A stretch of DNA of 64,000 nt from Tepiditoga spiralis (GCF_014701195.1 NZ_AP018712.1:2002501-2066500); one strand, 5' to 3'; positions 1 to 64,000 are shown, counted from the first letter of the stretch. Program-made: numbers and translations. The notes: generated by a model from the sequence alone, not told the origin.

Positions 1-1208
1 ATGTTATCTTTAGTTAATCTAACATCTATTTCTGCAAAATCAGCTTTGTTTTTTACCGCAACTTTAATTGCAGAAATAGTATTTTCTGGAGCACTTAAAT
101 AATCTCCACGATGAGCATTAACGTATACTTTTGAATTAAAATTTACTTTTTCCATAGAAAATGTATAATTACCCATAAAAAATATTGTTAAAATAAGAAT
201 AAACACTACTATTTTTATATGTTTTTTTATGAATTTATCTAACTCAAACTTAGAATTATATACTTTAAATTTTTTTATTTCAAATTCACTATTTTTAATA
301 CTTTTTAACCTTTTAAAATACAAATCCGTTATAACTATCATATTTAAAGGAACTGTAAATATTGAAATTAAAAATGTAGAACTTATACTTAAAGATGTAA
401 ATATATATTCAATACCTTCAAAAACAATAGAATTTTCTCCAAAGAAACCAGAAATCAATGTTATTAATAAAACACCTAAAATAATTATTAGAATAATTAT
501 AAATAAAATAACAAATTGCCAAAATAGCATAACACCCAAAATTTTCCAAAATGAACCTTTTACTAATTCTTTACTTCTTTTCAAAGAGTTTGAAAAATTT
601 TTATCTTCTAAAACAACAACATGTATAGCAAAAATCCATTTTATTAAATAATTTATAGAAAACAAAAAAACAAATATGTAAATTAATGTAGTTATACCAT
701 TATTGAAAATATAATCTTCTATAAAGGTTGGCAATTCATACTCATCTATTAAAGTTGGTACCATTCCAAAGCCTAAAAAAGGCACTATTAACAAAAAATA
801 AAGTAAAAGCTGTAAAATACCCAAACTCATTGTATTTTTTAATTTTTTTAAAGAATTTATAATAGCTGATTTTATATTTATTAATTCGTTTAATTTTTTT
901 TGATATGTAATTATTATTAAACCTGCATTTTCAACATATATAAAAATAAAAGCTATTATACCTAAAATTATAGTTGTAATTATTCCTTGAAAACTTATAA
1001 AAAATTTAAAAGTATCATTATTAAAAAATAATTTACTTGAAGTCTTTGAAATAACATAATTTGTAATCCCATTAAAAATTGGAAGTATTATAAAAAAACT
1101 CATTATTTTAAAAATTATTTCGTATGAAATATATAAATATATGTTTTTAAAAAATATATTTAATACTTTTTTGATTTCTAAATATTTTTCTTTTTTATTA
1201 TTTTTCAT
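1..1208 (-). CDS. Membrane-anchored glycerophosphodiester phosphodiesterase (partial)
   Basis: Reading the minus strand from ATG 1208 gives 402 residues that run off the left edge of the window. The first ~330 residues hold several hydrophobic helices, like the GDPDase membrane domain found in front of some bacterial phosphodiesterases. After a last helix the GDPD catalytic domain begins with NAHRGDYLSAPENT and AEIDVRLTKD, the His-Arg-Gly and Pro-Glu-Asn-Thr metal/substrate motifs of glycerophosphoryl diester phosphodiesterases. The product would hydrolyse glycerophosphodiesters outside or at the membrane, giving glycerol 3-phosphate and an alcohol. GAGG lies 8 nt before the ATG. The C-terminal half of the catalytic domain is outside the window. 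Confidence 0.85.
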   Translation of the reverse strand, partial: MKNNKKEKYLEIKKVLNIFFKNIYLYISYEIIFKIMSFFIILPIFNGITNYVISKTSSKLFFNNDTFKFFISFQGIITTIILGIIAFIFIYVENAGLIIITYQKKLNELINIKSAIINSLKKLKNTMSLGILQLLLYFLLIVPFLGFGMVPTLIDEYELPTFIEDYIFNNGITTLIYIFVFLFSINYLIKWIFAIHVVVLEDKNFSNSLKRSKELVKGSFWKILGVMLFWQFVILFIIILIIILGVLLITLISGFFGENSIVFEGIEYIFTSLSISSTFLISIFTVPLNMIVITDLYFKRLKSIKNSEFEIKKFKVYNSKFELDKFIKKHIKIVVFILILTIFFMGNYTFSMEKVNFNSKVYVNAHRGDYLSAPENTISAIKVAVKNKADFAEIDVRLTKDN

Positions 1209-1247
1209 TAGAAAACCTCTATTCAAGATGTATTATAAAAGATCTTT

Positions 1248-1280
1248 AAAATAAAAGATGCCATTGGCATCTTTTATTTT
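1248..1280 (-). terminator. Terminator after the lipoprotein gene
   Basis: A perfect 15-bp inverted repeat (AAAATAAAAGATGCC with its complement) and a 3-nt loop lie 5 nt after the lipoprotein stop codon. The A/T run on either side makes it potentially bidirectional, but it best serves the minus-strand operon ending at 1285. Confidence 0.8.
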
Positions 1281-1284
1281 AAAT

Positions 1285-2424
1285 TCAGTTATAAATTACC
1301 TTTTTTATTTTTAAATCATTCAATTGATACAAAAATCTAAGAATTAATTCTTTTTCTTCATTTAAGTTATTTATTCTTGCGGTTCTTTTTACTGGTTCTA
1401 TAATTCTTATTTTTGAAATAATTTTATTATTCAACAATATGAAAAAATAATTTCCTATATTTTTAGAGGTTAATTTACTAACTATATTTTCACCAAATTT
1501 ATTAAAAGTAATCAAAACAAAATTTTTATTAGTATTTTTATCCTTTTCTATATTAATCTTATCAATTAATCTAAAATCCAATTTAATAATTTTATTTTGA
1601 ATTTTAAAATTTGCTCTATATTGGGGTTTCCCATTTATCATCTTTCCAATAGCAAAAGATATTTTTGGTTTTATTTCCAATATTTTTACTGTATTTTTCA
1701 AATCTTTTAATTCAATATTCTCGTTATAGTTTATTTTTACATCAATAAATGTATTTTTATACTCTGGTTTTAAATATACACTTTTACCATATTTACTAAT
1801 TAAAAGTTTCTGAAAAGTCCTCATCACTTTTTGAAAACTTTCAAAAGAATTATCTTCTAAAAATACTTTCATATTAAATGTTTTATACTTATATTTTTTT
1901 TCTTTATTATTTGTTTTAGCCTCATTTTGAATATTGTTTTTATCATTAACTTTTATAATATTATTACTTTCAAAAGTGAAATTATGAAAACTTTTAATTC
2001 GAGAAGTTTTAATATCTATAAAATATATTGATAACATCTTTTTGCCATTAAAATTTGAAAAATTACCTTTTATTAAAATATCTGCACCAGTTAAACTTCC
2101 AGTTTCTTTAATATTTTCATTATTAACTATTCCAGTCAATTGAAGTTTATGTTCATTTAAAATATCCTTTAAATCATTTCTATCTAATACGGAATAATTA
2201 TTTTTTATTAAACTTTCTAAAAATTTATTTTCATAAAAAACTTTTTCAGAATCATCATATTCACTATCAAAACCAATAAAAATATATTTTTCATTATCTT
2301 TATTTGAAGAAAGAAATTCATCAAATTGATTTTCTGGTAATACAATCTCAGCTTTTTGCACACTACAAGAAACTAAAGTTAAGATAAAAAGTAAAAATAA
2401 AAAAACTTTTAAAAATATTTTCAT
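1285..2424 (-). CDS. Lipoprotein with CsgG/LpoB-like N-terminal domain
   Basis: The 379-residue product starts with a lysine, a hydrophobic stretch and a lipobox (LTLVSCS), so it is probably lipid-anchored on the outer face of the membrane. Residues ~40-150 (KYIFIGFD, then a long helix, then TGADILIKGNFS and YFIDIKTSRIKSF) resemble the CsgG/LpoB fold that assembles envelope complexes; this is a pattern match only. The C-terminal half is unrecognised and Lys/Asn-rich. ATG 2424 is preferred over the upstream in-frame ATG because GGTGGTG precedes it and it starts the signal peptide directly. It follows the alcohol dehydrogenase by 13 nt and probably shares its transcript. Function unknown. Confidence 0.6.
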   Translation of the reverse strand: MKIFLKVFLFLLFILTLVSCSVQKAEIVLPENQFDEFLSSNKDNEKYIFIGFDSEYDDSEKVFYENKFLESLIKNNYSVLDRNDLKDILNEHKLQLTGIVNNENIKETGSLTGADILIKGNFSNFNGKKMLSIYFIDIKTSRIKSFHNFTFESNNIIKVNDKNNIQNEAKTNNKEKKYKYKTFNMKVFLEDNSFESFQKVMRTFQKLLISKYGKSVYLKPEYKNTFIDVKINYNENIELKDLKNTVKILEIKPKISFAIGKMINGKPQYRANFKIQNKIIKLDFRLIDKINIEKDKNTNKNFVLITFNKFGENIVSKLTSKNIGNYFFILLNNKIISKIRIIEPVKRTARINNLNEEKELILRFLYQLNDLKIKKVIYN

Positions 2425-2437
2425 ATAAACACCACCA

Positions 2438-3604
2438 TTATTCATAAGCAATTTTTAGAATATTTAAAACATCATCTTTTTCAAGTTTTTTCATATTTCC
2501 CATTGGGCAAAGTAATGCGGCATTATTTGCTATTTTTTCTAAATCATCTTCAATTATATTTAATTTTTTCAAAGTTGTTGGAGCTCCTATTTTTTTATAA
2601 AATTCTATCAACTTATCTATACCCTTTAAAGCTTTTTCTTCATCAGTTCCATCATGTATATTAAATATCTTTTCTGCAAATCTTACCCATTTTGATATAT
2701 CCTCTTTATAAACATATTTCATCCACGCAGGTGCAATTACTGCAAGTCCAGCACCATGAGACACATCATAAAATGCGCTCAAAGAATGCTCAATCATATG
2801 ACTTGACCAATCTCCACCTTGACGCCCTGTACCATTTATTCTATTTAATGCAAGGGTAGCACTCCATGCTAGATTTGCTCTTGATTCATAGTTTTTTGGA
2901 TCTTTTAATAAAACAGGAATATGTTTCATTACTGTTCTGATTATACCTTCTGAAACTTCATCCATTATATCGTTATTTTTTGTTTTATCAAAATAAAGTT
3001 CAAAGACATGTGTCATAGCATCTATTCCACCATTTATAGTTTGATTTCTTGGTAAAGAATATTGAACAGTTGGATCAATTATAGAAACTTTGGGATAAAC
3101 TAATGGCGAACCAAATGCCCACTTTTTATTTTCTTTTTCGTTAGTTATAACTCCACCTGAATTCATTTCCGAACCCGTTGCAGAAATAGTTAAAACAGTA
3201 AAAATCGGTAATCCTTTATAAGGTTTTGCTTTACCTTCAAAAAAATCCCATACATCTCCATCATAGTAAAATCCAGCAGCAATAGCCTTTGCTGAATCAA
3301 TAACGCTTCCACCACCAACTGCTAATATTCCATCTATTTCTTGTTCTCTTGCTATTTTTATTGCTTCATGAACCTTAGTTAAAACTGGATTTGGTTTTAC
3401 CCCAGATACTTCTACAAAATCTATATTTTTTTCTTTTAAAGAGTTTACAACCGTATCATAAACTCCATTTTTTTTAATAGACCCTTTTCCATATAATAAT
3501 AAAACTTTTTTAGAACCAAATTTATATAAATTTTTCCCAATATCTTTTACTGTATCTTTTCCAAAAACTATTTTTGTAGGATTTAAATATGTAAAATTTT
3601 CCAT
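2438..3604 (-). CDS. Iron-containing alcohol dehydrogenase (butanol dehydrogenase type)
   Basis: 388 residues, the usual length of the group III Fe-dependent alcohol dehydrogenases. The NAD(P)-binding glycines are seen in GGGSVIDSAKA, and metal-ligand positions appear as D and H in NGGIDAMTHVFE, H in SSHMIEHSLSA and H in YDVSHGAGLA. Family knowledge: NAD(P)H-dependent reduction of aldehydes to alcohols, used in Thermotogae as an electron sink in fermentation. The start codon overlaps by one base the stop of the MarR gene, so the two are co-transcribed and the regulator probably controls this enzyme. The exact substrate cannot be read from sequence. Confidence 0.92.
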   Translation of the reverse strand: MENFTYLNPTKIVFGKDTVKDIGKNLYKFGSKKVLLLYGKGSIKKNGVYDTVVNSLKEKNIDFVEVSGVKPNPVLTKVHEAIKIAREQEIDGILAVGGGSVIDSAKAIAAGFYYDGDVWDFFEGKAKPYKGLPIFTVLTISATGSEMNSGGVITNEKENKKWAFGSPLVYPKVSIIDPTVQYSLPRNQTINGGIDAMTHVFELYFDKTKNNDIMDEVSEGIIRTVMKHIPVLLKDPKNYESRANLAWSATLALNRINGTGRQGGDWSSHMIEHSLSAFYDVSHGAGLAVIAPAWMKYVYKEDISKWVRFAEKIFNIHDGTDEEKALKGIDKLIEFYKKIGAPTTLKKLNIIEDDLEKIANNAALLCPMGNMKKLEKDDVLNILKIAYE

Positions 3605-4047
3605 TATTTCTCCTCCCTTTCTAAATTTTTGTACATCTTATTTAAGAGTATATGTAAAATATTAGTTTCTTCATCTGTTAATCCACTAAAAGTTTGATTA
3701 TCTAATTTAGAAGAAATATCAAGAAATAATTGTTTTAATCTTTTAGATTTTTCTGTAAGTTTAACATACGTTTTTCTCTTATCTTTATCATCCGAAACTT
3801 TTTCTACATATCCTCCAGAACTCAACTTCTTTATTAAAGAAGTTATTGTTGATTTATCTCTTCCAGTAAACCTTGATATATCTTTCATCGTAGCCTTTTC
3901 ATTTTTATATAAATATTCTAAAATTTCACTATGAGATGTGACTAATCCTTTTTCACAATATTTTTTCATTTTAGACTCTATATTTTTAGATATAATTGTG
4001 TTTATTGAATGTATCATATGAAGAACATCGTGTCTATTTTTATACAT
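3604..4047 (-). CDS. MarR-family transcriptional regulator
   Basis: 147 residues with a typical MarR winged helix: SEILEYLYKNEKATMKDISR (helices 2-3), GRDKSTITSLIKKLSSGGYV (recognition helix) and the wing DDKDKRKTYVKLTEKS. Such proteins act as dimeric repressors released by small ligands. ATG 4047 is chosen because GGAG lies 6 nt upstream; the earlier ATG 4053 abuts the ribosome site. It is first gene of the MarR-ADH-lipoprotein unit, so autoregulation together with the dehydrogenase is likely (inference from layout). Confidence 0.88.
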   Translation of the reverse strand: MYKNRHDVLHMIHSINTIISKNIESKMKKYCEKGLVTSHSEILEYLYKNEKATMKDISRFTGRDKSTITSLIKKLSSGGYVEKVSDDKDKRKTYVKLTEKSKRLKQLFLDISSKLDNQTFSGLTDEETNILHILLNKMYKNLEREEK

Positions 4048-4168
4048 AAACATCTCCTCTCTTTTATACTTTAATCAAGTAAATTTTACCATTTTTTTAT
4101 TAATTTTCAAAGTATAAATTTTTATCTATGTATAATTATTTCATTACTTTTGTTTTATTAATTTTAAT

Positions 4169-4197
4169 TTGTAAATAATATTTTATTTTGATATAAT
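4169..4197 (+). promoter_or_regulatory. Promoter of the C-terminal protease gene
   Basis: TTGTAA (4169-4174), a 17-nt spacer and TATAAT (4192-4197) form a good housekeeping-type promoter. It sits 33 nt before the ATG at 4230, which has AAGGAG upstream. Confidence 0.7.
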
Positions 4198-4229
4198 TAA
4201 TTTATCTTTAAATAAAAGGAGCTTTATAA

Positions 4230-5435
4230 ATGAAATTAAAAAAATTCTTATTAATTTTTATTCTTATATCTGCTATTTTTTTTAGTAATTACCCAAATAA
4301 TGAACAATACAAAAAATCAGTATTGAATATGATCAACATAATAAATAACAAATATTATGGAACTCCAAATTATTCTAAAATATTAGACTCACTTTTAAAC
4401 GGAATGATTGAAGGGCTTGGAGATAAATTTGCTTGGTATCTCGATCCCGAAAAAGTTAAAAAAGATAATGAATATTATTCAAGTCAATACGCTGGAATAG
4501 GAGCAATGATAAAATATAACAAAGAAGAAAAAGTTCTTGTAGTCGCTCCCATGCTATATTCGCCAGCCGAAAAATCCGGATTAAAAGTTGGAGATAAAAT
4601 AATAAGTTTAGATGGCTCAACTGTATCTGAATTAGGTTGGAAACAAGCTGAAAAAAAAATATTAGGAAAACCAAATACTTACATAACCTTAAAAATAAAA
4701 AGAAACACTTGGAAAAACCCTAAAGCATTTAAAATTAAAAGAAGTTTAATAAAAGTTCCAACAGTAAAATATAAAACTTTTGAAAAAAATTCAAAAAAAT
4801 TTTTATATATAAAATTAACAAAATTTGCAAATAATAGTGCAATAGAAATGCAAAAAGCCTTAGAAAAATTTAAAGATAAAAAATTTGATGGTTTTATCTT
4901 AGACTTACGCGGAAACTTAGGTGGATTAGTACGTATTTCAATTGATATTGCTTCAATGCTCATGAAAAACAAAGTAATTACACACATAAAATACAGTAAT
5001 GGCTACAATGAAACAAAAAGAACCATCTCTGAAAAGTACTTTTATTTTTTAAACAACGTACCAAAAATTATACTTGTAAATAAAAATACTGCATCTTCTG
5101 CAGAAATATTAACAGGTGCATTTAAAGATAACAATGCTGCAACAATATTAGGAACAAAAACATACGGGAAAGCAGCAATACAAAGCACTTATAAATTCAA
5201 AAATGGGGGCGAAATAAAATTGCCTGTAGGTCATTACTTCACTCCAAAAAATTATGATATAAATCTTAAAGGAATAATCCCAGATATTATAGTTGATTAT
5301 GAAGAAAAATTAACCTCTAAAATAAGTGAAGCTGAAAAATATAGAGCTTTATACTGCACAACAACTAACGTGTTTTTAGACTTTAAAAATGATTTACAGT
5401 TAAATAAAGCCATAGAAATATTAAGTGAAAAATAA
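4230..5435 (+). CDS. S41 C-terminal processing peptidase with PDZ domain
   Basis: 401 residues. An N-terminal hydrophobic segment (residues 4-20) acts as signal or anchor. A PDZ domain follows around residues 85-150 (YAGIGAMI, VVAPMLYSPAEKSGLKVGDKI). The S41 domain carries the catalytic Ser in NTASSAEI and the catalytic Lys about 25 residues later in TYGKAAIQS, the Ser-Lys dyad of CtpA/Tsp proteases. Its role is cleavage of proteins near the C terminus in the periplasm-like space. It has its own promoter and faces the convergent transporter genes, from which only 8 nt separate it. Confidence 0.92.
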   Translation: MKLKKFLLIFILISAIFFSNYPNNEQYKKSVLNMINIINNKYYGTPNYSKILDSLLNGMIEGLGDKFAWYLDPEKVKKDNEYYSSQYAGIGAMIKYNKEEKVLVVAPMLYSPAEKSGLKVGDKIISLDGSTVSELGWKQAEKKILGKPNTYITLKIKRNTWKNPKAFKIKRSLIKVPTVKYKTFEKNSKKFLYIKLTKFANNSAIEMQKALEKFKDKKFDGFILDLRGNLGGLVRISIDIASMLMKNKVITHIKYSNGYNETKRTISEKYFYFLNNVPKIILVNKNTASSAEILTGAFKDNNAATILGTKTYGKAAIQSTYKFKNGGEIKLPVGHYFTPKNYDINLKGIIPDIIVDYEEKLTSKISEAEKYRALYCTTTNVFLDFKNDLQLNKAIEILSEK

Positions 5436-5443
5436 TAAAATTT

Positions 5444-6271
5444 TTATACATTTTTTTGTGATAGTTTTAAAGTTGAAATAACAACTGCTAACATTAATAA
5501 AAAAGCACCAAATACTTGTATAATAGTAAATTCTTCATGTAAAATAAGAATAGACAAAAAACTTGAAACAATTGGCTGAGCTAAAAATAATAAAACAGTT
5601 AAATTACTTCCAACTTTTTTTTGATATTTTAACTGTAAAAAAATCACTAAAACAGTTCCAATAGTACCAACGTACAAAATACTATTCAAAGAAGTAAAAT
5701 TAAAAACGTACTTTATTTTAAATACAAAAGATAAAAAAACACTTATTATTGTTACAGTAAAAAACTGAAAAAACAATAATTTTTTTTCCTCAACAACCTT
5801 ACTAAACTTTGTAATTAATACTATATGTAGAGAAAAGCCTATAGCACATAAAAACATTAACATATCTCCAAAATTAAAACCAGCTATTCCTCCAGTTAAT
5901 AAATAAGATCCTACTATAGAAAGTAAAAAAGAAATTAATTGATTTTTAGATATTTTTTCTCTTTCTAAAAAATAAGAAAATATTGGAACTAATACAACAT
6001 ATTGAGAAACAATAAATCCAGACTTTGATGACGTTGTATAAGTTAAACCTATAATTTGAGTTATATAGCTAAATGACAAAACCAAACCAAGAAAAAAAGA
6101 TTCTAAAAATTTTCCATATCCAAAAATAAAAAATGATATTAAAGAAGCTATACCAAATCTAAAAATAATATACTGCAATGGGCTTATATTAATTAAACCC
6201 AATTTTTGAATTGGAAAAGTACTTCCCATTATTACTGCTGCCATTAAAAGTGCAATATAATTTTTCTTCAT
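5444..6271 (-). CDS. EamA/DMT-family transporter
   Basis: 275 residues with about ten hydrophobic helices arranged as two EamA repeats; the first opens with MGSTFPIQKLGL and PLQYIIFRFGIAS, the usual EamA signature. This is a drug/metabolite transporter family of inner-membrane exporters. Its start overlaps the end of the MFS gene by 4 nt, so the two transporters form one transcript. Substrate unknown. Confidence 0.85.
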   Translation of the reverse strand: MKKNYIALLMAAVIMGSTFPIQKLGLINISPLQYIIFRFGIASLISFFIFGYGKFLESFFLGLVLSFSYITQIIGLTYTTSSKSGFIVSQYVVLVPIFSYFLEREKISKNQLISFLLSIVGSYLLTGGIAGFNFGDMLMFLCAIGFSLHIVLITKFSKVVEEKKLLFFQFFTVTIISVFLSFVFKIKYVFNFTSLNSILYVGTIGTVLVIFLQLKYQKKVGSNLTVLLFLAQPIVSSFLSILILHEEFTIIQVFGAFLLMLAVVISTLKLSQKNV

Positions 6272-7419
6272 AAAACTCTTCCTTTATATTTAAATCCAAA
6301 TAATGTAATTACTGTATTTGAAAGTAAAACCAAAAACGAAATTAAAAATACCATTGAATAAGAAAATTTTGAAGCAATAAAACCTGCTAAAATTGGAGTA
6401 AATATTTTTGAAAAAATTTGAATACCATTAAAAAATCCTTCCCAACGACCAAACTCTTTTGGTGCATATTCTTGTTTAAGTGGTTCTTTTGCAGATATCC
6501 AAAGTGTAAAACCAATAGCTAATACTGCATGAGATAAGAAAAAAGTAGTCCAACTTTTAAACATCAATAAAAAATAAAAAAATGACATTATGAACGTTCC
6601 AATTATCAAAGTTTTTTCAGCATTCATTTTAATATGTTTTCTCCAAAAAATAGAACTTAAAACAATAAGAGAAAAAATAATTTCATAAATTAACATTATT
6701 TTAGTATCTCCATTCAAACTTTCTTTAACATAATAAGATATAATTAAATAACTACCAAATCCAAAGTTTGAGAAAAACAATATTTGATTCAATAAAACAG
6801 TCAAATACTTTCTTTTATTCGGATTGTGATTAAGTGAATGAGATTTTGTTAATTCATTTCCATTCTTGACCTTTGGAAAAACTTTTAACATAAACAAAGA
6901 ATAAACTAAGTTCAATAAAAAAACAATTAAAAATACTGTTCTATAAAAAGTTATTGGCGTTTTATCATAGTCAATAAAAAATAACATTGGTATAAATAAA
7001 ACAGCTTTAACTCCTTCACTTATTATTGGTAATAACGTATAAAATTTATTTCTATTTTTAGGTGAGATTATAGCTCTTTCATACATACTCAAAAGTGGGA
7101 AAAACATATCGAAACTACCTATCAATATTTGAGCAAATAAATAAAGTTTAAAGTTAAATGAATATGCCAAAACTAAGTTTCCAATTCCAAAGAGAGTTCT
7201 ACCAATTGTAATACCATAATTTGGCGATCTTTTTTCAAATAATTTTCCTATTAAAAATGTCAATATTGATTGAACTCCATAAACGATTGAAAAAACCATA
7301 CCAGCTTCATATACGCTCAATCCAAGCTTGTTCGCAAACATTGGAGATATAAGTATTGTAATAAACGAAAAGGCTGGTATTGAAGACATAAATAAATATC
7401 TTTTTACATTTTTATTCAT
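6268..7419 (-). CDS. Major facilitator superfamily transporter
   Basis: 383 residues with about twelve hydrophobic segments and an MFS-like loop 2 (GKLFEKRSPNYGITIGR). A family of secondary transporters, often for drugs or sugars. ATG 7419 has GAGG 6 nt upstream; the longer reading from TTG 7422 adds one residue only. No substrate can be assigned. It is first gene of a two-transporter unit with the downstream EamA gene. Confidence 0.85.
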   Translation of the reverse strand: MNKNVKRYLFMSSIPAFSFITILISPMFANKLGLSVYEAGMVFSIVYGVQSILTFLIGKLFEKRSPNYGITIGRTLFGIGNLVLAYSFNFKLYLFAQILIGSFDMFFPLLSMYERAIISPKNRNKFYTLLPIISEGVKAVLFIPMLFFIDYDKTPITFYRTVFLIVFLLNLVYSLFMLKVFPKVKNGNELTKSHSLNHNPNKRKYLTVLLNQILFFSNFGFGSYLIISYYVKESLNGDTKIMLIYEIIFSLIVLSSIFWRKHIKMNAEKTLIIGTFIMSFFYFLLMFKSWTTFFLSHAVLAIGFTLWISAKEPLKQEYAPKEFGRWEGFFNGIQIFSKIFTPILAGFIASKFSYSMVFLISFLVLLSNTVITLFGFKYKGRVL

Positions 7420-7613
7420 CAAGCACCTCGACTTTATAGTAAGTTATGCTAATTATACCTCAAGAAAAAATTTTTTCAAAAGGTATATTTTTTATTAATT
7501 ACTTAAGAATTAGTTTCCCTTTTTTACAAAGATTAAAATACACATAAAAAATTTAAAGTTTTTTTATTCTACTGATTTGACCAATACAAATTTTTGCATT
7601 TTAATTATATTCT

Positions 7614-7648
7614 TTTTATAAAAAAAATATCCCAACACCCGCTGGGAT
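7614..7648 (-). terminator. Terminator of the AAA-ATPase/nuclease gene
   Basis: On the minus strand the stop codon runs into ATCCCA, an 8-nt loop, TGGGAT and a run of T. The hairpin begins inside the stop codon, so it belongs to the gene at 7648-9174. Confidence 0.75.
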
Positions 7649-9174
7649 TATATCTTTTCTATTTTGTATTCGTCTATGTTTCTCTTTTCTGAGTTTATGT
7701 TTATTCCTATTATATAAATTTCTTTCTCTTTGTATTTTTCATAGTACTTCATTTCTTTTATTTGATTTAAGACTTTTTCTGCACTCTTGTCTATCTTTAT
7801 TTCCATTATGTATATGACGTTTTCCTCTATTACTATATCGCTTCTTCCTAAGTTCGTTAATTCTTCTGCTGTTACGTTCAATCCTGCTGATGCAAGTATT
7901 GTGTATATCAATGAATGATAGTAACTTTCTTCTTTTTTATGCAAGTTGTATGGGATTGCACTTATTATTCTTTTTATTTCTTTTATTATTCCTTCTATGT
8001 CTTTTTCATATATTCTTTCATATATTGTGGTTTCTATTTGCTCTGTTTCTCTTATCCCATAGTTTGCTTCTAATATTATCTTTGAAAAACTATTTTTTAC
8101 TTCTATGTTTGGATAGTCTAATATGTACTTTTTCCTCAATCCTAATCTTTTTATTCCTTTAAAGGTCAAGTATCCTGCTTGTGTAAAGAATATGCTTGCA
8201 TTTGCTTCTTCTATTTCTCGGGTTGAAAAATCGAGTTCGCTCACTGGATACTTCACTAAATCTTCATATCTTATCTTCTTCCCTTTTATGTATTCATACA
8301 AAAATGATGGTGATCCACTTTCAAACCAATAGTTTTGAAACTCCATTTCATTAAAAAATCTTAATATTGAAAATGGATTGTATACAGAATTCTCTCCATC
8401 GAATGAAAATCCATTGTAGTACATCTTTAAGTTTTTTAATAACTCTTTTTCTTCCATATTCATTTCAATTGCTGTTTCTTTTATGTGCTCTTTAAAGTTA
8501 CTTTCTAACTCTTCTTGTGTGTATCCCAACATCTGTGCATATTTTTTATTCAACGATATATCATTTAAGTTGTTCAGTGCTGAAAATACTCCTGTTTTTG
8601 TGAACTTTGTTATTCCTGTCATGAATACAAACTTTATGTATTCGTCTTTTGATTTTATGCTCACATAAAAGTCTCTCAATATTTCTCTATACTTTTCTGC
8701 TTTTTCTTTGTTGTTTATATTGTCTAATATTGGTTTTTCATATTCATCTACTAATATTACTACTCTTTCTTTTTGGGATAGTTTTATTATTAATTCATTG
8801 AATGCATATTTATAGTTTGTATTTTCTATTGTTATTCCATATCTTTCCGCTTCTTCTTTTATTATTTCTAACAAGCCATACTTAAAACTTTGTTCATTTT
8901 CTGTTGAGACATCCAACAAATTTATTCTTATCACTGGATACTCTTTAAACTCCCATTTATCGTATATGTATGTTCCTTCAAATAAGTCTTTTTCTCCTTT
9001 AAACAAATAATACAGCGTTGATATCGTTAAACTCTTTCCAAATCTTCTTGGACGAGATAAAAAATAAAATTTTCCACTTGTTATTAATTCATGTAAATAT
9101 TTTGTTTTATCTACGTATATATAATCTGTTATTAATTCTTTGTAGTCTTGTACTCCTATTGGTAGTTTTTTCAT
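7648..9174 (-). CDS. AAA-ATPase-like / PD-(D/E)XK nuclease fusion protein
   Basis: 508 residues of the family combining PF09820 (AAA-ATPase_like) and a C-terminal PD-(D/E)XK domain. Seen: VDKTKYLHELI then the Walker A variant SRPRRFGKSL, Walker B-like VVILVDEYEKPI, sensor-like FMTGITKFTK, and near the C terminus GRSDIVI followed by YIMEIKIDK (D...ExK). Family members are abundant and repeated in Thermotogae and Bacteroidetes; their role is not settled. Start at ATG 9174 after GAGGTG. It is a distant relative of the two much more similar copies at 16754 and 41977 and lies in ordinary chromosome. Confidence 0.85.
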   Translation of the reverse strand: MKKLPIGVQDYKELITDYIYVDKTKYLHELITSGKFYFLSRPRRFGKSLTISTLYYLFKGEKDLFEGTYIYDKWEFKEYPVIRINLLDVSTENEQSFKYGLLEIIKEEAERYGITIENTNYKYAFNELIIKLSQKERVVILVDEYEKPILDNINNKEKAEKYREILRDFYVSIKSKDEYIKFVFMTGITKFTKTGVFSALNNLNDISLNKKYAQMLGYTQEELESNFKEHIKETAIEMNMEEKELLKNLKMYYNGFSFDGENSVYNPFSILRFFNEMEFQNYWFESGSPSFLYEYIKGKKIRYEDLVKYPVSELDFSTREIEEANASIFFTQAGYLTFKGIKRLGLRKKYILDYPNIEVKNSFSKIILEANYGIRETEQIETTIYERIYEKDIEGIIKEIKRIISAIPYNLHKKEESYYHSLIYTILASAGLNVTAEELTNLGRSDIVIEENVIYIMEIKIDKSAEKVLNQIKEMKYYEKYKEKEIYIIGININSEKRNIDEYKIEKI

Positions 9175-9300
9175 TTTTATCACCTCTAATTTTTATTATA
9201 CCATATGCTTTTTATTAAATTCATTTATATATATCCAAAAAATCATTTAATATAAAAATATAGTAAATAATAGTTCTTATAAATAAAAGCACATCAATAC

Positions 9301-9328
9301 TTGATATTACACAAAAAAGTTATATAAT
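9301..9328 (+). promoter_or_regulatory. Candidate promoter upstream of ogt
   Basis: TTGATA, a 16-nt spacer and TATAAT (9323-9328) lie about 115 nt before the ogt ATG. The long leader leaves room for another start site closer to the gene, so this is tentative. Confidence 0.45.
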
Positions 9329-9444
9329 GTTATTAGTACGATTTAAAAAAGTAGTAAAAATTTTTTGAAGATATTAATTAAAATATTAATGATACAATAC
9401 ATGAGAAAAAATTATTACGCATTATATCATAAGGGGGTTAACAT

Positions 9445-9900
9445 ATGGATAAAATTTACCTTAAATCTATTTTAGGCCCAATAAAAATTGAAGGCAAAAA
9501 TGAAAAAATTACTAAAGTATCATTTATAAATGAATACATTGAAATAAATGAAAGTCCAGAATATTTAAAAGAATGTAAAAAACAGTTAGAAGAGTACTTT
9601 TTAGGAAAAAGAAAAGAATTTGAAGTAGAACTTGAACTAAGTGGAACTGATTTTCAAATTAAAGTTTGGAAAGAACTATTAAAAATTCCTTATGGAAAAA
9701 CAATAACTTATAAAGAACTTGCAAAAAAAGTTGAAAATCCAAAAGGTTATAGAGCTGTAGGCAATGCTAACAATAAAAATAAAATTGCTATTATTATTCC
9801 TTGCCACAGAGTTATTTTATCAAATGGTGGACTTGGGGGCTATGAGGGTGGAATAGAGAAAAAAAGCTACTTAATTGATTTTGAAAAAAGTATTGACTAA
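9445..9900 (+). CDS. ogt: Methylated-DNA--protein-cysteine methyltransferase
   Basis: 151 residues, the usual size of the Ogt/MGMT suicide repair proteins that take the methyl group from O6-methylguanine. The active-site motif IIPCHRVI contains the acceptor cysteine. The helix-turn-helix part reads IPYGKTITYKELAKK and the Asn hinge RAVGNANNKN. AAGGGGG precedes the ATG at 9445. It stands just upstream of the folate genes, with about 50 nt between, and may be co-transcribed with them. Confidence 0.93.
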   Translation: MDKIYLKSILGPIKIEGKNEKITKVSFINEYIEINESPEYLKECKKQLEEYFLGKRKEFEVELELSGTDFQIKVWKELLKIPYGKTITYKELAKKVENPKGYRAVGNANNKNKIAIIIPCHRVILSNGGLGGYEGGIEKKSYLIDFEKSID

Positions 9901-9952
9901 TATATTTTTCAAATGTATAATCAACTTGAAAAATAATTAAGAGGTGTTTTTA

Positions 9953-10543
9953 TTGATTTTGATGATAGATAATTATGATTCTTTCACTTACAACTTAGTA
10001 CAGTACTTAAACATGCTAAATGAAGAAGTAAAAGTATTTAGAAATGATAAAATAACTTTAAATGAAATTGAGAAGTTGAACCCTGAAATGATCGTTATTT
10101 CTCCTGGACCTTGTACACCAAATGAAGCAGGCATTAGTTTAGATGTAATAAAAAACTTTAAAAACAAACTTCCAATTTTAGGAATTTGTCTTGGTCATCA
10201 AGCAATAGCTCAAAGTTTTGGAGCTAAAATAATAAAAGCAAAAGAACCTGTTCATGGAAAAGTACATTCAATAAGCCATAAAAATATTGGTGTTTTTAAA
10301 GATTTAAAAAATCCTTTAAAAGTAACAAGATATCATTCTTTAATCGTTGAAAGAAAAACATTACCAAATTGTTTTGAAATAACTGCCGAAACAAAAATTG
10401 GTGAAATAATGGCTTTAAAACACAAAAAATATCCAATTGAGAGCGTACAATTTCATCCAGAAGCAATATTAACAGAAAATGGAATTGAATTATTAAATAA
10501 TTTTTTACTCTTTGCAAAAAAATGGAGGATAGAAAATGATTAA
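9953..10543 (+). CDS. pabA: Aminodeoxychorismate synthase component II (glutamine amidotransferase)
   Basis: 196 residues. Class I glutamine amidotransferase with MIDNYDSFTYNLVQ, oxyanion SPGPCTP, nucleophile Cys in GICLGHQAIA and the His-Glu pair in QFHPEAIL. It supplies ammonia to PabB for 4-amino-4-deoxychorismate. The start is a TTG at 9953, 6 nt after GAGGTG; an ATG at 9962 also fits. It overlaps pabB by 8 nt, implying translational coupling. PabA and TrpG cannot be told apart by sequence, but the neighbouring pabB, pabC and fol genes favour folate synthesis. Confidence 0.92.
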   Translation: MILMIDNYDSFTYNLVQYLNMLNEEVKVFRNDKITLNEIEKLNPEMIVISPGPCTPNEAGISLDVIKNFKNKLPILGICLGHQAIAQSFGAKIIKAKEPVHGKVHSISHKNIGVFKDLKNPLKVTRYHSLIVERKTLPNCFEITAETKIGEIMALKHKKYPIESVQFHPEAILTENGIELLNNFLLFAKKWRIEND

Positions 10544-11882
10544 AGAAATAAATTCAAACTATAATCCATTTGAAATATTTTCTATCTTTAAAAATGAAGA
10601 TTATGTATTTTTTTTAGATAGTGGAATGGAACACAACGGAATGGGTAGATATTCCTTTATTGGATCAAAACCCTTCTTAACTATATCTTCAAAAAATACA
10701 AAAATAAAAATTAATAAAAATGGTATTGAAACAAATACAACAGGAAATTCTTTTGATACCTTAAAAAAACTTTTAAATGAATATAAAATTGAAAATGACA
10801 CTGATTTACCTTTTATTGGTGGTGCAGTTGGCTATTTAGGTTATGAACTTTATCATCAAATAGAAGAAATAAATTCAAAAGCTATTGACGATGTCAATAT
10901 TCCAGATATGTTCTTTGGTTTTTATGACACTGTAATAATAATAGATAACTTAAAAAAGAAAAAATATATATCTTCTATCTTTGATGATGAAAATAAAATT
11001 ATAAGTATCGAAAATAAAATAAAAAATAACAAACCTTTTGATGAAAAAAGTTCAGATAAAAAAGACGTTGAATTTATATCAAACTTTTCAAAAACTAATT
11101 ATATAAAAGCAATCAAAAAAATAAAAGAATACATAAAAAATGGAGATATTTATCAAGCAAATATGACACAAAGATTTGAATGCGAATTAAACAAAACTCC
11201 ATTTGAACTATATAAAAAATTAAGAACAATAAATCCAGCACCATTTGCAGCTTATATTAATATTAAAGAAGCACAAATTGTATCGAGTTCACCCGAAAGA
11301 TTTATCAAAATAAAAGACAAAAAAATAGAAACAAGACCCATAAAAGGAACTATGCCAAGAGGAAAAAATGAAAAAGAAGATAAAAAAAATAAATTTTCAC
11401 TAATAAATAGCGAAAAAGATCATGCAGAATTATTAATGATAGTTGATTTAGAAAGAAATGATTTAGGAAAAGTATCAAAAATTGGAACTGTAAAAGTAAC
11501 AGAATTATTTAAATTAGAAGAATATGCTACTGTTTTTCACTTAGTTTCAACTATTACTGGTGAAATGAAAGAAAACATATCAGTTGTGGATGTCTTAAAA
11601 GCAACCTTTCCTGGAGGATCCATAACAGGAGCTCCAAAAATACGTTCAATAGAAATAATAGATGAATTAGAAACTACTACAAGAAATATATATACAGGAA
11701 GTATTGGCTACATTGGATTTGATGGTAATAGCGACTTTAACATAGTAATAAGAACTATACTATGTAAAAATAATAAAGCATACTTTCAAGTTGGTGGTGG
11801 AATTACTTGGGATTCAAACTCCGAAGCTGAATATCAAGAAACTTTAGATAAAGGAAAAGCTCTTATGGAGGCTCTTAAGTAA
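10536..11882 (+). CDS. pabB: Aminodeoxychorismate synthase component I
   Basis: 448 residues of the chorismate-using enzyme family. The PabB-type signature TRPIKGTMPRG contains the lysine that separates PabB from anthranilate synthase, which has Ala there. Also seen: SSSPERFI, the metal-binding segment HAELLMIVDLERNDLG and GGSITGAPK near the C terminus. With PabA it converts chorismate and glutamine to 4-amino-4-deoxychorismate. It is joined to pabC by a TAATG overlap. Confidence 0.94.
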   Translation: MIKEINSNYNPFEIFSIFKNEDYVFFLDSGMEHNGMGRYSFIGSKPFLTISSKNTKIKINKNGIETNTTGNSFDTLKKLLNEYKIENDTDLPFIGGAVGYLGYELYHQIEEINSKAIDDVNIPDMFFGFYDTVIIIDNLKKKKYISSIFDDENKIISIENKIKNNKPFDEKSSDKKDVEFISNFSKTNYIKAIKKIKEYIKNGDIYQANMTQRFECELNKTPFELYKKLRTINPAPFAAYINIKEAQIVSSSPERFIKIKDKKIETRPIKGTMPRGKNEKEDKKNKFSLINSEKDHAELLMIVDLERNDLGKVSKIGTVKVTELFKLEEYATVFHLVSTITGEMKENISVVDVLKATFPGGSITGAPKIRSIEIIDELETTTRNIYTGSIGYIGFDGNSDFNIVIRTILCKNNKAYFQVGGGITWDSNSEAEYQETLDKGKALMEALK

Positions 11883-12697
11883 TGTACATGTACAATGGAA
11901 ATTTAGTCAATAAAGAATTAAGCTTAGGTTATCAATATGGATATGGTGTTTTTGAAACTATAAAAGTATTAAATGGAAAGTTAATTTTTTTCAAAGAACA
12001 TACTGAGAGATTATTTGAAGGATGTTCCAAATTAGAAATAAATTTCAAATACACTTTAAATGAATTGTTTCATATTTCAAAAAACTTTTTAAATAAAACA
12101 AATTTTAAAAATGGAAGTTTAAAGCTAATAGTATCAAAAAACAAAGATAGCTCAGATTTACTAATTACATTAAATAATAAAATATACACAAAATCTCAAT
12201 ATGAAAAAGGTTTTAAAATAAAAATATCTTCCATAAAAAAAAGTGAAACTTCAATACTATCAAAAATAAAATCATTGAATTATATGGAAAATATTTATTG
12301 TTTAAATAAAGCAAAAGCAGCAGGCTATGATGAAACTATTTTTTTAAACTCCAAAAATTATATTTGTGAAGGAACAATCTCAAACATTTTTTTTATAAAA
12401 AATAAAAAATTATATACACCTTCATTGAAAAATGGATTATTAAATGGAATAATTAGAAGTAAAATAATAGAAATATGCAGACAAAATTCAATAGATATAA
12501 CTGAAGGTAATTATACATTAGAAGATTTATTAAAAGCAGATGAGATATTTTTAACCAATTCACTAATGGGAGTAATGCCTGTTTTAAAAGTAAATAATGT
12601 AAACTTTAAAAATTTCACTGAATATAATTTTTTCAAAAATAAAATAAAACTATATGAAAGTCTAAATGAAAATTTTGGAGGTCTTAACAATGGATAA
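11882..12697 (+). CDS. pabC: Aminodeoxychorismate lyase (PLP fold type IV)
   Basis: 271 residues. It shows the class IV aminotransferase pattern: [14 protein letters not shown] at the N terminus, the probable PLP lysine in [11 protein letters not shown] and [10 protein letters not shown] with GLLNGIIR in the C-terminal half. It releases pyruvate and 4-aminobenzoate from aminodeoxychorismate. Its place between pabB and folE supports PabC over a branched-chain aminotransferase. It overlaps folE by 8 nt. Confidence 0.88.
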
Positions 12698-13253
12698 AGA
12701 AAGAATAAAAAAAGCAGTTAAAGAAATATTGATAGCAATAGGAGAAGATCCAGAAAGAGAAGGATTAATTGATACTCCAAGAAGAATAGCAGATATGTAT
12801 GAAGAAATATTTTCTGGATTAAAACAAGATCCTGGAGAACACTTAAAAGTATTTTTTCAAGCTGAAGAACATGAAGAATTAGTAATTGTAAAAGATATAC
12901 CTTTTTATTCTATGTGTGAACATCACTTTGCACCATTTGTTGGAAAAGCTCATGTTGGATACTTACCAAAAGGTGGACGTTTAACTGGGCTCAGCAAACT
13001 TGCAAGAGTAGTAGAAACCGTTGCAAAAAGGCCTCAACTCCAAGAAAGAATAACAACAACCGTTGCAGATACAATAATGGAAAAATTACAACCTTATGGA
13101 GTAATTGTTATAGTTGAAGCAGAACACATGTGTATGTCTATGAGAGGAGTTAAAAAGCCTGGTTCAAAAACAGTAACTTCAGCTGTAAGAGGAGTTTTCA
13201 AAAATGACCAAAAGAGTAGAGCTGAAGCTATGTCATTAATACTCGGAAGGTGA
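12690..13253 (+). CDS. folE: GTP cyclohydrolase I
   Basis: 187 residues. GTP cyclohydrolase I converts GTP to dihydroneopterin triphosphate, the first pterin step of folate synthesis. The zinc ligands are in SMCEHHF and [10 protein letters not shown], and the substrate region in [18 protein letters not shown] 12690 with GGAGG upstream is chosen; a longer reading would overlap pabC further without a better ribosome site. Confidence 0.95.
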
Positions 13254-13257
13254 TTAA

Positions 13258-14106
13258 ATGAGAAGAATAGACTATAAATTTCATAGAAAAATAAATGTAA
13301 AAATGAAAAATACTGATTTTAATTTTGGAACAAAAACTTATATAATGGGAATATTGAATGTAACTCCAGATTCTTTTTCAGATGGTGGCGACTTTGTTGA
13401 CTTAGAAAAATCAATTGAACATGCTAAAAAAATGGAAAAAGATGGAGCAGATATAATAGATATAGGAGGAGAATCTACTCGACCTGGATCAAAAGAAGTA
13501 AGTTCAAATGAAGAAATAAATAGAGTAATACCTGTTTTAAAAAAATTAATAAATGAAATAAATATACCAATTTCTATTGATACTTCGAAAGCCATTGTTG
13601 CAGAAGAAGCACTCAAATGCGGAGCACACATGATAAATGATGTTTGGGGATTACAAAAAGACTCAAACATGGCAAATGTTGTTGCAAAATACAATGTACC
13701 AATATGTATAATGCACAATCAAAATGATACCGAATATAAAAAAGACATAATAGAAGAAATAATAGATTTCTTAAAAATATCTATAAACATAGCTTTAAAT
13801 GCTGGAATAAAAAAAGAAAATATTATTTTAGATCCTGGAATAGGATTTGGAAAAACTCCTGAACAAAATATGGAAGTTATGGCAAGACTTGGTGAATTAA
13901 ATGATCTTGGATATCCAATCTTATTAGGAACTTCAAGAAAATCAATGATTGGAAAAATTTTAGACTTACCCCCAAAAGAAAGAGTAGAAGGAACTATAGC
14001 TACATCCGTAATGGGTATCATACAAGGAATAGATATACTCAGAGTACACGATGTTAAAGAAAATATAAGAGCAATTAAAGTTACAGATGCTATTGTGAGG
14101 AAATAA
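13258..14106 (+). CDS. folP: Dihydropteroate synthase
   Basis: 282 residues. It joins 4-aminobenzoate with dihydropterin pyrophosphate. Seen: MGILNVTPDSFSDGG, the phosphate site GGESTRPG, DPGIGFGKTPEQN and the pterin-site TSRKSMIG. Complete TIM-barrel length. Two pathway branches meet here: PabABC supplies the 4-aminobenzoate and FolE/FolB/FolK the pterin. It lies 4 nt after folE. Confidence 0.95.
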   Translation: MRRIDYKFHRKINVKMKNTDFNFGTKTYIMGILNVTPDSFSDGGDFVDLEKSIEHAKKMEKDGADIIDIGGESTRPGSKEVSSNEEINRVIPVLKKLINEINIPISIDTSKAIVAEEALKCGAHMINDVWGLQKDSNMANVVAKYNVPICIMHNQNDTEYKKDIIEEIIDFLKISINIALNAGIKKENIILDPGIGFGKTPEQNMEVMARLGELNDLGYPILLGTSRKSMIGKILDLPPKERVEGTIATSVMGIIQGIDILRVHDVKENIRAIKVTDAIVRK

Positions 14107-14107
14107 T

Positions 14108-14482
14108 ATGGATAAAATAATAATGAAAAATTTAGGTTTTTATGGTTACCATGGTGTTTTAAAAGAAGAAAATAAATTAGGTCAAAAATTCTTTATAGAT
14201 GTTGAAATGTATTTAAACTTAGAAAAAGCGGGAAAAACAGATGATGTTAATGATACTATTTCTTACGCCGAAACATATAAAGTTGTAAAAAAAATAGTAG
14301 AAAATGAAAACCACAATTTATTAGAAAAAATAGCTCAAAGAATATGCAATGAACTATTTAAAGACTTTGAAAAAATAGATGAAATAAAAGTAAAAATAAG
14401 AAAACCAGAAGCACCCGTACATGGAATATATGATTACTTTGGCATAGAAATAAGGAGAAAAAGAAATGAAATCATATCTTAG
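14108..14482 (+). CDS. folB: Dihydroneopterin aldolase
   Basis: 124 residues, the usual FolB length. Motifs: FYGYHGVLKEENKLGQKF at the N terminus, catalytic Lys and Glu in RKPEAPVHG, and the helix segment ISYAETYKVV. It converts dihydroneopterin to 6-hydroxymethyl-dihydropterin. It overlaps folK by 17 nt, again implying coupling. Confidence 0.93.
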   Translation: MDKIIMKNLGFYGYHGVLKEENKLGQKFFIDVEMYLNLEKAGKTDDVNDTISYAETYKVVKKIVENENHNLLEKIAQRICNELFKDFEKIDEIKVKIRKPEAPVHGIYDYFGIEIRRKRNEIIS

Positions 14483-14939
14483 TCTTGGAAGCAATATGGG
14501 AAATACAAAAAAAAATATAGATTCTGCTTTACAAAAATTACAACAAGATTCAAAAATAAATATAACAAAAAAATCATCTTATTACAAAACTGAACCCGTT
14601 GGTTATAAAAATCAAGAATGGTTTTTAAACATTGTAATAGAAATAGAAACAACTTATACTCCATATGAATTACTAAAAAAATGTAATGAAATTGAAAAAG
14701 ATTTAAAAAGAAAAAGAATAATAAGATGGGGACCAAGAACAATAGATATAGATATTTTATTGTATGAAAATTTCACATCAAATGATAAAAAATTAACAGT
14801 ACCTCACCCAAGAATGACAGAAAGAGGATTTGTTATGATTCCACTATTTGAAATAGTTCCAGAAATAAAAATAAACAATAAACCCATAAAAACTTATATG
14901 AAAAAATTTGATGAAGATGTAATAAAAATAAAAGATTAA
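14466..14939 (+). CDS. folK: 6-hydroxymethyl-dihydropterin pyrophosphokinase
   Basis: 157 residues. The kinase signature RWGPRTIDIDILLY holds the two magnesium-binding aspartates, and SLGSNMGNTKKNI forms the N-terminal pterin site; VPHPRMTERGF is the usual C-terminal motif. It pyrophosphorylates the pterin for FolP and closes the seven-gene pab/fol operon, ending at a strong terminator. Confidence 0.94.
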   Translation: MKSYLSLGSNMGNTKKNIDSALQKLQQDSKINITKKSSYYKTEPVGYKNQEWFLNIVIEIETTYTPYELLKKCNEIEKDLKRKRIIRWGPRTIDIDILLYENFTSNDKKLTVPHPRMTERGFVMIPLFEIVPEIKINNKPIKTYMKKFDEDVIKIKD

Positions 14940-14940
14940 T

Positions 14941-14990
14941 AATATTAAACAAATAATTCTTTCAAATGAAAAAATTATTTGTTTAATATT
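14941..14990. terminator. Bidirectional terminator closing the folate operon
   Basis: An 18-bp perfect inverted repeat (AATATTAAACAAATAATT and its complement) with a 14-nt loop starts 2 nt after the folK stop. It marks the boundary between conserved chromosome and the defence island. Confidence 0.8.
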
Positions 14991-15169
14991 TATATAAATA
15001 ATTGTTTTTTTCACATTATTTTTTTCACTCTGATTAATAATTTATTATTTTTAAATAAACACATAATAGAAAAACAAGCAAATAAAAATCCTGTTATATA
15101 CATTCTCACTAAATAACTCCTTTAAATTATAAAAAAGTTATTTTTTTATTAAAAAAACAAAAAAAACAC

Positions 15170-15405
15170 TTGCAAAATAAAAATAAATGTGTTATAATAA
15201 ACATGAATGTAAAGTTTCCGGAACATTGGCAAAAATAAAAAATCGCATAAATAAAGGGTTTGAGCAAAATAGGTTTGGAACTAAGTAATAATAAGCATTA
15301 CAGACGAAATGGTGGTAGAAAATGAAGATAAGAAAAATATCACAAAGAGAGTTTGGAAAATACGGCATTGAAATCCACTAATAAATAGGCATTCAAATGT
15401 TAGCA
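15170..15405 (+). promoter_or_regulatory. CRISPR leader 1 with promoter
   Basis: Promoter TTGCAA (15170-15175), 17-nt spacer, TATAAT (15193-15198), then about 200 nt that are nearly identical to three other leaders in the window. The transcript would start near 15205 and run through a leader RNA containing TTTCCGGAACATTGG and GGTTTGGAACTAAG before the first repeat. The last leader bases GGCATTCAAATG can pair with TGAATGC in the first repeat. The gap from 14991 to here otherwise holds only a weak hairpin near 15115. Confidence 0.85.
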
Positions 15406-16494
15406 GTCTGAATGCTACTCTTCCCTGTAAGGGATAATAACGTGCAGGACTTACAAATCCTACAACATCGTAACCAGCTGGTCTGAATGCTACTCTTCCC
15501 TGTAAGGGATAATAACACCAATTCGCTCTCATCCATTACTTCTGCTATGACTTCAAGTCTGAATGCTACTCTTCCCTGTAAGGGATAATAACAAGTTCTC
15601 CAACCTTACTGTAAATTTTCAATTCTTCACGTGTCTGAATGCTACTCTTCCCTGTAAGGGATAATAACAAGCTAAGAACCTTTATCAATTTAACTATTTC
15701 TTCATTACGTCTGAATGCTACTCTTCCCTGTAAGGGATAATAACTTTAGTGCCATTTTTATGGCACTTAAAACTTCGTAACTCGTCTGAATGCTACTCTT
15801 CCCTGTAAGGGATAATAACTCTTTGCTAAGCTAAGAATCTTAATTAGCTTAACAACTTGTCTGAATGCTACTCTTCCCTGTAAGGGATAATAACGTGAAT
15901 TTCCCACCAGATTCCTTAGGATGGATAGAAATTGTCTGAATGCTACTCTTCCCTGTAAGGGATAATAACGTGTCATCTCTATAATCATAGAGATAACAAT
16001 TTTTCCTTGTCTGAATGCTACTCTTCCCTGTAAGGGATAATAACTTTTTTACTTTTTTCTACTTGTTTCATTGCTATAGTGGGTCTGAATGCTACTCTTC
16101 CCTGTAAGGGATAATAACATATATCCTTCGCCACTTACTTCATAACTTACTATATATGTCTGAATGCTACTCTTCCCTGTAAGGGATAATAACAAAATCA
16201 CCTATAACTTTTTCAGCTGCGTTTCCTAATACGTCTGAATGCTACTCTTCCCTGTAAGGGATAATAACACGATATAGCATATTCACTACTATATGCATCA
16301 TCATCATGTCTGAATGCTTCTCTTCCCTGTAAGGGATAATAACATATTAAGAACCCTTACTAATTTAATTAATTCAGCTTCATGTCTGAATGCTACTCTT
16401 CCCTGTAAGGGATAATAACACATTTGCTTTTGTTTCTAACTCTTTCTTAAAAATTTTGGTCTGAATGCTTCTCTTCCCTGTAAGGGATAATAAC
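15406..16494 (+). CRISPR. CRISPR array 1: 15 repeats, 14 spacers
   Basis: The 36-nt repeat begins GTCTGAATGCTAC and ends CCCTGTAAGGGATAATAAC; the TCCCT/AGGGA hairpin fits Cas6 processing that leaves about 8 nt (ATAATAAC) as crRNA 5' handle. Spacers are 37-40 nt. Two repeats near the distal end (16308, 16459) read TGCTTC instead of TGCTAC, normal decay at the trailer end. Four spacers (15517, 15669, 15820, 16344) belong to the recurrent target family described in the findings. The spacer at 15745 is a hairpin (TGCCATTTTTATGGCA). Transcription is on the + strand from the leader. Confidence 0.98.
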
Positions 16495-16501
16495 TTGAAA
16501 A

Positions 16502-16540
16502 AAATAAAGATGCATTTTCAATGAAAATGCATCTTTATTT
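16502..16540. terminator. Terminator after array 1
   Basis: AAATAAAGATGCATTTTCA and its perfect complement followed by T-rich sequence, 7 nt after the last repeat. The same hairpin, with changes in its length only, follows both AAA-ATPase genes and array 3, so it is a mobile or duplicated module. Confidence 0.8.
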
Positions 16541-16546
16541 TTTATT

Positions 16547-16632
16547 CAGAAAATGATGCTATATCTTTAACTTCACAACATTTTAATGTATCTAAAGATT
16601 TTATTCATTCTATAATGAATAATAAATTTTAA
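16547..16632 (+). pseudogene. Truncated copy of the 47-residue peptide gene at 41713
   Basis: The reading PENDVISLTSQHFNVSED... of the small gene at 41713-41856 recurs here from its Glu-Asn-Asp codons to the stop, but the first ~19 codons and start are replaced by the array 1 terminator. The junction lies in a shared TTTTTTATTC/TTTTTTATCC. The stretch on to 16753 is also nearly identical to 41857-41976. Confidence 0.7.
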
Positions 16633-16753
16633 AAATTATTTTGTAAATTCCAATATGTACTAACTATTTCTTTTTTATACTTAAAAAATGTTTTTTTATT
16701 TTAAAGTAGATTTGATATAATAACATGTAAGGATATAAAACGAGGTGATAAAA

Positions 16754-18544
16754 ATGAAAAAAAGACTTCCAATAGGAAGAAGTGACTTTAAATCATTAAT
16801 AGATGACAATATGTATTTTGTAGATAAAAGTATGTTAATCAAAGAAATTATTGAAAGTGGAGACGTTCTATTAATAACAAGACCAAGAAGGTTTGGTAAA
16901 ACTCTCAGTCAATCTATGATGAAATACTTTTTTGATATTACTCAAAACAACGAATACATCTTTAAAAACTTAAAGATATACAAAGAAAAAAATATAATAG
17001 AAAAACATTTAAATAAGCACCCAGTTATATACATCACCTTTAAAGATTTAAAGTCTAATAACTTAAAAAAGATGCATGATTTATTAGCCATGGAGCTTTC
17101 AAGGTTGTATTTAAAGCATAAGTATGTTTTAGAAGTTTTAGATAATGAAGAAAAAATTATATATGATAAAATAATGGGTAGAGAAGCTTTAGATGCTGAT
17201 TATGAAAATTCTATAAGAAGTTTATCAGAATACATGGAAAGATATTATGGTAAAAAAGTAATAATATTAATAGATGAATACGATACTCCCATTCAACAAG
17301 CTTACTTACACGGATACTATGATGAAATAATATCTTTAATTGGTAACTTGTTTGGCATGGCTTTAAAAGACAATGTATATCTTGAAAAAGCAGTTCTTAC
17401 TGGAATAACAAGAGTATCAAAAGAAAGTATCTTTACTGGTGTGAATAACTTAAAGGTTTCTACTGTATTGAATGAACTATTTAATGATAAGTATGGTTTA
17501 ACTAAAGAAGAAGTTGAAGAAACACTTAAGTATTATGAGCTTGAATATGAAGAAAAAGAAGTTATAGATTGGTACAATGGTTATAACTTTGGCGGTGTTG
17601 AAATTTACAATCCTTTTTCTATTATAAACTTAGTAGATGAAAAAAAGATAAGACCATATTGGATGAATACGAGTGGGAATTATTTAATAAGAAAACTAAT
17701 AAAAGAAGGAACTGTTAATATAAAAGATAATGTAGAAAGGTTAATAAACGGAGAAGAAGTAGAGTGCGAAATAATAGAAACAATGGTTTATGGTGATTTA
17801 AACTTAAACAGTGAAAGTGCAATTTGGACATTATTTTTATTTAGTGGTTACTTAAAGTGGACGAGTAAAAAAAGAAAAAATAATATAACAATGTATAAAG
17901 TAAAGATACCAAATGAAGAAGTAAAAGATTTTTTTGTACAAACAGTTAGAAATATGTTGAGAGAATCAAATATAAACATTAATAATATACTATTGAACCT
18001 AATAAATGGATACATAGAAGAGTTTAAAGAAGACTTTCAAAAACTAACAATGAATACATTGAGTTATTTTGACGTTAGCGGAGAAGAACCAGAAAGATTT
18101 TATCATGGACTAATACTTGGAATGAGCGTTGGTTTGAAAGAAAAGTATATAATAAAGAGTAATAGAGAAACAGGACTTGGAAGAGCTGATGTTATATTAA
18201 TTCCAAAAGATAAAACAGATAAAGGAATAATTATTGAGTTTAAAAAGTTTTATAAAAACGAAAAAACACTATTAAATAGTGCTAAAAATGGATTGAAACA
18301 AATAAATGAAAAGAAGTATGAAGAAGAGATAAAAAACTATGGTATAAATGATATAATAAAAGTTTCAATAGCTTTTGATAAAAAAGAGGTTGAAATTGTT
18401 AGTAATTTAGATAAAGATGTTGAATTAACAGAGATGGAGAAAGTGGCAAAAGGAATGTTGAAAAAAGGATTAGATATAAATATGATTTCTGAATTAACTA
18501 ATATTCCAATAGAAAAAATAAAAAATTTGTATGATCATTTATAA
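16754..18544 (+). CDS. AAA-ATPase-like / PD-(D/E)XK nuclease fusion, copy 1
   Basis: 596 residues. N-terminal AAA part: FVDKSMLIKEII, Walker A variant TRPRRFGKTLSQS, Walker B VIILIDEYDTPIQQ, VLTGITRVSKES. C-terminal nuclease: LGRADVILIPKD then GIIIEFKKF, the D...ExK arrangement. The last 30 residues (LDINMISELTNIPIEK) look like a small helix-turn-helix. GAGGTG precedes ATG 16754 and TATAAT lies at 16717. About 95% like the copy at 41977, except for a divergent window near residues 335-425. Biological role of the family is unknown; repeat copies near arrays suggest a mobile or defence-linked module. Confidence 0.88.
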   Translation: MKKRLPIGRSDFKSLIDDNMYFVDKSMLIKEIIESGDVLLITRPRRFGKTLSQSMMKYFFDITQNNEYIFKNLKIYKEKNIIEKHLNKHPVIYITFKDLKSNNLKKMHDLLAMELSRLYLKHKYVLEVLDNEEKIIYDKIMGREALDADYENSIRSLSEYMERYYGKKVIILIDEYDTPIQQAYLHGYYDEIISLIGNLFGMALKDNVYLEKAVLTGITRVSKESIFTGVNNLKVSTVLNELFNDKYGLTKEEVEETLKYYELEYEEKEVIDWYNGYNFGGVEIYNPFSIINLVDEKKIRPYWMNTSGNYLIRKLIKEGTVNIKDNVERLINGEEVECEIIETMVYGDLNLNSESAIWTLFLFSGYLKWTSKKRKNNITMYKVKIPNEEVKDFFVQTVRNMLRESNININNILLNLINGYIEEFKEDFQKLTMNTLSYFDVSGEEPERFYHGLILGMSVGLKEKYIIKSNRETGLGRADVILIPKDKTDKGIIIEFKKFYKNEKTLLNSAKNGLKQINEKKYEEEIKNYGINDIIKVSIAFDKKEVEIVSNLDKDVELTEMEKVAKGMLKKGLDINMISELTNIPIEKIKNLYDHL

Positions 18545-18557
18545 AATAAACTTAAAA

Positions 18558-18596
18558 AAATAAAGATGCATTTTCATTGAAAATGCATCTTTATTT
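18558..18596. terminator. Terminator after AAA-ATPase copy 1
   Basis: AAATAAAGATGCATTTTCA, one T, then the full complement and a T run, 13 nt after the stop codon. Same hairpin as after array 1. Confidence 0.8.
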
Positions 18597-18612
18597 TTTA
18601 TTTATTTAACTA

Positions 18613-18634
18613 ATGTCGAATATTAATTTAGAAA
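18613..18634 (+). repeat. MSNNNLE element, copy 1
   Basis: ATGTCGAATATTAATTTAGA, reading M-S-N-I-N-L-E. It lies 43 nt before the ATG of the PIN-kinase remnant at 18656 and directly after the terminator; its frame is not that of the remnant. Confidence 0.75.
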
Positions 18635-18655
18635 AACAAAAAAAGAGAGAGAAAA

Positions 18656-18742
18656 ATGACTTTAAAAGACACATCAATAAATTTAAATATTGATATAAAA
18701 GAACTTTTGTTTGAAGAAGTTTATTTTGTAATCACCAATTGA
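18656..18742 (+). pseudogene. Remnant of a PIN-kinase gene (N-terminal 20 codons)
   Basis: The reading MTLKDTSINLNIDIKELLFE matches the start of the intact PIN-kinase protein at 30335 (MTLKEISINLNIDIKKLLFE), then diverges and stops after 28 codons. It keeps the upstream element and purine-rich ribosome site. It shows that a second PIN-kinase module once stood here. The rest of 18743-19036 has no supported gene; a weak 37-codon reading at 18747 lacks a ribosome site. Confidence 0.75.
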
Positions 18743-18910
18743 GAATATGAATTCTGCACAAACAAAGAATGAAATTTACCAAAAAGATGTAAAAATTGTA
18801 GAAATAACAAACAAATATTTAATAATTTTTTCTAAAAAAATAATTCATAAAAACATATAGATAATAATTAAATTAATAATTATAGAAATTTAAAAATATA
18901 TTTTTAAATA

Positions 18911-18931
18911 ATGTCGAATAACATTTTATAA
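18911..18931 (+). repeat. MSNNNLE element, copy 2 (degenerate)
   Basis: ATGTCGAATAACATTTTATAA reads M-S-N-N-I-L-stop. It is the only copy far (126 nt) from the next gene, the membrane protein at 19037, so sequence has probably been inserted or drifted between. Confidence 0.6.
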
Positions 18932-19036
18932 ATGAAACAAAAAATTTATTAACTACTTTTAATTTACTAAGAATAAGTAGAAAAAATAGTACATTATTCA
19001 AAAACTATATTTATTTTAAAAAAAAGGGGGGATAAT

Positions 19037-19303
19037 TTGACAATTGTAATGGTATTTATAACTGCAGCATCTTTGTTATTTATGATTAGTATTTGGATAT
19101 TAAGAATTAGAAAAATGATTATTGAACTTTCAAAAGGTAAATTTATAGAGTTTTTTAAATTACTTTTAACCGTTTCAATAGATATATCAATTTTTATGTT
19201 AACATTACTCATAGTGGGAAAAACTATGTTTGGATTACAAGTTAGTGCCATACTAAATGTAACTACTAGCTTTTTAATTAAATCATTATTATTTAAAAAA
19301 TAA
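19037..19303 (+). CDS. Small membrane protein, unknown
   Basis: 88 residues with two hydrophobic helices (residues ~3-23 and ~45-65) separated by a basic/acidic loop RKMIIELSKGKF. The start is TTG 19037 with AGGGGGGAT upstream; no other in-frame start is better placed. It opens a three-gene set with a DUF4258-like protein and a PIN nuclease. Not recognised as a known family. Confidence 0.55.
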   Translation: MTIVMVFITAASLLFMISIWILRIRKMIIELSKGKFIEFFKLLLTVSIDISIFMLTLLIVGKTMFGLQVSAILNVTTSFLIKSLLFKK

Positions 19304-19367
19304 GTTTTAAATAGGAAAACAATATAGAATGACAAAGTAAAAAACATAAGAAAGGTGTGTGATTTTT

Positions 19368-19619
19368 ATGAAGCAAATAAAATTATCAAAAACAGCTGAA
19401 AAAAGTTTAAATAAATATGGAATAAATAGAAAAAAAATAATTGATGTAATAAAATTCGGAAAATTTTATTACTATAAAAATTATAGAGTTTATTATATTC
19501 CAAAGAAAAAAACAACAGCATATAAAAATTTAGAAAAATATAAAAATCTATTTGTTGTTTTATCTGATTTAAAAGTAATAAATATAATAAAAACATCAAA
19601 ATTAAAAATTTTAAATTAA
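19368..19619 (+). CDS. DUF4258-like small protein
   Basis: 83 basic residues. The order KTAEKSLNKYGINRKKIIDVIKFG, a tyrosine-rich strand, then LFVVLSDLKVINIIKTSK resembles DUF4258, a RelE/BrnT-like toxin-fold family (weak resemblance by eye). AAAGGTG lies 10 nt before ATG 19368. It precedes the PIN-domain gene by 15 nt. A toxin or RNA-binding role is a guess. Confidence 0.45.
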   Translation: MKQIKLSKTAEKSLNKYGINRKKIIDVIKFGKFYYYKNYRVYYIPKKKTTAYKNLEKYKNLFVVLSDLKVINIIKTSKLKILN

Positions 19620-19634
19620 AAAAAGGGGGAATTT

Positions 19635-20072
19635 ATGTCTAATATAGTAAACTTTAAAAATAAATCAAAAAAATCTACACCAATTATTTTAGATACTAAT
19701 TCAATTATAAACAATATCAATAACTGTAAAAATTTAATTACTACATATAATAATGTAATTATACCTTTTATGTGTATTGAAGAATTAGAAAAACTAAAAA
19801 CATCACCTAAAACGCATTATGCCGCTCAAAAAGCTATAAAATTTTTAGAAAAATTTTATAAATTAAATAAAATAAAATTTATTAATTCATTTCCAAATCT
19901 TCTACCAATAGAATATCAGGAATTAAATCCAGATAATTTAATACTTTCAGTATGTATAAATTATAAAAAAGAAAATCCAATTTTTATAACTTCAGATAAA
20001 TTATTAAAAATTAAAGCAAAAGCATTAGATATAAATACATATGATATAAACGAAATATTTATAATATACTAA
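19635..20072 (+). CDS. PIN-domain nuclease
   Basis: 145 residues with the four acidic positions of PIN ribonucleases: D in IILDTNSII, E in IEELEKLK, D in LNPDNLILS and D in FITSDKLLKIKA. It resembles the PIN half of PhoH2/YlaK-type proteins more than VapC. A GGGGG site lies before ATG 19635. Likely an RNase; as part of a small unit next to a possible RelE-like protein it may be a toxin. A decayed piece of a paralog lies at 23515. Confidence 0.75.
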   Translation: MSNIVNFKNKSKKSTPIILDTNSIINNINNCKNLITTYNNVIIPFMCIEELEKLKTSPKTHYAAQKAIKFLEKFYKLNKIKFINSFPNLLPIEYQELNPDNLILSVCINYKKENPIFITSDKLLKIKAKALDINTYDINEIFIIY

Positions 20073-20174
20073 ATATTTTTGGTAGCATAAAAAATTTTGT
20101 GTAAACGCTTCTTCTTGAAAGGTAAAAATTGATAAAAAATAGTAAATAATACCCATTTTATAACATACCTTAAA

Positions 20175-20212
20175 ACATAAAAAGCTGAGATAAATATCTC
20201 AGCTTTTTATGT
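20175..20212. terminator. Bidirectional terminator between PIN and CARF-HD genes
   Basis: A 17-bp perfect stem (ACATAAAAAGCTGAGAT) with a 4-nt loop lies between convergent genes; its right edge touches the stop codon of the minus-strand gene. Confidence 0.85.
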
Positions 20213-22773
20213 TAATCAAAAATTATTTTTGTTATATTTTTTTCTTTTGAAATGTAAGCATTCTCAAACTCTTTTTTAATATCTTCTTTTATTTCCTCAA
20301 TAAAATCTACACTACTATCTTTTTCATTTTTTAAATTTTTATTTTCAATAATTTTTATATGTAATATTTTTTCATCTTTTGAGTTATCTTCAAACCAAGT
20401 TGGATAAATTGCAGAAACTCTACTATGTTTGGTAAAATGATTAAACTGTCTTGCTTTAAAAGCAATTTTATCTATAATTTCAAGTTCAAACGTTATTTTA
20501 TCTATATTATCATAAATATTATTTTCTAATCTTTTTGCAGTATTATCAAGATCTTTATAGTTTTCTTCTTTAAGATACTTTTTTATATTTTCAAGGTCAG
20601 TTTTATAAACTTTATAGAATTCAAATTCTTTTGTCTTATCAATTAAATAAAAAATTTCATTTTTAGTTCTTTCAATCCTATTTTTATGATAACTATCTGT
20701 TATTATTCTATCTGCTTGAACATCTGTACCATCAATAAATTTTATCCATTTTGCTAAATGAATTACAATTTTTTTTAATTTATTATTCATTGGATTATAT
20801 ATATTAATTAACTTATCTGTTTTTATTTTTAAAGGTTTTATAAAATTTTTTTCTTTATCCTTTGAATTTAAATCTTCTTCAACCTCTAAATAACCCCTAT
20901 GATACTTACAAATCATTTTTATTGCTTCTTTTACTTCTTCTGTTTTATCTCCAAAAATCTCTTTTAAAGTTTTTGAATTTGAACTAAATGGTTTAATTTC
21001 TGCTAATATATCATATTCTTTATTATCTATTAACTGCAAAGTTAATTCATTATGCAAATCTCTAACTAAAGATGGTAATGAATCCAAATAATAAGTTTTT
21101 CCATCAACAAAGTATTTTGGATAAGTATGGCCTAAATCATGAATATTTAAGGCTACACCAAATATAAAATACAGTAAATCTTTATAAGAAATATCATTAT
21201 TATATTCTTCTTCTAAATTATCAACATTCAAAAAAATACTTTCACTAAGAGTATTTATTAAATTGACTGTAAACTCCATTAAACGTTTACTATGTCTTTG
21301 AGAATGCTCTACTGTTTCTGGAATTTGATCTCCCATCCACATAGTTGACCATTTTTTTATTATACCATCTTTTAAATAAGCTTTTAAATTGTTATTTTTT
21401 AATAAATGTAAATATTTTTCACCGTATCCAAAAGGCATTTCTCTTTTTTCTTTTAGTTTATCAAATATTTTTTCAAGTGGGAAAAAAGAAATTATACCCT
21501 CATTTGAAATTTTCATTATTTTATATAAAATATCTGGAAAAGATAATAAATCAGATAAGTCAAACATTTCTTTATTTTCCGAATCTTTATAAGCTTTTAA
21601 AATAGAATAAGATTCATCTATATAATTATAATCCCAATCAATGCCAAATTGAGGTATCTTAACGAGATTATGTTGTCTTTCATATTTATAATAAAAATTT
21701 TTTTGATTGAACATAGAATAAAAACTTAATATTATACCTAAATATTTCACTCCTGGAGCAACGTCAATTATTATTTCATTGTTTTTTTCTTTTTCAAATA
21801 TTCCATCCATTATATCCCAAATTTCTTTAAACGTAGTTGACGAAGTTTTATAATCATCAGGATTAAAATTTAACTTTCTATATTCAATCTCAACACCTTT
21901 AAAAAATTTTTTAAAGGTGTAAGTTAAATAATAATATATTTTATTTAAATCATTTTGAAAAGTTAAATCTAATTCTTCAACTATATTCTTTTTTATATTC
22001 TCGTAAGGTTCGTTCAATAATAAAATAATTTTTTTTATATTAAAACCTTTTTCTTTTAATAAATAGATTGTTTGAAGTTCTGGAGTTAATTTAGAATTTT
22101 CATAATCTAATTTTTTTAAACTTTTTAAGTTATCAAAAACTGTATTTCCTGTTTTTTCATTTTTTCTATTACCTGTAATAGCTTGGCCACAAGGCATAAT
22201 TACTGTTACATCATTCAAAAGTTTATTATTCACATAATTTATTACATCTAAAAATAATTCATTGCTATTTTTATTATCATTATTGTATTGTTTAAGTAAA
22301 TTATTTATAGTATTTGTTGACAATATTTTATCATTATATTCATTAATATCATCTTCAGAAATTTTTTCATATCTATTTATTTCATATTCTTCAAAAAACT
22401 CAAAAGAACAAATTTTGTTTTTCTTTTCAATTTCTAACATATAATTTATATTTTTTGAATAATTTAAGTTAAATGGTGTTAAATACTCATATAAAATAAT
22501 TTCTGGATCCTTTTTTATTACGTACTTTACTTTTACTATTAATTTAGAATCTTTTAATTTTTCAATAAGATCGTGTTTTATTTTTATACTTTTTTCATTT
22601 TCAATCCAATATTTTAAAATACCTGTGCTTTGTTTTTCTAAAATTAATTTTATATTTTTATCTGTATACCACTGTATAATTCCAATTTTTTTCACAGCAT
22701 TTTCCTTTAATTTTTTTAATTTTTCTTCATCATCTTTAAAAATTAAATATTTACATTTATTTTCTGTTTTCAT
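20212..22773 (-). CDS. CARF-like sensor fused to HD domain
   Basis: 853 residues. The middle (~190-400) has a CARF-type Rossmann pattern: NDVTVIMPCGQAITGN (strand 1 and ligand loop), then IIIDVAPGVKYLGIILSFY, which resembles the DxTGGTK-type motif of CARF proteins. The C-terminal half has an HD phosphohydrolase/nuclease: H in EHSQRHSKRLMEF, HD in ALNIHDLGH, H in CKYHRGYL and D in FIDGTDVQADR. CARF-HD proteins are known type III CRISPR accessories thought to be switched by cyclic oligoadenylate. The N-terminal 190 residues are unrecognised. AAAGGAG precedes ATG 22773. It stands alone on the opposite strand to the rest of the island. CARF call moderate, HD call strong. Confidence 0.65.
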   Translation of the reverse strand: MKTENKCKYLIFKDDEEKLKKLKENAVKKIGIIQWYTDKNIKLILEKQSTGILKYWIENEKSIKIKHDLIEKLKDSKLIVKVKYVIKKDPEIILYEYLTPFNLNYSKNINYMLEIEKKNKICSFEFFEEYEINRYEKISEDDINEYNDKILSTNTINNLLKQYNNDNKNSNELFLDVINYVNNKLLNDVTVIMPCGQAITGNRKNEKTGNTVFDNLKSLKKLDYENSKLTPELQTIYLLKEKGFNIKKIILLLNEPYENIKKNIVEELDLTFQNDLNKIYYYLTYTFKKFFKGVEIEYRKLNFNPDDYKTSSTTFKEIWDIMDGIFEKEKNNEIIIDVAPGVKYLGIILSFYSMFNQKNFYYKYERQHNLVKIPQFGIDWDYNYIDESYSILKAYKDSENKEMFDLSDLLSFPDILYKIMKISNEGIISFFPLEKIFDKLKEKREMPFGYGEKYLHLLKNNNLKAYLKDGIIKKWSTMWMGDQIPETVEHSQRHSKRLMEFTVNLINTLSESIFLNVDNLEEEYNNDISYKDLLYFIFGVALNIHDLGHTYPKYFVDGKTYYLDSLPSLVRDLHNELTLQLIDNKEYDILAEIKPFSSNSKTLKEIFGDKTEEVKEAIKMICKYHRGYLEVEEDLNSKDKEKNFIKPLKIKTDKLINIYNPMNNKLKKIVIHLAKWIKFIDGTDVQADRIITDSYHKNRIERTKNEIFYLIDKTKEFEFYKVYKTDLENIKKYLKEENYKDLDNTAKRLENNIYDNIDKITFELEIIDKIAFKARQFNHFTKHSRVSAIYPTWFEDNSKDEKILHIKIIENKNLKNEKDSSVDFIEEIKEDIKKEFENAYISKEKNITKIIFD

Positions 22774-22920
22774 AAAATCACTCTCCTTTAAAATTAATTT
22801 ATAATTAATTTTACCATAATTTTATTTTATTTTGTATATAAAACATAAAAAATTTTTTTAAATTAAAAACAAATATATTATAATAAATAAAAATGTAAAA
22901 TTTATAATGTTTAATGTATA

Positions 22921-23330
22921 ATAAAAGTAAGCCAGGAATACAATTGAAAAATGGACCAGGAAGGAAAAATGCCCCTTTGAAGGGGCGAGTCCAGTGGACG
23001 GAGGGATGTGGTTTATTGTTATATTAGTTATTTATTAGTATATAGAAAATTAGAAGGAGAAACACCCCTCCGAAAAAACCTCGTCCCCTCAAGGGGACAT
23101 TTATAAACTTAAATATTATGACATAATATACGCTTCCACAAATGAAAGTGTTTAAAGTATAAAAAAAAAAAGCCAGGAATAAAAAAAAGGATCAGGGAAG
23201 AATTTATAAAATCTTTGGATTGATTGGAGAAATTATAATATTAACAAACTCTTAATGTTTTCTGAAACCTGTTTTTTTCAGCGTTTTATTTTTTTGGCCC
23301 ATTTTTCAATTGTAAAATACATTTATAAAA
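22921..23330. ncRNA. GC-rich structured intergenic region, possible non-coding RNA
   Basis: In a ~920-nt gap without a gene, 22950-23100 is strikingly GC-rich for this genome and folds well: hairpins GCCCC/GGGGC (22971-22986), GTCC/GGAC (22989-22999) and GTCCCC/GGGGAC (23083-23098), and a long-range helix CGGAGGG (22999-23005) with CCCTCCG (23066-23072). AGCCAGGAATA occurs at 22930 and again at 23171. CAATTGAAAAATGG (near 22941) is found inverted near 23303, bounding the block. No open frame or known RNA family is recognised, and strand is undecided. 23331-23514 and 23578-23696 show nothing. Confidence 0.4.
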
Positions 23331-23514
23331 CATTACTAAAAAAATTCATAAGTAAAAAATTTACAAATATACGTTTAAACTAATAAAAACCAAATAATAC
23401 TCTTCTCTTTAAGTAATAAAATATACTCTCAACAAACTTAAAGAACATTTTGTTTTTTATACTCTTATGATAGTTTTACCTATGTAGCTATTGATCTTTT
23501 ATAAATGTTATTAT

Positions 23515-23577
23515 TTTATTATCTAAAGCTTTAAATGCAAATAAATATGATATAAATAAAATATTTATAATAATTAT
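23515..23577 (+). pseudogene. C-terminal remnant of a PIN-domain gene
   Basis: The reading SKALNANKYDINKIFIII matches the C terminus of the PIN protein at 19635 (KALDINTYDINEIFIIY), with no intact gene upstream. It is a leftover of a second copy lost by rearrangement. Confidence 0.6.
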
Positions 23578-23696
23578 TAATATTAAGAAGACTTATACTC
23601 TTTAAATATTTAAAAAAAATGATATAATAAATTCTGGTCAAATATAAAAAAATAAATATAAATTTAATCATATTTTATAGTGGGAGGAGAAATCTA

Positions 23697-24161
23697 ATGT
23701 TAGAAATAGCAGGTTACATAGAAGAAAGTTTAACAGATGGTCCTGGAATAAGAAGTGTAGTTTTTTTTCAAGGATGCAGCCGTAATTGCAAAGATTGTCA
23801 CAATAAATCTATAAATGAAAAAGGAAAAGGAAAAAAAATAACAATAAATGAATGTTTTAATATGATAAAAAAAATTTCAAATAACAAAAAAATAACTATC
23901 TCAGGAGGCGAACCTTTAGAACAATATAATAACCTTTTAAAATTAACAAAAAAATTATATGAAAATAAATATGATATATGTATATATACTGGAAATAATT
24001 TAAAAGAAATTCCAAAAGAACTACTTTATTATATAAATTATATAAAGGTAGGATATTTTGATAATAAAAAAACAAATGTTGAGTTAAATTATTACGGTTC
24101 AAAAAATCAAAAATTTTATAAAATAGAAAAAGGAGAGAAAATATGTCTAAAAGAAATTTAG
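23697..24161 (+). CDS. nrdG: Anaerobic ribonucleotide reductase activating protein (radical SAM)
   Basis: 154 residues, the normal NrdG size. The radical SAM cluster motif is CSRNCKDCHN (CxxxCxxC), preceded by SLTDGPGIRSVVFFQG; SGGEPLEQ is the SAM-binding strand. It installs the glycyl radical on NrdD. GGGAGGAG lies before ATG 23697. It overlaps nrdD by 19 nt. Its position between CRISPR arrays rather than in a metabolic operon is unusual. Confidence 0.93.
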   Translation: MLEIAGYIEESLTDGPGIRSVVFFQGCSRNCKDCHNKSINEKGKGKKITINECFNMIKKISNNKKITISGGEPLEQYNNLLKLTKKLYENKYDICIYTGNNLKEIPKELLYYINYIKVGYFDNKKTNVELNYYGSKNQKFYKIEKGEKICLKEI

Positions 24162-25798
24162 CAAATACAAAAGATAATTCCATAAATTTAATATTAGAAA
24201 AATCAATTGATTATCAAAAAAATTATATTTTAAAAAGTATAATACCATTGAATTTATCTAAAAATCATAAAAATAAAAATTTTTGGATACATGATCTAGA
24301 GTATTATGATATATCACACAATTGTATAGGATTAAATATAAAGACTTTAATAAAAAAAGATAATAAAAATATTTCTTTTGAAAAAGCATTAAAATTACTT
24401 TATAAAAAAATTGTTGAAATAACAAATATACAATCAGGCGGAATTGGAATAATAAACTTTGATACTGATATGGCCTATTATTTAAAAAATGAAACAAAAA
24501 AAGAAATTTCTTATCATATTAATGATTTTTTTAACAAATTGAACTTACCAATTAGAAAAGGATGTGAAAAACCTTATGTAACTTTAAATTTTGGATTAGA
24601 TACTTCTGAAAAAGGTCGATTAATTTCAAATGTTTTGTTAGAAGAATTCGAAAAAGGCAATGATGAAAATGAACCTTATATTTTTCCAAATTTAGTATTT
24701 AAAATAAAAAACGGTATTAATTATAATGAAAAAGATATTAATTATGATTTATTAATACGAGCTTTAAAAACAACTTCAAAATGTATGATACCAACTTATA
24801 TGAATTGTGACTCTCAAATAAACAAAAGAGTTGATTCTAAAGAAATAGGAATAATGGGATGTCGTTCACGTATAGTAAACAACATTTTTGGTAAATCTAC
24901 TTCAATAAATAGAGGTAATATAGCTTCCGTTACCATTAATTTAATAAAATTAGCAATAAATTCCAATAATAATAAAATTCTTTTTTATAAAGAATTAAAT
25001 AATTTAATGGAAGAATCTAAAGAATTACTAATACACAGATTAAATAAAGTTTCAAACAGTAATATGAATGAATATTTTTCAAATAATAAAATATATATTG
25101 ATTATGATAAAGATTATTATAACATGTTAAAAAATGGCACTTTATCAATAGGATTTATTGGATTATGGGAATCTTTAGCTATATTAAAAAACGAAAAAAT
25201 AAAAACTATAAACTTCATAGAAAATAATTATAATGAAGCTATTCAAATAATTAAATTCATGCATAACAAAATAAATCAATTTACAAATAAAAATAAATTA
25301 AACTTTTCATTATTAGCAACATCAGGAGAAGGAATATCAGGAATATTTCCAGAAAGTGATAAAAAAATCAAAAATCTAAGTACATTACAAAAAAGCATTA
25401 TAACTAAAGGGTATTATAACAATTCTTTTCATATTCCCGTAGAATTACATACAAAAATATCAAATAAAATAAAATATGAAGGAAACTTTCATAAATATTG
25501 TACAGGCGGCTCAATATCTTATGTTGAATTAAAAGAAATACCAACAAATAATATAGAAGCACTAAAAGAAATAATCCAACTATTTTATATAAATGATTGT
25601 AATTATTTTGGTATAAATTTTCCATTGGACAAATGTAAAGATTGTAATTACATAAATAAAATAGATAAAAGTTGTCCCAAATGTGGAAGTACTAATATTA
25701 TAAAATTAAGAAGAGTTTCTGGATATTTATCTGAAGAAAATAAATTTGCTTCTGGAAAGAAAAAAGAATTAAAAAATAGAAAAAATCATTCTTTATAA
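24143..25798 (+). CDS. nrdD: Anaerobic (class III) ribonucleoside-triphosphate reductase, compact form
   Basis: 551 residues. It reduces ribonucleotides to deoxyribonucleotides without oxygen. Seen: QSGGIGIINFDTD, RISNVLLEEF-type substrate region near residue 155, CMIPTYMNCDS, the zinc site CKDC and CPKC near residue 500, and the glycyl-radical segment RRVSGYLSEENKF at the C terminus. It is shorter than typical bacterial NrdD because the N-terminal ATP-cone (allosteric activity site) is absent, which is more usual in phage enzymes. Followed by a strong terminator. A phage origin or a role in dNTP supply is inference. Confidence 0.9.
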   Translation: MSKRNLANTKDNSINLILEKSIDYQKNYILKSIIPLNLSKNHKNKNFWIHDLEYYDISHNCIGLNIKTLIKKDNKNISFEKALKLLYKKIVEITNIQSGGIGIINFDTDMAYYLKNETKKEISYHINDFFNKLNLPIRKGCEKPYVTLNFGLDTSEKGRLISNVLLEEFEKGNDENEPYIFPNLVFKIKNGINYNEKDINYDLLIRALKTTSKCMIPTYMNCDSQINKRVDSKEIGIMGCRSRIVNNIFGKSTSINRGNIASVTINLIKLAINSNNNKILFYKELNNLMEESKELLIHRLNKVSNSNMNEYFSNNKIYIDYDKDYYNMLKNGTLSIGFIGLWESLAILKNEKIKTINFIENNYNEAIQIIKFMHNKINQFTNKNKLNFSLLATSGEGISGIFPESDKKIKNLSTLQKSIITKGYYNNSFHIPVELHTKISNKIKYEGNFHKYCTGGSISYVELKEIPTNNIEALKEIIQLFYINDCNYFGINFPLDKCKDCNYINKIDKSCPKCGSTNIIKLRRVSGYLSEENKFASGKKKELKNRKNHSL

Positions 25799-25804
25799 AA
25801 ATCT

Positions 25805-25840
25805 AAGTAACTCTTTTAATTATAAAAGAGTTACTTTTTT
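25805..25840 (+). terminator. Terminator of nrdGD
   Basis: AAGTAACTCTTTTA with its complement and a run of T, 7 nt after the nrdD stop. A related hairpin precedes leader 3, so operon terminators insulate the leaders. Confidence 0.85.
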
Positions 25841-25863
25841 TATTAAAAAAAGATAAAAAACAC

Positions 25864-26099
25864 TTGCAAAATAAAAACGAATGTGTTATAATAAACACGA
25901 ACGTAAAGTTTCCGGAACATTGGCAAAAACAAAAAATCGCATAAATAAAGGGTTTGAGCAAAACAGGTTTGGAATCAAGTAATAATAAGCATTACAGACG
26001 AAACGGTGGCAGAAAATGAAGATAATAAAAATATCACAAAGAGGGTTTGGAAAATACGGTATTGAAAGGCACTAATAAATAGGCATTCAAATGCTAGCA
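25864..26099 (+). promoter_or_regulatory. CRISPR leader 2 with promoter
   Basis: TTGCAA (25864-25869), 17-nt spacer, TATAAT (25887-25892), then the same ~200-nt leader as at array 1 with scattered single-base changes. Confidence 0.85.
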
Positions 26100-27415
26100 G
26101 TCTGAATGCTACTCTTCCCTGAAAGGGATAATAACCTATGACTTCTAACTTGAAGCCATAGAGAAGCTTTGAAAGTCTGAATGCTACTCTTCCCTGAAAG
26201 GGATAATAACAAGCTAAGAACCTTAATTACCTTAATAAGTTCTTCTCTAGGTCTGAATGCTACTCTTCCCTGAAAGGGATAATAACATAATTAATAACTC
26301 GTGTCAAATGTTTATTTTGTATCAAAGTCTGAATGCTACTCTTCCCTGAAAGGGATAATAACAATTATTCAACGGATATAGAATATCCGTTTTTCAGTGC
26401 CAGTCTGAATGCTACTCTTCCCTGAAAGGGATAATAACGGGTTCTTTGACATATTAAGAACCCTAATAAGTTTTACCAGTCTGAATGCTACTCTTCCCTG
26501 AAAGGGATAATAACTGGTCACTTATAAAGATCCCAACTATTCTATTTCTATTTTGTCTGAATGCTACTCTTCCCTGAAAGGGATAATAACATAATTAATA
26601 ACTCGTGTCAAATGTTTATTTTGTATCAAAGTCTGAATGCTACTCTTCCCTGAAAGGGATAATAACTGATTTCTTATTTTACTCTTATAATTACTACTGT
26701 TGTAATGTCTGAATGCTACTCTTCCCTGAAAGGGATAATAACCCATCATTTTCTAAGTACATTTTTTCATTTTCCATTACGTCTGAATGCTACTCTTCCC
26801 TGAAAGGGATAATAACTGATAAGGATTCTTTGACATATTAAGAACCCTTATCAATGTCTGAATGCTACTCTTCCCTGAAAGGGATAATAACTTTAACAAG
26901 CCGGGCAATTATTTTAAAATATATCTTCTAGTCTGAATGCTACTCTTCCCTGAAAGGGATAATAACTTTACTCATTCTTTCTCACTCTCCTTTAGTATTT
27001 TTTAAGTCTGAATGCTACTCTTCCCTGAAAGGGATAATAACTTTAGATGATGGCTTTTTCGTATATGGATTTTTAGCTAAGGTCTGAATGCTACTCTTCC
27101 CTGAAAGGGATAATAACACTAAACCGTCCGTGTCGCGAAAGACACGGACGGTTTGATGTCTGAATGCTACTCTTCCCTGCAAGGGATAATAACTTGAAGC
27201 CATAGAGAAGCTTGGATAAAGCTATTTTTAGAGTCTGAATGCTACTCTTCCCTGCAAGGGATAATAACTTACCATCTTTTTCTAAATATATTCTTTCACT
27301 TCTTATTGTCTGAATGCTACTCTTCCCTGAAAGGGATAATAACTGCTAATGTTTTTATCAAACGTAAAAACATTAGCCAATACGTCTGAATGCTACTCTT
27401 CCCTGAAAGGGATAA
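26100..27415 (+). CRISPR. CRISPR array 2: 18 repeats, 17 spacers, last repeat truncated
   Basis: The repeats differ from array 1 by CTGAAAGGG for CTGTAAGGG in the hairpin loop; the repeats at 27158 and 27233 carry CTGCAAGGG. The last one (27384) loses its final TAAC and runs into unrelated sequence. Spacers are 38-40 nt. The spacer at 26287-26326 is repeated exactly at 26591-26630, so part of the array was duplicated. Six spacers (26136, 26211, 26439, 26817, 27042, 27194) belong to the recurrent target family. The spacer at 27118 is a 14-bp hairpin. Confidence 0.98.
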
Positions 27416-27550
27416 GCATTTTCTTCAACAACTTTATGGAATTTTATTTTTTTATTCTTTTCTTTTTCTTACGATCATTGATCCTTTCAAAATTCTTTTA
27501 TTCTTCTTTTCTAAATTTATCCTTTAATCTTTTTTATAAAATATTTTTAA

Positions 27551-27590
27551 TATACTAAATAAAAGAAAGATAAATCTTTATTTAGTATAT
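27551..27590. terminator. Terminator between array 2 and the zinc-ribbon gene
   Basis: TATACTAAATAAA and its complement, with a 14-nt loop, sit just in front of an MSNNNLE element. The 27416-27550 stretch is T-rich and shows no gene. Confidence 0.6.
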
Positions 27591-27592
27591 TA

Positions 27593-27622
27593 ATGTCGAA
27601 TAACAATATGGATAGTACATAA
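27593..27622 (+). repeat. MSNNNLE element, copy 3
   Basis: Reads M-S-N-N-N-M-D-S-T-stop; the stop lies 9 nt before the GAGGTGAG ribosome site of the zinc-ribbon gene (ATG 50 nt downstream of the element start). Confidence 0.75.
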
Positions 27623-27642
27623 ATAAAAAGTGAGGTGAGAAA

Positions 27643-27990
27643 ATGACTTCAGGTTGGAAAAAATGTCCTAATTGTGGGGAAGAAGTACGAGATTATAACA
27701 GAAAATGCTTTAATTGTGGATGGATTTTTTATAAAAAAAAATGTCCTAGATGTGGAAAATATATGGATGATAGTACAAAAGAATGTCCTAGATGTGGATG
27801 GTATTTTTATTGGAATGAATATATCGGAGAAGATGATGGTTGTTATGAAAATTATGAAGATGATAATGATTACGAAGAAAATTATGAAAATGATTGGGAT
27901 TTTTTAACTGATTTAGCTAGTGATGTTTCTGGTATAGATTCAGATTACATTGGAAATGCTGGAGACATTCTTGATGATTATGGATATTAA
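27643..27990 (+). CDS. Double zinc-ribbon protein with acidic tail
   Basis: 115 residues. Two CxxC...CxxC zinc ribbons in tandem (CPNCGEEVRDYNRKCFNCGW and CPRCGKYMDDSTKECPRCGW) are followed by a very acidic Asp/Glu/Tyr/Asn-rich tail (residues 65-115) ending LTDLASDVSGIDSDYIG. Such proteins usually mediate protein or nucleic-acid contacts. It heads the vWA/small-peptide/TerY-P block. Function unknown. Confidence 0.7.
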   Translation: MTSGWKKCPNCGEEVRDYNRKCFNCGWIFYKKKCPRCGKYMDDSTKECPRCGWYFYWNEYIGEDDGCYENYEDDNDYEENYENDWDFLTDLASDVSGIDSDYIGNAGDILDDYGY

Positions 27991-28029
27991 TATTCTTTTT
28001 ATTCTACCTTTCTAAATAAATCTAAACTA

Positions 28030-28062
28030 ATGTCGAATATTAATTTAAAAAATACAAATTAG
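28030..28062 (+). repeat. MSNNNLE element, copy 4
   Basis: Reads M-S-N-I-N-L-K-N-T-N-stop, ending 14 nt before the ATG of the 34-residue peptide gene. It differs from copy 8 by point changes that create this stop. Confidence 0.75.
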
Positions 28063-28075
28063 TGGTGTATTAAAA

Positions 28076-28180
28076 ATGTTTGAATTTTTTATTGGCATAG
28101 TATTAGGAACATTATTTTCAGAAAATTTAAAAATATTTATAAAAAAAATATCAACTTCTAATGATGAAAAAAATAATTAA
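28076..28180 (+). CDS. Tiny membrane peptide of the EF-G-FS family, member 1
   Basis: 34 residues: MFEFFIGIVLGTLFSENLKI then a charged tail KKISTSNDEKNN. One hydrophobic helix with a Gly-x3-Gly spacing and a basic C-terminal end. At least five related peptides lie at 29099, 43867, 44804, 45300 and 46372. The ribosome site is weak (GTGG). It stands 28 nt before the vWA gene, as does member 3 before the second vWA gene, so the pair is inherited together. Resembles small type I toxin or regulatory membrane peptides only in size and layout. Confidence 0.6.
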   Translation: MFEFFIGIVLGTLFSENLKIFIKKISTSNDEKNN

Positions 28181-28208
28181 TTAAAAAATCTTGAAGGGAG
28201 GAGGAAAT

Positions 28209-28970
28209 ATGAAAAATAGCATATTAGTTAGAACAGAAGATTTAATTAATAATCCAACACCAAGAATTCCAATATGTTTATGCTTAGATACAAGTGGTTC
28301 AATGGATGCACTTAGCGGAAATTTTAAACTAACAGGAAAAACTTGTTTTAAAGATGGGAAAGAATGGAATGTTGCAACAGGTGGAGTAACTAGACTTAGC
28401 AAACTTCAAGATGGATTAGAAATTTTTTATAATGCCATTAAAACAGATGAAATAGCATCAGCTTCTGCTGAAATTTGTATTGTTGAATTTAATGATAATG
28501 CAAATTGTATATTAGATTTCGCAAATATTAAAAGACAAAAAATTCCAAATTTAAAAACATCAGGAAATACAGCAATGGGCAAAGGAGTAAATTTAGCCTT
28601 AGATTTATTAGAAAAAAGAAAAGAAGAATATAGAGAAAAAGGTGTAGATTATTATCAACCATGGTTAGTATTAATGACAGATGGAGAACCAAATGGAAAT
28701 CCCAAAGAATTGTCAAGAGCAATTGAAAGAACAAGAAAAATGATTGAAAATAGAAAACTAACTATTTTTCCAATAGGTATAGGTGACGAAGCTGGAATGG
28801 AAACATTACAAAAGTTTTCTCCAAATAGGCAACCATTAAAATTAAAAGGTTTAAAATTTAAAGAATTTTTTACTTGGTTAAGCCAAAGCGTATCAAGAAC
28901 TTCACAATCAATGCCAGGAGAAAAAATACAATTGGATATCGAAAAAATCAAAAGTTGGGGAGAATTATAA
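28209..28970 (+). CDS. vWA-domain protein (TerY-like) with insertion, copy 1
   Basis: 253 residues. von Willebrand A fold with a MIDAS metal site: LCLDTSGSMD (DxSxS), Thr in SGNTAMGKGV and Asp in LMTDGEPNG. Compared with the vWA at 32050 it has an extra ~30-residue hairpin (residues ~35-65, with GKTCFKDGKEW) after the first motif. TerY-like vWA proteins act with a kinase and phosphatase in TerY-P systems. GGGAGGAGG precedes ATG 28209. A close paralog lies at 43996. Role inferred from context. Confidence 0.85.
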   Translation: MKNSILVRTEDLINNPTPRIPICLCLDTSGSMDALSGNFKLTGKTCFKDGKEWNVATGGVTRLSKLQDGLEIFYNAIKTDEIASASAEICIVEFNDNANCILDFANIKRQKIPNLKTSGNTAMGKGVNLALDLLEKRKEEYREKGVDYYQPWLVLMTDGEPNGNPKELSRAIERTRKMIENRKLTIFPIGIGDEAGMETLQKFSPNRQPLKLKGLKFKEFFTWLSQSVSRTSQSMPGEKIQLDIEKIKSWGEL

Positions 28971-29000
28971 AAAAATATTACCATTATAAACAATCTTTTT

Positions 29001-29035
29001 AGTTCTTTCAGATGTATCTGAAAGAACTATTTTTT
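29001..29035 (+). terminator. Terminator after vWA copy 1
   Basis: AGTTCTTTCAGAT and its complement plus a T run. The same hairpin recurs near 45522 and 46590, each time followed by an MSNNNLE element. Confidence 0.75.
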
Positions 29036-29053
29036 ATAAATTATTTTATAAAA

Positions 29054-29098
29054 ATGTCGAATAACACTTTGAAAATACAAATTGGAGGTGTATTAAAA
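29054..29098 (+). repeat. MSNNNLE element, copy 5 (in frame with the peptide gene)
   Basis: Reads M-S-N-N-T-L-K-I-Q-I-G-G-V-L-K and joins the 34-residue peptide without a stop, exactly 45 nt. The ribosome site GGAGGTG lies inside it. Confidence 0.75.
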
Positions 29099-29203
29099 AT
29101 GTTTGAATTTTTTATTGGTATAGTATTAGGAACATTATTTTCAGAAAATTTAAAAATATTTATAAAAAAAATATCAACTTCTAATGATGAAAAAAGTAAT
29201 TAA
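29099..29203 (+). CDS. Tiny membrane peptide of the EF-G-FS family, member 2
   Basis: 34 residues, differing from the peptide at 28076 by a single residue (Lys-Ser-Asn end for Lys-Asn-Asn). GGAGGTG lies 9 nt before the ATG. The flanks are duplicated too, so this is a recent copy. Confidence 0.6.
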   Translation: MFEFFIGIVLGTLFSENLKIFIKKISTSNDEKSN

Positions 29204-29231
29204 TTAAAAAATCTTGAAGGGAGGAGTAAAT

Positions 29232-29327
29232 ATGAAAGTATTAAACATTTTGTTTTATTTATTTGTTTTAATAATATACATTAGCTTATACCCATACTTA
29301 AGTACTAACAAAACATATAAAAATTAA
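29232..29327 (+). CDS. 31-residue membrane peptide, family B member 1
   Basis: Starts MKVLNILFYLFVLIIYISLY: one strongly hydrophobic helix and a short polar tail ending TYKN. GGGAGGAG lies 7 nt upstream. A near-identical peptide lies at 45627. Unknown; too short for database-independent assignment. Confidence 0.55.
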   Translation: MKVLNILFYLFVLIIYISLYPYLSTNKTYKN

Positions 29328-29352
29328 ATCAAAGTGTTTGCATAATCCAATA

Positions 29353-29403
29353 ATGTCGAATATTAATTTGGAGAAACAAAAAAAATATAAAAAAGGATGG
29401 TGA
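29353..29403 (+). repeat. MSNNNLE element, copy 6
   Basis: Reads M-S-N-I-N-L-E-K-Q-K-K-Y-K-K-G-W-stop, with GAG for GAA at the Glu codon. The stop TGA overlaps the ribosome site GGATGGTGA of the next gene. Confidence 0.7.
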
Positions 29404-29408
29404 AAATC

Positions 29409-29750
29409 ATGGATGTAATAGTAAAATTAGCTTCGTTTGGTGTATTGGGTATGGTAATTTTAGCAATGTTAGCAACATCAGGTTTAGCTGGTGCTGCTGC
29501 TATATCTACAACCTTATCAACACTTGGTGGTCCTGCTGGTATGGCTGGTGGAATGCTTGTTTTAGCTTCTGCTCCTGTTATAGTCAATTATTTAGATAAT
29601 TATGGAATTGATTATGCAATGAAAAAATTAATGCGTGAATACAAAAAGAAAGGTTATTCAAAATATGAATTAAGACATGAAATTTCTAAACTTTGGATTA
29701 CTAAAGGTTTTAAGGAAAAATTGTATTATTATGTTGATACTTTATATTAA
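29409..29750 (+). CDS. Gly/Ala-rich membrane-active protein, unknown
   Basis: 113 residues. The first ~60 are hydrophobic and Gly/Ala-rich (LATSGLAGAAAISTTLSTLG, GPAGMAGGMLV), like glycine-zipper helices of pore-forming or bacteriocin-like proteins. The last 45 are charged and helical (YKKKGYSKYELRHEISKLW). ATG 29409 is preferred over the upstream GTG because of GGATGGTGA. An effector that disturbs membranes is possible but only inferred. Confidence 0.5.
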   Translation: MDVIVKLASFGVLGMVILAMLATSGLAGAAAISTTLSTLGGPAGMAGGMLVLASAPVIVNYLDNYGIDYAMKKLMREYKKKGYSKYELRHEISKLWITKGFKEKLYYYVDTLY

Positions 29751-29755
29751 TTCTT

Positions 29756-29780
29756 GGGAGCTTTTGCTCCCTATTTTTTA
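29756..29780 (+). terminator. Terminator after the Gly/Ala-rich gene
   Basis: GGGAGC-TTTT-GCTCCC followed by TATTTTTTA, 6 nt after the stop codon. Confidence 0.8.
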
Positions 29781-29827
29781 TTTGTTTTATAAAAGTATTT
29801 AAAAAAAATTCGAAAGGAGGAAAAAAA

Positions 29828-30232
29828 ATGATACACATTAAAGTTGATGCTTCATACAAAAATAAAAAAGCAAGTATAGGTGTTTACATTAAAAACAAAG
29901 GCAAAAAAATAAAAAATAGATTTCAATGTAAATCAAAAAGCTCTTCAGAAGCAGAACTTCTTGCAATATATTTTGGGATAAAATATGTCATTAAAAACAA
30001 TTTAAAAAATATAAGAATATACACAGATAATGAATCAAACTATAAATTAATAATAGGAGAATCACATACAAATATTGACTATATGAAAAAATTAATCAAG
30101 GAAATTACAAATTTATTAAAAGGAACATCAATAGAAATAATGTATATTTCAAGGAAATTTAATAAAGAAGCAGATAAAATTGCTAGCAAAAGAAGAAAAA
30201 TTAAATATTATAATACTAAAATTTCAGTTTAA
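29828..30232 (+). CDS. RNase HI-like ribonuclease
   Basis: 134 residues with the four acidic catalytic positions of RNase HI: D in IKVDASYK, E in SSEAELLAIYFG, D in RIYTDNESN and D in NKEADKIASK. Such enzymes cut RNA in RNA-DNA hybrids. AAAGGAGG lies before ATG 29828. Its presence between a vWA/peptide block and the TerY-P triad, 6.7 kb from CAPP and Argonaute, suggests a defence-linked function rather than the housekeeping RNase H. Confidence 0.85.
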   Translation: MIHIKVDASYKNKKASIGVYIKNKGKKIKNRFQCKSKSSSEAELLAIYFGIKYVIKNNLKNIRIYTDNESNYKLIIGESHTNIDYMKKLIKEITNLLKGTSIEIMYISRKFNKEADKIASKRRKIKYYNTKISV

Positions 30233-30240
30233 AAAAGAAG

Positions 30241-30312
30241 GTGTTTTTTTTCACAAAAAATATTAATTCAAAGAAATTATTTAAAATTTTTAAATATAAT
30301 ATTAAAAAATAA
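30241..30312 (+). pseudogene. Short decayed relative of the small gene at 45784
   Basis: The reading begins GTG and gives FFFTKNINSKKLFKIFKYN before a stop after 23 codons, matching FIFKKNINPEKLFKYYKKL at 45784 and sharing its GAAGGTG context. It directly precedes the PIN-kinase gene. Confidence 0.55.
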
Positions 30313-30334
30313 TTTGTTGAATGGAGGGAAAAAA

Positions 30335-32038
30335 ATGACTTTAAAAGAAATATCAATAAATTTAAATATTGATATAAAAAAACTTTTATTTGAATTAAAT
30401 AAAATCGGAATATTTATTCTTAATCCAAATAAAGAATTGAGTAATTCTCAAATAACACTAATAAAAAAATATATAAGTAAAGATAAAAATGAAAAAAAAC
30501 AAAATAAAGAGTTAAAAAAAATTGTTAAAAGACATAAAATTTTTATAGATACATCTAGCATTTTAGATAAAAATTTTGAAATATTTTGTAATCAAATAGA
30601 ACCATTATTATTAAAGTATAAAAAAAAAATAATAATAATTCCTAAAGTTTTTAATGAACTGTACAATTATTTAGAAAATGAACAATTAAAAGAAAAAGTT
30701 AAAAAAAATATAAAAATTTTATCAAAATTAAGAGAAAAAAATTTAATAGAAATAAGAGTAGAAACAAGAAATAATTTTGTTGATAATGTTTTTTTTATAC
30801 AATTTTCAAAATATAGATTAAAACATAAATTATTATTGATTACACAAGATAAAAAGCTTTCAAATAGCATAATCAAATTGAACAAAATCAAATCACCAAA
30901 AGAAAATAATGTCAGAGTTATGAAAATATCAAATAATGGAATTTTATATGATTTCAAAGAATTAAATAACTATCAATCAAATTCTAATAAAAAAAAATCA
31001 AACGAAACTAAAATAAAAATTACTAATGTACCAAATGACATTATTCCAATAAAAAATATACCAAGTATTGGTAGTAATGTTTACACAGATTTTGGAGAAA
31101 AAATCAAATTAATAAGTAAAATCTCTTCTGGTGGTGAAGGAACTGTATATAAAACTAATACAAATTATGTTTGTAAAATATATAAAAAAGAAAAAATTAC
31201 AATACGAAAATTTGAAAAATTAAAACTTATGATAAAAAAATCTTTAAATTATAATGGCATATGTTGGCCACATAAAATTATTTTTAATAATTCAGGAGAA
31301 TTTGTAGGCTATTTAATGCCTATGGCATTTGGAAAAGAATTAAAAAGAATGTATTTTATTGAACCAAAGAAAAAATTAATTAACTGGAAAAAAATTGATG
31401 CTGTTAATCTTGCAATTACCATTTTAGAAAAAATTAATTATTTACACAGTAATAATATAATTTTAGGAGATATAAATCCTATGAATATTTTAGTAGTAAA
31501 TCCTAAAGAAGTTTATTTTGTTGATACAGATAGTTATCAAATTGAAAGATTCCCTTGTCCTGTTGGAACAATAGAATTTACACCTCCAGAACTCCAAGGA
31601 AAAAATTTTGGGAATATTATTAGAACTTTAAAAAACGAATATTTTGCTATAGCTATATTATTATTTATGCTTATGCTTCCGGGAAAACATCCATATTCAC
31701 AAAAAGGGGGTGAAGATATTAAAAAAAACATAAAAAATATGAATTTTCCTTATACTTTTATGAAACAAACAAATAAAGTAGCTCCAGAAGGTATGTGGGT
31801 TTTTATTTGGAGTCATTTAACTTATGCATTAAAAGAAAAATTTTTTAATATTTTTAATAAAAATGGCAAATATAGTCATTTAAAAACAAGATTGAATACA
31901 AAACAATGGTTAAATGAAATGGAAAAATATAAACTTTTTTTAGAAAATAATTCAAAAATCGTAGATAAAATGTCTTTAAATATGTTCCCTACCAGATACA
32001 AAAAATTAGGTAATTTAATTTATAAAAATAATAAATAG
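30335..32038 (+). CDS. IF2N-like / PIN / protein kinase fusion
   Basis: 567 residues. Residues 1-45 (MTLKEISINLNIDIKKLLFE, then LNKIGIFI) resemble the small helical domain at the N terminus of initiation factor IF2. Residues ~75-200 form a PIN-like nuclease: FIDTSSILD, VFNELYNYLE and LITQDKKLS. Residues ~240-540 are a Ser/Thr kinase-like domain: SSGGEGTVY loop, Lys in YVCKIYKK, catalytic ILGDINPMNILV and metal Asp in YFVDTDSYQ. AGGGAA precedes ATG 30335. Followed by the vWA (12 nt) and PP2C genes, it is the kinase of a TerY-P-like triad, with nuclease and RNA-binding-like parts added. The kinase part keeps the residues needed for activity. Confidence 0.75.
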   Translation: MTLKEISINLNIDIKKLLFELNKIGIFILNPNKELSNSQITLIKKYISKDKNEKKQNKELKKIVKRHKIFIDTSSILDKNFEIFCNQIEPLLLKYKKKIIIIPKVFNELYNYLENEQLKEKVKKNIKILSKLREKNLIEIRVETRNNFVDNVFFIQFSKYRLKHKLLLITQDKKLSNSIIKLNKIKSPKENNVRVMKISNNGILYDFKELNNYQSNSNKKKSNETKIKITNVPNDIIPIKNIPSIGSNVYTDFGEKIKLISKISSGGEGTVYKTNTNYVCKIYKKEKITIRKFEKLKLMIKKSLNYNGICWPHKIIFNNSGEFVGYLMPMAFGKELKRMYFIEPKKKLINWKKIDAVNLAITILEKINYLHSNNIILGDINPMNILVVNPKEVYFVDTDSYQIERFPCPVGTIEFTPPELQGKNFGNIIRTLKNEYFAIAILLFMLMLPGKHPYSQKGGEDIKKNIKNMNFPYTFMKQTNKVAPEGMWVFIWSHLTYALKEKFFNIFNKNGKYSHLKTRLNTKQWLNEMEKYKLFLENNSKIVDKMSLNMFPTRYKKLGNLIYKNNK

Positions 32039-32049
32039 GAGGCGATATC

Positions 32050-32733
32050 ATGAATAAAAATTTATTGTTAAAAGCAGAAGAACTTGTAGATAATCCTAAT
32101 TCAAGAATACCTATTTGTTTGTGTTTAGATGTAAGTTCTTCAATGGAAGGAGAACCAATAAATGAATTAAACGAAGGAATAAAATTATTTTATAGAAACA
32201 TATATGATGATGAAATAGCAAGGGCAGCAGCAGAATTAGCAATTGTAACCTTTGGTGGAGAAGCATATTTTGAAAAAGATTTTTCAAGCATTGATATACA
32301 AAAAATACCGATTTTAAAAACATTTGGAAACACACCATTAGGAGAAGGAGTAAATTTAGCACTAAATTTATTAGAAAAAAGAAAAGAAAAATATAAAGAA
32401 AAAGGTATAGATTACTATCAACCTTGGTTAGTATTAATGACAGATGGAATGCCAAATGGAGATGAAAACGAATTAAAAAAAGCAATAAAAAGAACACAAA
32501 ATATGGTTAATAATAAAAAATTAACAATTTTTCCAATAGCAATAGGACAATATGCAGACATAAAAGTTTTAAATTCATTATCTCCAAAAAGAGTTCCATT
32601 AAAATTAAAAGATTTAAACTTCAAAAAATTCTTTGAGTGGTTGAGTAAAAGTGTAAGCATAACCTCACAATCAAATCCAGGTGATAAAATAAAACTTGAT
32701 GTAGAAGAAATAAAAGGTTGGGCAGAATTATAA
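32050..32733 (+). CDS. TerY-like vWA protein
   Basis: 227 residues, the standard TerY length. MIDAS motifs: LCLDVSSSMEG, FGNTPLGEGV and LMTDGMPNGD. Lacks the insertion seen in the two other vWA proteins of the window. GGAGG precedes the ATG. Between kinase and phosphatase it completes the TerY-P arrangement, which has been reported as an antiphage set (Gao and colleagues, 2020). Confidence 0.88.
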   Translation: MNKNLLLKAEELVDNPNSRIPICLCLDVSSSMEGEPINELNEGIKLFYRNIYDDEIARAAAELAIVTFGGEAYFEKDFSSIDIQKIPILKTFGNTPLGEGVNLALNLLEKRKEKYKEKGIDYYQPWLVLMTDGMPNGDENELKKAIKRTQNMVNNKKLTIFPIAIGQYADIKVLNSLSPKRVPLKLKDLNFKKFFEWLSKSVSITSQSNPGDKIKLDVEEIKGWAEL

Positions 32734-32778
32734 AATAATAAAAAAAATAAATATTTTTTATATATGGAGGCGAAAAAA

Positions 32779-33783
32779 ATGTGGAAAACAATTACTTATG
32801 AAGTACAAGGAAGATCTCATAAAACGAAAGATATACCATGTCAAGATAAAACATATTCAAATTATGAAAATAATGTACATGTAATAGCATTAGCAGATGG
32901 TGCAGGTTCAGCAAAATTTTCCCATTATGGAGCAGAAATCGCTGTAAAAACAATATCTAATTTTTTAAACAATAATTTTGATAATTTAATAAGAAACAAT
33001 GATGCTTTAAAAGTAAAAATAGAACTAATAAATACTTTAAACAAAAAGTTAAAAGAAAAGGCACAGGAACTATCTTGTGAATTAAAAAGCTTAGCTTCAA
33101 CTCTTTTAGTTACTGCAATAAAAGAAGACCATTTTATAATTATACATTTAGGTGATGGAACAATAGGAGTAATAAAAAATAATAAATTAATGGTTGTTTC
33201 AACTCCAGCAAACGGAGAATATATAAACAGTACAATATTTACAACAACTAAAAATTCTTTTAAATATATAAAACTTTTCAAAGGTAAAACAAAGGATATA
33301 TCTGGTTTCATTTTAATGTCTGATGGAACAGCAAATAGTTTTTATAGTAATAAAAAAAAAGAATTATCAAATGCAACAAAAAAAATAATTAATTGGAGCG
33401 TATTATTGCCTAAAAATAATATGAAACAATTGATAGAAGAAACTTTTAATAATTTAATAATAAACAACACTTATGATGATTGCAGTGTTGCAATAATTAC
33501 AAATGAAAAACATAAATCTAATATTTATAATACTTTTCAAATTCATGAAAAAAAAGAATTTTATGATATAAAAACTAAAGATCCTAAAATTTATTTAAAA
33601 AAAATAAAAGCAAATGAAAATTTACTAAAAGAATTATATAAAAAACAAATAAATATTTTAGAATTAGCAAAAAAATTCCACATAAAAAAAAGATACTTAA
33701 AAAAGAAATTAAATAAATTTTCAAATCTTGGACTCATCAAAAAAGAAAATAAAAAATATAAATTACAAATACAAATAAAATAA
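32779..33783 (+). CDS. PP2C-family protein phosphatase with C-terminal winged helix
   Basis: 334 residues. PP2C metal-binding aspartates are seen in ALADGAGSAKFSHYGAE, HLGDGTIGV, LMSDGTANSF and YDDCSVAII. The last ~60 residues (QINILELAKKFHIKKRYLKK, then LGLIKKENKKYKLQ) look like a winged helix, an uncommon addition. GGAGGCG precedes ATG 32779. It would reverse phosphorylation by the kinase encoded two genes upstream. Confidence 0.87.
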   Translation: MWKTITYEVQGRSHKTKDIPCQDKTYSNYENNVHVIALADGAGSAKFSHYGAEIAVKTISNFLNNNFDNLIRNNDALKVKIELINTLNKKLKEKAQELSCELKSLASTLLVTAIKEDHFIIIHLGDGTIGVIKNNKLMVVSTPANGEYINSTIFTTTKNSFKYIKLFKGKTKDISGFILMSDGTANSFYSNKKKELSNATKKIINWSVLLPKNNMKQLIEETFNNLIINNTYDDCSVAIITNEKHKSNIYNTFQIHEKKEFYDIKTKDPKIYLKKIKANENLLKELYKKQINILELAKKFHIKKRYLKKKLNKFSNLGLIKKENKKYKLQIQIK

Positions 33784-33955
33784 ATTTATTGTATCATTTG
33801 ATTAAAAATAAAGTGTTTGTATTATTTGTTTTGATTTAAAAACATATTTTAGTAATAATATGTTATAATTAATATAGAATTAAATAACAAACGTATATAA
33901 AAAGAAAAAAATACCCTAAAATGCAGGAAATAAAAAAACAAACGAGACGCAAACC

Positions 33956-34075
33956 TATTTAAATACAAAAGAAACAATAAAAGAAAAATTAAAGTACTGG
34001 ATAAAAGAAGCTTTAGAAAATTATGGTATAGGTTCAAAAACTGCTGTTGGGTATGGTCATTTAGTTAAACAATAA
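33956..34075 (+). pseudogene. C-terminal remnant of a Cmr6/RAMP-family gene
   Basis: The open reading ends LENYGIGSKTAVGYGHLVKQ, closely like the C terminus of the intact Cmr6 (KYYGIGSKTSMGYGRFK at 55570-55634), including the RAMP glycine-rich loop. No start or upstream RAMP body is found. It is a leftover of a second type III effector gene in front of cas6. The remainder of 33784-34125 shows only AT-rich sequence. Confidence 0.7.
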
Positions 34076-34125
34076 TAACAAAAAAGCCTTTGGATTTTTT
34101 GTTTGAAACTTTTTTATGTACAAAG

Positions 34126-34932
34126 ATGAGGAGTGATACTATCTTATATAGCATTGTGATTGAATTAAAAGCAAAAAATAATGGAATAATAAGTACTTAT
34201 TCTGGACAAAAAATTCATGGACTTTTTTTCAAACTATTAAAAGAAGCAAATAAAGAATTAGCTGACACAATACACAATAATACATTGAGTAAAGCATTTA
34301 CTATTTCAACATTTTTAAATGAAAAAATAGGAACACCAATAGAATTTAGGAAAGGGAAAAAATACTATTTTAGAGTAACTTTTTTATCAGATGAAGTTTA
34401 TGAAATTTTCTTAACTAAATTATATAAAAACAGATTATTAAGAAAAAGCATTAAAGTTGGAGATATTTACTTTTTAATAAATAGAATATTTTTTAATGAA
34501 TCTGAAAACGAATGGGCAAATACATTTAATATAGAAAATATAATAGCAAAAGATAATTTTAAAAGTGTAATAAAATTAAAATTCATTACACCAACCTTAT
34601 TTAAAATTGGAGATAAATATTTAAAAGAACCTGATGTAGAAAAAATATTTAATGGATTATTAAAAAAATTTAATTTATACAATGAAATTAAAATAGATGA
34701 CTCTATAAAAAATAAATTTTTAGATATAAAAATAAAAAATAAAAATATAAAACCAAAAAAAGTATACTTAACAAAATTTTTTATAGAAGGATTTATTGGT
34801 GAAGTTGAATTTGAAATACCAAAAGAAATAGTAAAAATTGTAAACATACTTTTAGAATTTTCATTTTATTCTGGTATAGGTTATAAAACAACTATGGGAT
34901 TTGGACAAGTAAAAATATTAAAGGAAGGATAA
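34126..34932 (+). CDS. cas6: CRISPR repeat endoribonuclease Cas6
   Basis: About 268 residues. A Cas6-type RAMP: LYSIVIELKAKNNGII, an N-terminal ferredoxin-like fold with GQKIHGLFFKLLKEAN holding a conserved His, and the C-terminal G-rich loop SGIGYKTTMGFGQVKI. It should cut the repeat at the foot of its hairpin to make crRNAs from all four arrays. The start is unsure: ATG 34126 overlaps its own ribosome-like AGGAG, a TTG at 34090 extends it, and no ATG is ideally spaced. It stands 2 nt before the CAPP gene, so expression is coupled to the adaptation genes. Confidence 0.85.
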   Translation: MRSDTILYSIVIELKAKNNGIISTYSGQKIHGLFFKLLKEANKELADTIHNNTLSKAFTISTFLNEKIGTPIEFRKGKKYYFRVTFLSDEVYEIFLTKLYKNRLLRKSIKVGDIYFLINRIFFNESENEWANTFNIENIIAKDNFKSVIKLKFITPTLFKIGDKYLKEPDVEKIFNGLLKKFNLYNEIKIDDSIKNKFLDIKIKNKNIKPKKVYLTKFFIEGFIGEVEFEIPKEIVKIVNILLEFSFYSGIGYKTTMGFGQVKILKEG

Positions 34933-34934
34933 AA

Positions 34935-36566
34935 ATGGGATGGCTGAAAAAGGCTGTAAAATATGAAGAAGAATTTAAATTTAAAGAAGCTTTAAACATA
35001 TATAAAAAGAAAGAAAAAAAATTAAAAATAGAAGACGGATCACTCATTAGATATGGAACCCTTTTATATGAATTTCAAATGTATAATGACGCTAAAAGGA
35101 TCTATGAAAAAATAATAAAATTAGCTCCAAATAAATTAGAACATAAAGAAATGTTAGCAAAAATATATGAAAACTTAAATAAAACAACAAAAGCTGTAGA
35201 ATTATACAAAGAATTAAATATAAAAGATAAAGTTCAAACATTAATAGACAAAGAAAATTTTAATAATCCTAATCTTAAAATCATTAAAAAGTTTATAGAA
35301 CTTTTTAATGGAAGAGAAGATGTTATATCTTTTCAATATGAAAATGGTTATAGACCAATTAGAAGACCATTAAATACAAAAGATGTTTATAATCATTTTA
35401 AAGGAAAGCGAACACTTGGGATATATCAATTAAAAAAAGATAATACAATAAAATTTGCTGCATATGATATTGATATAAAAAAAGCTTACCATAAAACTTC
35501 AGAAGAAAACAAAAACAATGAAAAATTAAAAGATATAACTCATCAATTAATAGATAAATTAAATAATTTAAATTTTAATACATACGTTGAATGGAGTGGG
35601 AATAAAGGATATCATATATGGATATTTTTTGAAACTCCTGTTCAAAGTTATAAAGTAAAATGCGTAATGGAATACCTATTAAACCAAATACAAACACAAG
35701 AAGAAATAGGTGTGGAAATATTTCCAAAACAATCAAATATTGGAGAAGGACTCGGAAATCTTATAAAAGTTCCATTAGGTTTACATCAAAAAACAAAAAA
35801 TAAATGTTTATTTGTAAATAAAGACACATTAACTCCAATTAAAAATCAAATAAAATATCTAATGAATATAGAGTATACAAACTATGACATTATAAAAGAA
35901 CTTTATAATGAATGTTCTTCAGATTTTGTATATAAAACAATTGTTAAAAGTAAAACTAAAAAAGCAAATAAAAACACTATAAAAAATGTTATAAGAAAAG
36001 AAATAAACAATAATACTCAAAATGATGATATAAAAAAAATAATCACAAATTGTACAATAATAAAACAAATTATAAAAAAAATAGAAAATGAAGCTTATAT
36101 TACAGAAGAAGAAGAAAAAATATTTGTTGAATCATTAATAAAAATCAAAGATAGTAAAAATTTTATAGAAGAAATGTTAAAAAAAACAATAAATTTCTCT
36201 GCAATACGACTTGATCTACTCATGAAAAAAGAAAAAAATATTCCAATAACTTGTGAAGAAATAAAGAAAACTATTCTAAATAAAGAACTTCATTTAAATC
36301 TTGAAAAATGCAATTGTAAATTCTTAACAACCTATAACTCTCCTTATTCAATAATCTATGATATAGATAAATTATTTTTAGAAAAAGTTGAAATAAATGA
36401 TATAGTGAAAAAAATAATGGAAAAAAACTCTCAAAAATATGAAATAGAAAAAGAAATAAAAAGCTTAAAGAAAATGATACTAAAAATTATGGGAGAAAAA
36501 ACAGAAATAAATTTTGATCTAGGAATAATAAAAAAAGATGGGAATGACGTAAACATAATAATTTAA
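34935..36566 (+). CDS. CRISPR-associated primase-polymerase (CAPP): TPR + AEP
   Basis: 543 residues. Residues 1-110 are TPR-like helices (YGTLLYEFQMYNDAKRIYEK). The archaeo-eukaryotic primase core has the metal-binding D178/D180 in FAAYDIDIKKAY, the SxH-type motif EWSGNKGYHIW and a third acidic motif near GVEIFPKQ. The C-terminal third is helical, with CNCK. Published CAPPs of Marinitoga have this layout, next to cas1-cas2 and Argonaute, and can start DNA synthesis de novo; a role in spacer acquisition has been proposed. AAGGAGG precedes the ATG. The residue numbering agrees within one with the Marinitoga sp. enzyme as I recall it. Confidence 0.88.
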   Translation: MGWLKKAVKYEEEFKFKEALNIYKKKEKKLKIEDGSLIRYGTLLYEFQMYNDAKRIYEKIIKLAPNKLEHKEMLAKIYENLNKTTKAVELYKELNIKDKVQTLIDKENFNNPNLKIIKKFIELFNGREDVISFQYENGYRPIRRPLNTKDVYNHFKGKRTLGIYQLKKDNTIKFAAYDIDIKKAYHKTSEENKNNEKLKDITHQLIDKLNNLNFNTYVEWSGNKGYHIWIFFETPVQSYKVKCVMEYLLNQIQTQEEIGVEIFPKQSNIGEGLGNLIKVPLGLHQKTKNKCLFVNKDTLTPIKNQIKYLMNIEYTNYDIIKELYNECSSDFVYKTIVKSKTKKANKNTIKNVIRKEINNNTQNDDIKKIITNCTIIKQIIKKIENEAYITEEEEKIFVESLIKIKDSKNFIEEMLKKTINFSAIRLDLLMKKEKNIPITCEEIKKTILNKELHLNLEKCNCKFLTTYNSPYSIIYDIDKLFLEKVEINDIVKKIMEKNSQKYEIEKEIKSLKKMILKIMGEKTEINFDLGIIKKDGNDVNIII

Positions 36567-36576
36567 GGTGAAAAAT

Positions 36577-37581
36577 ATGATTATTTATATAATTGAACAA
36601 GGAGCAATACTTTCAAAAAAACAAGGAAAAATAATTGTTAGTAAAAATGGAGAAAAAATAAATGAAATACCAATAAAAAAAATAGATAAAATTAATATTA
36701 TGGGAAATATAAACATTACAACTCCAGCAATCAATTATTTTTTAGACAACAATATTGAAGTTATTTTCATGACAAGATATGGAAGATATAGAGGAAAACT
36801 ATACAAAGAAGAATACAAAAATGTTTTATTAAGATTAAAACAATATGAAAAATCATTTGATGAAACATTTAAACTAAAGATGGCAAAATCGATAGTTAAA
36901 GGAAAATTAAAAAATTATTATGACTTTTTATTAAAAAAACAAAAGTACTTACTAAAAGGGGAAATAAGTCAAGAAATAGCTACTATACGAAGTATTATAG
37001 AAAGAACAACAAATGCAAAAAATATAGACAGTGTTAGAGGATACGAGGGAATGGCTTCAAAAGCTTATTTTAATGCCTTCAAAAATTTAATAAAAAATAA
37101 AAATTTTAAATTTGAAAAAAGAATATCACATCCACCAAAAGATGAAATAAACTCAATATTATCATTTGGATACTCTTTTTTATATAATGAATTATTAGCA
37201 GCAATAAATATTGTTGGACTTGACCCTTATTTTGGAAACTTACATACAGTTGCTATATCAAAAAAATCATTACTCTTTGATATGGTTGAAGAATTTAGAA
37301 ATATTATAATAGATGATTTTGTATTAAAATTAATAAATAGAAACGAAATAAAAATAAATCACTTTTCAAAACAAAAAGATATAATACACTTTACAGAAGA
37401 TGGCATAAAGATATTTATTTCAAAATATGAAAATTTACTAGCCTCAAAAATGAAATACCACTTAGACGAAGAAGAAAATTATATAAGAATAATATTTGAA
37501 AAACAAATGAGACATTACGCAAGAGTAATTTTGGGCGATGAAGAAGAATACATACCTTTTTTTAGAAAGGAGATAGATTAA
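36577..37581 (+). CDS. cas1: CRISPR adaptation integrase Cas1
   Basis: 334 residues. The metal-binding Glu, His and Asp/Glu are in VRGYEGMASKAYF, LHTVAISKKSLLFDMVEEFR. N-terminal beta-rich part IYIIEQGAILSKKQGK is typical. It integrates new spacers together with Cas2. ATG 36577 is used, with AAGGTG 7 nt upstream; this GTG could be misread as a start. No reverse transcriptase or Cas6 is fused to it, unlike other Marinitoga type III Cas1 proteins. It is 1 nt from cas2. Confidence 0.95.
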   Translation: MIIYIIEQGAILSKKQGKIIVSKNGEKINEIPIKKIDKINIMGNINITTPAINYFLDNNIEVIFMTRYGRYRGKLYKEEYKNVLLRLKQYEKSFDETFKLKMAKSIVKGKLKNYYDFLLKKQKYLLKGEISQEIATIRSIIERTTNAKNIDSVRGYEGMASKAYFNAFKNLIKNKNFKFEKRISHPPKDEINSILSFGYSFLYNELLAAINIVGLDPYFGNLHTVAISKKSLLFDMVEEFRNIIIDDFVLKLINRNEIKINHFSKQKDIIHFTEDGIKIFISKYENLLASKMKYHLDEEENYIRIIFEKQMRHYARVILGDEEEYIPFFRKEID

Positions 37582-37582
37582 T

Positions 37583-37861
37583 ATGTTTTATGTAGTAAGT
37601 TATGATATAACAGATAATAAAAAAAGAAATAAAATAATTAAATATCTTGAAAGTTATGGTGTTAGAGTTCAATATAGTGTTTTTGAAGCTGAATTAAACG
37701 AAACACAACTCAATTCTTTAAAAAGAAATTTGAAAAAATCAATAAATTTAAATGAAGACACAATAAGAATATATCCATTATGTAGTGAATGTAGAAAAAA
37801 AATAGAAACAATAGGAATAGACAAAGGAAGTTATTATAAAAAAGACTTTTTAATAGTGTAG
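37583..37861 (+). CDS. cas2: CRISPR adaptation protein Cas2
   Basis: 92 residues of the Cas2 ferredoxin-like fold: FYVVSYDITDNKKRNKI contains the conserved Asp, then VRVQYSVFEAEL and the C-terminal RIYPLCSECRKK. It forms the structural centre of the Cas1-Cas2 integrase. AAGGAG precedes the ATG and 11 nt separate it from ago. Confidence 0.95.
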   Translation: MFYVVSYDITDNKKRNKIIKYLESYGVRVQYSVFEAELNETQLNSLKRNLKKSINLNEDTIRIYPLCSECRKKIETIGIDKGSYYKKDFLIV

Positions 37862-37872
37862 GAGGTAATAAA

Positions 37873-39804
37873 ATGACACTTAATCTATTTAAAATAATAA
37901 TTCCAAAAGAAGTAAAAAGAATCTATTTTTATAAAAAAGAAATAAGCCCTGAAATATTTGCAAAAAATCTAAAAAGAGTTAACAATATAAAATTTACATA
38001 CTCCAATGATTTAATTTGGGTGGAACTCCCAAACATTAAATTAGAAATAAAACCAAAAGAAGTTATGCAATACAAAATAGAAAAAGAAGAAGTACTAACA
38101 GTACAAAAAGACGAAAAATTATTTTTAAAAATGATATATTCATATGTACAAAAATTATTCTTAGATAACGAATTTTATCATAAAAATGGGAATGAATATA
38201 TATCATTAAAAGATAAATTTGAATTAAAATCAAATAAAAATATTATGTGCCATAAAGCTTATAAAGTAAAAATATATAAAATTGATGATGAATATTATTT
38301 ATCTATAAATCCAAAATTTGTTTTTTTATCAAAATTAAATGCATTAGAATCACAAGAAAAGGGAGTTTATTTATTTAATACAAAATCAGGAAAAACTTTT
38401 CCATATATATCCAGCATTGATAATAAATTAACAATAGAATTAAAAAATGGTGATTTAAGAATAGTAAATTACCCTGAAAATTATTATTTTAATTATTCTT
38501 CAAAAGAAGCTGAATTTTTAGGTTTTTCAAAAGAAATTTATACAATTAACAAAGAAAAATTTAATATAGAACTAAAAGAAATATCATCAAAATTAAATTT
38601 TTTAAAAGATATTCTTGATATTAAAAATAAATATGAAATACCTTGGGATAACCGAAAATATTTAGATATAAACTATATATTCAAAAATGGGACTTCTAAA
38701 AATGCAAAAGATATGTTTAAATACTCCTTTTATAAAAACGAAAAAGATATAAAAATTTTATTTTTCTTTAATTCTGAAAAACAATTTTTTAGAGCGCGAA
38801 ATATATTAAAAGAACTATTTTCTAATAAAAATTCAATATTTTATAATTCTATAAAACAACTTGGATTCAATACAATAAGCTATGTAAAGAATAAGGAAAC
38901 TAATAAATCAATATTTTTCTATGATGAAGAAACATATGAAATAAAAGATAAAAGTTTTATAGAAAACTTAGGAATTGAAGATAATTATATAGGAATTACA
39001 TTTTTGGATAACTTCTTAGGAAATATAGAACTATTAATGAATAAAATGCCAAAAAATATAATATTTCAACCAGTTTTAATGAAAAATATAAATAGTATGA
39101 AACCATTTATAATAAAAAGTTTTGTATATAAACTTGCAAAATTTTTACCAGGAAATACTCCTTTCATAATTAATAATTTAAAAGAATATAAAGAAGATTT
39201 ATTTATAGGATTAGATATGAGTCATGATAACATATCAAAAAAAACACATTTTAGTATAACTGCAGTTGAAAATAATGGAAATATACTATATTTAAATAGA
39301 ATAAAAGAATTACAATTAAATGAAAAAATAAAGTTAGACCTTTTTGAAAAAGAATATATAAATATAATAAATAAATATGAAACTAAACATAAAAAACTTC
39401 CCAAAAGAATATTTTTATATAGAGATGGAATATATTTAGAGAATATTGAAAGAATAAAAAATATTGTTGAATATAAAGAAATTAAAGGCACATTTATAGA
39501 AGTAAATAAAAATTCAAATATAAACTCTACATATGATTTAAAAGATAATATAATAAAAATTTCTAATGAAATTTATGTTTACTTTCCAAAAACAATGCAC
39601 AAACAAAAAGGAATAGAATTAAAAATTATATATAATAATGTTAAAATAGAAAATGAAAAAATAGCTTTTCAAGGATTTATGCTCTCTAAACTTTACTATT
39701 CAACACCATATTCAAATATAAAACTTCCCTATCCAATACATATAACAAACAAAGTAGCTTTAAATGATTTAGAATGGAAACTTTATATACCTTACTTTGA
39801 ATAA
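37873..39804 (+). CDS. ago: CRISPR-associated Argonaute (MpAgo type)
   Basis: 643 residues, colinear over its whole length with the Marinitoga piezophila Argonaute. The PIWI catalytic set is complete: D448 (IGLDMSHD), E484 (LQLNEKIKL), D518 (LYRDGIY), N626 (HITNKVAL). Family knowledge: MpAgo takes 5'-hydroxyl guide RNA and cuts target DNA. The C terminus ends DLEWKLYIPYFE as in that protein. GGAGG lies before the ATG. As last gene of cas6-CAPP-cas1-cas2-ago it is probably co-expressed with spacer acquisition, and array 3 follows at once. Whether it uses crRNA guides in the cell is not shown by sequence. Confidence 0.95.
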   Translation: MTLNLFKIIIPKEVKRIYFYKKEISPEIFAKNLKRVNNIKFTYSNDLIWVELPNIKLEIKPKEVMQYKIEKEEVLTVQKDEKLFLKMIYSYVQKLFLDNEFYHKNGNEYISLKDKFELKSNKNIMCHKAYKVKIYKIDDEYYLSINPKFVFLSKLNALESQEKGVYLFNTKSGKTFPYISSIDNKLTIELKNGDLRIVNYPENYYFNYSSKEAEFLGFSKEIYTINKEKFNIELKEISSKLNFLKDILDIKNKYEIPWDNRKYLDINYIFKNGTSKNAKDMFKYSFYKNEKDIKILFFFNSEKQFFRARNILKELFSNKNSIFYNSIKQLGFNTISYVKNKETNKSIFFYDEETYEIKDKSFIENLGIEDNYIGITFLDNFLGNIELLMNKMPKNIIFQPVLMKNINSMKPFIIKSFVYKLAKFLPGNTPFIINNLKEYKEDLFIGLDMSHDNISKKTHFSITAVENNGNILYLNRIKELQLNEKIKLDLFEKEYINIINKYETKHKKLPKRIFLYRDGIYLENIERIKNIVEYKEIKGTFIEVNKNSNINSTYDLKDNIIKISNEIYVYFPKTMHKQKGIELKIIYNNVKIENEKIAFQGFMLSKLYYSTPYSNIKLPYPIHITNKVALNDLEWKLYIPYFE

Positions 39805-39824
39805 AAAATTTTATAAAAAGCTGT

Positions 39825-39860
39825 GCAACTCTTTCAAATTATGAAAGAGTTGCTTTTTTT
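39825..39860 (+). terminator. Terminator of the cas6-ago operon
   Basis: GCAACTCTTTCA, a 5-nt loop, the complement TGAAAGAGTTGC and seven T, 20 nt after the ago stop. Confidence 0.85.
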
Positions 39861-39882
39861 ATTTAAAAAAGATAAAAGATAC

Positions 39883-40118
39883 TTGCAAAACAAAAACAAA
39901 TGTGTTATAATAAACATGAACGTAAAGTTTCCGGAACATTGGTAAAAATAAAAAATCGCATAAATAAAGGATTTGAGCAAAACAGGTTTGGAACTAAGTA
40001 ATAATAGGCATTACAGACGAAATGGTGGTAGAAAATGAAGATAAGAAAAATATCACAAAGAGGGTTTGGAAAATACGGCATTGAAATCCACTAATAAATA
40101 GGCATTCAAATGCTAGCA
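39883..40118 (+). promoter_or_regulatory. CRISPR leader 3 with promoter
   Basis: TTGCAA (39883-39888), 17-nt spacer, TATAAT (39906-39911), then the conserved leader. It lies nearest to cas1-cas2. Confidence 0.85.
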
Positions 40119-41507
40119 GTCTGAATGCTACTCTTCCCTGAAAGGGATAATAACTTCTTAGCTAAGCTAAGAACCTTAATTAACTTAGTTATTGTCTGAA
40201 TGCTACTCTTCCCTGAAAGGGATAATAACTGTAACCCTTGGGATCTCTTGGAAATATAGATTACCATATGGTCTGAATGCTACTCTTCCCTGAAAGGGAT
40301 AATAACACCTTTAATTCTGAACCATATTGTTGATTTAACATTTCTGTCTGAATGCTACTCTTCCCTGAAAGGGATAATAACACTCTTCTTCTTTCAAAGC
40401 TTCCACTATGACTTCTAAGTCTGAATGCTACTCTTCCCTGAAAGGGATAATAACTAATTCACCCTCATCCATAACTTCTAATATAGCTTCTAAAGTCTGA
40501 ATGCTACTCTTCCCTGAAAGGGATAATAACTTGAAGCCATATAGAAGTTTGGATAGAGCTATTTTTAAAAGTCTGAATGCTACTCTTCCCTGAAAGGGAT
40601 AATAACGGGTTCTTAGCTAAGCTAAGAACTCTTATTAACTTTGTTGTCTGAATGCTACTCTTCCCTGAAAGGGATAATAACTTGAAGCCATATAGAAGTT
40701 TGGATAGAGCTAACTTAAGAGTCTGAATGCTACTCTTCCCTGAAAGGGATAATAACCAAAGCCAATAAACATATTTATGTTATCAGCTTTTGCAGGTCTG
40801 AATGCTACTCTTCCCTGAAAGGGATAATAACAACCCTTATTAACTTTACCAATTCGGATTCATCCATTAGTCTGAATGCTACTCTTCCCTGAAAGGGATA
40901 ATAACATTTCTTTCTCATCCATAACTTCTAATATGACTTCTAGTCTGAATGCTACTCTTCCCTGAAAGGGATAATAACTTGGATCTCTTTGAGATATAAA
41001 TTGTCATGGTTTCACCTCGTCTGAATGCTACTCTTCCCTGAAAGGGATAATAACGTCCCCTTCTTCGGGGACCCTAAACAAAGAGACCCATTGTCTGAAT
41101 GCTACTCTTCCCTGAAAGGGATAATAACTTCTTAGCAATGCTAAGAATCTTTATCAATTTAATGATTTGTCTGAATGCTACTCTTCCCTGAAAGGGATAA
41201 TAACATAAGGTTTCTTAGCTAAGCTAAGAACCTTTATCAATTTGTCTGAATGCTACTCTTCCCTGAAAGGGATAATAACTTGAATCCGTATAATAATTTA
41301 CTTAATGCTATTTTGATAAGTCTGAATGCTACTCTTCCCTGAAAGGGATAATAACACGTTCGTTTCCGAACGTCCGATTTGAAACATACCGTCCGGTCTG
41401 AATGCTACTCTTCCCTGAAAGGGATAATAACACGTAACTATCATTTAAACTTCTCATAATTCTACTGAATAGTCTGAATGCTACTCTTCCCTGAAAGGGA
41501 TAATAAC
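40119..41507 (+). CRISPR. CRISPR array 3: 19 repeats, 18 spacers
   Basis: All 19 repeats are the CTGAAAGGG form without visible decay. Spacers are 36-40 nt. Eleven spacers (40155, 40382, 40455, 40531, 40607, 40682, 40832, 40906, 41129, 41205, 41280) target the recurrent gene family, and two more (40230, 40979) target the start of a gene reading M-V/T-I-Y-I-S-K-R-S. The spacers at 40531 and 40682 share their first 31 nt. The spacer at 41055 is a terminator-like hairpin (GTCCCC/GGGGAC). It is the array most enriched for the shared target and the closest to the adaptation genes. Confidence 0.98.
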
Positions 41508-41529
41508 TGCATTTGTTCCATTGAAAAAA

Positions 41530-41554
41530 TAAAAATATGTATGATCATTTATAA
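41530..41554 (+). pseudogene. 3' tail remnant of an AAA-ATPase gene
   Basis: AAAAATATGTATGATCATTT followed by the stop and the next 15 nt equals the end of the gene at 41977-43764 (last residues NMYDHL). It was left behind between array 3 and the next module, evidence of recombination between AAA-ATPase copies. Confidence 0.75.
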
Positions 41555-41567
41555 AATAAACTTTAAA

Positions 41568-41597
41568 AAATAAAGATGCAAATGCATCTTTATTTTT
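41568..41597. terminator. Short terminator after array 3
   Basis: AAATAAAGATGCA, two A, the complement and a T run; a trimmed form of the hairpin after array 1. Confidence 0.75.
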
Positions 41598-41611
41598 TAT
41601 TTGTTTGACTA

Positions 41612-41665
41612 ATGTCGAATATTAATTTAGAAAACTATAAAATTATATTGATTTATAAAAAATAA
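41612..41665 (+). repeat. MSNNNLE element, copy 7
   Basis: Reads M-S-N-I-N-L-E-N-Y-K-I-I-L-I-Y-K-K-stop, preceded by TTGACT. It lies 101 nt before the small gene at 41713, longer than usual. Confidence 0.7.
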
Positions 41666-41712
41666 TTTATAGTATATATAAAAACATTAAAAAAACAAAG
41701 GAGGTAATTCAT

Positions 41713-41856
41713 ATGGATTTACTTATCGATCTTATTATTAAATTTATTAAAATTTTATTAATTTTTTATCCAGAAAATGATGTTATATCTTTAACTTCAC
41801 AACATTTTAATGTATCTGAAGATTTTATTCGTTCTATAATGAATAATAAATTTTAA
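41713..41856 (+). CDS. 47-residue small protein
   Basis: Starts MDLLIDLIIKFIKILLIFYP, a hydrophobic helix, then a polar part FNVSEDFIRSIMNNKF that could be a helix-turn-helix fragment. GGAGG lies 8 nt before the ATG. A 5'-truncated copy lies at 16547 in front of AAA-ATPase copy 1, so peptide and AAA-ATPase gene move together. Unknown function. Confidence 0.55.
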   Translation: MDLLIDLIIKFIKILLIFYPENDVISLTSQHFNVSEDFIRSIMNNKF

Positions 41857-41976
41857 AAATTATTTTGTAAATCCCAATATGTACTAACTATTTTTTTTTA
41901 TACTCAAAAAATGTTTTTTTATTTTAAAGTAGATTTGATATAATAACATGTAAGGATATAAAACGAGGTGATAAAA

Positions 41977-43764
41977 ATGAAAAAAAGACTTCCAATAGGA
42001 AGAAGTGACTTTAAATCGTTAATTGAAGATAATATGTACTTTGTAGATAAAAGCTTGTTAATTAAAGAAGTTATTGAAAATGGAGACGTTTTATTAATAA
42101 CAAGACCAAGAAGGTTTGGTAAAACTCTCAGTCAATCTATGATGAAGTACTTTTTTGATATTACTCAAAACAATGAACACCTCTTTAAAAACTTAAAGAT
42201 ATATAAAGAAAAGAACATAATAGAAAAACACTTAAATAAACATCCTGTTATATACATCACCTTTAAAGATTTAAAGTCTAATAACTTAAAAAAGATGCAT
42301 GATTTATTAATTTCTGAACTTTCAACTTTGTACATTGATCATGAATATGTTTTAAAAGTATTAAATGAAAGGGAAAAAGATGTATTCAATAAAATAATGG
42401 ATAGAGAAGCTTTAGATGCAGATTATGAAAACTCTATAAGAAACTTATCAAAGTATATGGAAAGATACTATGGTAAAAAGGTAATAATATTAATAGACGA
42501 ATACGACACTCCCATTCAACAAGCATATTTGTATGGATACTATGATGAAATAATATCTTTAATTGGTAACTTATTTGGCATGGCATTAAAAGATAATGTA
42601 TACCTTGAAAAAGCAGTACTAACAGGAATAACAAGAGTATCAAAAGAAAGTATCTTTACTGGTGTGAATAACTTAAAGGTTTCTACTGTATTGAATGAAC
42701 TATTCAATGATAAGTATGGTTTAACTAAAGAAGAAGTAGAAGAAACATTGAAGTATTATGAACTTGAATACGAAGAAAGTGAAGTTATAGATTGGTACAA
42801 CGGTTATAACTTTGGTGGTGTTGAAATTTACAATCCTTTTTCTATTATAAACTTAGTAGATGAGAAAAAGATAGGACCATATTGGATGAATACGAGTGGG
42901 AATTATTTAATAAGAAAGTTAATAAAAGAAGGAACTGTTAATATAAAAGATAGTATAGAAAAACTTTTGAATGGAGAAAAGGTTGAAAGTAAAATAAATG
43001 AAACTATGGTTTATGGTGATTTGCACATAAATTCAAATGAATCAATATGGACATTGTTTTTATTTAGCGGTTACTTAAAATGGATTAAAGAAACAAAAGA
43101 AGGTTATAGAAGATACACACTTGCTATTCCAAATAAAGAAGTAAGAATGTTTTATGAAGATACAGTGTTATTAATGCTTGAAGAAGAAAATATACAATTA
43201 GATAATATACTAATAAACTTAATAAATGGACATATAGAAGAGTTTAAAGAAGACTTTCAAAAGCTAACAATGAACACATTGAGTTACTTTGACGTTAGCG
43301 GAGAAGAACCAGAAAGATTTTATCATGGACTAATACTTGGAATGAGCGTTGGTTTGAAAGAAAAGTATATAATAAAGAGTAATAGAGAAACAGGACTTGG
43401 AAGAGCTGATGTTATATTAATTCCAAAAGATAAAACAGATAAAGGAATAATTATTGAGTTTAAAAAGTTTTATAAAAACGAAAAAACACTATTAAATAGT
43501 GCTAAAAATGGATTGAAACAAATAAATGAAAAGAAGTATGAAGAAGAGATAAAAAACTATGGTATAAATGATATAATAAAAGTTTCAATAGCTTTTGATA
43601 AAAAAGAGGTTGAAATCGTTAGTAATTTGAATAAAGATGTTGAATTAACAGAGATAGAAAAAGTGGCAAAGAACATGATTGAAAAAGGATTAGATATAAA
43701 TATGATTTCAGAATTAACAGGTATTTCAATAGAAAAACTTAAAAATATGTATGATCATTTATAA
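41977..43764 (+). CDS. AAA-ATPase-like / PD-(D/E)XK nuclease fusion, copy 2
   Basis: 595 residues with the same motifs as copy 1: TRPRRFGKTLSQS, VIILIDEYDTPIQQ, GRADVILIPKD and GIIIEFKKF. Residues ~335-425 differ strongly from copy 1 (here WIKETKEGYRRYTLAIPNKE), while the nuclease part is nearly identical at DNA level (43287-43615 against 18068-18395), pointing to gene conversion. GAGGTG precedes the ATG. Upstream 120 nt, including TATAAT, are also shared with copy 1. Confidence 0.88.
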   Translation: MKKRLPIGRSDFKSLIEDNMYFVDKSLLIKEVIENGDVLLITRPRRFGKTLSQSMMKYFFDITQNNEHLFKNLKIYKEKNIIEKHLNKHPVIYITFKDLKSNNLKKMHDLLISELSTLYIDHEYVLKVLNEREKDVFNKIMDREALDADYENSIRNLSKYMERYYGKKVIILIDEYDTPIQQAYLYGYYDEIISLIGNLFGMALKDNVYLEKAVLTGITRVSKESIFTGVNNLKVSTVLNELFNDKYGLTKEEVEETLKYYELEYEESEVIDWYNGYNFGGVEIYNPFSIINLVDEKKIGPYWMNTSGNYLIRKLIKEGTVNIKDSIEKLLNGEKVESKINETMVYGDLHINSNESIWTLFLFSGYLKWIKETKEGYRRYTLAIPNKEVRMFYEDTVLLMLEEENIQLDNILINLINGHIEEFKEDFQKLTMNTLSYFDVSGEEPERFYHGLILGMSVGLKEKYIIKSNRETGLGRADVILIPKDKTDKGIIIEFKKFYKNEKTLLNSAKNGLKQINEKKYEEEIKNYGINDIIKVSIAFDKKEVEIVSNLNKDVELTEIEKVAKNMIEKGLDINMISELTGISIEKLKNMYDHL

Positions 43765-43777
43765 AATAAACTTTAAA

Positions 43778-43806
43778 AAATAAAGATGCATTGCATCTTT
43801 ATTTTT
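43778..43806. terminator. Terminator after AAA-ATPase copy 2
   Basis: AAATAAAGATGCA, one T, TGCATCTTTATTT and a T run. Confidence 0.75.
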
Positions 43807-43820
43807 TATTTATTTGACTA

Positions 43821-43874
43821 ATGTCGAATATTAATTTAGAAAATACAAATTGGAGGTGTATTAAAAATGTTTGA
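43821..43874 (+). repeat. MSNNNLE element, copy 8
   Basis: Reads M-S-N-I-N-L-E-N-T-N-W-R-C-I-K-N-V-stop. The stop overlaps the start of the peptide gene at 43867. TTGACT lies just upstream. Confidence 0.75.
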
Positions 43875-43971
43875 ATTTTTTATTGGTATAGTATTAGGAA
43901 CATTGTTTTCAGAAAATTTAAAAATATTTATAAAAAAAATATCAAATTTCAAAGATGAAAAAAGTAATTAA
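43867..43971 (+). CDS. Tiny membrane peptide of the EF-G-FS family, member 3
   Basis: 34 residues starting MFEFFIGIVLGTLFSENLKI with tail ISNFKDEKSN. GGAGGTG 9 nt upstream. Followed at 25 nt by vWA copy 2, the same pairing as at 28076-28970. Confidence 0.6.
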   Translation: MFEFFIGIVLGTLFSENLKIFIKKISNFKDEKSN

Positions 43972-43995
43972 AAAATCTTGAAGGAAGTGAAAGAT

Positions 43996-44757
43996 ATGGG
44001 GAATAATCTATTAATTAGAACAAAAGATTTAATTAATAATCCAACACCAAGAATTCCAATATGTTTATGTTTAGATACAAGTGGATCAATGGATGCAGTT
44101 AGTGGAAATTTCAAACTAACAGGAGAAACTTGTTTTGAAGATGGGAAAAACTGGAACATAGTAACAGGTGGAGTAACTAGACTTAGCAAACTTCAAGATG
44201 GATTAAAAATTTTTTATAATGCCATTAAAGCAGATGAAATCGCATCAGCTTCTGCTGAAATTTGTATCGTTGAATTTAACAATAATGCAAATTGTATATT
44301 AGATTTTGCAAATATCAAAAGGCAAAAAATCCCAAATTTAAAAGCATTTGGAAACACAGCAATGGGAAAAGGGGTAAATTTAGCATTAGATTTATTAGAA
44401 AAAAGAAAAAAAGAATATAAAGAAAAAGGTGTAGATTATTATCAACCATGGTTAGTATTAATGACAGATGGCGAACCAAATGGAAATACTAAAGAATTAT
44501 CAAAAGCAATTGAAAGAACAAGAAAAATGATTGAAAATAAAAAACTAACTATTTTTCCAATAGGTATAGGTGACGAAGCAGGAATGGAAACATTACAAAA
44601 ATTTTCACCAAATAGAAAACCATTGAAATTAAAAGATTTAAAATTTCAAGAATTTTTTACTTGGTTAAGCCAAAGTGTGTCAAGAACTTCACAATCATCA
44701 CCAGGAGAAAAAATACAATTAGATATCGAAGAAATAAAAAGTTGGGGAGAATTATAA
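43996..44757 (+). CDS. vWA-domain protein (TerY-like) with insertion, copy 2
   Basis: 253 residues, about 90% like the protein at 28209, with the same MIDAS motifs (LCLDTSGSMD, FGNTAMGKGV, LMTDGEPNG) and the same Cys-containing insertion (GETCFEDGKNW). Ribosome site AAGGAAG. No kinase or phosphatase lies next to it here, so it may act with the triad at 30335-33783 or with the neighbouring peptides. Confidence 0.85.
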   Translation: MGNNLLIRTKDLINNPTPRIPICLCLDTSGSMDAVSGNFKLTGETCFEDGKNWNIVTGGVTRLSKLQDGLKIFYNAIKADEIASASAEICIVEFNNNANCILDFANIKRQKIPNLKAFGNTAMGKGVNLALDLLEKRKKEYKEKGVDYYQPWLVLMTDGEPNGNTKELSKAIERTRKMIENKKLTIFPIGIGDEAGMETLQKFSPNRKPLKLKDLKFQEFFTWLSQSVSRTSQSSPGEKIQLDIEEIKSWGEL

Positions 44758-44760
44758 AGA

Positions 44761-44782
44761 ATGTCGAATAATAATTTGAGAA
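44761..44782 (+). repeat. MSNNNLE element, copy 9
   Basis: ATGTCGAATAATAATTTGAG begins 3 nt after the vWA stop codon, 43 nt before the next peptide start. Its frame stays open past that start. Confidence 0.75.
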
Positions 44783-44803
44783 AAAATGAAAGGAGGAGTA
44801 AAT

Positions 44804-44941
44804 ATGTTAGAATTTATAATTGGTATAGTAATTGGAACATTATTTTCAGAACCAATAAAAGAATTAACAAAATCTTTTTTTAATTATTATGATAAAAAAG
44901 CAAATGAGAAGAAAAATGAAGAAACAAATGAAAATCAATGA
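44804..44941 (+). CDS. Small membrane peptide of the EF-G-FS family, member 4
   Basis: 45 residues: MLEFIIGIVIGTLFSEPIKE then a lysine/glutamate-rich tail DKKANEKKNEETNENQ. Same N-terminal pattern as the 34-residue members but a longer, charged tail. AGGAGG lies 8 nt upstream. Followed by a GGAGC-TTT-GCTCC hairpin. Confidence 0.6.
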   Translation: MLEFIIGIVIGTLFSEPIKELTKSFFNYYDKKANEKKNEETNENQ

Positions 44942-44952
44942 TTTTTTTATTA

Positions 44953-44987
44953 AATAAGGAGCTTTGCTCCTCATTTATATTTTTTTA
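44953..44987 (+). terminator. Terminator after peptide member 4
   Basis: AAATAAGGAGC-TTT-GCTCCTCATTTA followed by seven T. Confidence 0.7.
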
Positions 44988-44989
44988 TA

Positions 44990-45004
44990 GTGCCGAATAA
45001 TTAA
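44990..45004 (+). repeat. MSNNNLE element, copy 10 (degenerate)
   Basis: GTGCCGAATAATTAA keeps CGAATAAT and the position (52 nt before the gene at 45042) but begins GTG-CCG and stops after four codons. Confidence 0.55.
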
Positions 45005-45041
45005 TATAGAAAAACTCAAAAATAAAAGGAAGGTGAAAATA

Positions 45042-45176
45042 GTGTCAATTATAATAGCTTCAATAATAGCACTACTTTTAGGTGTTTTTTATACTGGAAT
45101 TATAAAAACAATTTTAATTATAGTGGCAATAATATTTGTATTAAATATATTTTTAAAATTAAAAAGATTTTTTTAG
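45042..45176 (+). CDS. 44-residue membrane peptide
   Basis: GTG start after AAGGAAGGTG. Two hydrophobic stretches (IIIASIIALLLGVFYTGII and ILIIVAIIFVLNIFL) and a basic end KLKRFF. Not related to the other peptides by sequence. Unknown. Confidence 0.5.
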   Translation: MSIIIASIIALLLGVFYTGIIKTILIIVAIIFVLNIFLKLKRFF

Positions 45177-45198
45177 TAATTAAATAAAATTAATAGAA

Positions 45199-45282
45199 TT
45201 AAATTTAATCTTATTTATAACAGGATATTTTATAATTAAACCTAAAGAAAATAAAATAGAGAATAAAAAAATTAAGCATTAA
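45199..45282 (+). pseudogene. C-terminal remnant of the 91-residue membrane protein
   Basis: The reading LFITGYFIIKPKENKIENKK equals the end of the intact protein at 46079-46354; the rest of the gene is missing. It begins a duplicated segment that continues to ~45610 and matches ~46275-46660. Confidence 0.75.
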
Positions 45283-45299
45283 AATGTGAGGTGAATAAA

Positions 45300-45401
45300 A
45301 TGATTGAATTCCTTGCTGGATTATTAATTGGATCAATATTTTCAAAAATACTTAAAACTATGATGAAAACTATAGTAGATTATATTGAAAATAACATTTA
45401 A
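45300..45401 (+). CDS. Tiny membrane peptide of the EF-G-FS family, member 5
   Basis: 33 residues: MIEFLAGLLIGSIFSKILKT then MMKTIVDYIENNI. GAGGTG 7 nt upstream. Differs from member 6 at 46372 by four residues, being part of the duplicated segment. Confidence 0.6.
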   Translation: MIEFLAGLLIGSIFSKILKTMMKTIVDYIENNI

Positions 45402-45465
45402 ATGTATCTATAAGTAGTTAAATCGCTTTATTATTTTTGTAAATTTTTATATCAAAAAAAATATA

Positions 45466-45488
45466 ATTAGATAGATATACTATCTAAT
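45466..45488. repeat. 9-bp palindrome, copy 1
   Basis: ATTAGATAG-ATATA-CTATCTAAT, a perfect inverted repeat between a peptide gene and the next terminator. It recurs at 46535. It could be an operator or a hairpin; no regulator is identified. The gap 45402-45576 holds only this and the hairpin near 45522. Confidence 0.5.
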
Positions 45489-45576
45489 GATTGAGAAAAT
45501 TTATATTTTTAATAATCCTTTTAGTTCTTTCAGATTTATCTGAAAGAACTATTTTTTTATAATATTTTATAAAAAA

Positions 45577-45609
45577 ATGTCGAATAATAATTTGGAAATA
45601 CAAAAATAA
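45577..45609 (+). repeat. MSNNNLE element, copy 11
   Basis: Reads M-S-N-N-N-L-E-I-Q-K-stop, ending 5 nt before GGAGGTG of the next peptide. One of the cleanest copies. Confidence 0.8.
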
Positions 45610-45626
45610 AAATGGAGGTGTAAAAA

Positions 45627-45722
45627 ATGAAAGTATTAAATGTTTTGTTTTATTTATTTGTTCTAATAATATACATAAGTTTATATCCTTATTTAAATAC
45701 TACTAAAACATATAAAAATTAA
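45627..45722 (+). CDS. 31-residue membrane peptide, family B member 2
   Basis: Starts MKVLNVLFYLFVLIIYISLY; four residues differ from the peptide at 29232. GGAGGTG 7 nt upstream. Confidence 0.55.
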   Translation: MKVLNVLFYLFVLIIYISLYPYLNTTKTYKN

Positions 45723-45783
45723 ATCAAAATATTTTCAAAAAAATCTAACAAATAATAATGGAAAACTAATACATATCGAGGAG

Positions 45784-45969
45784 GTGTTTATTTTCAAAAA
45801 AAATATTAACCCAGAAAAATTATTTAAATATTATAAAAAATTATTTCCAAAGTTAAAATCAGAAATGATATTAAAACTTGTAAACAAACATATTGATTTA
45901 TATGGAAATGAAGAATCAAAAAGAAATTTTGAAATTTTTCAAAATAATAAATCAAAAAAAGAAAATTAA
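45784..45969 (+). CDS. 61-residue basic protein, start unsure
   Basis: Reading FIFKKNINPEKLFKYYKKLF, then SEMILKLVNKHIDLYGNEES, Lys-rich with no hydrophobic helix. GAGGAGGTG lies at its start; the GTG inside it is in frame, but an ATT codon at 45790 is better spaced, as may be the case for its decayed relative at 30241. No family recognised. Confidence 0.45.
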   Translation: MFIFKKNINPEKLFKYYKKLFPKLKSEMILKLVNKHIDLYGNEESKRNFEIFQNNKSKKEN

Positions 45970-46027
45970 TGATACTCTTTATATCAAAAACATAATGTTT
46001 ATTAGTATTTTAATCCAATCAAAGTAA

Positions 46028-46063
46028 ATGTCGAACAATAATTTAGAAACACAAAAAAATTGA
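46028..46063 (+). repeat. MSNNNLE element, copy 12
   Basis: Reads M-S-N-N-N-L-E-T-Q-K-N-stop, with AAC instead of AAT at codon 3, a silent change. The stop lies next to AAAGGGAGG of the following gene. Confidence 0.8.
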
Positions 46064-46078
46064 AAGGGAGGTAATAAG

Positions 46079-46354
46079 ATGAAAGGAAAAAGTATAAAAA
46101 ATGTATTGGCAATAATAGTAATAATAGTTTTTATTTATTTTATAGCAAAAGAACCAGGATCACCAACAAAATATAATGGAATATGGTTTTTTAGAACTAC
46201 AAAAATAATTGATAATCAAGAAAGTATGATTGAAAGACAAGAAAGAACAATAAGAAGATTATGGGGAGTTATTGGATTAAATTTATTTATAACAGGATAT
46301 TTTATAATTAAACCTAAAGAAAATAAAATAGAGAATAAAAAAATTAATCATTAA
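46079..46354 (+). CDS. 91-residue protein with two membrane helices
   Basis: N-terminal helix VLAIIVIIVFIYFIA, an external or cytosolic middle with RQERTIRRLW, and a second helix VIGLNLFITGYFII, then a Lys-rich tail. AAAGGGAGG precedes ATG 46079. A truncated duplicate lies at 45199. Unknown. Confidence 0.6.
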   Translation: MKGKSIKNVLAIIVIIVFIYFIAKEPGSPTKYNGIWFFRTTKIIDNQESMIERQERTIRRLWGVIGLNLFITGYFIIKPKENKIENKKINH

Positions 46355-46371
46355 AATGTGAGGTGAATAAA

Positions 46372-46473
46372 ATGGTTGAATTTATCGCTGGATTATTAAT
46401 TGGATCAATATTTTCAAAAATATTTAAAACTATGATGAAAACTATAGTAGATTATATTGAAAATAACATTTAA
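46372..46473 (+). CDS. Tiny membrane peptide of the EF-G-FS family, member 6
   Basis: 33 residues: MVEFIAGLLIGSIFSKIFKT with tail MMKTIVDYIENNI. GAGGTG 7 nt upstream; follows the 91-residue gene by 17 nt. The gap 46474-46630 holds the second palindrome and a hairpin near 46590. Confidence 0.6.
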   Translation: MVEFIAGLLIGSIFSKIFKTMMKTIVDYIENNI

Positions 46474-46534
46474 ATGTATCTATAAGTAATTAAATTGTTC
46501 TATTATCTTTGTTTTTATATCAAGTAAAAATACA

Positions 46535-46557
46535 ATTAGATAGATATACTATCTAAT
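46535..46557. repeat. 9-bp palindrome, copy 2
   Basis: Same ATTAGATAG-ATATA-CTATCTAAT as at 45466, conserved exactly although the DNA around it differs between copies. Confidence 0.5.
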
Positions 46558-46630
46558 GATTGAGAAAATTTATATTTTTAACAATCCTTTTAGTTCTTTC
46601 AGATATCTGAAAGAACTATTTTTTATAAAA

Positions 46631-46675
46631 ATGTCGAATAATAATTTAGAAATACAAAATAAGGAGGCAGAAAAA
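46631..46675 (+). repeat. MSNNNLE element, copy 13 (in frame with the nuclease gene)
   Basis: Reads M-S-N-N-N-L-E-I-Q-N-K-E-A-E-K and joins the nuclease reading frame at exactly 45 nt; AAGGAGG lies inside it. Confidence 0.78.
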
Positions 46676-47590
46676 ATGAAAAAATTAGAAGATGTTTTAG
46701 AAAGAATAGCTAACTCATTAGAAGAAATTTCTAATTCATTAAAAACTACGAGTAATATTAATACTCAAAATATTATTTTGAAAAAAGAAATAATAAAAAA
46801 AGAAGAAAATATAATAGAAATACCAAGAAAAAATGAAATAGAAGAATTTTTAAACTCTAAAAATATTCAAATAAAAACTTTAAAAACAGAAAAAAATGAA
46901 GATGTTTTAGATAATATAGCATATTTTATGGGTGAAAAATATGAAAACATAGAACCTATACTTAAATTATTAAAAAGAAATATAAATAATTCTGGATATA
47001 TAGATATTGATATGCAAGATTTTACTCAAAGATCTATATCAGATATAACAAATTTATGTAATAGATTATATGAACTTACATTTCTAAGCTTTTATAAATA
47101 TAAAAAATCTCCAAAGTATAATCTTACAGCAAAAGTTAATAAGATACCAGAAGCAATAAATTTTTTAAATGGAGAATGGTTTGAACGTTATTTAAAATTA
47201 AAAGTTATAAAAAGTTTAGAAATGAACAAACAAAACAAAAAGATAAAATATTCATATATAAAAAATCCACAAATAATATTGCCAAATGGTGATGATTTTG
47301 AATTAGATTTAATGTTTAAAATTGATGATGAAATATTTTGGATAGAAGCAAAAACTGGTGAATATCAAAATTCTTTAAAAAAATATTCCAAAATAAAAAA
47401 AATGTTAAATTTAAAAAGAAAAAATGTTTTTGTTGTTTTGACAAAAAATTTAGAAGATAGAATGAAAAGTGCTTTAAGCACTATGTTTGATGTGAATGTA
47501 ATAAACATTAAAGAATTTGAGAATATTTTTTTAAATAATGTTCTAAACTTAAATGAACATGTAATAGATGAAAAAATAATAAATATTTAA
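46676..47590 (+). CDS. PD-(D/E)XK nuclease related to Card1/Can2 (DUF1887)
   Basis: 304 residues. N-terminal coiled coil (VLERIANSLEEISNSLK), a middle that looks like a winged helix (residues ~95-150), and a C-terminal nuclease: LNGEWFERYLKLK, then DFELDLMFKIDDEIFWIEAK, the ELD...ExK pattern of DUF1887. In Can2/Card1 this nuclease is fused to a CARF sensor and cuts nucleic acid when cyclic tetra-adenylate binds; here no CARF is visible in the chain. The next gene is a CARF protein, so sensor and nuclease may be split. ATG 46676 follows AAGGAGG. Confidence 0.7.
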   Translation: MKKLEDVLERIANSLEEISNSLKTTSNINTQNIILKKEIIKKEENIIEIPRKNEIEEFLNSKNIQIKTLKTEKNEDVLDNIAYFMGEKYENIEPILKLLKRNINNSGYIDIDMQDFTQRSISDITNLCNRLYELTFLSFYKYKKSPKYNLTAKVNKIPEAINFLNGEWFERYLKLKVIKSLEMNKQNKKIKYSYIKNPQIILPNGDDFELDLMFKIDDEIFWIEAKTGEYQNSLKKYSKIKKMLNLKRKNVFVVLTKNLEDRMKSALSTMFDVNVINIKEFENIFLNNVLNLNEHVIDEKIINI

Positions 47591-47638
47591 TAAATAAAAA
47601 ATTTTTTGTAATTAAATTAAATTTTATTTAATTAAAGG

Positions 47639-47667
47639 TTGAATTTTATGTAAAAATATTATATAAT
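47639..47667 (+). promoter_or_regulatory. Promoter of the CARF-cmr operon
   Basis: TTGAAT (47639-47644), a 17-nt spacer and TATAAT (47662-47667), 33 nt before the ATG at 47700. It is the best promoter in this part of the island. Confidence 0.75.
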
Positions 47668-47699
47668 TTAATTAATCATAAAAAAAAGGAGGAAATTAC

Positions 47700-48920
47700 A
47701 TGTATAATACTATGATTGCAACAACAGGTGCCAGTTTAGTAAGAAACTTACAAAGAGATGAAACGTTTAAAGATATTACTGATTATAAAGAAATAGCTAA
47801 GAAATTAAATTCATTAGATTTGGAAGGAAGAAGAAGAAGTTGTGCTGAAATAAATTCAATAGAGAACATAATAGACAAAGGATATTTAGAAGATAGGAAA
47901 AACTTATATTTCTTTATTTCAGATACGCAAATGGGAGAAAAAATAGGAATGATATTAAAAGAATATTTTAAAATTAGCTCAAAATATGGATTTGAAAATG
48001 TTGAAATAAATACAGTAAAAAAATTAACTGATACAAATAGTGAAGATTTTAAAAGATATGGATTAAGAAATCTTGTAAAAGATATAGCAAGAATAAATCA
48101 AAAACATTATGCAAATATGATAATAAATGCAACGGGAGGTTATAAAGCTCAAATAGCTTTTGCATTAGCAATAGGTCAAGGAATGAATATACCTGTTTAT
48201 TATATGTTTGAAAGATTTCCAACTGTTATACAAATGCCACCATTACCTCTTTCATTTGATTCTACACTATATGCAAATTATTCTAAAATATTTCAATTAT
48301 TAGAAGATATACCATTACTTCCATATGAAAAAAACTTTGATTACGATGAAAATGGAGATCTCTTACCTAAACAAAAAGAATTTTTAAAAAAATATATCTC
48401 CGAAGATGAAATAGACCTTTTTCAAAGTTATTTATTAAAAGGGAATGTTAAAAGTTTATATGAACAACTTGATGAAAAATTAAAACCACTTTTTGATATT
48501 GAAAGAATAGATAAAGAAAAAATAATTTCATTAAATGCAATGGGACAAGCTTTTGTTGAAAGTGCAACTTTTTATTTTAATAGAGAAAAAGAAATAACTT
48601 TAAAACAAAGAAAAAATACAAATATAATATTAGAATCTTCAAAAAAAGAAGGACATTCCTTAGAAATGATATTAAAAAATAATGTTGAAAAAATATTAAA
48701 TAAAGTTGATTTTATTGAAAGAGCAAGAGTAGTTAAATTTTCTGACAAAAATAAAAATGGTGGTTTTAGAGTAAAGGTATTGGGAGATGAATTAAATTTA
48801 ATATTAAATTCAAACGAAGGAATAACTCATTTTAATATTGAAACAACAGCAAGAAATAATGTTGAACTTCAAAAAGCTAAGATAATTTTAGAAGATTATT
48901 TAAATAAAAATTGGAAGTAA
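47700..48920 (+). CDS. CARF-domain protein of the APE2256 family
   Basis: 406 residues. The N-terminal half is a CARF/Rossmann fold: MIATTGASLVRN (strand 1 and ligand loop), YFFISDTQMGEKIGMIL and MIINATGGYKAQIAFALAIG, the APE2256 signature. Such domains bind, and sometimes cleave, cyclic oligoadenylate. The C-terminal ~180 residues have no HEPN RxxxxH motif and no family that I recognise. First gene of the type III-B operon, 24 nt before cmr1, so probably the direct responder or ring nuclease of this Cas10. AAAGGAGG precedes the ATG. Confidence 0.8.
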   Translation: MYNTMIATTGASLVRNLQRDETFKDITDYKEIAKKLNSLDLEGRRRSCAEINSIENIIDKGYLEDRKNLYFFISDTQMGEKIGMILKEYFKISSKYGFENVEINTVKKLTDTNSEDFKRYGLRNLVKDIARINQKHYANMIINATGGYKAQIAFALAIGQGMNIPVYYMFERFPTVIQMPPLPLSFDSTLYANYSKIFQLLEDIPLLPYEKNFDYDENGDLLPKQKEFLKKYISEDEIDLFQSYLLKGNVKSLYEQLDEKLKPLFDIERIDKEKIISLNAMGQAFVESATFYFNREKEITLKQRKNTNIILESSKKEGHSLEMILKNNVEKILNKVDFIERARVVKFSDKNKNGGFRVKVLGDELNLILNSNEGITHFNIETTARNNVELQKAKIILEDYLNKNWK

Positions 48921-48944
48921 AAATTTAAAAGGGGGAATAAAAAA

Positions 48945-50114
48945 ATGCAACTATTAAAATTAACTCTTGAAACAACATCTCCCATGTTCAATGGTAGAGA
49001 TAATAACTTTGTTTTATTACCTCAAAGTATTAGAGGAGTTATGAGATATTGGTTTAGAGCATGTATTCCAAGAACTATTAATATAGGAAGAAACTATGAA
49101 AATTTAAAAAAAATTGAAGAGGATTTATTTGGTTCAACTGAAAGAAAATCTTCATTTGATGTTATAGTTGAATCTAATTATCAACAATCAATATCTAAAT
49201 CAATTGCAGGTAATGTTTTTTCTGATTTTAAATATGGAATCTATGGTGCTGAATCAAAAAGATATTTAAAAGAAGGTACAAAGATAAACTTAACTTTTGT
49301 AATAAAAAGAAATATTGATGATTTAGATTATCTTTTATATTATTTAATGTATTTAATATCAAATATTGGTGGAATAGGAATGAAGAGTAGAAATGGATTT
49401 GGAAGTTTTTTAATAATAAAAAAAGATGAAAAATATCAAAAACCAAGTGGATTTGTTGATACTTTAAAAAAAATTGATGTTATAATGCAAAAATATGCAG
49501 AAAAATTAAACTTACCATTGGGAGGTACTATATTCAATGAAATACCCGACTTCCCAACTTTAACAAAATCAAATTATAAAGGATACACAAGTAAACAACG
49601 TTTTGTGAATATTCAACAACTATTTAAATTCCTATACAAAGCAGATATAGAAAATCCAGGTGCCTATATTCATTTAAAAAAGAAATATTTAAGAGGCGCT
49701 CATACTAAAAGAGATTCATTTGTAAGGTCTATAAAAGCTATTGAAAGATCAAGACCAGAAAGAATTGAATATAAGCAAGCTTTACTTGGTTTACCCATAA
49801 ATTATAGAATAATGAGTGGACACCATGGAAATATAAGAGGTGGAAATTACACATTAAGTGGAGATGAAAGAAAAGCCTCTCCTGTTTATATTTCAGTTCA
49901 CAGAATATTAGATGAGAAAAAAACGATAAAATATATATATAAAATATTCATAATAAAAAGTAAAATGAGTTCAAATAACAATCTGAAGTTTAAGAAAAAG
50001 GGAGAAAAAATAACTTTAAATGGATATTTTAACTTTGATTTTAAAGATATAGAAAAAAATCTTGTAAAAGCTAATCTTATAAAGGAGGTAAAAAAAATTG
50101 AGCACAAAAAATGA
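48945..50114 (+). CDS. cmr1: Type III-B effector subunit Cmr1
   Basis: 389 residues with two RAMP repeats. First: LTLETTSPMFNGRDN and PQSIRGVMRYWFRA, then GGIGMKSRNGFGSF as glycine-rich loop; second near GAYIHLKKKYLRG. Cmr1 caps the 3' end of the Cmr backbone. GGGGG site before the ATG. It overlaps cas10 by 17 nt. Confidence 0.92.
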   Translation: MQLLKLTLETTSPMFNGRDNNFVLLPQSIRGVMRYWFRACIPRTINIGRNYENLKKIEEDLFGSTERKSSFDVIVESNYQQSISKSIAGNVFSDFKYGIYGAESKRYLKEGTKINLTFVIKRNIDDLDYLLYYLMYLISNIGGIGMKSRNGFGSFLIIKKDEKYQKPSGFVDTLKKIDVIMQKYAEKLNLPLGGTIFNEIPDFPTLTKSNYKGYTSKQRFVNIQQLFKFLYKADIENPGAYIHLKKKYLRGAHTKRDSFVRSIKAIERSRPERIEYKQALLGLPINYRIMSGHHGNIRGGNYTLSGDERKASPVYISVHRILDEKKTIKYIYKIFIIKSKMSSNNNLKFKKKGEKITLNGYFNFDFKDIEKNLVKANLIKEVKKIEHKK

Positions 50115-52470
50115 TTTTTGGATAAAAAAAATAAATGCAATTATGTATACTCCAATTGAAAAAGTTTTTATTAATACAGATCATGAAGAGTTACAAAAAA
50201 ATAGATTAAAAAGAATAAATATCGAATACATAAAAAGCAAATCAGAAAGTCTTGCAAATACTGCAGATAAAGTTTTATTACCAAACAAAAATGAAATTAA
50301 AGTTGATTTTAACAATGATGAACTATTATATATTCATCCATTATCTGGAAATAAATTAAAAAATGAATACAAAGAATTTGTAAAAAATATTAATGATAAA
50401 AAAGAATGGGAAATATATTTAAATGATTTATCTAAAATGAATTTAAAAAGTAATGAATTGTATCATAAACTTTGGTGGGATTTACCAAATGTATTGAAAT
50501 ACTCTTATATGTATCCAGCAGATACAAAGATACCAGATAATTCTATAATAGATCATTTAGATACAACAGCTGCAATGAGTAATTCTGAAAATATATCAAT
50601 ATTAATGTTATCAATAGGTCCTGTTCAAGAATTTATTGCAGCAGGAAGAAAAATAATTGATTTAAAAACTGGTAGTTATTTATTGTCTTATTTAACTTAT
50701 AAAGGCATAAAGTATATAGGAGAAAATTATGGATATGATTCAATAATTTTTCCATCTATGCGAGAAAACTATTTTTTATCAAAAGATCATAATTTTGAAC
50801 TTTCAAAAGAAGTTGATCCAAGTATTGCTTCATTGCCAAATGTTTTTACAGCAATACTTCCAACAAATGATATTGAAAAAATAGTAAAAGAAGTCGAAAA
50901 TGAAATAAAAAATGAAATGAAAAAAATAAGTAATTATATAAAAGAAAATATAATAAAATTTGGATATAATGAAAAAAAGCGAGAAATGAATGAAAAAATA
51001 AAGTTAAAAAATTGGAATGAACTTTGGGATAAACAAGTAGAACAATTTCCAGTAATTATAGCTGTTCATCAAGATATTTCATCAAGCAATATAATAGATG
51101 AACATGTTGATTATACAAATGAAAATATAGCAAAAGAAGTTGAAAATGCTTTCAAAAATGTTATAAATACTAAAGAAATAAATAAAACAACTTTTTTCGG
51201 ATTTGCTTCAGAATTAATTGGAATAAAATCAGCTATAAGAAAAGCAACAAGAAACTTTATTCAATTAAAAGAAGAGTTTGAAGAAACTGGTGATGATATA
51301 TCGGCAAATAATAAAGCATTAGTATATTATAAATTTATAGACGAAGATAAAAATATAAAAACTGAAAAATTATCTGCATTAAGTACTATAAAAAGATATT
51401 TTTATAGATATTTAGAAGAAAAAACCATATATAAAAATGCTTCAAGAAAAATAAGAAAAGTTGAAAGTATAGAAGAAATAACTAAGGAATATAATATGGC
51501 TATACTCATGATGGATGGAGATAAAATGGGAGAATGGATTTCTGGAAGAAAAGAAGAAATTCCAAACTTTTTAGATAGAATGCATCCAAAGGTACAAAAA
51601 GAACTTGAAAAAATAGATAAAAATTATTATGAATTTTTAAAAAATACAAAGTATGTAATACCTTCTTATCAAAGAACTGTATCAAGAACATTAAATAATT
51701 TTACAAAGTTTGTTTCTAAAATAGTATCAAAATACAATGGATATTTAATTTATGCCGGTGGTGATGATGTTTTAGCAATATTTCCATCAAATACAGTATT
51801 GCAAGCAGCAAATGATTTAAGAAAAGTATATTCAGGATCAAGTTTAAATGAAAAAATAACCATAAAAAATAAAGAATACACCTTTAAAGATGGATGGGCA
51901 TTTGAAAATGGAATACCAGTATACAATATGATGGGAGAAAATGCAACTATGAGTGCTGGAATATTGATTGCAAATCCAAAGTACAATTTAAAATTAGCCT
52001 TAGATGAAGCAAGAAAACTTGAAAAAATAGCAAAAAATAATGGTAGAAATTCATTTGCTTTAGGAAGCGTAAGAGGAACAGGAAAGTTTTCATATACTGT
52101 GTCAAAGTGGGAAGATAAAAAAGATATACTTAAAAGAGTAATAAATTTTTTTGAAACCTATTCAAAAGAAGAAAATAAGAGATCTATAAAAAGATTATCT
52201 TCAAAATTAAAAAATGAATATATTTCACTATCTAAAGATAAAGACATACAAGTATTAAGCACTGAAGAATATATAAATTATGTAGTTCCATTTGCTTTAA
52301 AGAAAAGAATGGAGTTAAAAGACACAACAATAAAAAATATAAAAGAAATATTAAATGATTTTAATGAATTAATAAAAAAAGAAGGTGGAAACTTCATAGA
52401 AATATTAAATATTTTTGATGAAGTAGAACATGCATTAAAAAAGAGAGACAAACGAGGTGAAAAAAATTGA
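50098..52470 (+). CDS. cas10: Type III-B Cas10/Cmr2 with intact GGDD and degenerate HD
   Basis: 790 residues from TTG 50098, 10 nt after AAGGAGG. Cmr2 signatures: DHLDTTAAMS, SIGPVQEFIAAGRK and the Palm/cyclase motif YAGGDDVLAIF near residue 553, with DGDKMGEWISG in the preceding Palm. So cyclic oligoadenylate synthesis from ATP on target binding is expected. At the N terminus, where LHDPP-type HD residues normally stand, the sequence is INAIMYTPIEKVF, and the chain contains no cysteine, so the usual zinc finger is missing too. The HD DNase is probably lost. Overlaps cmr3 by 4 nt. Confidence 0.93.
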   Translation: MSTKNDFWIKKINAIMYTPIEKVFINTDHEELQKNRLKRINIEYIKSKSESLANTADKVLLPNKNEIKVDFNNDELLYIHPLSGNKLKNEYKEFVKNINDKKEWEIYLNDLSKMNLKSNELYHKLWWDLPNVLKYSYMYPADTKIPDNSIIDHLDTTAAMSNSENISILMLSIGPVQEFIAAGRKIIDLKTGSYLLSYLTYKGIKYIGENYGYDSIIFPSMRENYFLSKDHNFELSKEVDPSIASLPNVFTAILPTNDIEKIVKEVENEIKNEMKKISNYIKENIIKFGYNEKKREMNEKIKLKNWNELWDKQVEQFPVIIAVHQDISSSNIIDEHVDYTNENIAKEVENAFKNVINTKEINKTTFFGFASELIGIKSAIRKATRNFIQLKEEFEETGDDISANNKALVYYKFIDEDKNIKTEKLSALSTIKRYFYRYLEEKTIYKNASRKIRKVESIEEITKEYNMAILMMDGDKMGEWISGRKEEIPNFLDRMHPKVQKELEKIDKNYYEFLKNTKYVIPSYQRTVSRTLNNFTKFVSKIVSKYNGYLIYAGGDDVLAIFPSNTVLQAANDLRKVYSGSSLNEKITIKNKEYTFKDGWAFENGIPVYNMMGENATMSAGILIANPKYNLKLALDEARKLEKIAKNNGRNSFALGSVRGTGKFSYTVSKWEDKKDILKRVINFFETYSKEENKRSIKRLSSKLKNEYISLSKDKDIQVLSTEEYINYVVPFALKKRMELKDTTIKNIKEILNDFNELIKKEGGNFIEILNIFDEVEHALKKRDKRGEKN

Positions 52471-53447
52471 AAAAAAGATTATTATTAGTTAAGCCTCTTG
52501 ACTGGTTGGCATTTAGAACATCAAGAACCTTTTCTTCTAGTGGTGATACTCAATTTCCAAATACAAAAACATTTTATGGTGCAATATATGCAGAATTATA
52601 TAGAAAAAACATATTAACTCCAAAAGAAATAAAAGACAAAATAAAGATGAAAAAATTAGATTTAACAGGGCCATTTTTATTTGAAAAAAATGATGAAATA
52701 AAAATATTATTTAGAACACCATCAATATTAAAGTATAATGAAGATACTAAAGAAACTTTAATGGGTTATATTGATGAAAAAATAAAATATGAAGTTGATG
52801 GAAAGGAATTAAATGGAATAAGATATAAAAGTATGAAAAATATAAAAGAATTAGAAAATTATTACATAACTTTAAAAGAGTTAGAAAAGATAAAAAATGG
52901 GGAATTAATTGAAAACAAAAAACCAATTGAATTACCTTATCGAATTGAAAGAAAAGTTGGAATAGAATTAGAAACCGGAAAAAGAAAAACAAAAAAGGGA
53001 ATGTTATACTCTTTGAGCTATTATAGATTTAAAGAAAATTCTGGATTTTGTTTTTTTATAGAAAATGATGAAGAAGAAATATTAAAAGATATTAAAACAA
53101 TACACCTTGGAACCAAAGGAAAAATAGCAGAATTAGAAATAATAGAAATAGAAACTAATCTCTTTAATAAAGTAGAAACAACACAAAAAATGGCAATATT
53201 ATTAACACCAGCATATTTTGAAAAAGGAGTAATGCCAAAAGAAAATAAAAATTTAATAGGAATATCAAACTACAAACCAGAAACTATTGGATATTGGGAT
53301 AGAGAAACAAATAAACCATCAGAACTTTTTAAAGTAGTGCCAAGTGGAAGCACTTATATTTTTAAAGAAGAAATACCAAAATACTTAACAGATGATTATG
53401 ATCATTATGGTTTTGGAAAATATATCGAAATAAAAGGGGGCAATTAA
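52467..53447 (+). CDS. cmr3: Type III-B effector subunit Cmr3
   Basis: 326 residues from TTG 52467. Cmr3 pattern: LVKPLDWLAFRTSRTF at the N terminus, FPNTKTFYGAIYAEL, GPFLFEKNDEI and the C-terminal PSGSTYIFKE with HYGFGKYIEI. It binds the 5' handle side of crRNA next to Cas10. GAGGTG precedes the TTG. Confidence 0.9.
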   Translation: MKKRLLLVKPLDWLAFRTSRTFSSSGDTQFPNTKTFYGAIYAELYRKNILTPKEIKDKIKMKKLDLTGPFLFEKNDEIKILFRTPSILKYNEDTKETLMGYIDEKIKYEVDGKELNGIRYKSMKNIKELENYYITLKELEKIKNGELIENKKPIELPYRIERKVGIELETGKRKTKKGMLYSLSYYRFKENSGFCFFIENDEEEILKDIKTIHLGTKGKIAELEIIEIETNLFNKVETTQKMAILLTPAYFEKGVMPKENKNLIGISNYKPETIGYWDRETNKPSELFKVVPSGSTYIFKEEIPKYLTDDYDHYGFGKYIEIKGGN

Positions 53448-53448
53448 A

Positions 53449-54270
53449 TTGAAAGGAAAAGTAGCATTTTTATATTCAGTAACTCAATTACATGCAGGTA
53501 AAGGATTTGATTCAGGAGTTGTAGATTTACCAATACAAAGAGAAGAAGCAACAGGATTTCCAATTGTTTCTGGAATAAAAGGAGCAATAAGAAATGAAAT
53601 AAAATGGGGAAGTGACGAAAAAGATATCTTTGGAGCAATGCCAGATAATAAAAATGAAGATTTAGCAGGAACTATAGCCTTTTCAGAAGCAAAAATATTC
53701 TTATTTCCATTAAGAAGTATAAGTCATGGATTTGTTTGGGTTACATGCCCTATGGTATTATCAAGACTAAAAACAGCATTTAAATTAACAAATAATAATA
53801 AAATAGAAGAAAAAATTTCAACAGTATTAAAAAATTTCAAAAACGAAGAATTATCAACATTTAACTCATCACAAGTAAATATAGAAGAATTTTTAGTAAC
53901 ACCAAAATATTCTAAAGAATTAAAAGAATTTTTGGAAGAATTAAAAGAAATAACTCCAGATGAATATTTATCAGATAAATTAATAAATACAACAGTTCTT
54001 TTAAGCGATAAAGATTTTATGTTTTTTGTAAAAAACTCAACAGAAGTTATGGCAAGAATAAAAATAAACAAAGAAAAAGGAGTAACCGAACAAGGTGCAC
54101 TTTGGTATGAAGAATACTTACCAAATGATACCGTTATGTACTTTATAGTAAAAGAAATATTAGAAAAAAACACTTTAGAAAAATTAGAAGAAAAATTAAA
54201 TGATAATTTTATAAACGTTGGTGGTAAAGCAACTATAGGAAAAGGTTTTGCATATATAAAAGTAATTTAA
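53449..54270 (+). CDS. cmr4: Type III-B backbone ribonuclease subunit Cmr4
   Basis: 273 residues from TTG 53449. It forms the repeated backbone that cuts target RNA at 6-nt steps. The catalytic Asp is present as D26 in GVVDLPIQREEATGFPIV, matching Pyrococcus furiosus Cmr4. Glycine-rich loop VGGKATIGKGFAYIKV at the C terminus; FPLRSISHGFVWVTCP is another family motif. One nt separates it from cmr3. Confidence 0.94.
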   Translation: MKGKVAFLYSVTQLHAGKGFDSGVVDLPIQREEATGFPIVSGIKGAIRNEIKWGSDEKDIFGAMPDNKNEDLAGTIAFSEAKIFLFPLRSISHGFVWVTCPMVLSRLKTAFKLTNNNKIEEKISTVLKNFKNEELSTFNSSQVNIEEFLVTPKYSKELKEFLEELKEITPDEYLSDKLINTTVLLSDKDFMFFVKNSTEVMARIKINKEKGVTEQGALWYEEYLPNDTVMYFIVKEILEKNTLEKLEEKLNDNFINVGGKATIGKGFAYIKVI

Positions 54271-54282
54271 GGGGGATATAAA

Positions 54283-54660
54283 ATGATAAAAACAGATTTT
54301 TCTATACAAAAGTGTGCAAAAGAAAGAATAATAATGAGAAAAGATAAAAGTTATGCTTCAACATACAGATCTTTGATAAAAGGATTAGGTTCTCAAATAA
54401 TACAAAATGGACTTTATGGAACATTGGTATTTTTAGATGCAAAAAATAAAGAACATCACAAAGCCGTATCTGAAGATATAATATACTTTTTAAAAGAATC
54501 AAATATTTACACAACAAATGATCATATTTATGATTTTTTAGAAAAAGAAAACAACTTAATGTTAGCACAAGATAAAGTTTTAGAATTTGTTGGATGGTAT
54601 AGAAGATTTGCTGATATATTTATACGAAATGATAAAAATACAGGGAGTGATAACTCTTGA
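54283..54660 (+). CDS. cmr5: Type III-B small subunit Cmr5
   Basis: 125 residues, all helical as usual for Cmr5. SYASTYRSLIKGLGSQIIQN and VLEFVGWYRRFADIFI match the family. It lines the inner face of the effector filament. It overlaps cmr6 by 4 nt. Confidence 0.9.
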   Translation: MIKTDFSIQKCAKERIIMRKDKSYASTYRSLIKGLGSQIIQNGLYGTLVFLDAKNKEHHKAVSEDIIYFLKESNIYTTNDHIYDFLEKENNLMLAQDKVLEFVGWYRRFADIFIRNDKNTGSDNS

Positions 54661-55634
54661 AATATTTTAATCAAGAAACAAAAATAATAAAAAATCCAAG
54701 TTTGTACTATGATAAAAAAGTGTACAACATGAAAAATTATATTGAAAAAGAATCAGAAGAATTAGAAAAAATAATTAGAGAAATTAACCCTGGTAGAGAT
54801 GAATTTGATTTATACGAACACTCTTCAAGAATTAATAGAAGCAGAAAACATAAAACATTTCTAAAAATATCCTCATTTCCAAATATAAGAGATAGAAAAA
54901 ATTTTAGAAGAGAAAAAAATAAATTTACTAAAGAACAAAAATTTACTTTAGAACTATTAAAAGATGCAGAAAAAGAAAGATTATCTAAAAAATCTTTAGA
55001 AATAACACGAAAAACATATAAAAAAGTATTAGAAGAATATAATTTAAATAAATTCGATTTATCAAAACCATTAAATTCATTAAATATAGTAAGAGAAAGA
55101 TTTATATATTCATTAATAAAAAATGGAAAAGAAGTAGTATCAATAAAGAAAAAATTACAAACTCCAATGCTTATTGGAATAGGTATTCCATCAATAGATG
55201 AAATAGGATTTTACTGGAATAGAAATTATGGGATTCCAACCATACCCGGAAGTACATTTAAAGGTGCATTTAGTACTTATTTTAAAGATTTAGAAATGAA
55301 TGAAATAAAAGATGAAATATTTGGAACACAAGAAAGTTCTGGAAAAGTAATATTTTTAGAATGTATACCAACAGATAAAATAGAATTAATAAAAGAAATA
55401 CAAACACCACATTTTGGAAAGTATTATACAGAAAATAAAGCTCCAAATGATATCTATAATCCAATACCATTATCTTATATGAGTGTTAATTCAGGTACAG
55501 AATTTAGATTTGATATAATAATAGAAAGTTCAAACGAAAAATTAAAAGAAATCCTCAACGAACACTTGGAACTATTTTTAAAATACTATGGTATTGGTTC
55601 AAAAACAAGTATGGGTTATGGTAGATTCAAGTAA
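54657..55634 (+). CDS. cmr6: Type III-B effector subunit Cmr6
   Basis: 325 residues from TTG 54657. RAMP motifs: LQTPMLIGIGIPS, PTIPGSTFKGAFSTYFK, TPHFGKYYTENKAPND and the C-terminal GIGSKTSMGYGRFK. The first ~150 residues are helical and charged, an extension seen in many Cmr6 proteins. Last gene of the operon, ending at a terminator. Confidence 0.92.
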   Translation: MKYFNQETKIIKNPSLYYDKKVYNMKNYIEKESEELEKIIREINPGRDEFDLYEHSSRINRSRKHKTFLKISSFPNIRDRKNFRREKNKFTKEQKFTLELLKDAEKERLSKKSLEITRKTYKKVLEEYNLNKFDLSKPLNSLNIVRERFIYSLIKNGKEVVSIKKKLQTPMLIGIGIPSIDEIGFYWNRNYGIPTIPGSTFKGAFSTYFKDLEMNEIKDEIFGTQESSGKVIFLECIPTDKIELIKEIQTPHFGKYYTENKAPNDIYNPIPLSYMSVNSGTEFRFDIIIESSNEKLKEILNEHLELFLKYYGIGSKTSMGYGRFK

Positions 55635-55654
55635 AATAAAATTTATAAAATATA

Positions 55655-55687
55655 TTTTAAAGGTGCATTAATGCACCTTTTTTTATA
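55655..55687 (+). terminator. Terminator of the cmr operon
   Basis: AAAGGTGCAT-TA-ATGCACCTTT followed by a T run, 23 nt after the cmr6 stop. Confidence 0.88.
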
Positions 55688-55701
55688 TAAACTCCTTTTT
55701 A

Positions 55702-55746
55702 ATGTCGAATAATAATTTGAACAAATTAAAAAAAGGAGGGAAAAAA
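55702..55746 (+). repeat. MSNNNLE element, copy 14 (in frame with the DarT-like gene)
   Basis: Reads M-S-N-N-N-L-N-K-L-K-K-G-G-K-K and joins the next frame at exactly 45 nt. It is the last copy in the window; AAGGAGGG lies inside it. Confidence 0.78.
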
Positions 55747-56373
55747 ATGTCAAATTGGTATAATAATGAATATTATTATGTAAAAAAATTGTACAACATT
55801 ATTATGAAAAAGAAAGGATATATTTTACATGTAACAGAATATGAAAATTTAAAATCAATAATAAAGGAAAAAGGTATTTATAGTGTAAATAATTTAAAAT
55901 GGAAAAAAATATATCCAAAATATATAACAGATAATCTTTCAAAAAAACTTGATAAAAAAAACAATACAAATGATTATGTAAAAGTAGCCTTTGATGAAAG
56001 TTATAACATGTTTTCTGCAAAAATATATTATAAAAAATTAAAAAATCCAGTAATTATAAAGATTGATCCAATAATTTTATTAGAAAAAAGCTTTAAACTA
56101 TCTAATACAAATTCAACGAGTAATTATGCAAAGATAGGTAATTGCAGTGAAATATTAGATTTATTAGATTTTGATATTATATATGAAAGATACGGAATAA
56201 GAGAAAAAAATAAAAATTATATAAAATCAAAAAAACAAGCAGAAATTTTAATAAAAGATAAAGTAGATTATAAATATATAAAAGAAATTATTTTACCATA
56301 TGAAAAAGATAATATAAAATCTTTTAATATTAAATTAAAAAAGGCAAATATTTATAATTTATTAAATGTTTAA
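55747..56373 (+). CDS. DarT-like (DUF4433) ADP-ribosyltransferase toxin
   Basis: 208 residues. ILHVTEYENLKSIIKEKGIY is the DarT N-terminal His and helix; KKQAEILIKDKVDYKYIKEI near the C terminus contains the catalytic Glu in AEILI. DarT enzymes attach ADP-ribose to thymidine or guanosine in single-stranded DNA and stop replication; several act against phage. Start at ATG 55747 after AAGGAGGG, although an in-frame ATG at 55702 exists. The next gene, 12 nt away, is the candidate partner. No macro domain (DarG) is seen. Confidence 0.75.
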   Translation: MSNWYNNEYYYVKKLYNIIMKKKGYILHVTEYENLKSIIKEKGIYSVNNLKWKKIYPKYITDNLSKKLDKKNNTNDYVKVAFDESYNMFSAKIYYKKLKNPVIIKIDPIILLEKSFKLSNTNSTSNYAKIGNCSEILDLLDFDIIYERYGIREKNKNYIKSKKQAEILIKDKVDYKYIKEIILPYEKDNIKSFNIKLKKANIYNLLNV

Positions 56374-56385
56374 GGTGGTGAAAAT

Positions 56386-57072
56386 ATGGCAAAAAGATTA
56401 ATATTTATTGTTTATCCTTTAGAAAAAAAAGAAGTTGAATTTGAATGGAATCCAGGATTTTCAATTGTTCAAAAAAGAAAAAATATAGAATCATTACATA
56501 AAAACGCTAAAAAAATTGGAATAAATAAAATATTAGAAATATCTTCAAAATCAGAATCACAATTAGGAATACAATTAAGTGCATTTAATTTAAAAATAAG
56601 AACTTCAAAAGGAAGGTTTCATTTAGAAAATATTTTTCAATCTAGTAAAGTTTTTGAAAATGGTGGTCCTTATAATGATATACTATATTTAACTTCAAAA
56701 GATGCTAAAAAAGATGAAAGATTAAAAAGTTCAGGTAAGTTAAGATACTTTAAGTTTGATGGTGAAAAATGGGATCTAATTCCAATAACAGCATTTTATG
56801 ATTATTTATATTTTAATGCATTATTAGAAAGTAATATTGATTTTGATTTATTGTTAGAATACGAAGCATTTAGCGATATAGAATTTAATCATAAAAAATC
56901 ATATAATTGTCAAGCTGAAGCACTATCTAAATTTATGAATCTATATAAAAATCATAAAATTCCAAAAAAATATTTTAATGAAAAAAGTATATCAAAAAAT
57001 AATTTTTTTAAATTAATGAATTATGATAAAAAAACCAAAGATACTCTCAATAAAACTTATTTATTATTTTAA
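56386..57072 (+). CDS. Partner of the DarT-like toxin, unknown family
   Basis: 228 residues. FEWNPGFSIVQKRKNIESLH and ILEISSKSESQLGIQLSAFN are distinctive; proteins with this look occur beside DarT-like genes (possibly the DUF6977 family, from memory and uncertain), and a NADAR-type ADP-ribose hydrolase fold is possible. Phe/Tyr-rich middle DFYDYLYFNALLES-like at ~145. GGTGGTG precedes ATG 56386. It could be the antitoxin or a substrate-recognition partner. Confidence 0.5.
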   Translation: MAKRLIFIVYPLEKKEVEFEWNPGFSIVQKRKNIESLHKNAKKIGINKILEISSKSESQLGIQLSAFNLKIRTSKGRFHLENIFQSSKVFENGGPYNDILYLTSKDAKKDERLKSSGKLRYFKFDGEKWDLIPITAFYDYLYFNALLESNIDFDLLLEYEAFSDIEFNHKKSYNCQAEALSKFMNLYKNHKIPKKYFNEKSISKNNFFKLMNYDKKTKDTLNKTYLLF

Positions 57073-57171
57073 TAAATACTTTATTCCCTCTTTAATATAT
57101 ATTTAGACTTTTAAAAATGGACTAAATTATGTTAAAATATATATAGTTATAAAAAAACAGGGGGAAAAAAT

Positions 57172-60100
57172 ATGATATTTAATACTTTAAAATCAGAAAA
57201 ATTAGAAGAAATTTTAAAAAATTTTTTTAATTATGTAGAAATAAACTTAAAAGATATAAATCCAAAACTTTCTAATAAAGTAAAAAAATCAAAATTTAAA
57301 TTTAATAATGAAAGAAATTTATTTAATGAAAGTATTGAAATAGGGAAATTATATGATATAGAATTTATTTATGATGAAAAATCAACTTCCATTTTTAAAG
57401 ATATTGCAATTTTATTTCCAGACGAAAATGGCTATTATTATTCAGGTTCTAAAAAATTGTATTCTCCTTTTGTTATTTTTGATAAATATTTAACGAAAGA
57501 AGATGAAGAAGAAACTGTAGAAGAAAACGAAGAAACTGTAAAAATTAACGAAGATAAAAAAATAAATACTGAAATAGATTTTGATAATTCATTAATAATT
57601 CCTGGTTATTTTTTAGCAATATTCTCTACTTTTTTAAGAATTGTAAATGCGAAAAGAAAAAAAAATAAAGATGAAAATGATCTATTAGGAAATTCAATAA
57701 ACAAACTTATAAAAACAACAGGAGTTTGGTTATACAAATATGATGTAAAAATTAAAAAAAAGATAAAATCAATTTATGTAAAAATCCCTGTTTTTTTTGA
57801 ACCATATGACTTAAATTATATAGAAAAATATACTAATCCAAGAAAAGTTGTTTATCCAAATGAAAAAGTAAATGAAAAATTAAGATTACCTAACAAAACA
57901 CACATTGGTATCGTTGATATGCTTGAAACCCCTGAATCCAAAAAAATAGGACTAACTTTAAGCTTAATTGATTCTGAAAACTTAAAATATGATTTTAAAA
58001 ATTTTAAATTTAAAAGAGACAATGAAAATATATTATCATTTGCAACAAAACAAATTCCTTTTATTCTTCATTCAGATGGTGCAAGAATATTAATGGGATC
58101 AAAAAACTTAAAACAAGCTGTAAAAGTAAAAGATGCTGAAAAGCCCTTAATTTCTACAGGAAATGAAAAAGATTTTATAGGAGTTAACGCTTTAACAATT
58201 TATGGATTATTTAAAGGATTTAATTTTGAAGATGGAATAGTAGTATCAGAAAGTTTTGCAAAAAAAATGGAAACAACTTTAATAGAAGAATCAAAATATA
58301 TTATAAAAGATACTATACCACTTGACAAAAACCCAAAAATTGAATCAAATAAATGGATTTATAATGCTGGTGAAAAAAAATTAGTTATAGAATGGGAAAA
58401 AAAAGAAGGTGATTGGGTTTATTTTAATGATATTATTGCAACCGTTAAAAATAATAAAGAAATAAGATATGAAGGAAAATATCCAGCACAAATAAAAAAT
58501 ATACCTAAAACGCCTGTGTATCCATATAAAAACTATCAAAACAATATTTTAATTGAAATAAGAATTCAGTACTCAGTAAAAAAAGAATTGAATATTGGTG
58601 ATAAATTAATGGGAAGACATGGAAATAAAGGAACTGTATCGAAAATAATCCCTGATAATGAAATGCCTAAAGTCTTTTTTAACAACGAATATAAAAGTGC
58701 AGAAATTATTTTAAGCCCTTTGGGAGTTGTTTCAAGAATGAATTTAGGGCAATTATATGAAGTACATGCTTCTATGGCACAAAAACATTCTGACTTCAAA
58801 AAATATGAAAATGGAATTGATCCATTAAAAACAGCTTATGAAGATAAAGATGAAATATTAGAATCTTTAAAGAAAATAGGGGCTGATGAATACGGAAGAT
58901 TTAAAGTTGAGTACGAAAAATATACTTGGTATTTAACAGCTGGATATCAATATATTGTTAGATTAGATCATTGTGTTAAGGATAAAATTCATTTTTCAGC
59001 TATTGCAAAAGAAGGTATTTTATCTTATCAACCATTAAAAGGAAAATCAAGAAATGGTGGGCAAAAATTTGGAGAAATGGAATTTTGGTCTATGTATTCA
59101 TATAATAATGAAAAATTAGTAACCCTTTTTTCTGAAAAAAATTTGAATAACAAATATAATAAAGGTAATAATATATATTCAAAATATCCTGAATCTTACT
59201 TTAAAAAATTAATAAATGGATTTGATATTGATTATAAAATAAATAAAAATTTAAAATCAGAATTTTTTTGTACTAAAAATAAAAATAAAGAATTATTAGA
59301 ATTTTTAAATATTTATCAAAAAAATGAAGTTGAAAATTATTATCAATACCTTGTTTTAAAAAAAATAATAAATAAATTAACAAAAAAAGATATACAAAAA
59401 TATATACTTCTACTTTTAAAAGAACAAATAAAAAAAGAATTAAAAAAAGAATTAAAAAATAAAGTAAAATTTGAATTAGATAAAATTATGAAAAAAATAG
59501 ATGAACCACTAAAAGAATTTGTTGTTGATAACTTCAAAACCAACGAACACATAATTAAAATATTAAAAAATAATATTTCTAATGAAGATACTTTAAATAA
59601 CCTAGAATCTATATTAAATAAAAATTATGAAGAAAAAATATTCAAAAATATAGAAAAAGAAAAAGCTATACTTACAAATAAATTAAAAAAATATTTATTT
59701 GTAAAAAATGGATACTTGAAAAAACTAGTTATTGCAAGAAGATTACACTATTCAGGAAGAACAGTAATAACTCCACAACCACTAACTTATATAAAAGAAT
59801 TTGACTTAAAAATGGATATAGATACTGTATTATTACCAATAGAATTTGGAATTGAATTTATAGATATACAAAATAAAAATATTTTAAAAGCTAAAAAAGG
59901 AGATAATAAAAAAAGAATTGAAATAGCAAAAGAATTAAATAAAAAAGTTTTAGAAGAAGAAAAATATGTACTATTGAATAGACAACCATCATTATTTAGA
60001 CACTCTATACAAAGTTTTAAAGCAAGATTTTGGAATAATTATACAATAGGATTACCAATAAATGTTTGTGAAGGATTCAATGCTGATTTTGACGGTGATA

Positions 60101-61416
60101 CAATGGCAGTATATTATCCAACTGAACAAGAAATAAATGAAATAGAAAAAATGCTCCCTTCAAAAAACCCTTTAAAAATAAGTGAAGGAGAACTAAGTTA
60201 TTCAATAGATCAAGATATGATATATGGACTCTTTTTATTAACAAACAAATCAAAATCATCTATAAAAAAAGACTATGTTAAAAAAATAAGAAAACTTTTA
60301 GAAAATAAAGAATATAAAAAAATAAAAGAAATGATAAATAAAGAAATATTGAATGAAGCATTAAAAAAAGCAACAGAAGAAAATTTAACCCTTAGCATTT
60401 TTGAAATTGATAACAATACAGAAAGCATGAAAAAAATAAGAAATTCAAAATGTAGAGGAAATGATGAACAGTATATTCAATTAAATCAAAAAATAAAAGA
60501 CATATCTGATGATAAAGGATTTGTGCATGGTATAAATAAAGAAATATACTTTAACCCAGAAAAGGGAATAGCAAAAAGAGCAAGAAGAACCTTAATGGAT
60601 AAAAAACTTCACGTTGCAGATGCTGGATACTTTACAAGAGTTTTAGTTGAATTTCTTGGAACAATAAAAACAAAAAAAGAAATAGATGACTTCATAGAAT
60701 ACGAAATTGATTTAAATGAACTTAAAGAAGGAAAATATGGAAAAGAAAAATTTTTATATAGATATATAAAATATAATAATAAAAAAATATTATTAACCCC
60801 AAATGAATTAGAAAAATTACCAAATAAATTTATCTTGTTATCACCAAAAGTAATCGAAATAAACAATAATTATTTTGTTAGCAGTAAATATTGTGGAAAA
60901 GATATATCAACATTAAATGATTTTACAAATGATTATATAGGAATAACAGCAGGACAAGTTTTAGGAGAAAGAGGCACACAACTTTCAATGGAAACTTTTC
61001 ACTCTGGTTCAAAATCACTACCTATGGCAACTGTTAAAACTATAATATTTAAAGAAGCATTTAAAAAAGATACATACTTTGATTTTTTAAAATCTTTGGA
61101 TAATAATGAAGAAATTAAAGAAAAAATGGGTATAAACAAAGATAAAGATAAAGACAAATTTTCTTTATTAGAAAAAATAAATCCAAATTCAATTTATTTT
61201 GAACTTTTATATAATTTTGCTCAATATTTAAAAAAAGAAAAGAATATAGATTCAATAAAAAAATATTTATCAAATATTGATATAAGAGGTCCTTTAACCT
61301 GCATGAGCTTTGAAAGTGGCCTAAATGTTTTAGAAAAAATTGAATTAAATAAAGAATATATTGAAACACAACCAAGAATAAAATATGCATTTTTTAGGAG
61401 TGATGAAAATGAATAA
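57172..61416 (+). CDS. Compact single-chain beta-beta' RNA polymerase
   Basis: 1414 residues, about half of bacterial beta plus beta' (~2700). Beta-like part: MLETPESKKIGLTLSL (~250), GFNFEDGIVVSES (~350), GDKLMGRHGNKGTVSKIIP (~475), SPLGVVSRMNLGQLYE (~525) and GGQKFGEMEFWSMY (~628). Beta'-like part: RRLHYSGRTVITPQP (~857), LNRQPSLFRHSIQSF, the catalytic NADFDGDTMAV (~970), bridge helix RRTLMDKKLHVADAGYFTRV (~1137) and trigger-loop GERGTQLSMETFHSG (~1266). All catalytic elements remain while lineage inserts and the beta' zinc domain are missing. GGGGG site before the ATG. It overlaps the next gene by 8 nt. No alpha, omega or sigma gene is nearby. Not the housekeeping enzyme. Confidence 0.88.
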   Translation: MIFNTLKSEKLEEILKNFFNYVEINLKDINPKLSNKVKKSKFKFNNERNLFNESIEIGKLYDIEFIYDEKSTSIFKDIAILFPDENGYYYSGSKKLYSPFVIFDKYLTKEDEEETVEENEETVKINEDKKINTEIDFDNSLIIPGYFLAIFSTFLRIVNAKRKKNKDENDLLGNSINKLIKTTGVWLYKYDVKIKKKIKSIYVKIPVFFEPYDLNYIEKYTNPRKVVYPNEKVNEKLRLPNKTHIGIVDMLETPESKKIGLTLSLIDSENLKYDFKNFKFKRDNENILSFATKQIPFILHSDGARILMGSKNLKQAVKVKDAEKPLISTGNEKDFIGVNALTIYGLFKGFNFEDGIVVSESFAKKMETTLIEESKYIIKDTIPLDKNPKIESNKWIYNAGEKKLVIEWEKKEGDWVYFNDIIATVKNNKEIRYEGKYPAQIKNIPKTPVYPYKNYQNNILIEIRIQYSVKKELNIGDKLMGRHGNKGTVSKIIPDNEMPKVFFNNEYKSAEIILSPLGVVSRMNLGQLYEVHASMAQKHSDFKKYENGIDPLKTAYEDKDEILESLKKIGADEYGRFKVEYEKYTWYLTAGYQYIVRLDHCVKDKIHFSAIAKEGILSYQPLKGKSRNGGQKFGEMEFWSMYSYNNEKLVTLFSEKNLNNKYNKGNNIYSKYPESYFKKLINGFDIDYKINKNLKSEFFCTKNKNKELLEFLNIYQKNEVENYYQYLVLKKIINKLTKKDIQKYILLLLKEQIKKELKKELKNKVKFELDKIMKKIDEPLKEFVVDNFKTNEHIIKILKNNISNEDTLNNLESILNKNYEEKIFKNIEKEKAILTNKLKKYLFVKNGYLKKLVIARRLHYSGRTVITPQPLTYIKEFDLKMDIDTVLLPIEFGIEFIDIQNKNILKAKKGDNKKRIEIAKELNKKVLEEEKYVLLNRQPSLFRHSIQSFKARFWNNYTIGLPINVCEGFNADFDGDTMAVYYPTEQEINEIEKMLPSKNPLKISEGELSYSIDQDMIYGLFLLTNKSKSSIKKDYVKKIRKLLENKEYKKIKEMINKEILNEALKKATEENLTLSIFEIDNNTESMKKIRNSKCRGNDEQYIQLNQKIKDISDDKGFVHGINKEIYFNPEKGIAKRARRTLMDKKLHVADAGYFTRVLVEFLGTIKTKKEIDDFIEYEIDLNELKEGKYGKEKFLYRYIKYNNKKILLTPNELEKLPNKFILLSPKVIEINNNYFVSSKYCGKDISTLNDFTNDYIGITAGQVLGERGTQLSMETFHSGSKSLPMATVKTIIFKEAFKKDTYFDFLKSLDNNEEIKEKMGINKDKDKDKFSLLEKINPNSIYFELLYNFAQYLKKEKNIDSIKKYLSNIDIRGPLTCMSFESGLNVLEKIELNKEYIETQPRIKYAFFRSDENE

Positions 61417-62212
61417 AAAAATCCACTTACAGCAAAAACAAAAAAATCAATTTTTAACTAAAACAAAAAAAACAGACTTTAATTATATAAATATCAATGG
61501 AAGTTCTATAGAAGAACAAGAAGAAGAAATAAACGAAGATGATTATAGTAACACTGAAATTTCAAAAAAAGCAAAAGAGGAAAGAAATTTAGAAACTGAA
61601 ATAGACATACCAAAAAAAACTATAACCTTTAAACTATTAAAAACAGATGAAGAATATGTTTTAATAAATTTAGGAAGTATAAAAATAAAAGATGATAAAA
61701 TAGGAAAATATGAAAGTTTAAAAGAAATATTCAAATCCTTTTTAGTTATTGAAAAAGTAACACCAGAAAAATTAAATGGATTAGCTATAGATAGCAGAAA
61801 TAAAAATGAAAAATATTTTATGTTAGATAGAGATTTTATAACTTATAAGAATATTGAATTATTAGATGGATGTGCCTATCCACTAAGTAATCTTACTAAA
61901 AAAAAGAAAAAAGAGGAAAAAAATGAAATTGAAAAAAACAGAAAATTTAGAAAATTCATATTAGATAATAAAAAATTAATAGAAGAATTTTTGAATAAAA
62001 AAGATAAAAAAGATAAAAAAATTTCTTTAGATGAATTCATTAAATTACTTTCAAATTGGATATTTTTTGAAGATAAAGAAGAAGATAATATAAGAAAGAA
62101 AAAAGCCAAAGAAAAAAAAGCAAAAAAACTAGAACTTGATATAAAAGATTATAGTGAATCTAAAGTTGTATTAAATACATTAAACGAATATATGATTTTA
62201 GGAGGATTTTAA
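61409..62212 (+). CDS. Unknown Lys-rich protein of the RNA polymerase operon
   Basis: 267 residues. Residues 1-70 are charged and probably disordered; ~75-170 form a beta-rich core (ITFKLLKTDEEYVLINLGSI, FKSFLVIEKVTPEKLNGLAI, DRDFITYKNIELLDGCAYPL); the rest is a lysine-rich helical tail. ATG 61409 lies 8 nt after AGGAG and overlaps the polymerase stop (ATGAATAA); the next gene overlaps its stop by one base. Tight coupling on both sides makes it a likely polymerase partner, perhaps taking the place of a sigma or assembly factor (inference). No family recognised. Confidence 0.65.
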   Translation: MNKKIHLQQKQKNQFLTKTKKTDFNYININGSSIEEQEEEINEDDYSNTEISKKAKEERNLETEIDIPKKTITFKLLKTDEEYVLINLGSIKIKDDKIGKYESLKEIFKSFLVIEKVTPEKLNGLAIDSRNKNEKYFMLDRDFITYKNIELLDGCAYPLSNLTKKKKKEEKNEIEKNRKFRKFILDNKKLIEEFLNKKDKKDKKISLDEFIKLLSNWIFFEDKEEDNIRKKKAKEKKAKKLELDIKDYSESKVVLNTLNEYMILGGF

Positions 62213-63510
62213 TGATATATATAGAAGAAGAATACGAAGATTTAATAAAACCAATAAAAAATTATTTAAAAAAACAATTTAAATCAAAAGAAGAAAATAT
62301 AGATATTAGCAAATTTTTTACAAAAGAGTTTAATAAATGTACAATTTATATTGGAAATATAGATAAATATAACAAATACAAAGAAGAATTTAAAGAGATT
62401 GAACCTAAAAAAATAATTTTAATCATAGATAAATATTTAGAAAAAAATATTTTAGAAAATTTTTTTAATTATAATATTATAGGAGTATTTAGAAAAAATA
62501 AATTAAATACTGAATATGAAGAAATAGGTAAACTTGAAAAATTATTAAAAAATGAAATTAGAAAGCTAACTTATACAAAATTAGAAAAAGAAGATAAGTT
62601 TTATATTAAAAGAATTGCTTATAAAAATATTAAAAATTGGAAATTCAATCCAGAATTCGATAATATAGAAGAATTTTATAGAAAAAGAAAATATATTTCT
62701 ATATTTTTAGACATAACTATGCAAAAATTTTCAAGACAAATAAGAACTATTTTAAATGATTTTTATGAATTTAAAGAAAACTATGAAAATACTAAAGAAA
62801 AAACTTTTAATGTTTTTCCTACTCTTTTAATAGAAGGAGAAACAGGAACTGGAAAATCATTAATTGCTGATATTATTTCTGATAACCTTCTTTTTGGAGA
62901 AACAGCATACAAATTTTCACTTGTAAATATAGAAAAAAATTTAATTGACTCAGAATTATTTGGATATAAAAAAGGCGCTTTTACTGGAGCAGATAAAGAT
63001 AAACCTGGAAGAATAGTTTCTCATAAAGAAGAATTAATATTCTTAGATGAAATATCAGAAATACCCATAGAAACACAAACTAAATTATTATTATACTTTG
63101 ATGATAATAAAGTTTTACCAGAAGGATCCGATGGAGAACCAGAATACGCACCAGCTTTTATAATATGTGCAACAAACAAAAATATAAAAGAAGAAATAAA
63201 CAAAGGTAATTTTAGAAGCGATTTATACCACAGATTTAAATATAAAATAAAAATACCATCATTAAGAGAAAGAAAAGAAGATATAAGATTTTTAATAAAT
63301 TTTATACTATTAAATCCATTCATTAATAAATATGATAAAGAAAATAAAATTTATAAAGTAGATAAAATCTCGCTAGAAGCCATTGAAAAACTAGAAAATT
63401 ATGACTATCCAGGAAACTTTAGAGAACTAGAAAGTATATTAAGAGAAGCCTTGAATATTGCATATTTTGAAAAACAAGATATAATCTTACCAAAACATAT
63501 AAATATATAA
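62212..63510 (+). CDS. NtrC-type AAA+ ATPase with GAFTGA loop and no DNA-binding domain
   Basis: 432 residues. The first ~195 are unrecognised. The AAA+ core has Walker A EGETGTGKSLIAD (~210), the sigma54-contacting loop KKGAFTGADK (~254), Walker B LIFLDEISEIP (~276), sensor ICATNKN and the arginine-finger region GNFRSDLYHRFKYKI with SLRERKEDI. It ends soon after the lid (NFRELESILREAL), without the Fis-type helix-turn-helix of enhancer-binding proteins. Such ATPases remodel sigma54-polymerase; here the likely client is the fused polymerase encoded in the same operon. AGGAGG precedes ATG 62212; its stop touches leader 4. Confidence 0.85.
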   Translation: MIYIEEEYEDLIKPIKNYLKKQFKSKEENIDISKFFTKEFNKCTIYIGNIDKYNKYKEEFKEIEPKKIILIIDKYLEKNILENFFNYNIIGVFRKNKLNTEYEEIGKLEKLLKNEIRKLTYTKLEKEDKFYIKRIAYKNIKNWKFNPEFDNIEEFYRKRKYISIFLDITMQKFSRQIRTILNDFYEFKENYENTKEKTFNVFPTLLIEGETGTGKSLIADIISDNLLFGETAYKFSLVNIEKNLIDSELFGYKKGAFTGADKDKPGRIVSHKEELIFLDEISEIPIETQTKLLLYFDDNKVLPEGSDGEPEYAPAFIICATNKNIKEEINKGNFRSDLYHRFKYKIKIPSLRERKEDIRFLINFILLNPFINKYDKENKIYKVDKISLEAIEKLENYDYPGNFRELESILREALNIAYFEKQDIILPKHINI

Positions 63511-63513
63511 ACA

Positions 63514-63743
63514 AATAAAAATAAATGTGTTATAATAAACACGAATGTAAAGTTTCCGGAACATTGGCAAAAATAAAAAATCGCATAAATAAAGGATTTG
63601 AGCAAAACAGGTTTGGAACTAAGTAATAATAGGTATTACAGACGAAATGGTGGTAGAAAATGAAGATAAGAAAAATATCACAAAGAGGGTTTGGAAAATA
63701 CGGTATTGAAAGGTACTAATAAATAGGCATTCAAATGCTAGCA
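63514..63743 (+). promoter_or_regulatory. CRISPR leader 4, promoter lacking the -35 box
   Basis: From AATAAAAATAAATGTG on it matches the other leaders, with TATAAT at 63531-63536. Where TTGCAA stands in the other three, it has TAAACA, because the preceding gene ends at 63510. Transcription may thus depend on read-through or on an altered promoter. Confidence 0.8.
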
Positions 63744-64000
63744 GTCTGAAAGATACTCTTCCCTGAAAGGGATAATAACTTTTCACCTTCATTCATTGCT
63801 TCTACTATGACTTCTAAGTCTGAAAGATACTCTTCCCTGAAAGGGATAATAACTTGGATCTCTTCGAGATATATATTACCATGTTTTCACCTGTCTGAAA
63901 GATACTCTTCCCTGAAAGGGATAATAACGGGTTCTTTGACATATTAAGAACCCTAATAAGGTCTGAAAGATACTCTTCCCTGAAAGGGATAATAACATCC
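63744..64000 (+). CRISPR. CRISPR array 4 (partial): 4 repeats, 3 spacers seen
   Basis: The array runs off the right edge. Its repeats start GTCTGAAAGATAC instead of GTCTGAATGCTAC but keep the hairpin and 3' end. Spacers are 38, 39 and 32 nt. The first (63780) and third (63929) belong to the recurrent target family and the second (63854) to the M-V-I-Y-I-S-K-R-S gene. The third equals the first 32 nt of the array 2 spacer at 26439. Confidence 0.97.

Follow-up and report, generated by a model that had tools for sequence, protein, structure and literature searches.

A TerY-P variant in Tepiditoga spiralis whose kinase carries a PIN nuclease domain: a candidate phospho-switched RNase

The TerY-P triad, a set of adjacent genes for a kinase, a TerY-type vWA protein and a PP2C phosphatase, was reportedly described by Anantharaman et al. 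in 2012 and reportedly shown to act in defense by Gao et al. in 2020. To our knowledge, how such triads stop phage has not been established: they comprise a kinase and a phosphatase, and no evident weapon. That they protect against phage is documented in published assays (PMC7699616, PMC10889362). The locus described here raises the question of whether, in one branch of this system, the weapon is built into the kinase. It occurs within a 64,000-nucleotide stretch (termed here the window; NZ_AP018712.1:2002501-2066500) of the 2.5-Mb genome of Tepiditoga spiralis, a heat-loving bacterium that, judging by its relatives and by its Argonaute and primase-polymerase matches, probably belongs to the Marinitoga group (Thermotogota). 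Here an earlier note, made from the sequence by itself, had pointed to a kinase, a TerY-like vWA and a PP2C at positions 30335-33783 and had proposed that the kinase is fused to a PIN nuclease. The triad is indeed three adjacent ORFs on the same strand, and their Pfam domains agree with that description. That it is a TerY-P variant with such a fusion (termed here a PIN-kinase) is close to certain; the explanation as a whole--that it is a horizontally acquired variant whose kinase carries its own PIN endoribonuclease and acts as a phospho-switched RNase--is assigned a probability of roughly one half. A conserved TerY-P branch with a nuclease in the kinase polypeptide names a candidate effector, namely RNA cleavage.

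The first ORF (30335..32038, + strand) starts with an ATG, has a GGAGGG ribosome-binding site upstream and encodes 567 residues, comprising an IF2_N-like region (1-47), the PIN domain (approximately 66-206), a linker and a Ser/Thr kinase domain (approximately 250-535), such that about 240 residues precede the kinase. Pfam Pkinase matches residues 260-476 (E = 1.6e-11), and the catalytic positions are a GGEG loop (266-269), K281, D379, N384 and D397/D399; the protein stops at residue 567, and a C-terminal zinc finger is absent from it. After a gap of 11 nt there follows a TerY-like vWA of 227 residues (type 1; 32050..32733, + strand; Pfam VWA, E = 1.4e-9) with an intact MIDAS motif, DxSxS..T..D, and after a further 30 nt a 339-residue phosphatase (32764..33783, + strand; Pfam PP2C_2, E = 5.9e-46) that has the catalytic Asp motifs, which are invariant in 23 sequences. 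The three ORFs are compatible with a single operon. The phosphatase had been said to end in a winged helix, and its structural model (mean pLDDT 92.3) bears this out: residues 274-334 are arranged as helix-helix-helix-strand-strand, with block means above 90, and constitute a predicted winged helix that is kept in several relatives and missing in others.

The PIN domain is less readily detected. The window's own PIN region (residues 66-206) has no significant Pfam match, which counts against a phospho-switched RNase, and a PDB profile search using the PIN alignment found no PIN match by sequence; it was the comparison of folds that gave PIN. Four PIN motifs can be discerned by eye (FIDTSS, the E within PKVFNEL, NFVDNVF and LITQD), the acidic residues being D72, E108, D150 and D172, and Pfam PIN_4 is matched independently by 19 of the 21 homologous PIN regions. 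Residues 1-240, modeled with AlphaFold from an alignment of 21 related sequences, have a mean pLDDT of 86.7, with 10-residue blocks at about 84-98 across residues 61-200, except for 69 at 141-150. A Foldseek search of this model against the PDB returned one match with E < 0.001 and many more with a probability near 1; the top matches are PIN domains, namely SMG6, pre-ribosome/snoRNP chains of the Utp23/Utp24 kind, AF0591 and EST1A. Structure prediction for residues 75-200, chosen beforehand as the check on which the claimed nuclease could fall, thus gave a confident PIN fold, and the claim stands. In its fold and four acidic residues the domain resembles PIN_4 and the SMG6- and Utp24-type PIN endoribonucleases; unlike these, it is fused to a kinase within a phospho-signaling operon.

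The extreme N-terminus had been described as a small translation-factor-like (IF2N-like) domain, and cleavage of ribosomes had been proposed alongside that of RNA. Residues 1-47 do resemble IF2_N (E = 1.6e-4) and are modeled as a small, helical unit; the match, however, scores 21.8 bits, below the Pfam curated cut-off of 25.3 (the relative L036 scores 19.0), and only about 5 of 28 fused PIN-kinases have such a domain. Ribosome targeting by IF2N was dropped because the domain falls below the cut-off and is mostly missing in relatives, and the ribosomal part of the cleavage proposal is correspondingly weak. A different module, an S1 RNA-binding domain, precedes PIN in a Flavobacteriales relative. 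For the other part, phospho-regulated RNA cleavage, there is indirect support from this S1 domain, from the linkage of PIN and kinase across phyla and from the conservation of both active sites.

That conservation is extensive. D72 and E108 are each kept in 27 of the 28 fused proteins and D150 and D172 each in 26; all four acids, which rank with the best-conserved positions in the domain, are present together in 24. Among the four exceptions, L033 begins inside the domain, at a contig edge, and the long fusion of Megasphaera (L027) has lost one acid. The kinase Lys, catalytic Asp/Asn and metal-binding Asp are likewise kept in 27-28 of the 28. Because the active-site residues are conserved across these fusions, both enzymes look active, and the PIN is quite probably a working RNase. 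PIN folds are probably also used non-catalytically in this system: a gene combining an HTH with a PIN fold lies upstream of the PIN-kinase or kinase in L026 (4946-5935), with counterparts in L016, L025, L029, L031, L037, L053, L054 and L055, and the second and third acidic motifs of these partners are mostly lost (hence pseudo-PIN). Such an HTH-pseudoPIN, no gene for which is found in the window, might cap the active PIN and thereby be a possible inhibitory partner. The PIN of the PIN-kinase could, by the same token, be a targeting or RNA-binding module that directs the kinase to its site of action on RNA or ribosomes, with phosphorylation of translation or phage proteins as the output; the IF2N-like and S1 modules, which suggest an RNA or ribosome address, and the existence of PIN-less relatives fit such a role, but 24 of 28 fusions retain all four metal-binding acids, for which a module that only binds would have no use, and this role is judged unlikely. 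An active RNase remains the preferred reading of the PIN.

The domain order was sought in other genomes, as the earlier note had advised, and a scan of 85,000 species genomes with a four-sequence alignment as query yielded 36 loci, a lower bound in that the scan relies on two short peptide patterns. Among these loci, BLAST with alignment of the PIN motifs identified at least 24 with the fusion, in Bacillota, Fusobacteriota, Actinomycetota and others; a single-sequence query of the genome collection found nothing. Plasmid records searched by tblastn include close relatives in Fusobacterium vincentii (49.6% identity over 86%) and in Lysinibacillus (42.7%), as well as a relative in Paenarthrobacter, where the protein is annotated "PIN domain-containing". 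The fusion was absent from a scan of viral contigs, and phage records gave just weak kinase-domain matches. Operon and gene order are conserved: PIN-kinase, vWA, (second vWA) and PP2C follow one another in 22 of the 24 fused loci, the other two ending with the contig. PIN-less TerY-P loci from the same searches (L018, L020, L021, L056) are instead ordered vWA, PP2C, kinase; gene order thus also marks two branches. In a maximum-likelihood kinase tree, the PIN kinases share a single supported group, poorly resolved internally, to which most PIN-less kinases, those of the vWA-PP2C-kinase loci among them, do not belong, and a single origin is possible; the donor lineage was also sought in the tree, where the placement of the window kinase carries no starred support. 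Two Synergistota loci encode PIN and kinase as separate adjacent genes, which implies that the partnership survives without fusion. In three Treponema loci kinase, vWA and PP2C are present and no PIN was found; hence the triad can work without a PIN, a point counted against a phospho-switched RNase.

These loci share with TerY-P the adjacency, on one strand, of a TerY-type vWA, a PP2C and a Ser/Thr kinase, and the kinase domains are related; they differ from it in the N-terminal PIN nuclease of the kinase and, often, in a second vWA. The kinases of known triads end in a zinc ribbon or OB-fold (PMC11090510), whereas the window kinase has neither, and it is for this reason that the triad is filed as a TerY-P variant rather than as a typical member. 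Long relatives do have a C-terminal treble-clef zinc finger, together with a region annotated CFI-box-CTERM. YegI-like kinases of E. coli and other species are 25-30% identical to the kinase domain over some 300 residues, but are not annotated with a PIN. Among PADLOC models, the kinase matches PD-T4-6 (5.8e-15), the vWA matches none, and no model named TerY-P matched the triad. No description of a PIN-kinase TerY-P was found in the open-access literature searched, related surveys included, and the triad would appear to be a branch, so far undescribed, of an anti-phage system already known. In L048 (1055-3931) a related kinase ends in a trypsin-like protease domain and begins with a degenerate PIN-like region, and is another possible effector swap.

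The fusion is thinly scattered: it occurs in 1 of 103 Thermotogota genomes, that of the window, and in 6 of 398 genomes sampled within the phylum to which a Peptostreptococcus relative belongs (that genome counted), and some copies are plasmid-borne. For these reasons the triad was most likely acquired horizontally. Some copies are split or decayed. A shift of frame at a C9 tract splits the PIN ORF from the kinase ORF in Campylobacter gastrosuis (L038 position 6515; L038 and L039 are identical duplicate loci) and looks like phase variation, as expected of a costly function; in a Helicobacter the frame is broken at an A8 run (L052 position 6856), which could be a sequencing error. A search for defense-island enrichment near the relatives showed it not to be a general feature, the neighbors being mostly ordinary genes, and this too is counted against a phospho-switched RNase. 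A phospho-regulator that controls mRNA decay in stress or housekeeping, and has no specific role in defense, would sit comfortably in such surroundings: most relatives adjoin metabolic or transport genes, two Bacilli have a DnaJ-like gene after the operon, Caryophanon has a GrpE-like gene upstream of it, and the original framing of TerY-P was as a stress system, according to a passage of PMC11090510 that cites Anantharaman 2012. Housekeeping is nonetheless hard to square with so patchy a distribution, with copies on plasmids and with others that are split or decayed, and this account carries little weight. Defense is likely on the grounds of family and location and, as the main role of the triad, is favored by a modest margin.

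How a phospho-switched RNase might operate in defense can be outlined as follows. In the resting cell, PP2C would keep the kinase polypeptide, and possibly the vWA, dephosphorylated and the PIN silent. A signal of infection or stress, perhaps sensed through the vWA proteins (which would assemble or sense) or through an N-terminal module for binding nucleic acid (an IF2N-like one in the window, S1 in a relative), would let the kinase phosphorylate itself or a partner; this would free the PIN to cut cellular or phage RNA, thereby halting growth or phage replication, after which PP2C would reset the switch. That the RNase is gated by phosphorylation is rated somewhat better than even; that phosphorylation switches it on, rather than off, and that RNA is its substrate are presumed in this outline. 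Cells with published TerY-P systems mostly survive infection (PMC10889362), so a toxic RNase is not demanded, which counts against an RNase effector.

Two systems offer instructive parallels. CoCoNuT types II and III-A likewise tie a TerY-P triad to predicted RNA targeting, but they have a separate HEPN RNase and a GTPase/helicase apparatus (PMC11090510), whereas the RNase of the present triad is part of the kinase polypeptide and no apparatus of that kind was seen. Ire1 and RNase L combine a kinase domain and an RNase in one polypeptide, and the RNase is controlled via the kinase part. Theirs is a KEN RNase rather than a PIN, there is no homology and no dedicated vWA or PP2C operon, and the analogy is functional only. 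It may be ventured, as a doubtful extension, that the PIN-kinase is a bacterial counterpart in logic to these proteins, set by a dedicated phosphatase and a vWA adaptor, restrained in many hosts by the dead-PIN HTH partner and joined in some to type III CRISPR, with phosphorylation switching on RNA destruction during infection.

The setting of the window triad invites a narrower interpretation. It sits between repeat arrays and directly upstream of genes for Cas6, a CRISPR-associated primase-polymerase (CAPP), Cas1 and Argonaute (34090..39804, + strand); the type III-B effector genes Cmr1, Cas10, Cmr3, Cmr4 and Cmr6 follow at 48945..55634 (+ strand), with a CARF protein near them (47700-48920). 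In Selenomonas (L030) the triad lies between two Csx1 genes inside a type III-D locus. Both neighborhoods are counted in favor of a phospho-switched RNase acting in defense, and they might suggest that the triad is an ancillary module dedicated to immunity by type III CRISPR or Argonaute; yet these are the only two of about 28 loci with a type III linkage, the triad is absent from two family members that have a CAPP gene, and the triad proteins matched no CARF or other cyclic-nucleotide (cyclic-oligoadenylate) sensor in Pfam or PADLOC, all of which makes such dedication improbable. The triad is best regarded as an independent cassette, one that now and then inserts into defense regions. Improbable as well is a mobile addiction module, in which the PIN would be the toxin and PP2C or HTH-pseudoPIN the restraint, serving to maintain the element rather than to counter phage: PIN domains are classic VapC toxins, an HTH-pseudoPIN lies upstream in several relatives and there are plasmid copies, but the window lacks that partner, and a kinase and vWA exceed what addiction needs.

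Returning to the phospho-switched RNase and its history in this genome, a second PIN-kinase was said to have once stood at 18656, and its remains are identifiable (18656..18810, + strand). The first 20 codons match the intact PIN-kinase at 85% (tblastn E = 4e-6); directly after them, in the same frame and beyond a deletion, comes the C-terminal zinc finger of long PIN-kinases, decayed by two in-frame stops. A profile HMM of the zinc-finger tail, built from relatives and run on the six-frame translated window, matches here with E = 9e-8 (next best 0.46), with no other match past the inclusion threshold, and nothing of the PIN or kinase core is left at 18656. The lost copy was thus of the long, zinc-finger type, the surviving one being of the short type. 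Since short and long PIN-kinases occur in tandem in Megasphaera and in G420, a genome of the phylum sample of the Peptostreptococcus relative, the window may once have carried such an arrangement.

Further members may have been displaced. A lone vWA of 253 residues (type 2; 28209..28970, + strand) and a copy 90% identical to it (43996..44757, + strand) have the insertion TGxTxxxDGxxWNxVTGG, which they share with the second vWA inside relatives' operons, and neither has a match in any of the family's 20 other genomes. Given both observations, these vWAs are most simply displaced members of the PIN-kinase system.

Several other features of the region merit description. A leader, AATGTCGAATAATAATTTAGAAA, occurs with few mismatches just upstream of many small genes, of the lone vWA cassettes and of DarT; within the window its copies are at 18612, 18910, 27592, 28029, 29053, 29352, 41611, 43820, 44760, 45576, 46027, 46630 and 55701. 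A genome-wide count allowing up to three mismatches gives 15 forward copies, as against 0-1 for a reversed control, and 14 of the 15 lie in the ~60 kb around the region. The leader often reads as a short peptide, MSNNNLE; it may serve these genes as a common regulatory leader or act as a site of cassette recombination. A DarT-like ADP-ribosyltransferase with a DarT1-associated NADAR antitoxin (55702-57072) comes immediately after the type III-B genes. Beyond it, a 1414-residue protein fuses RNA polymerase beta-like and beta-prime-like domains (57172-61416); an unknown gene comes next, together with one for a sigma-54-activator AAA+ protein (62212-63510). On the opposite strand, a protein of the CARF-CYTH-HD type (20212-22773; PADLOC E = 3.6e-213) is probably a type III ancillary effector. 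Finally, two closely similar AAA-ATPase-like/PD-(D/E)XK proteins (16745-18544 and 41968-43764) flank the region as part of direct repeats that are 88-95% identical.
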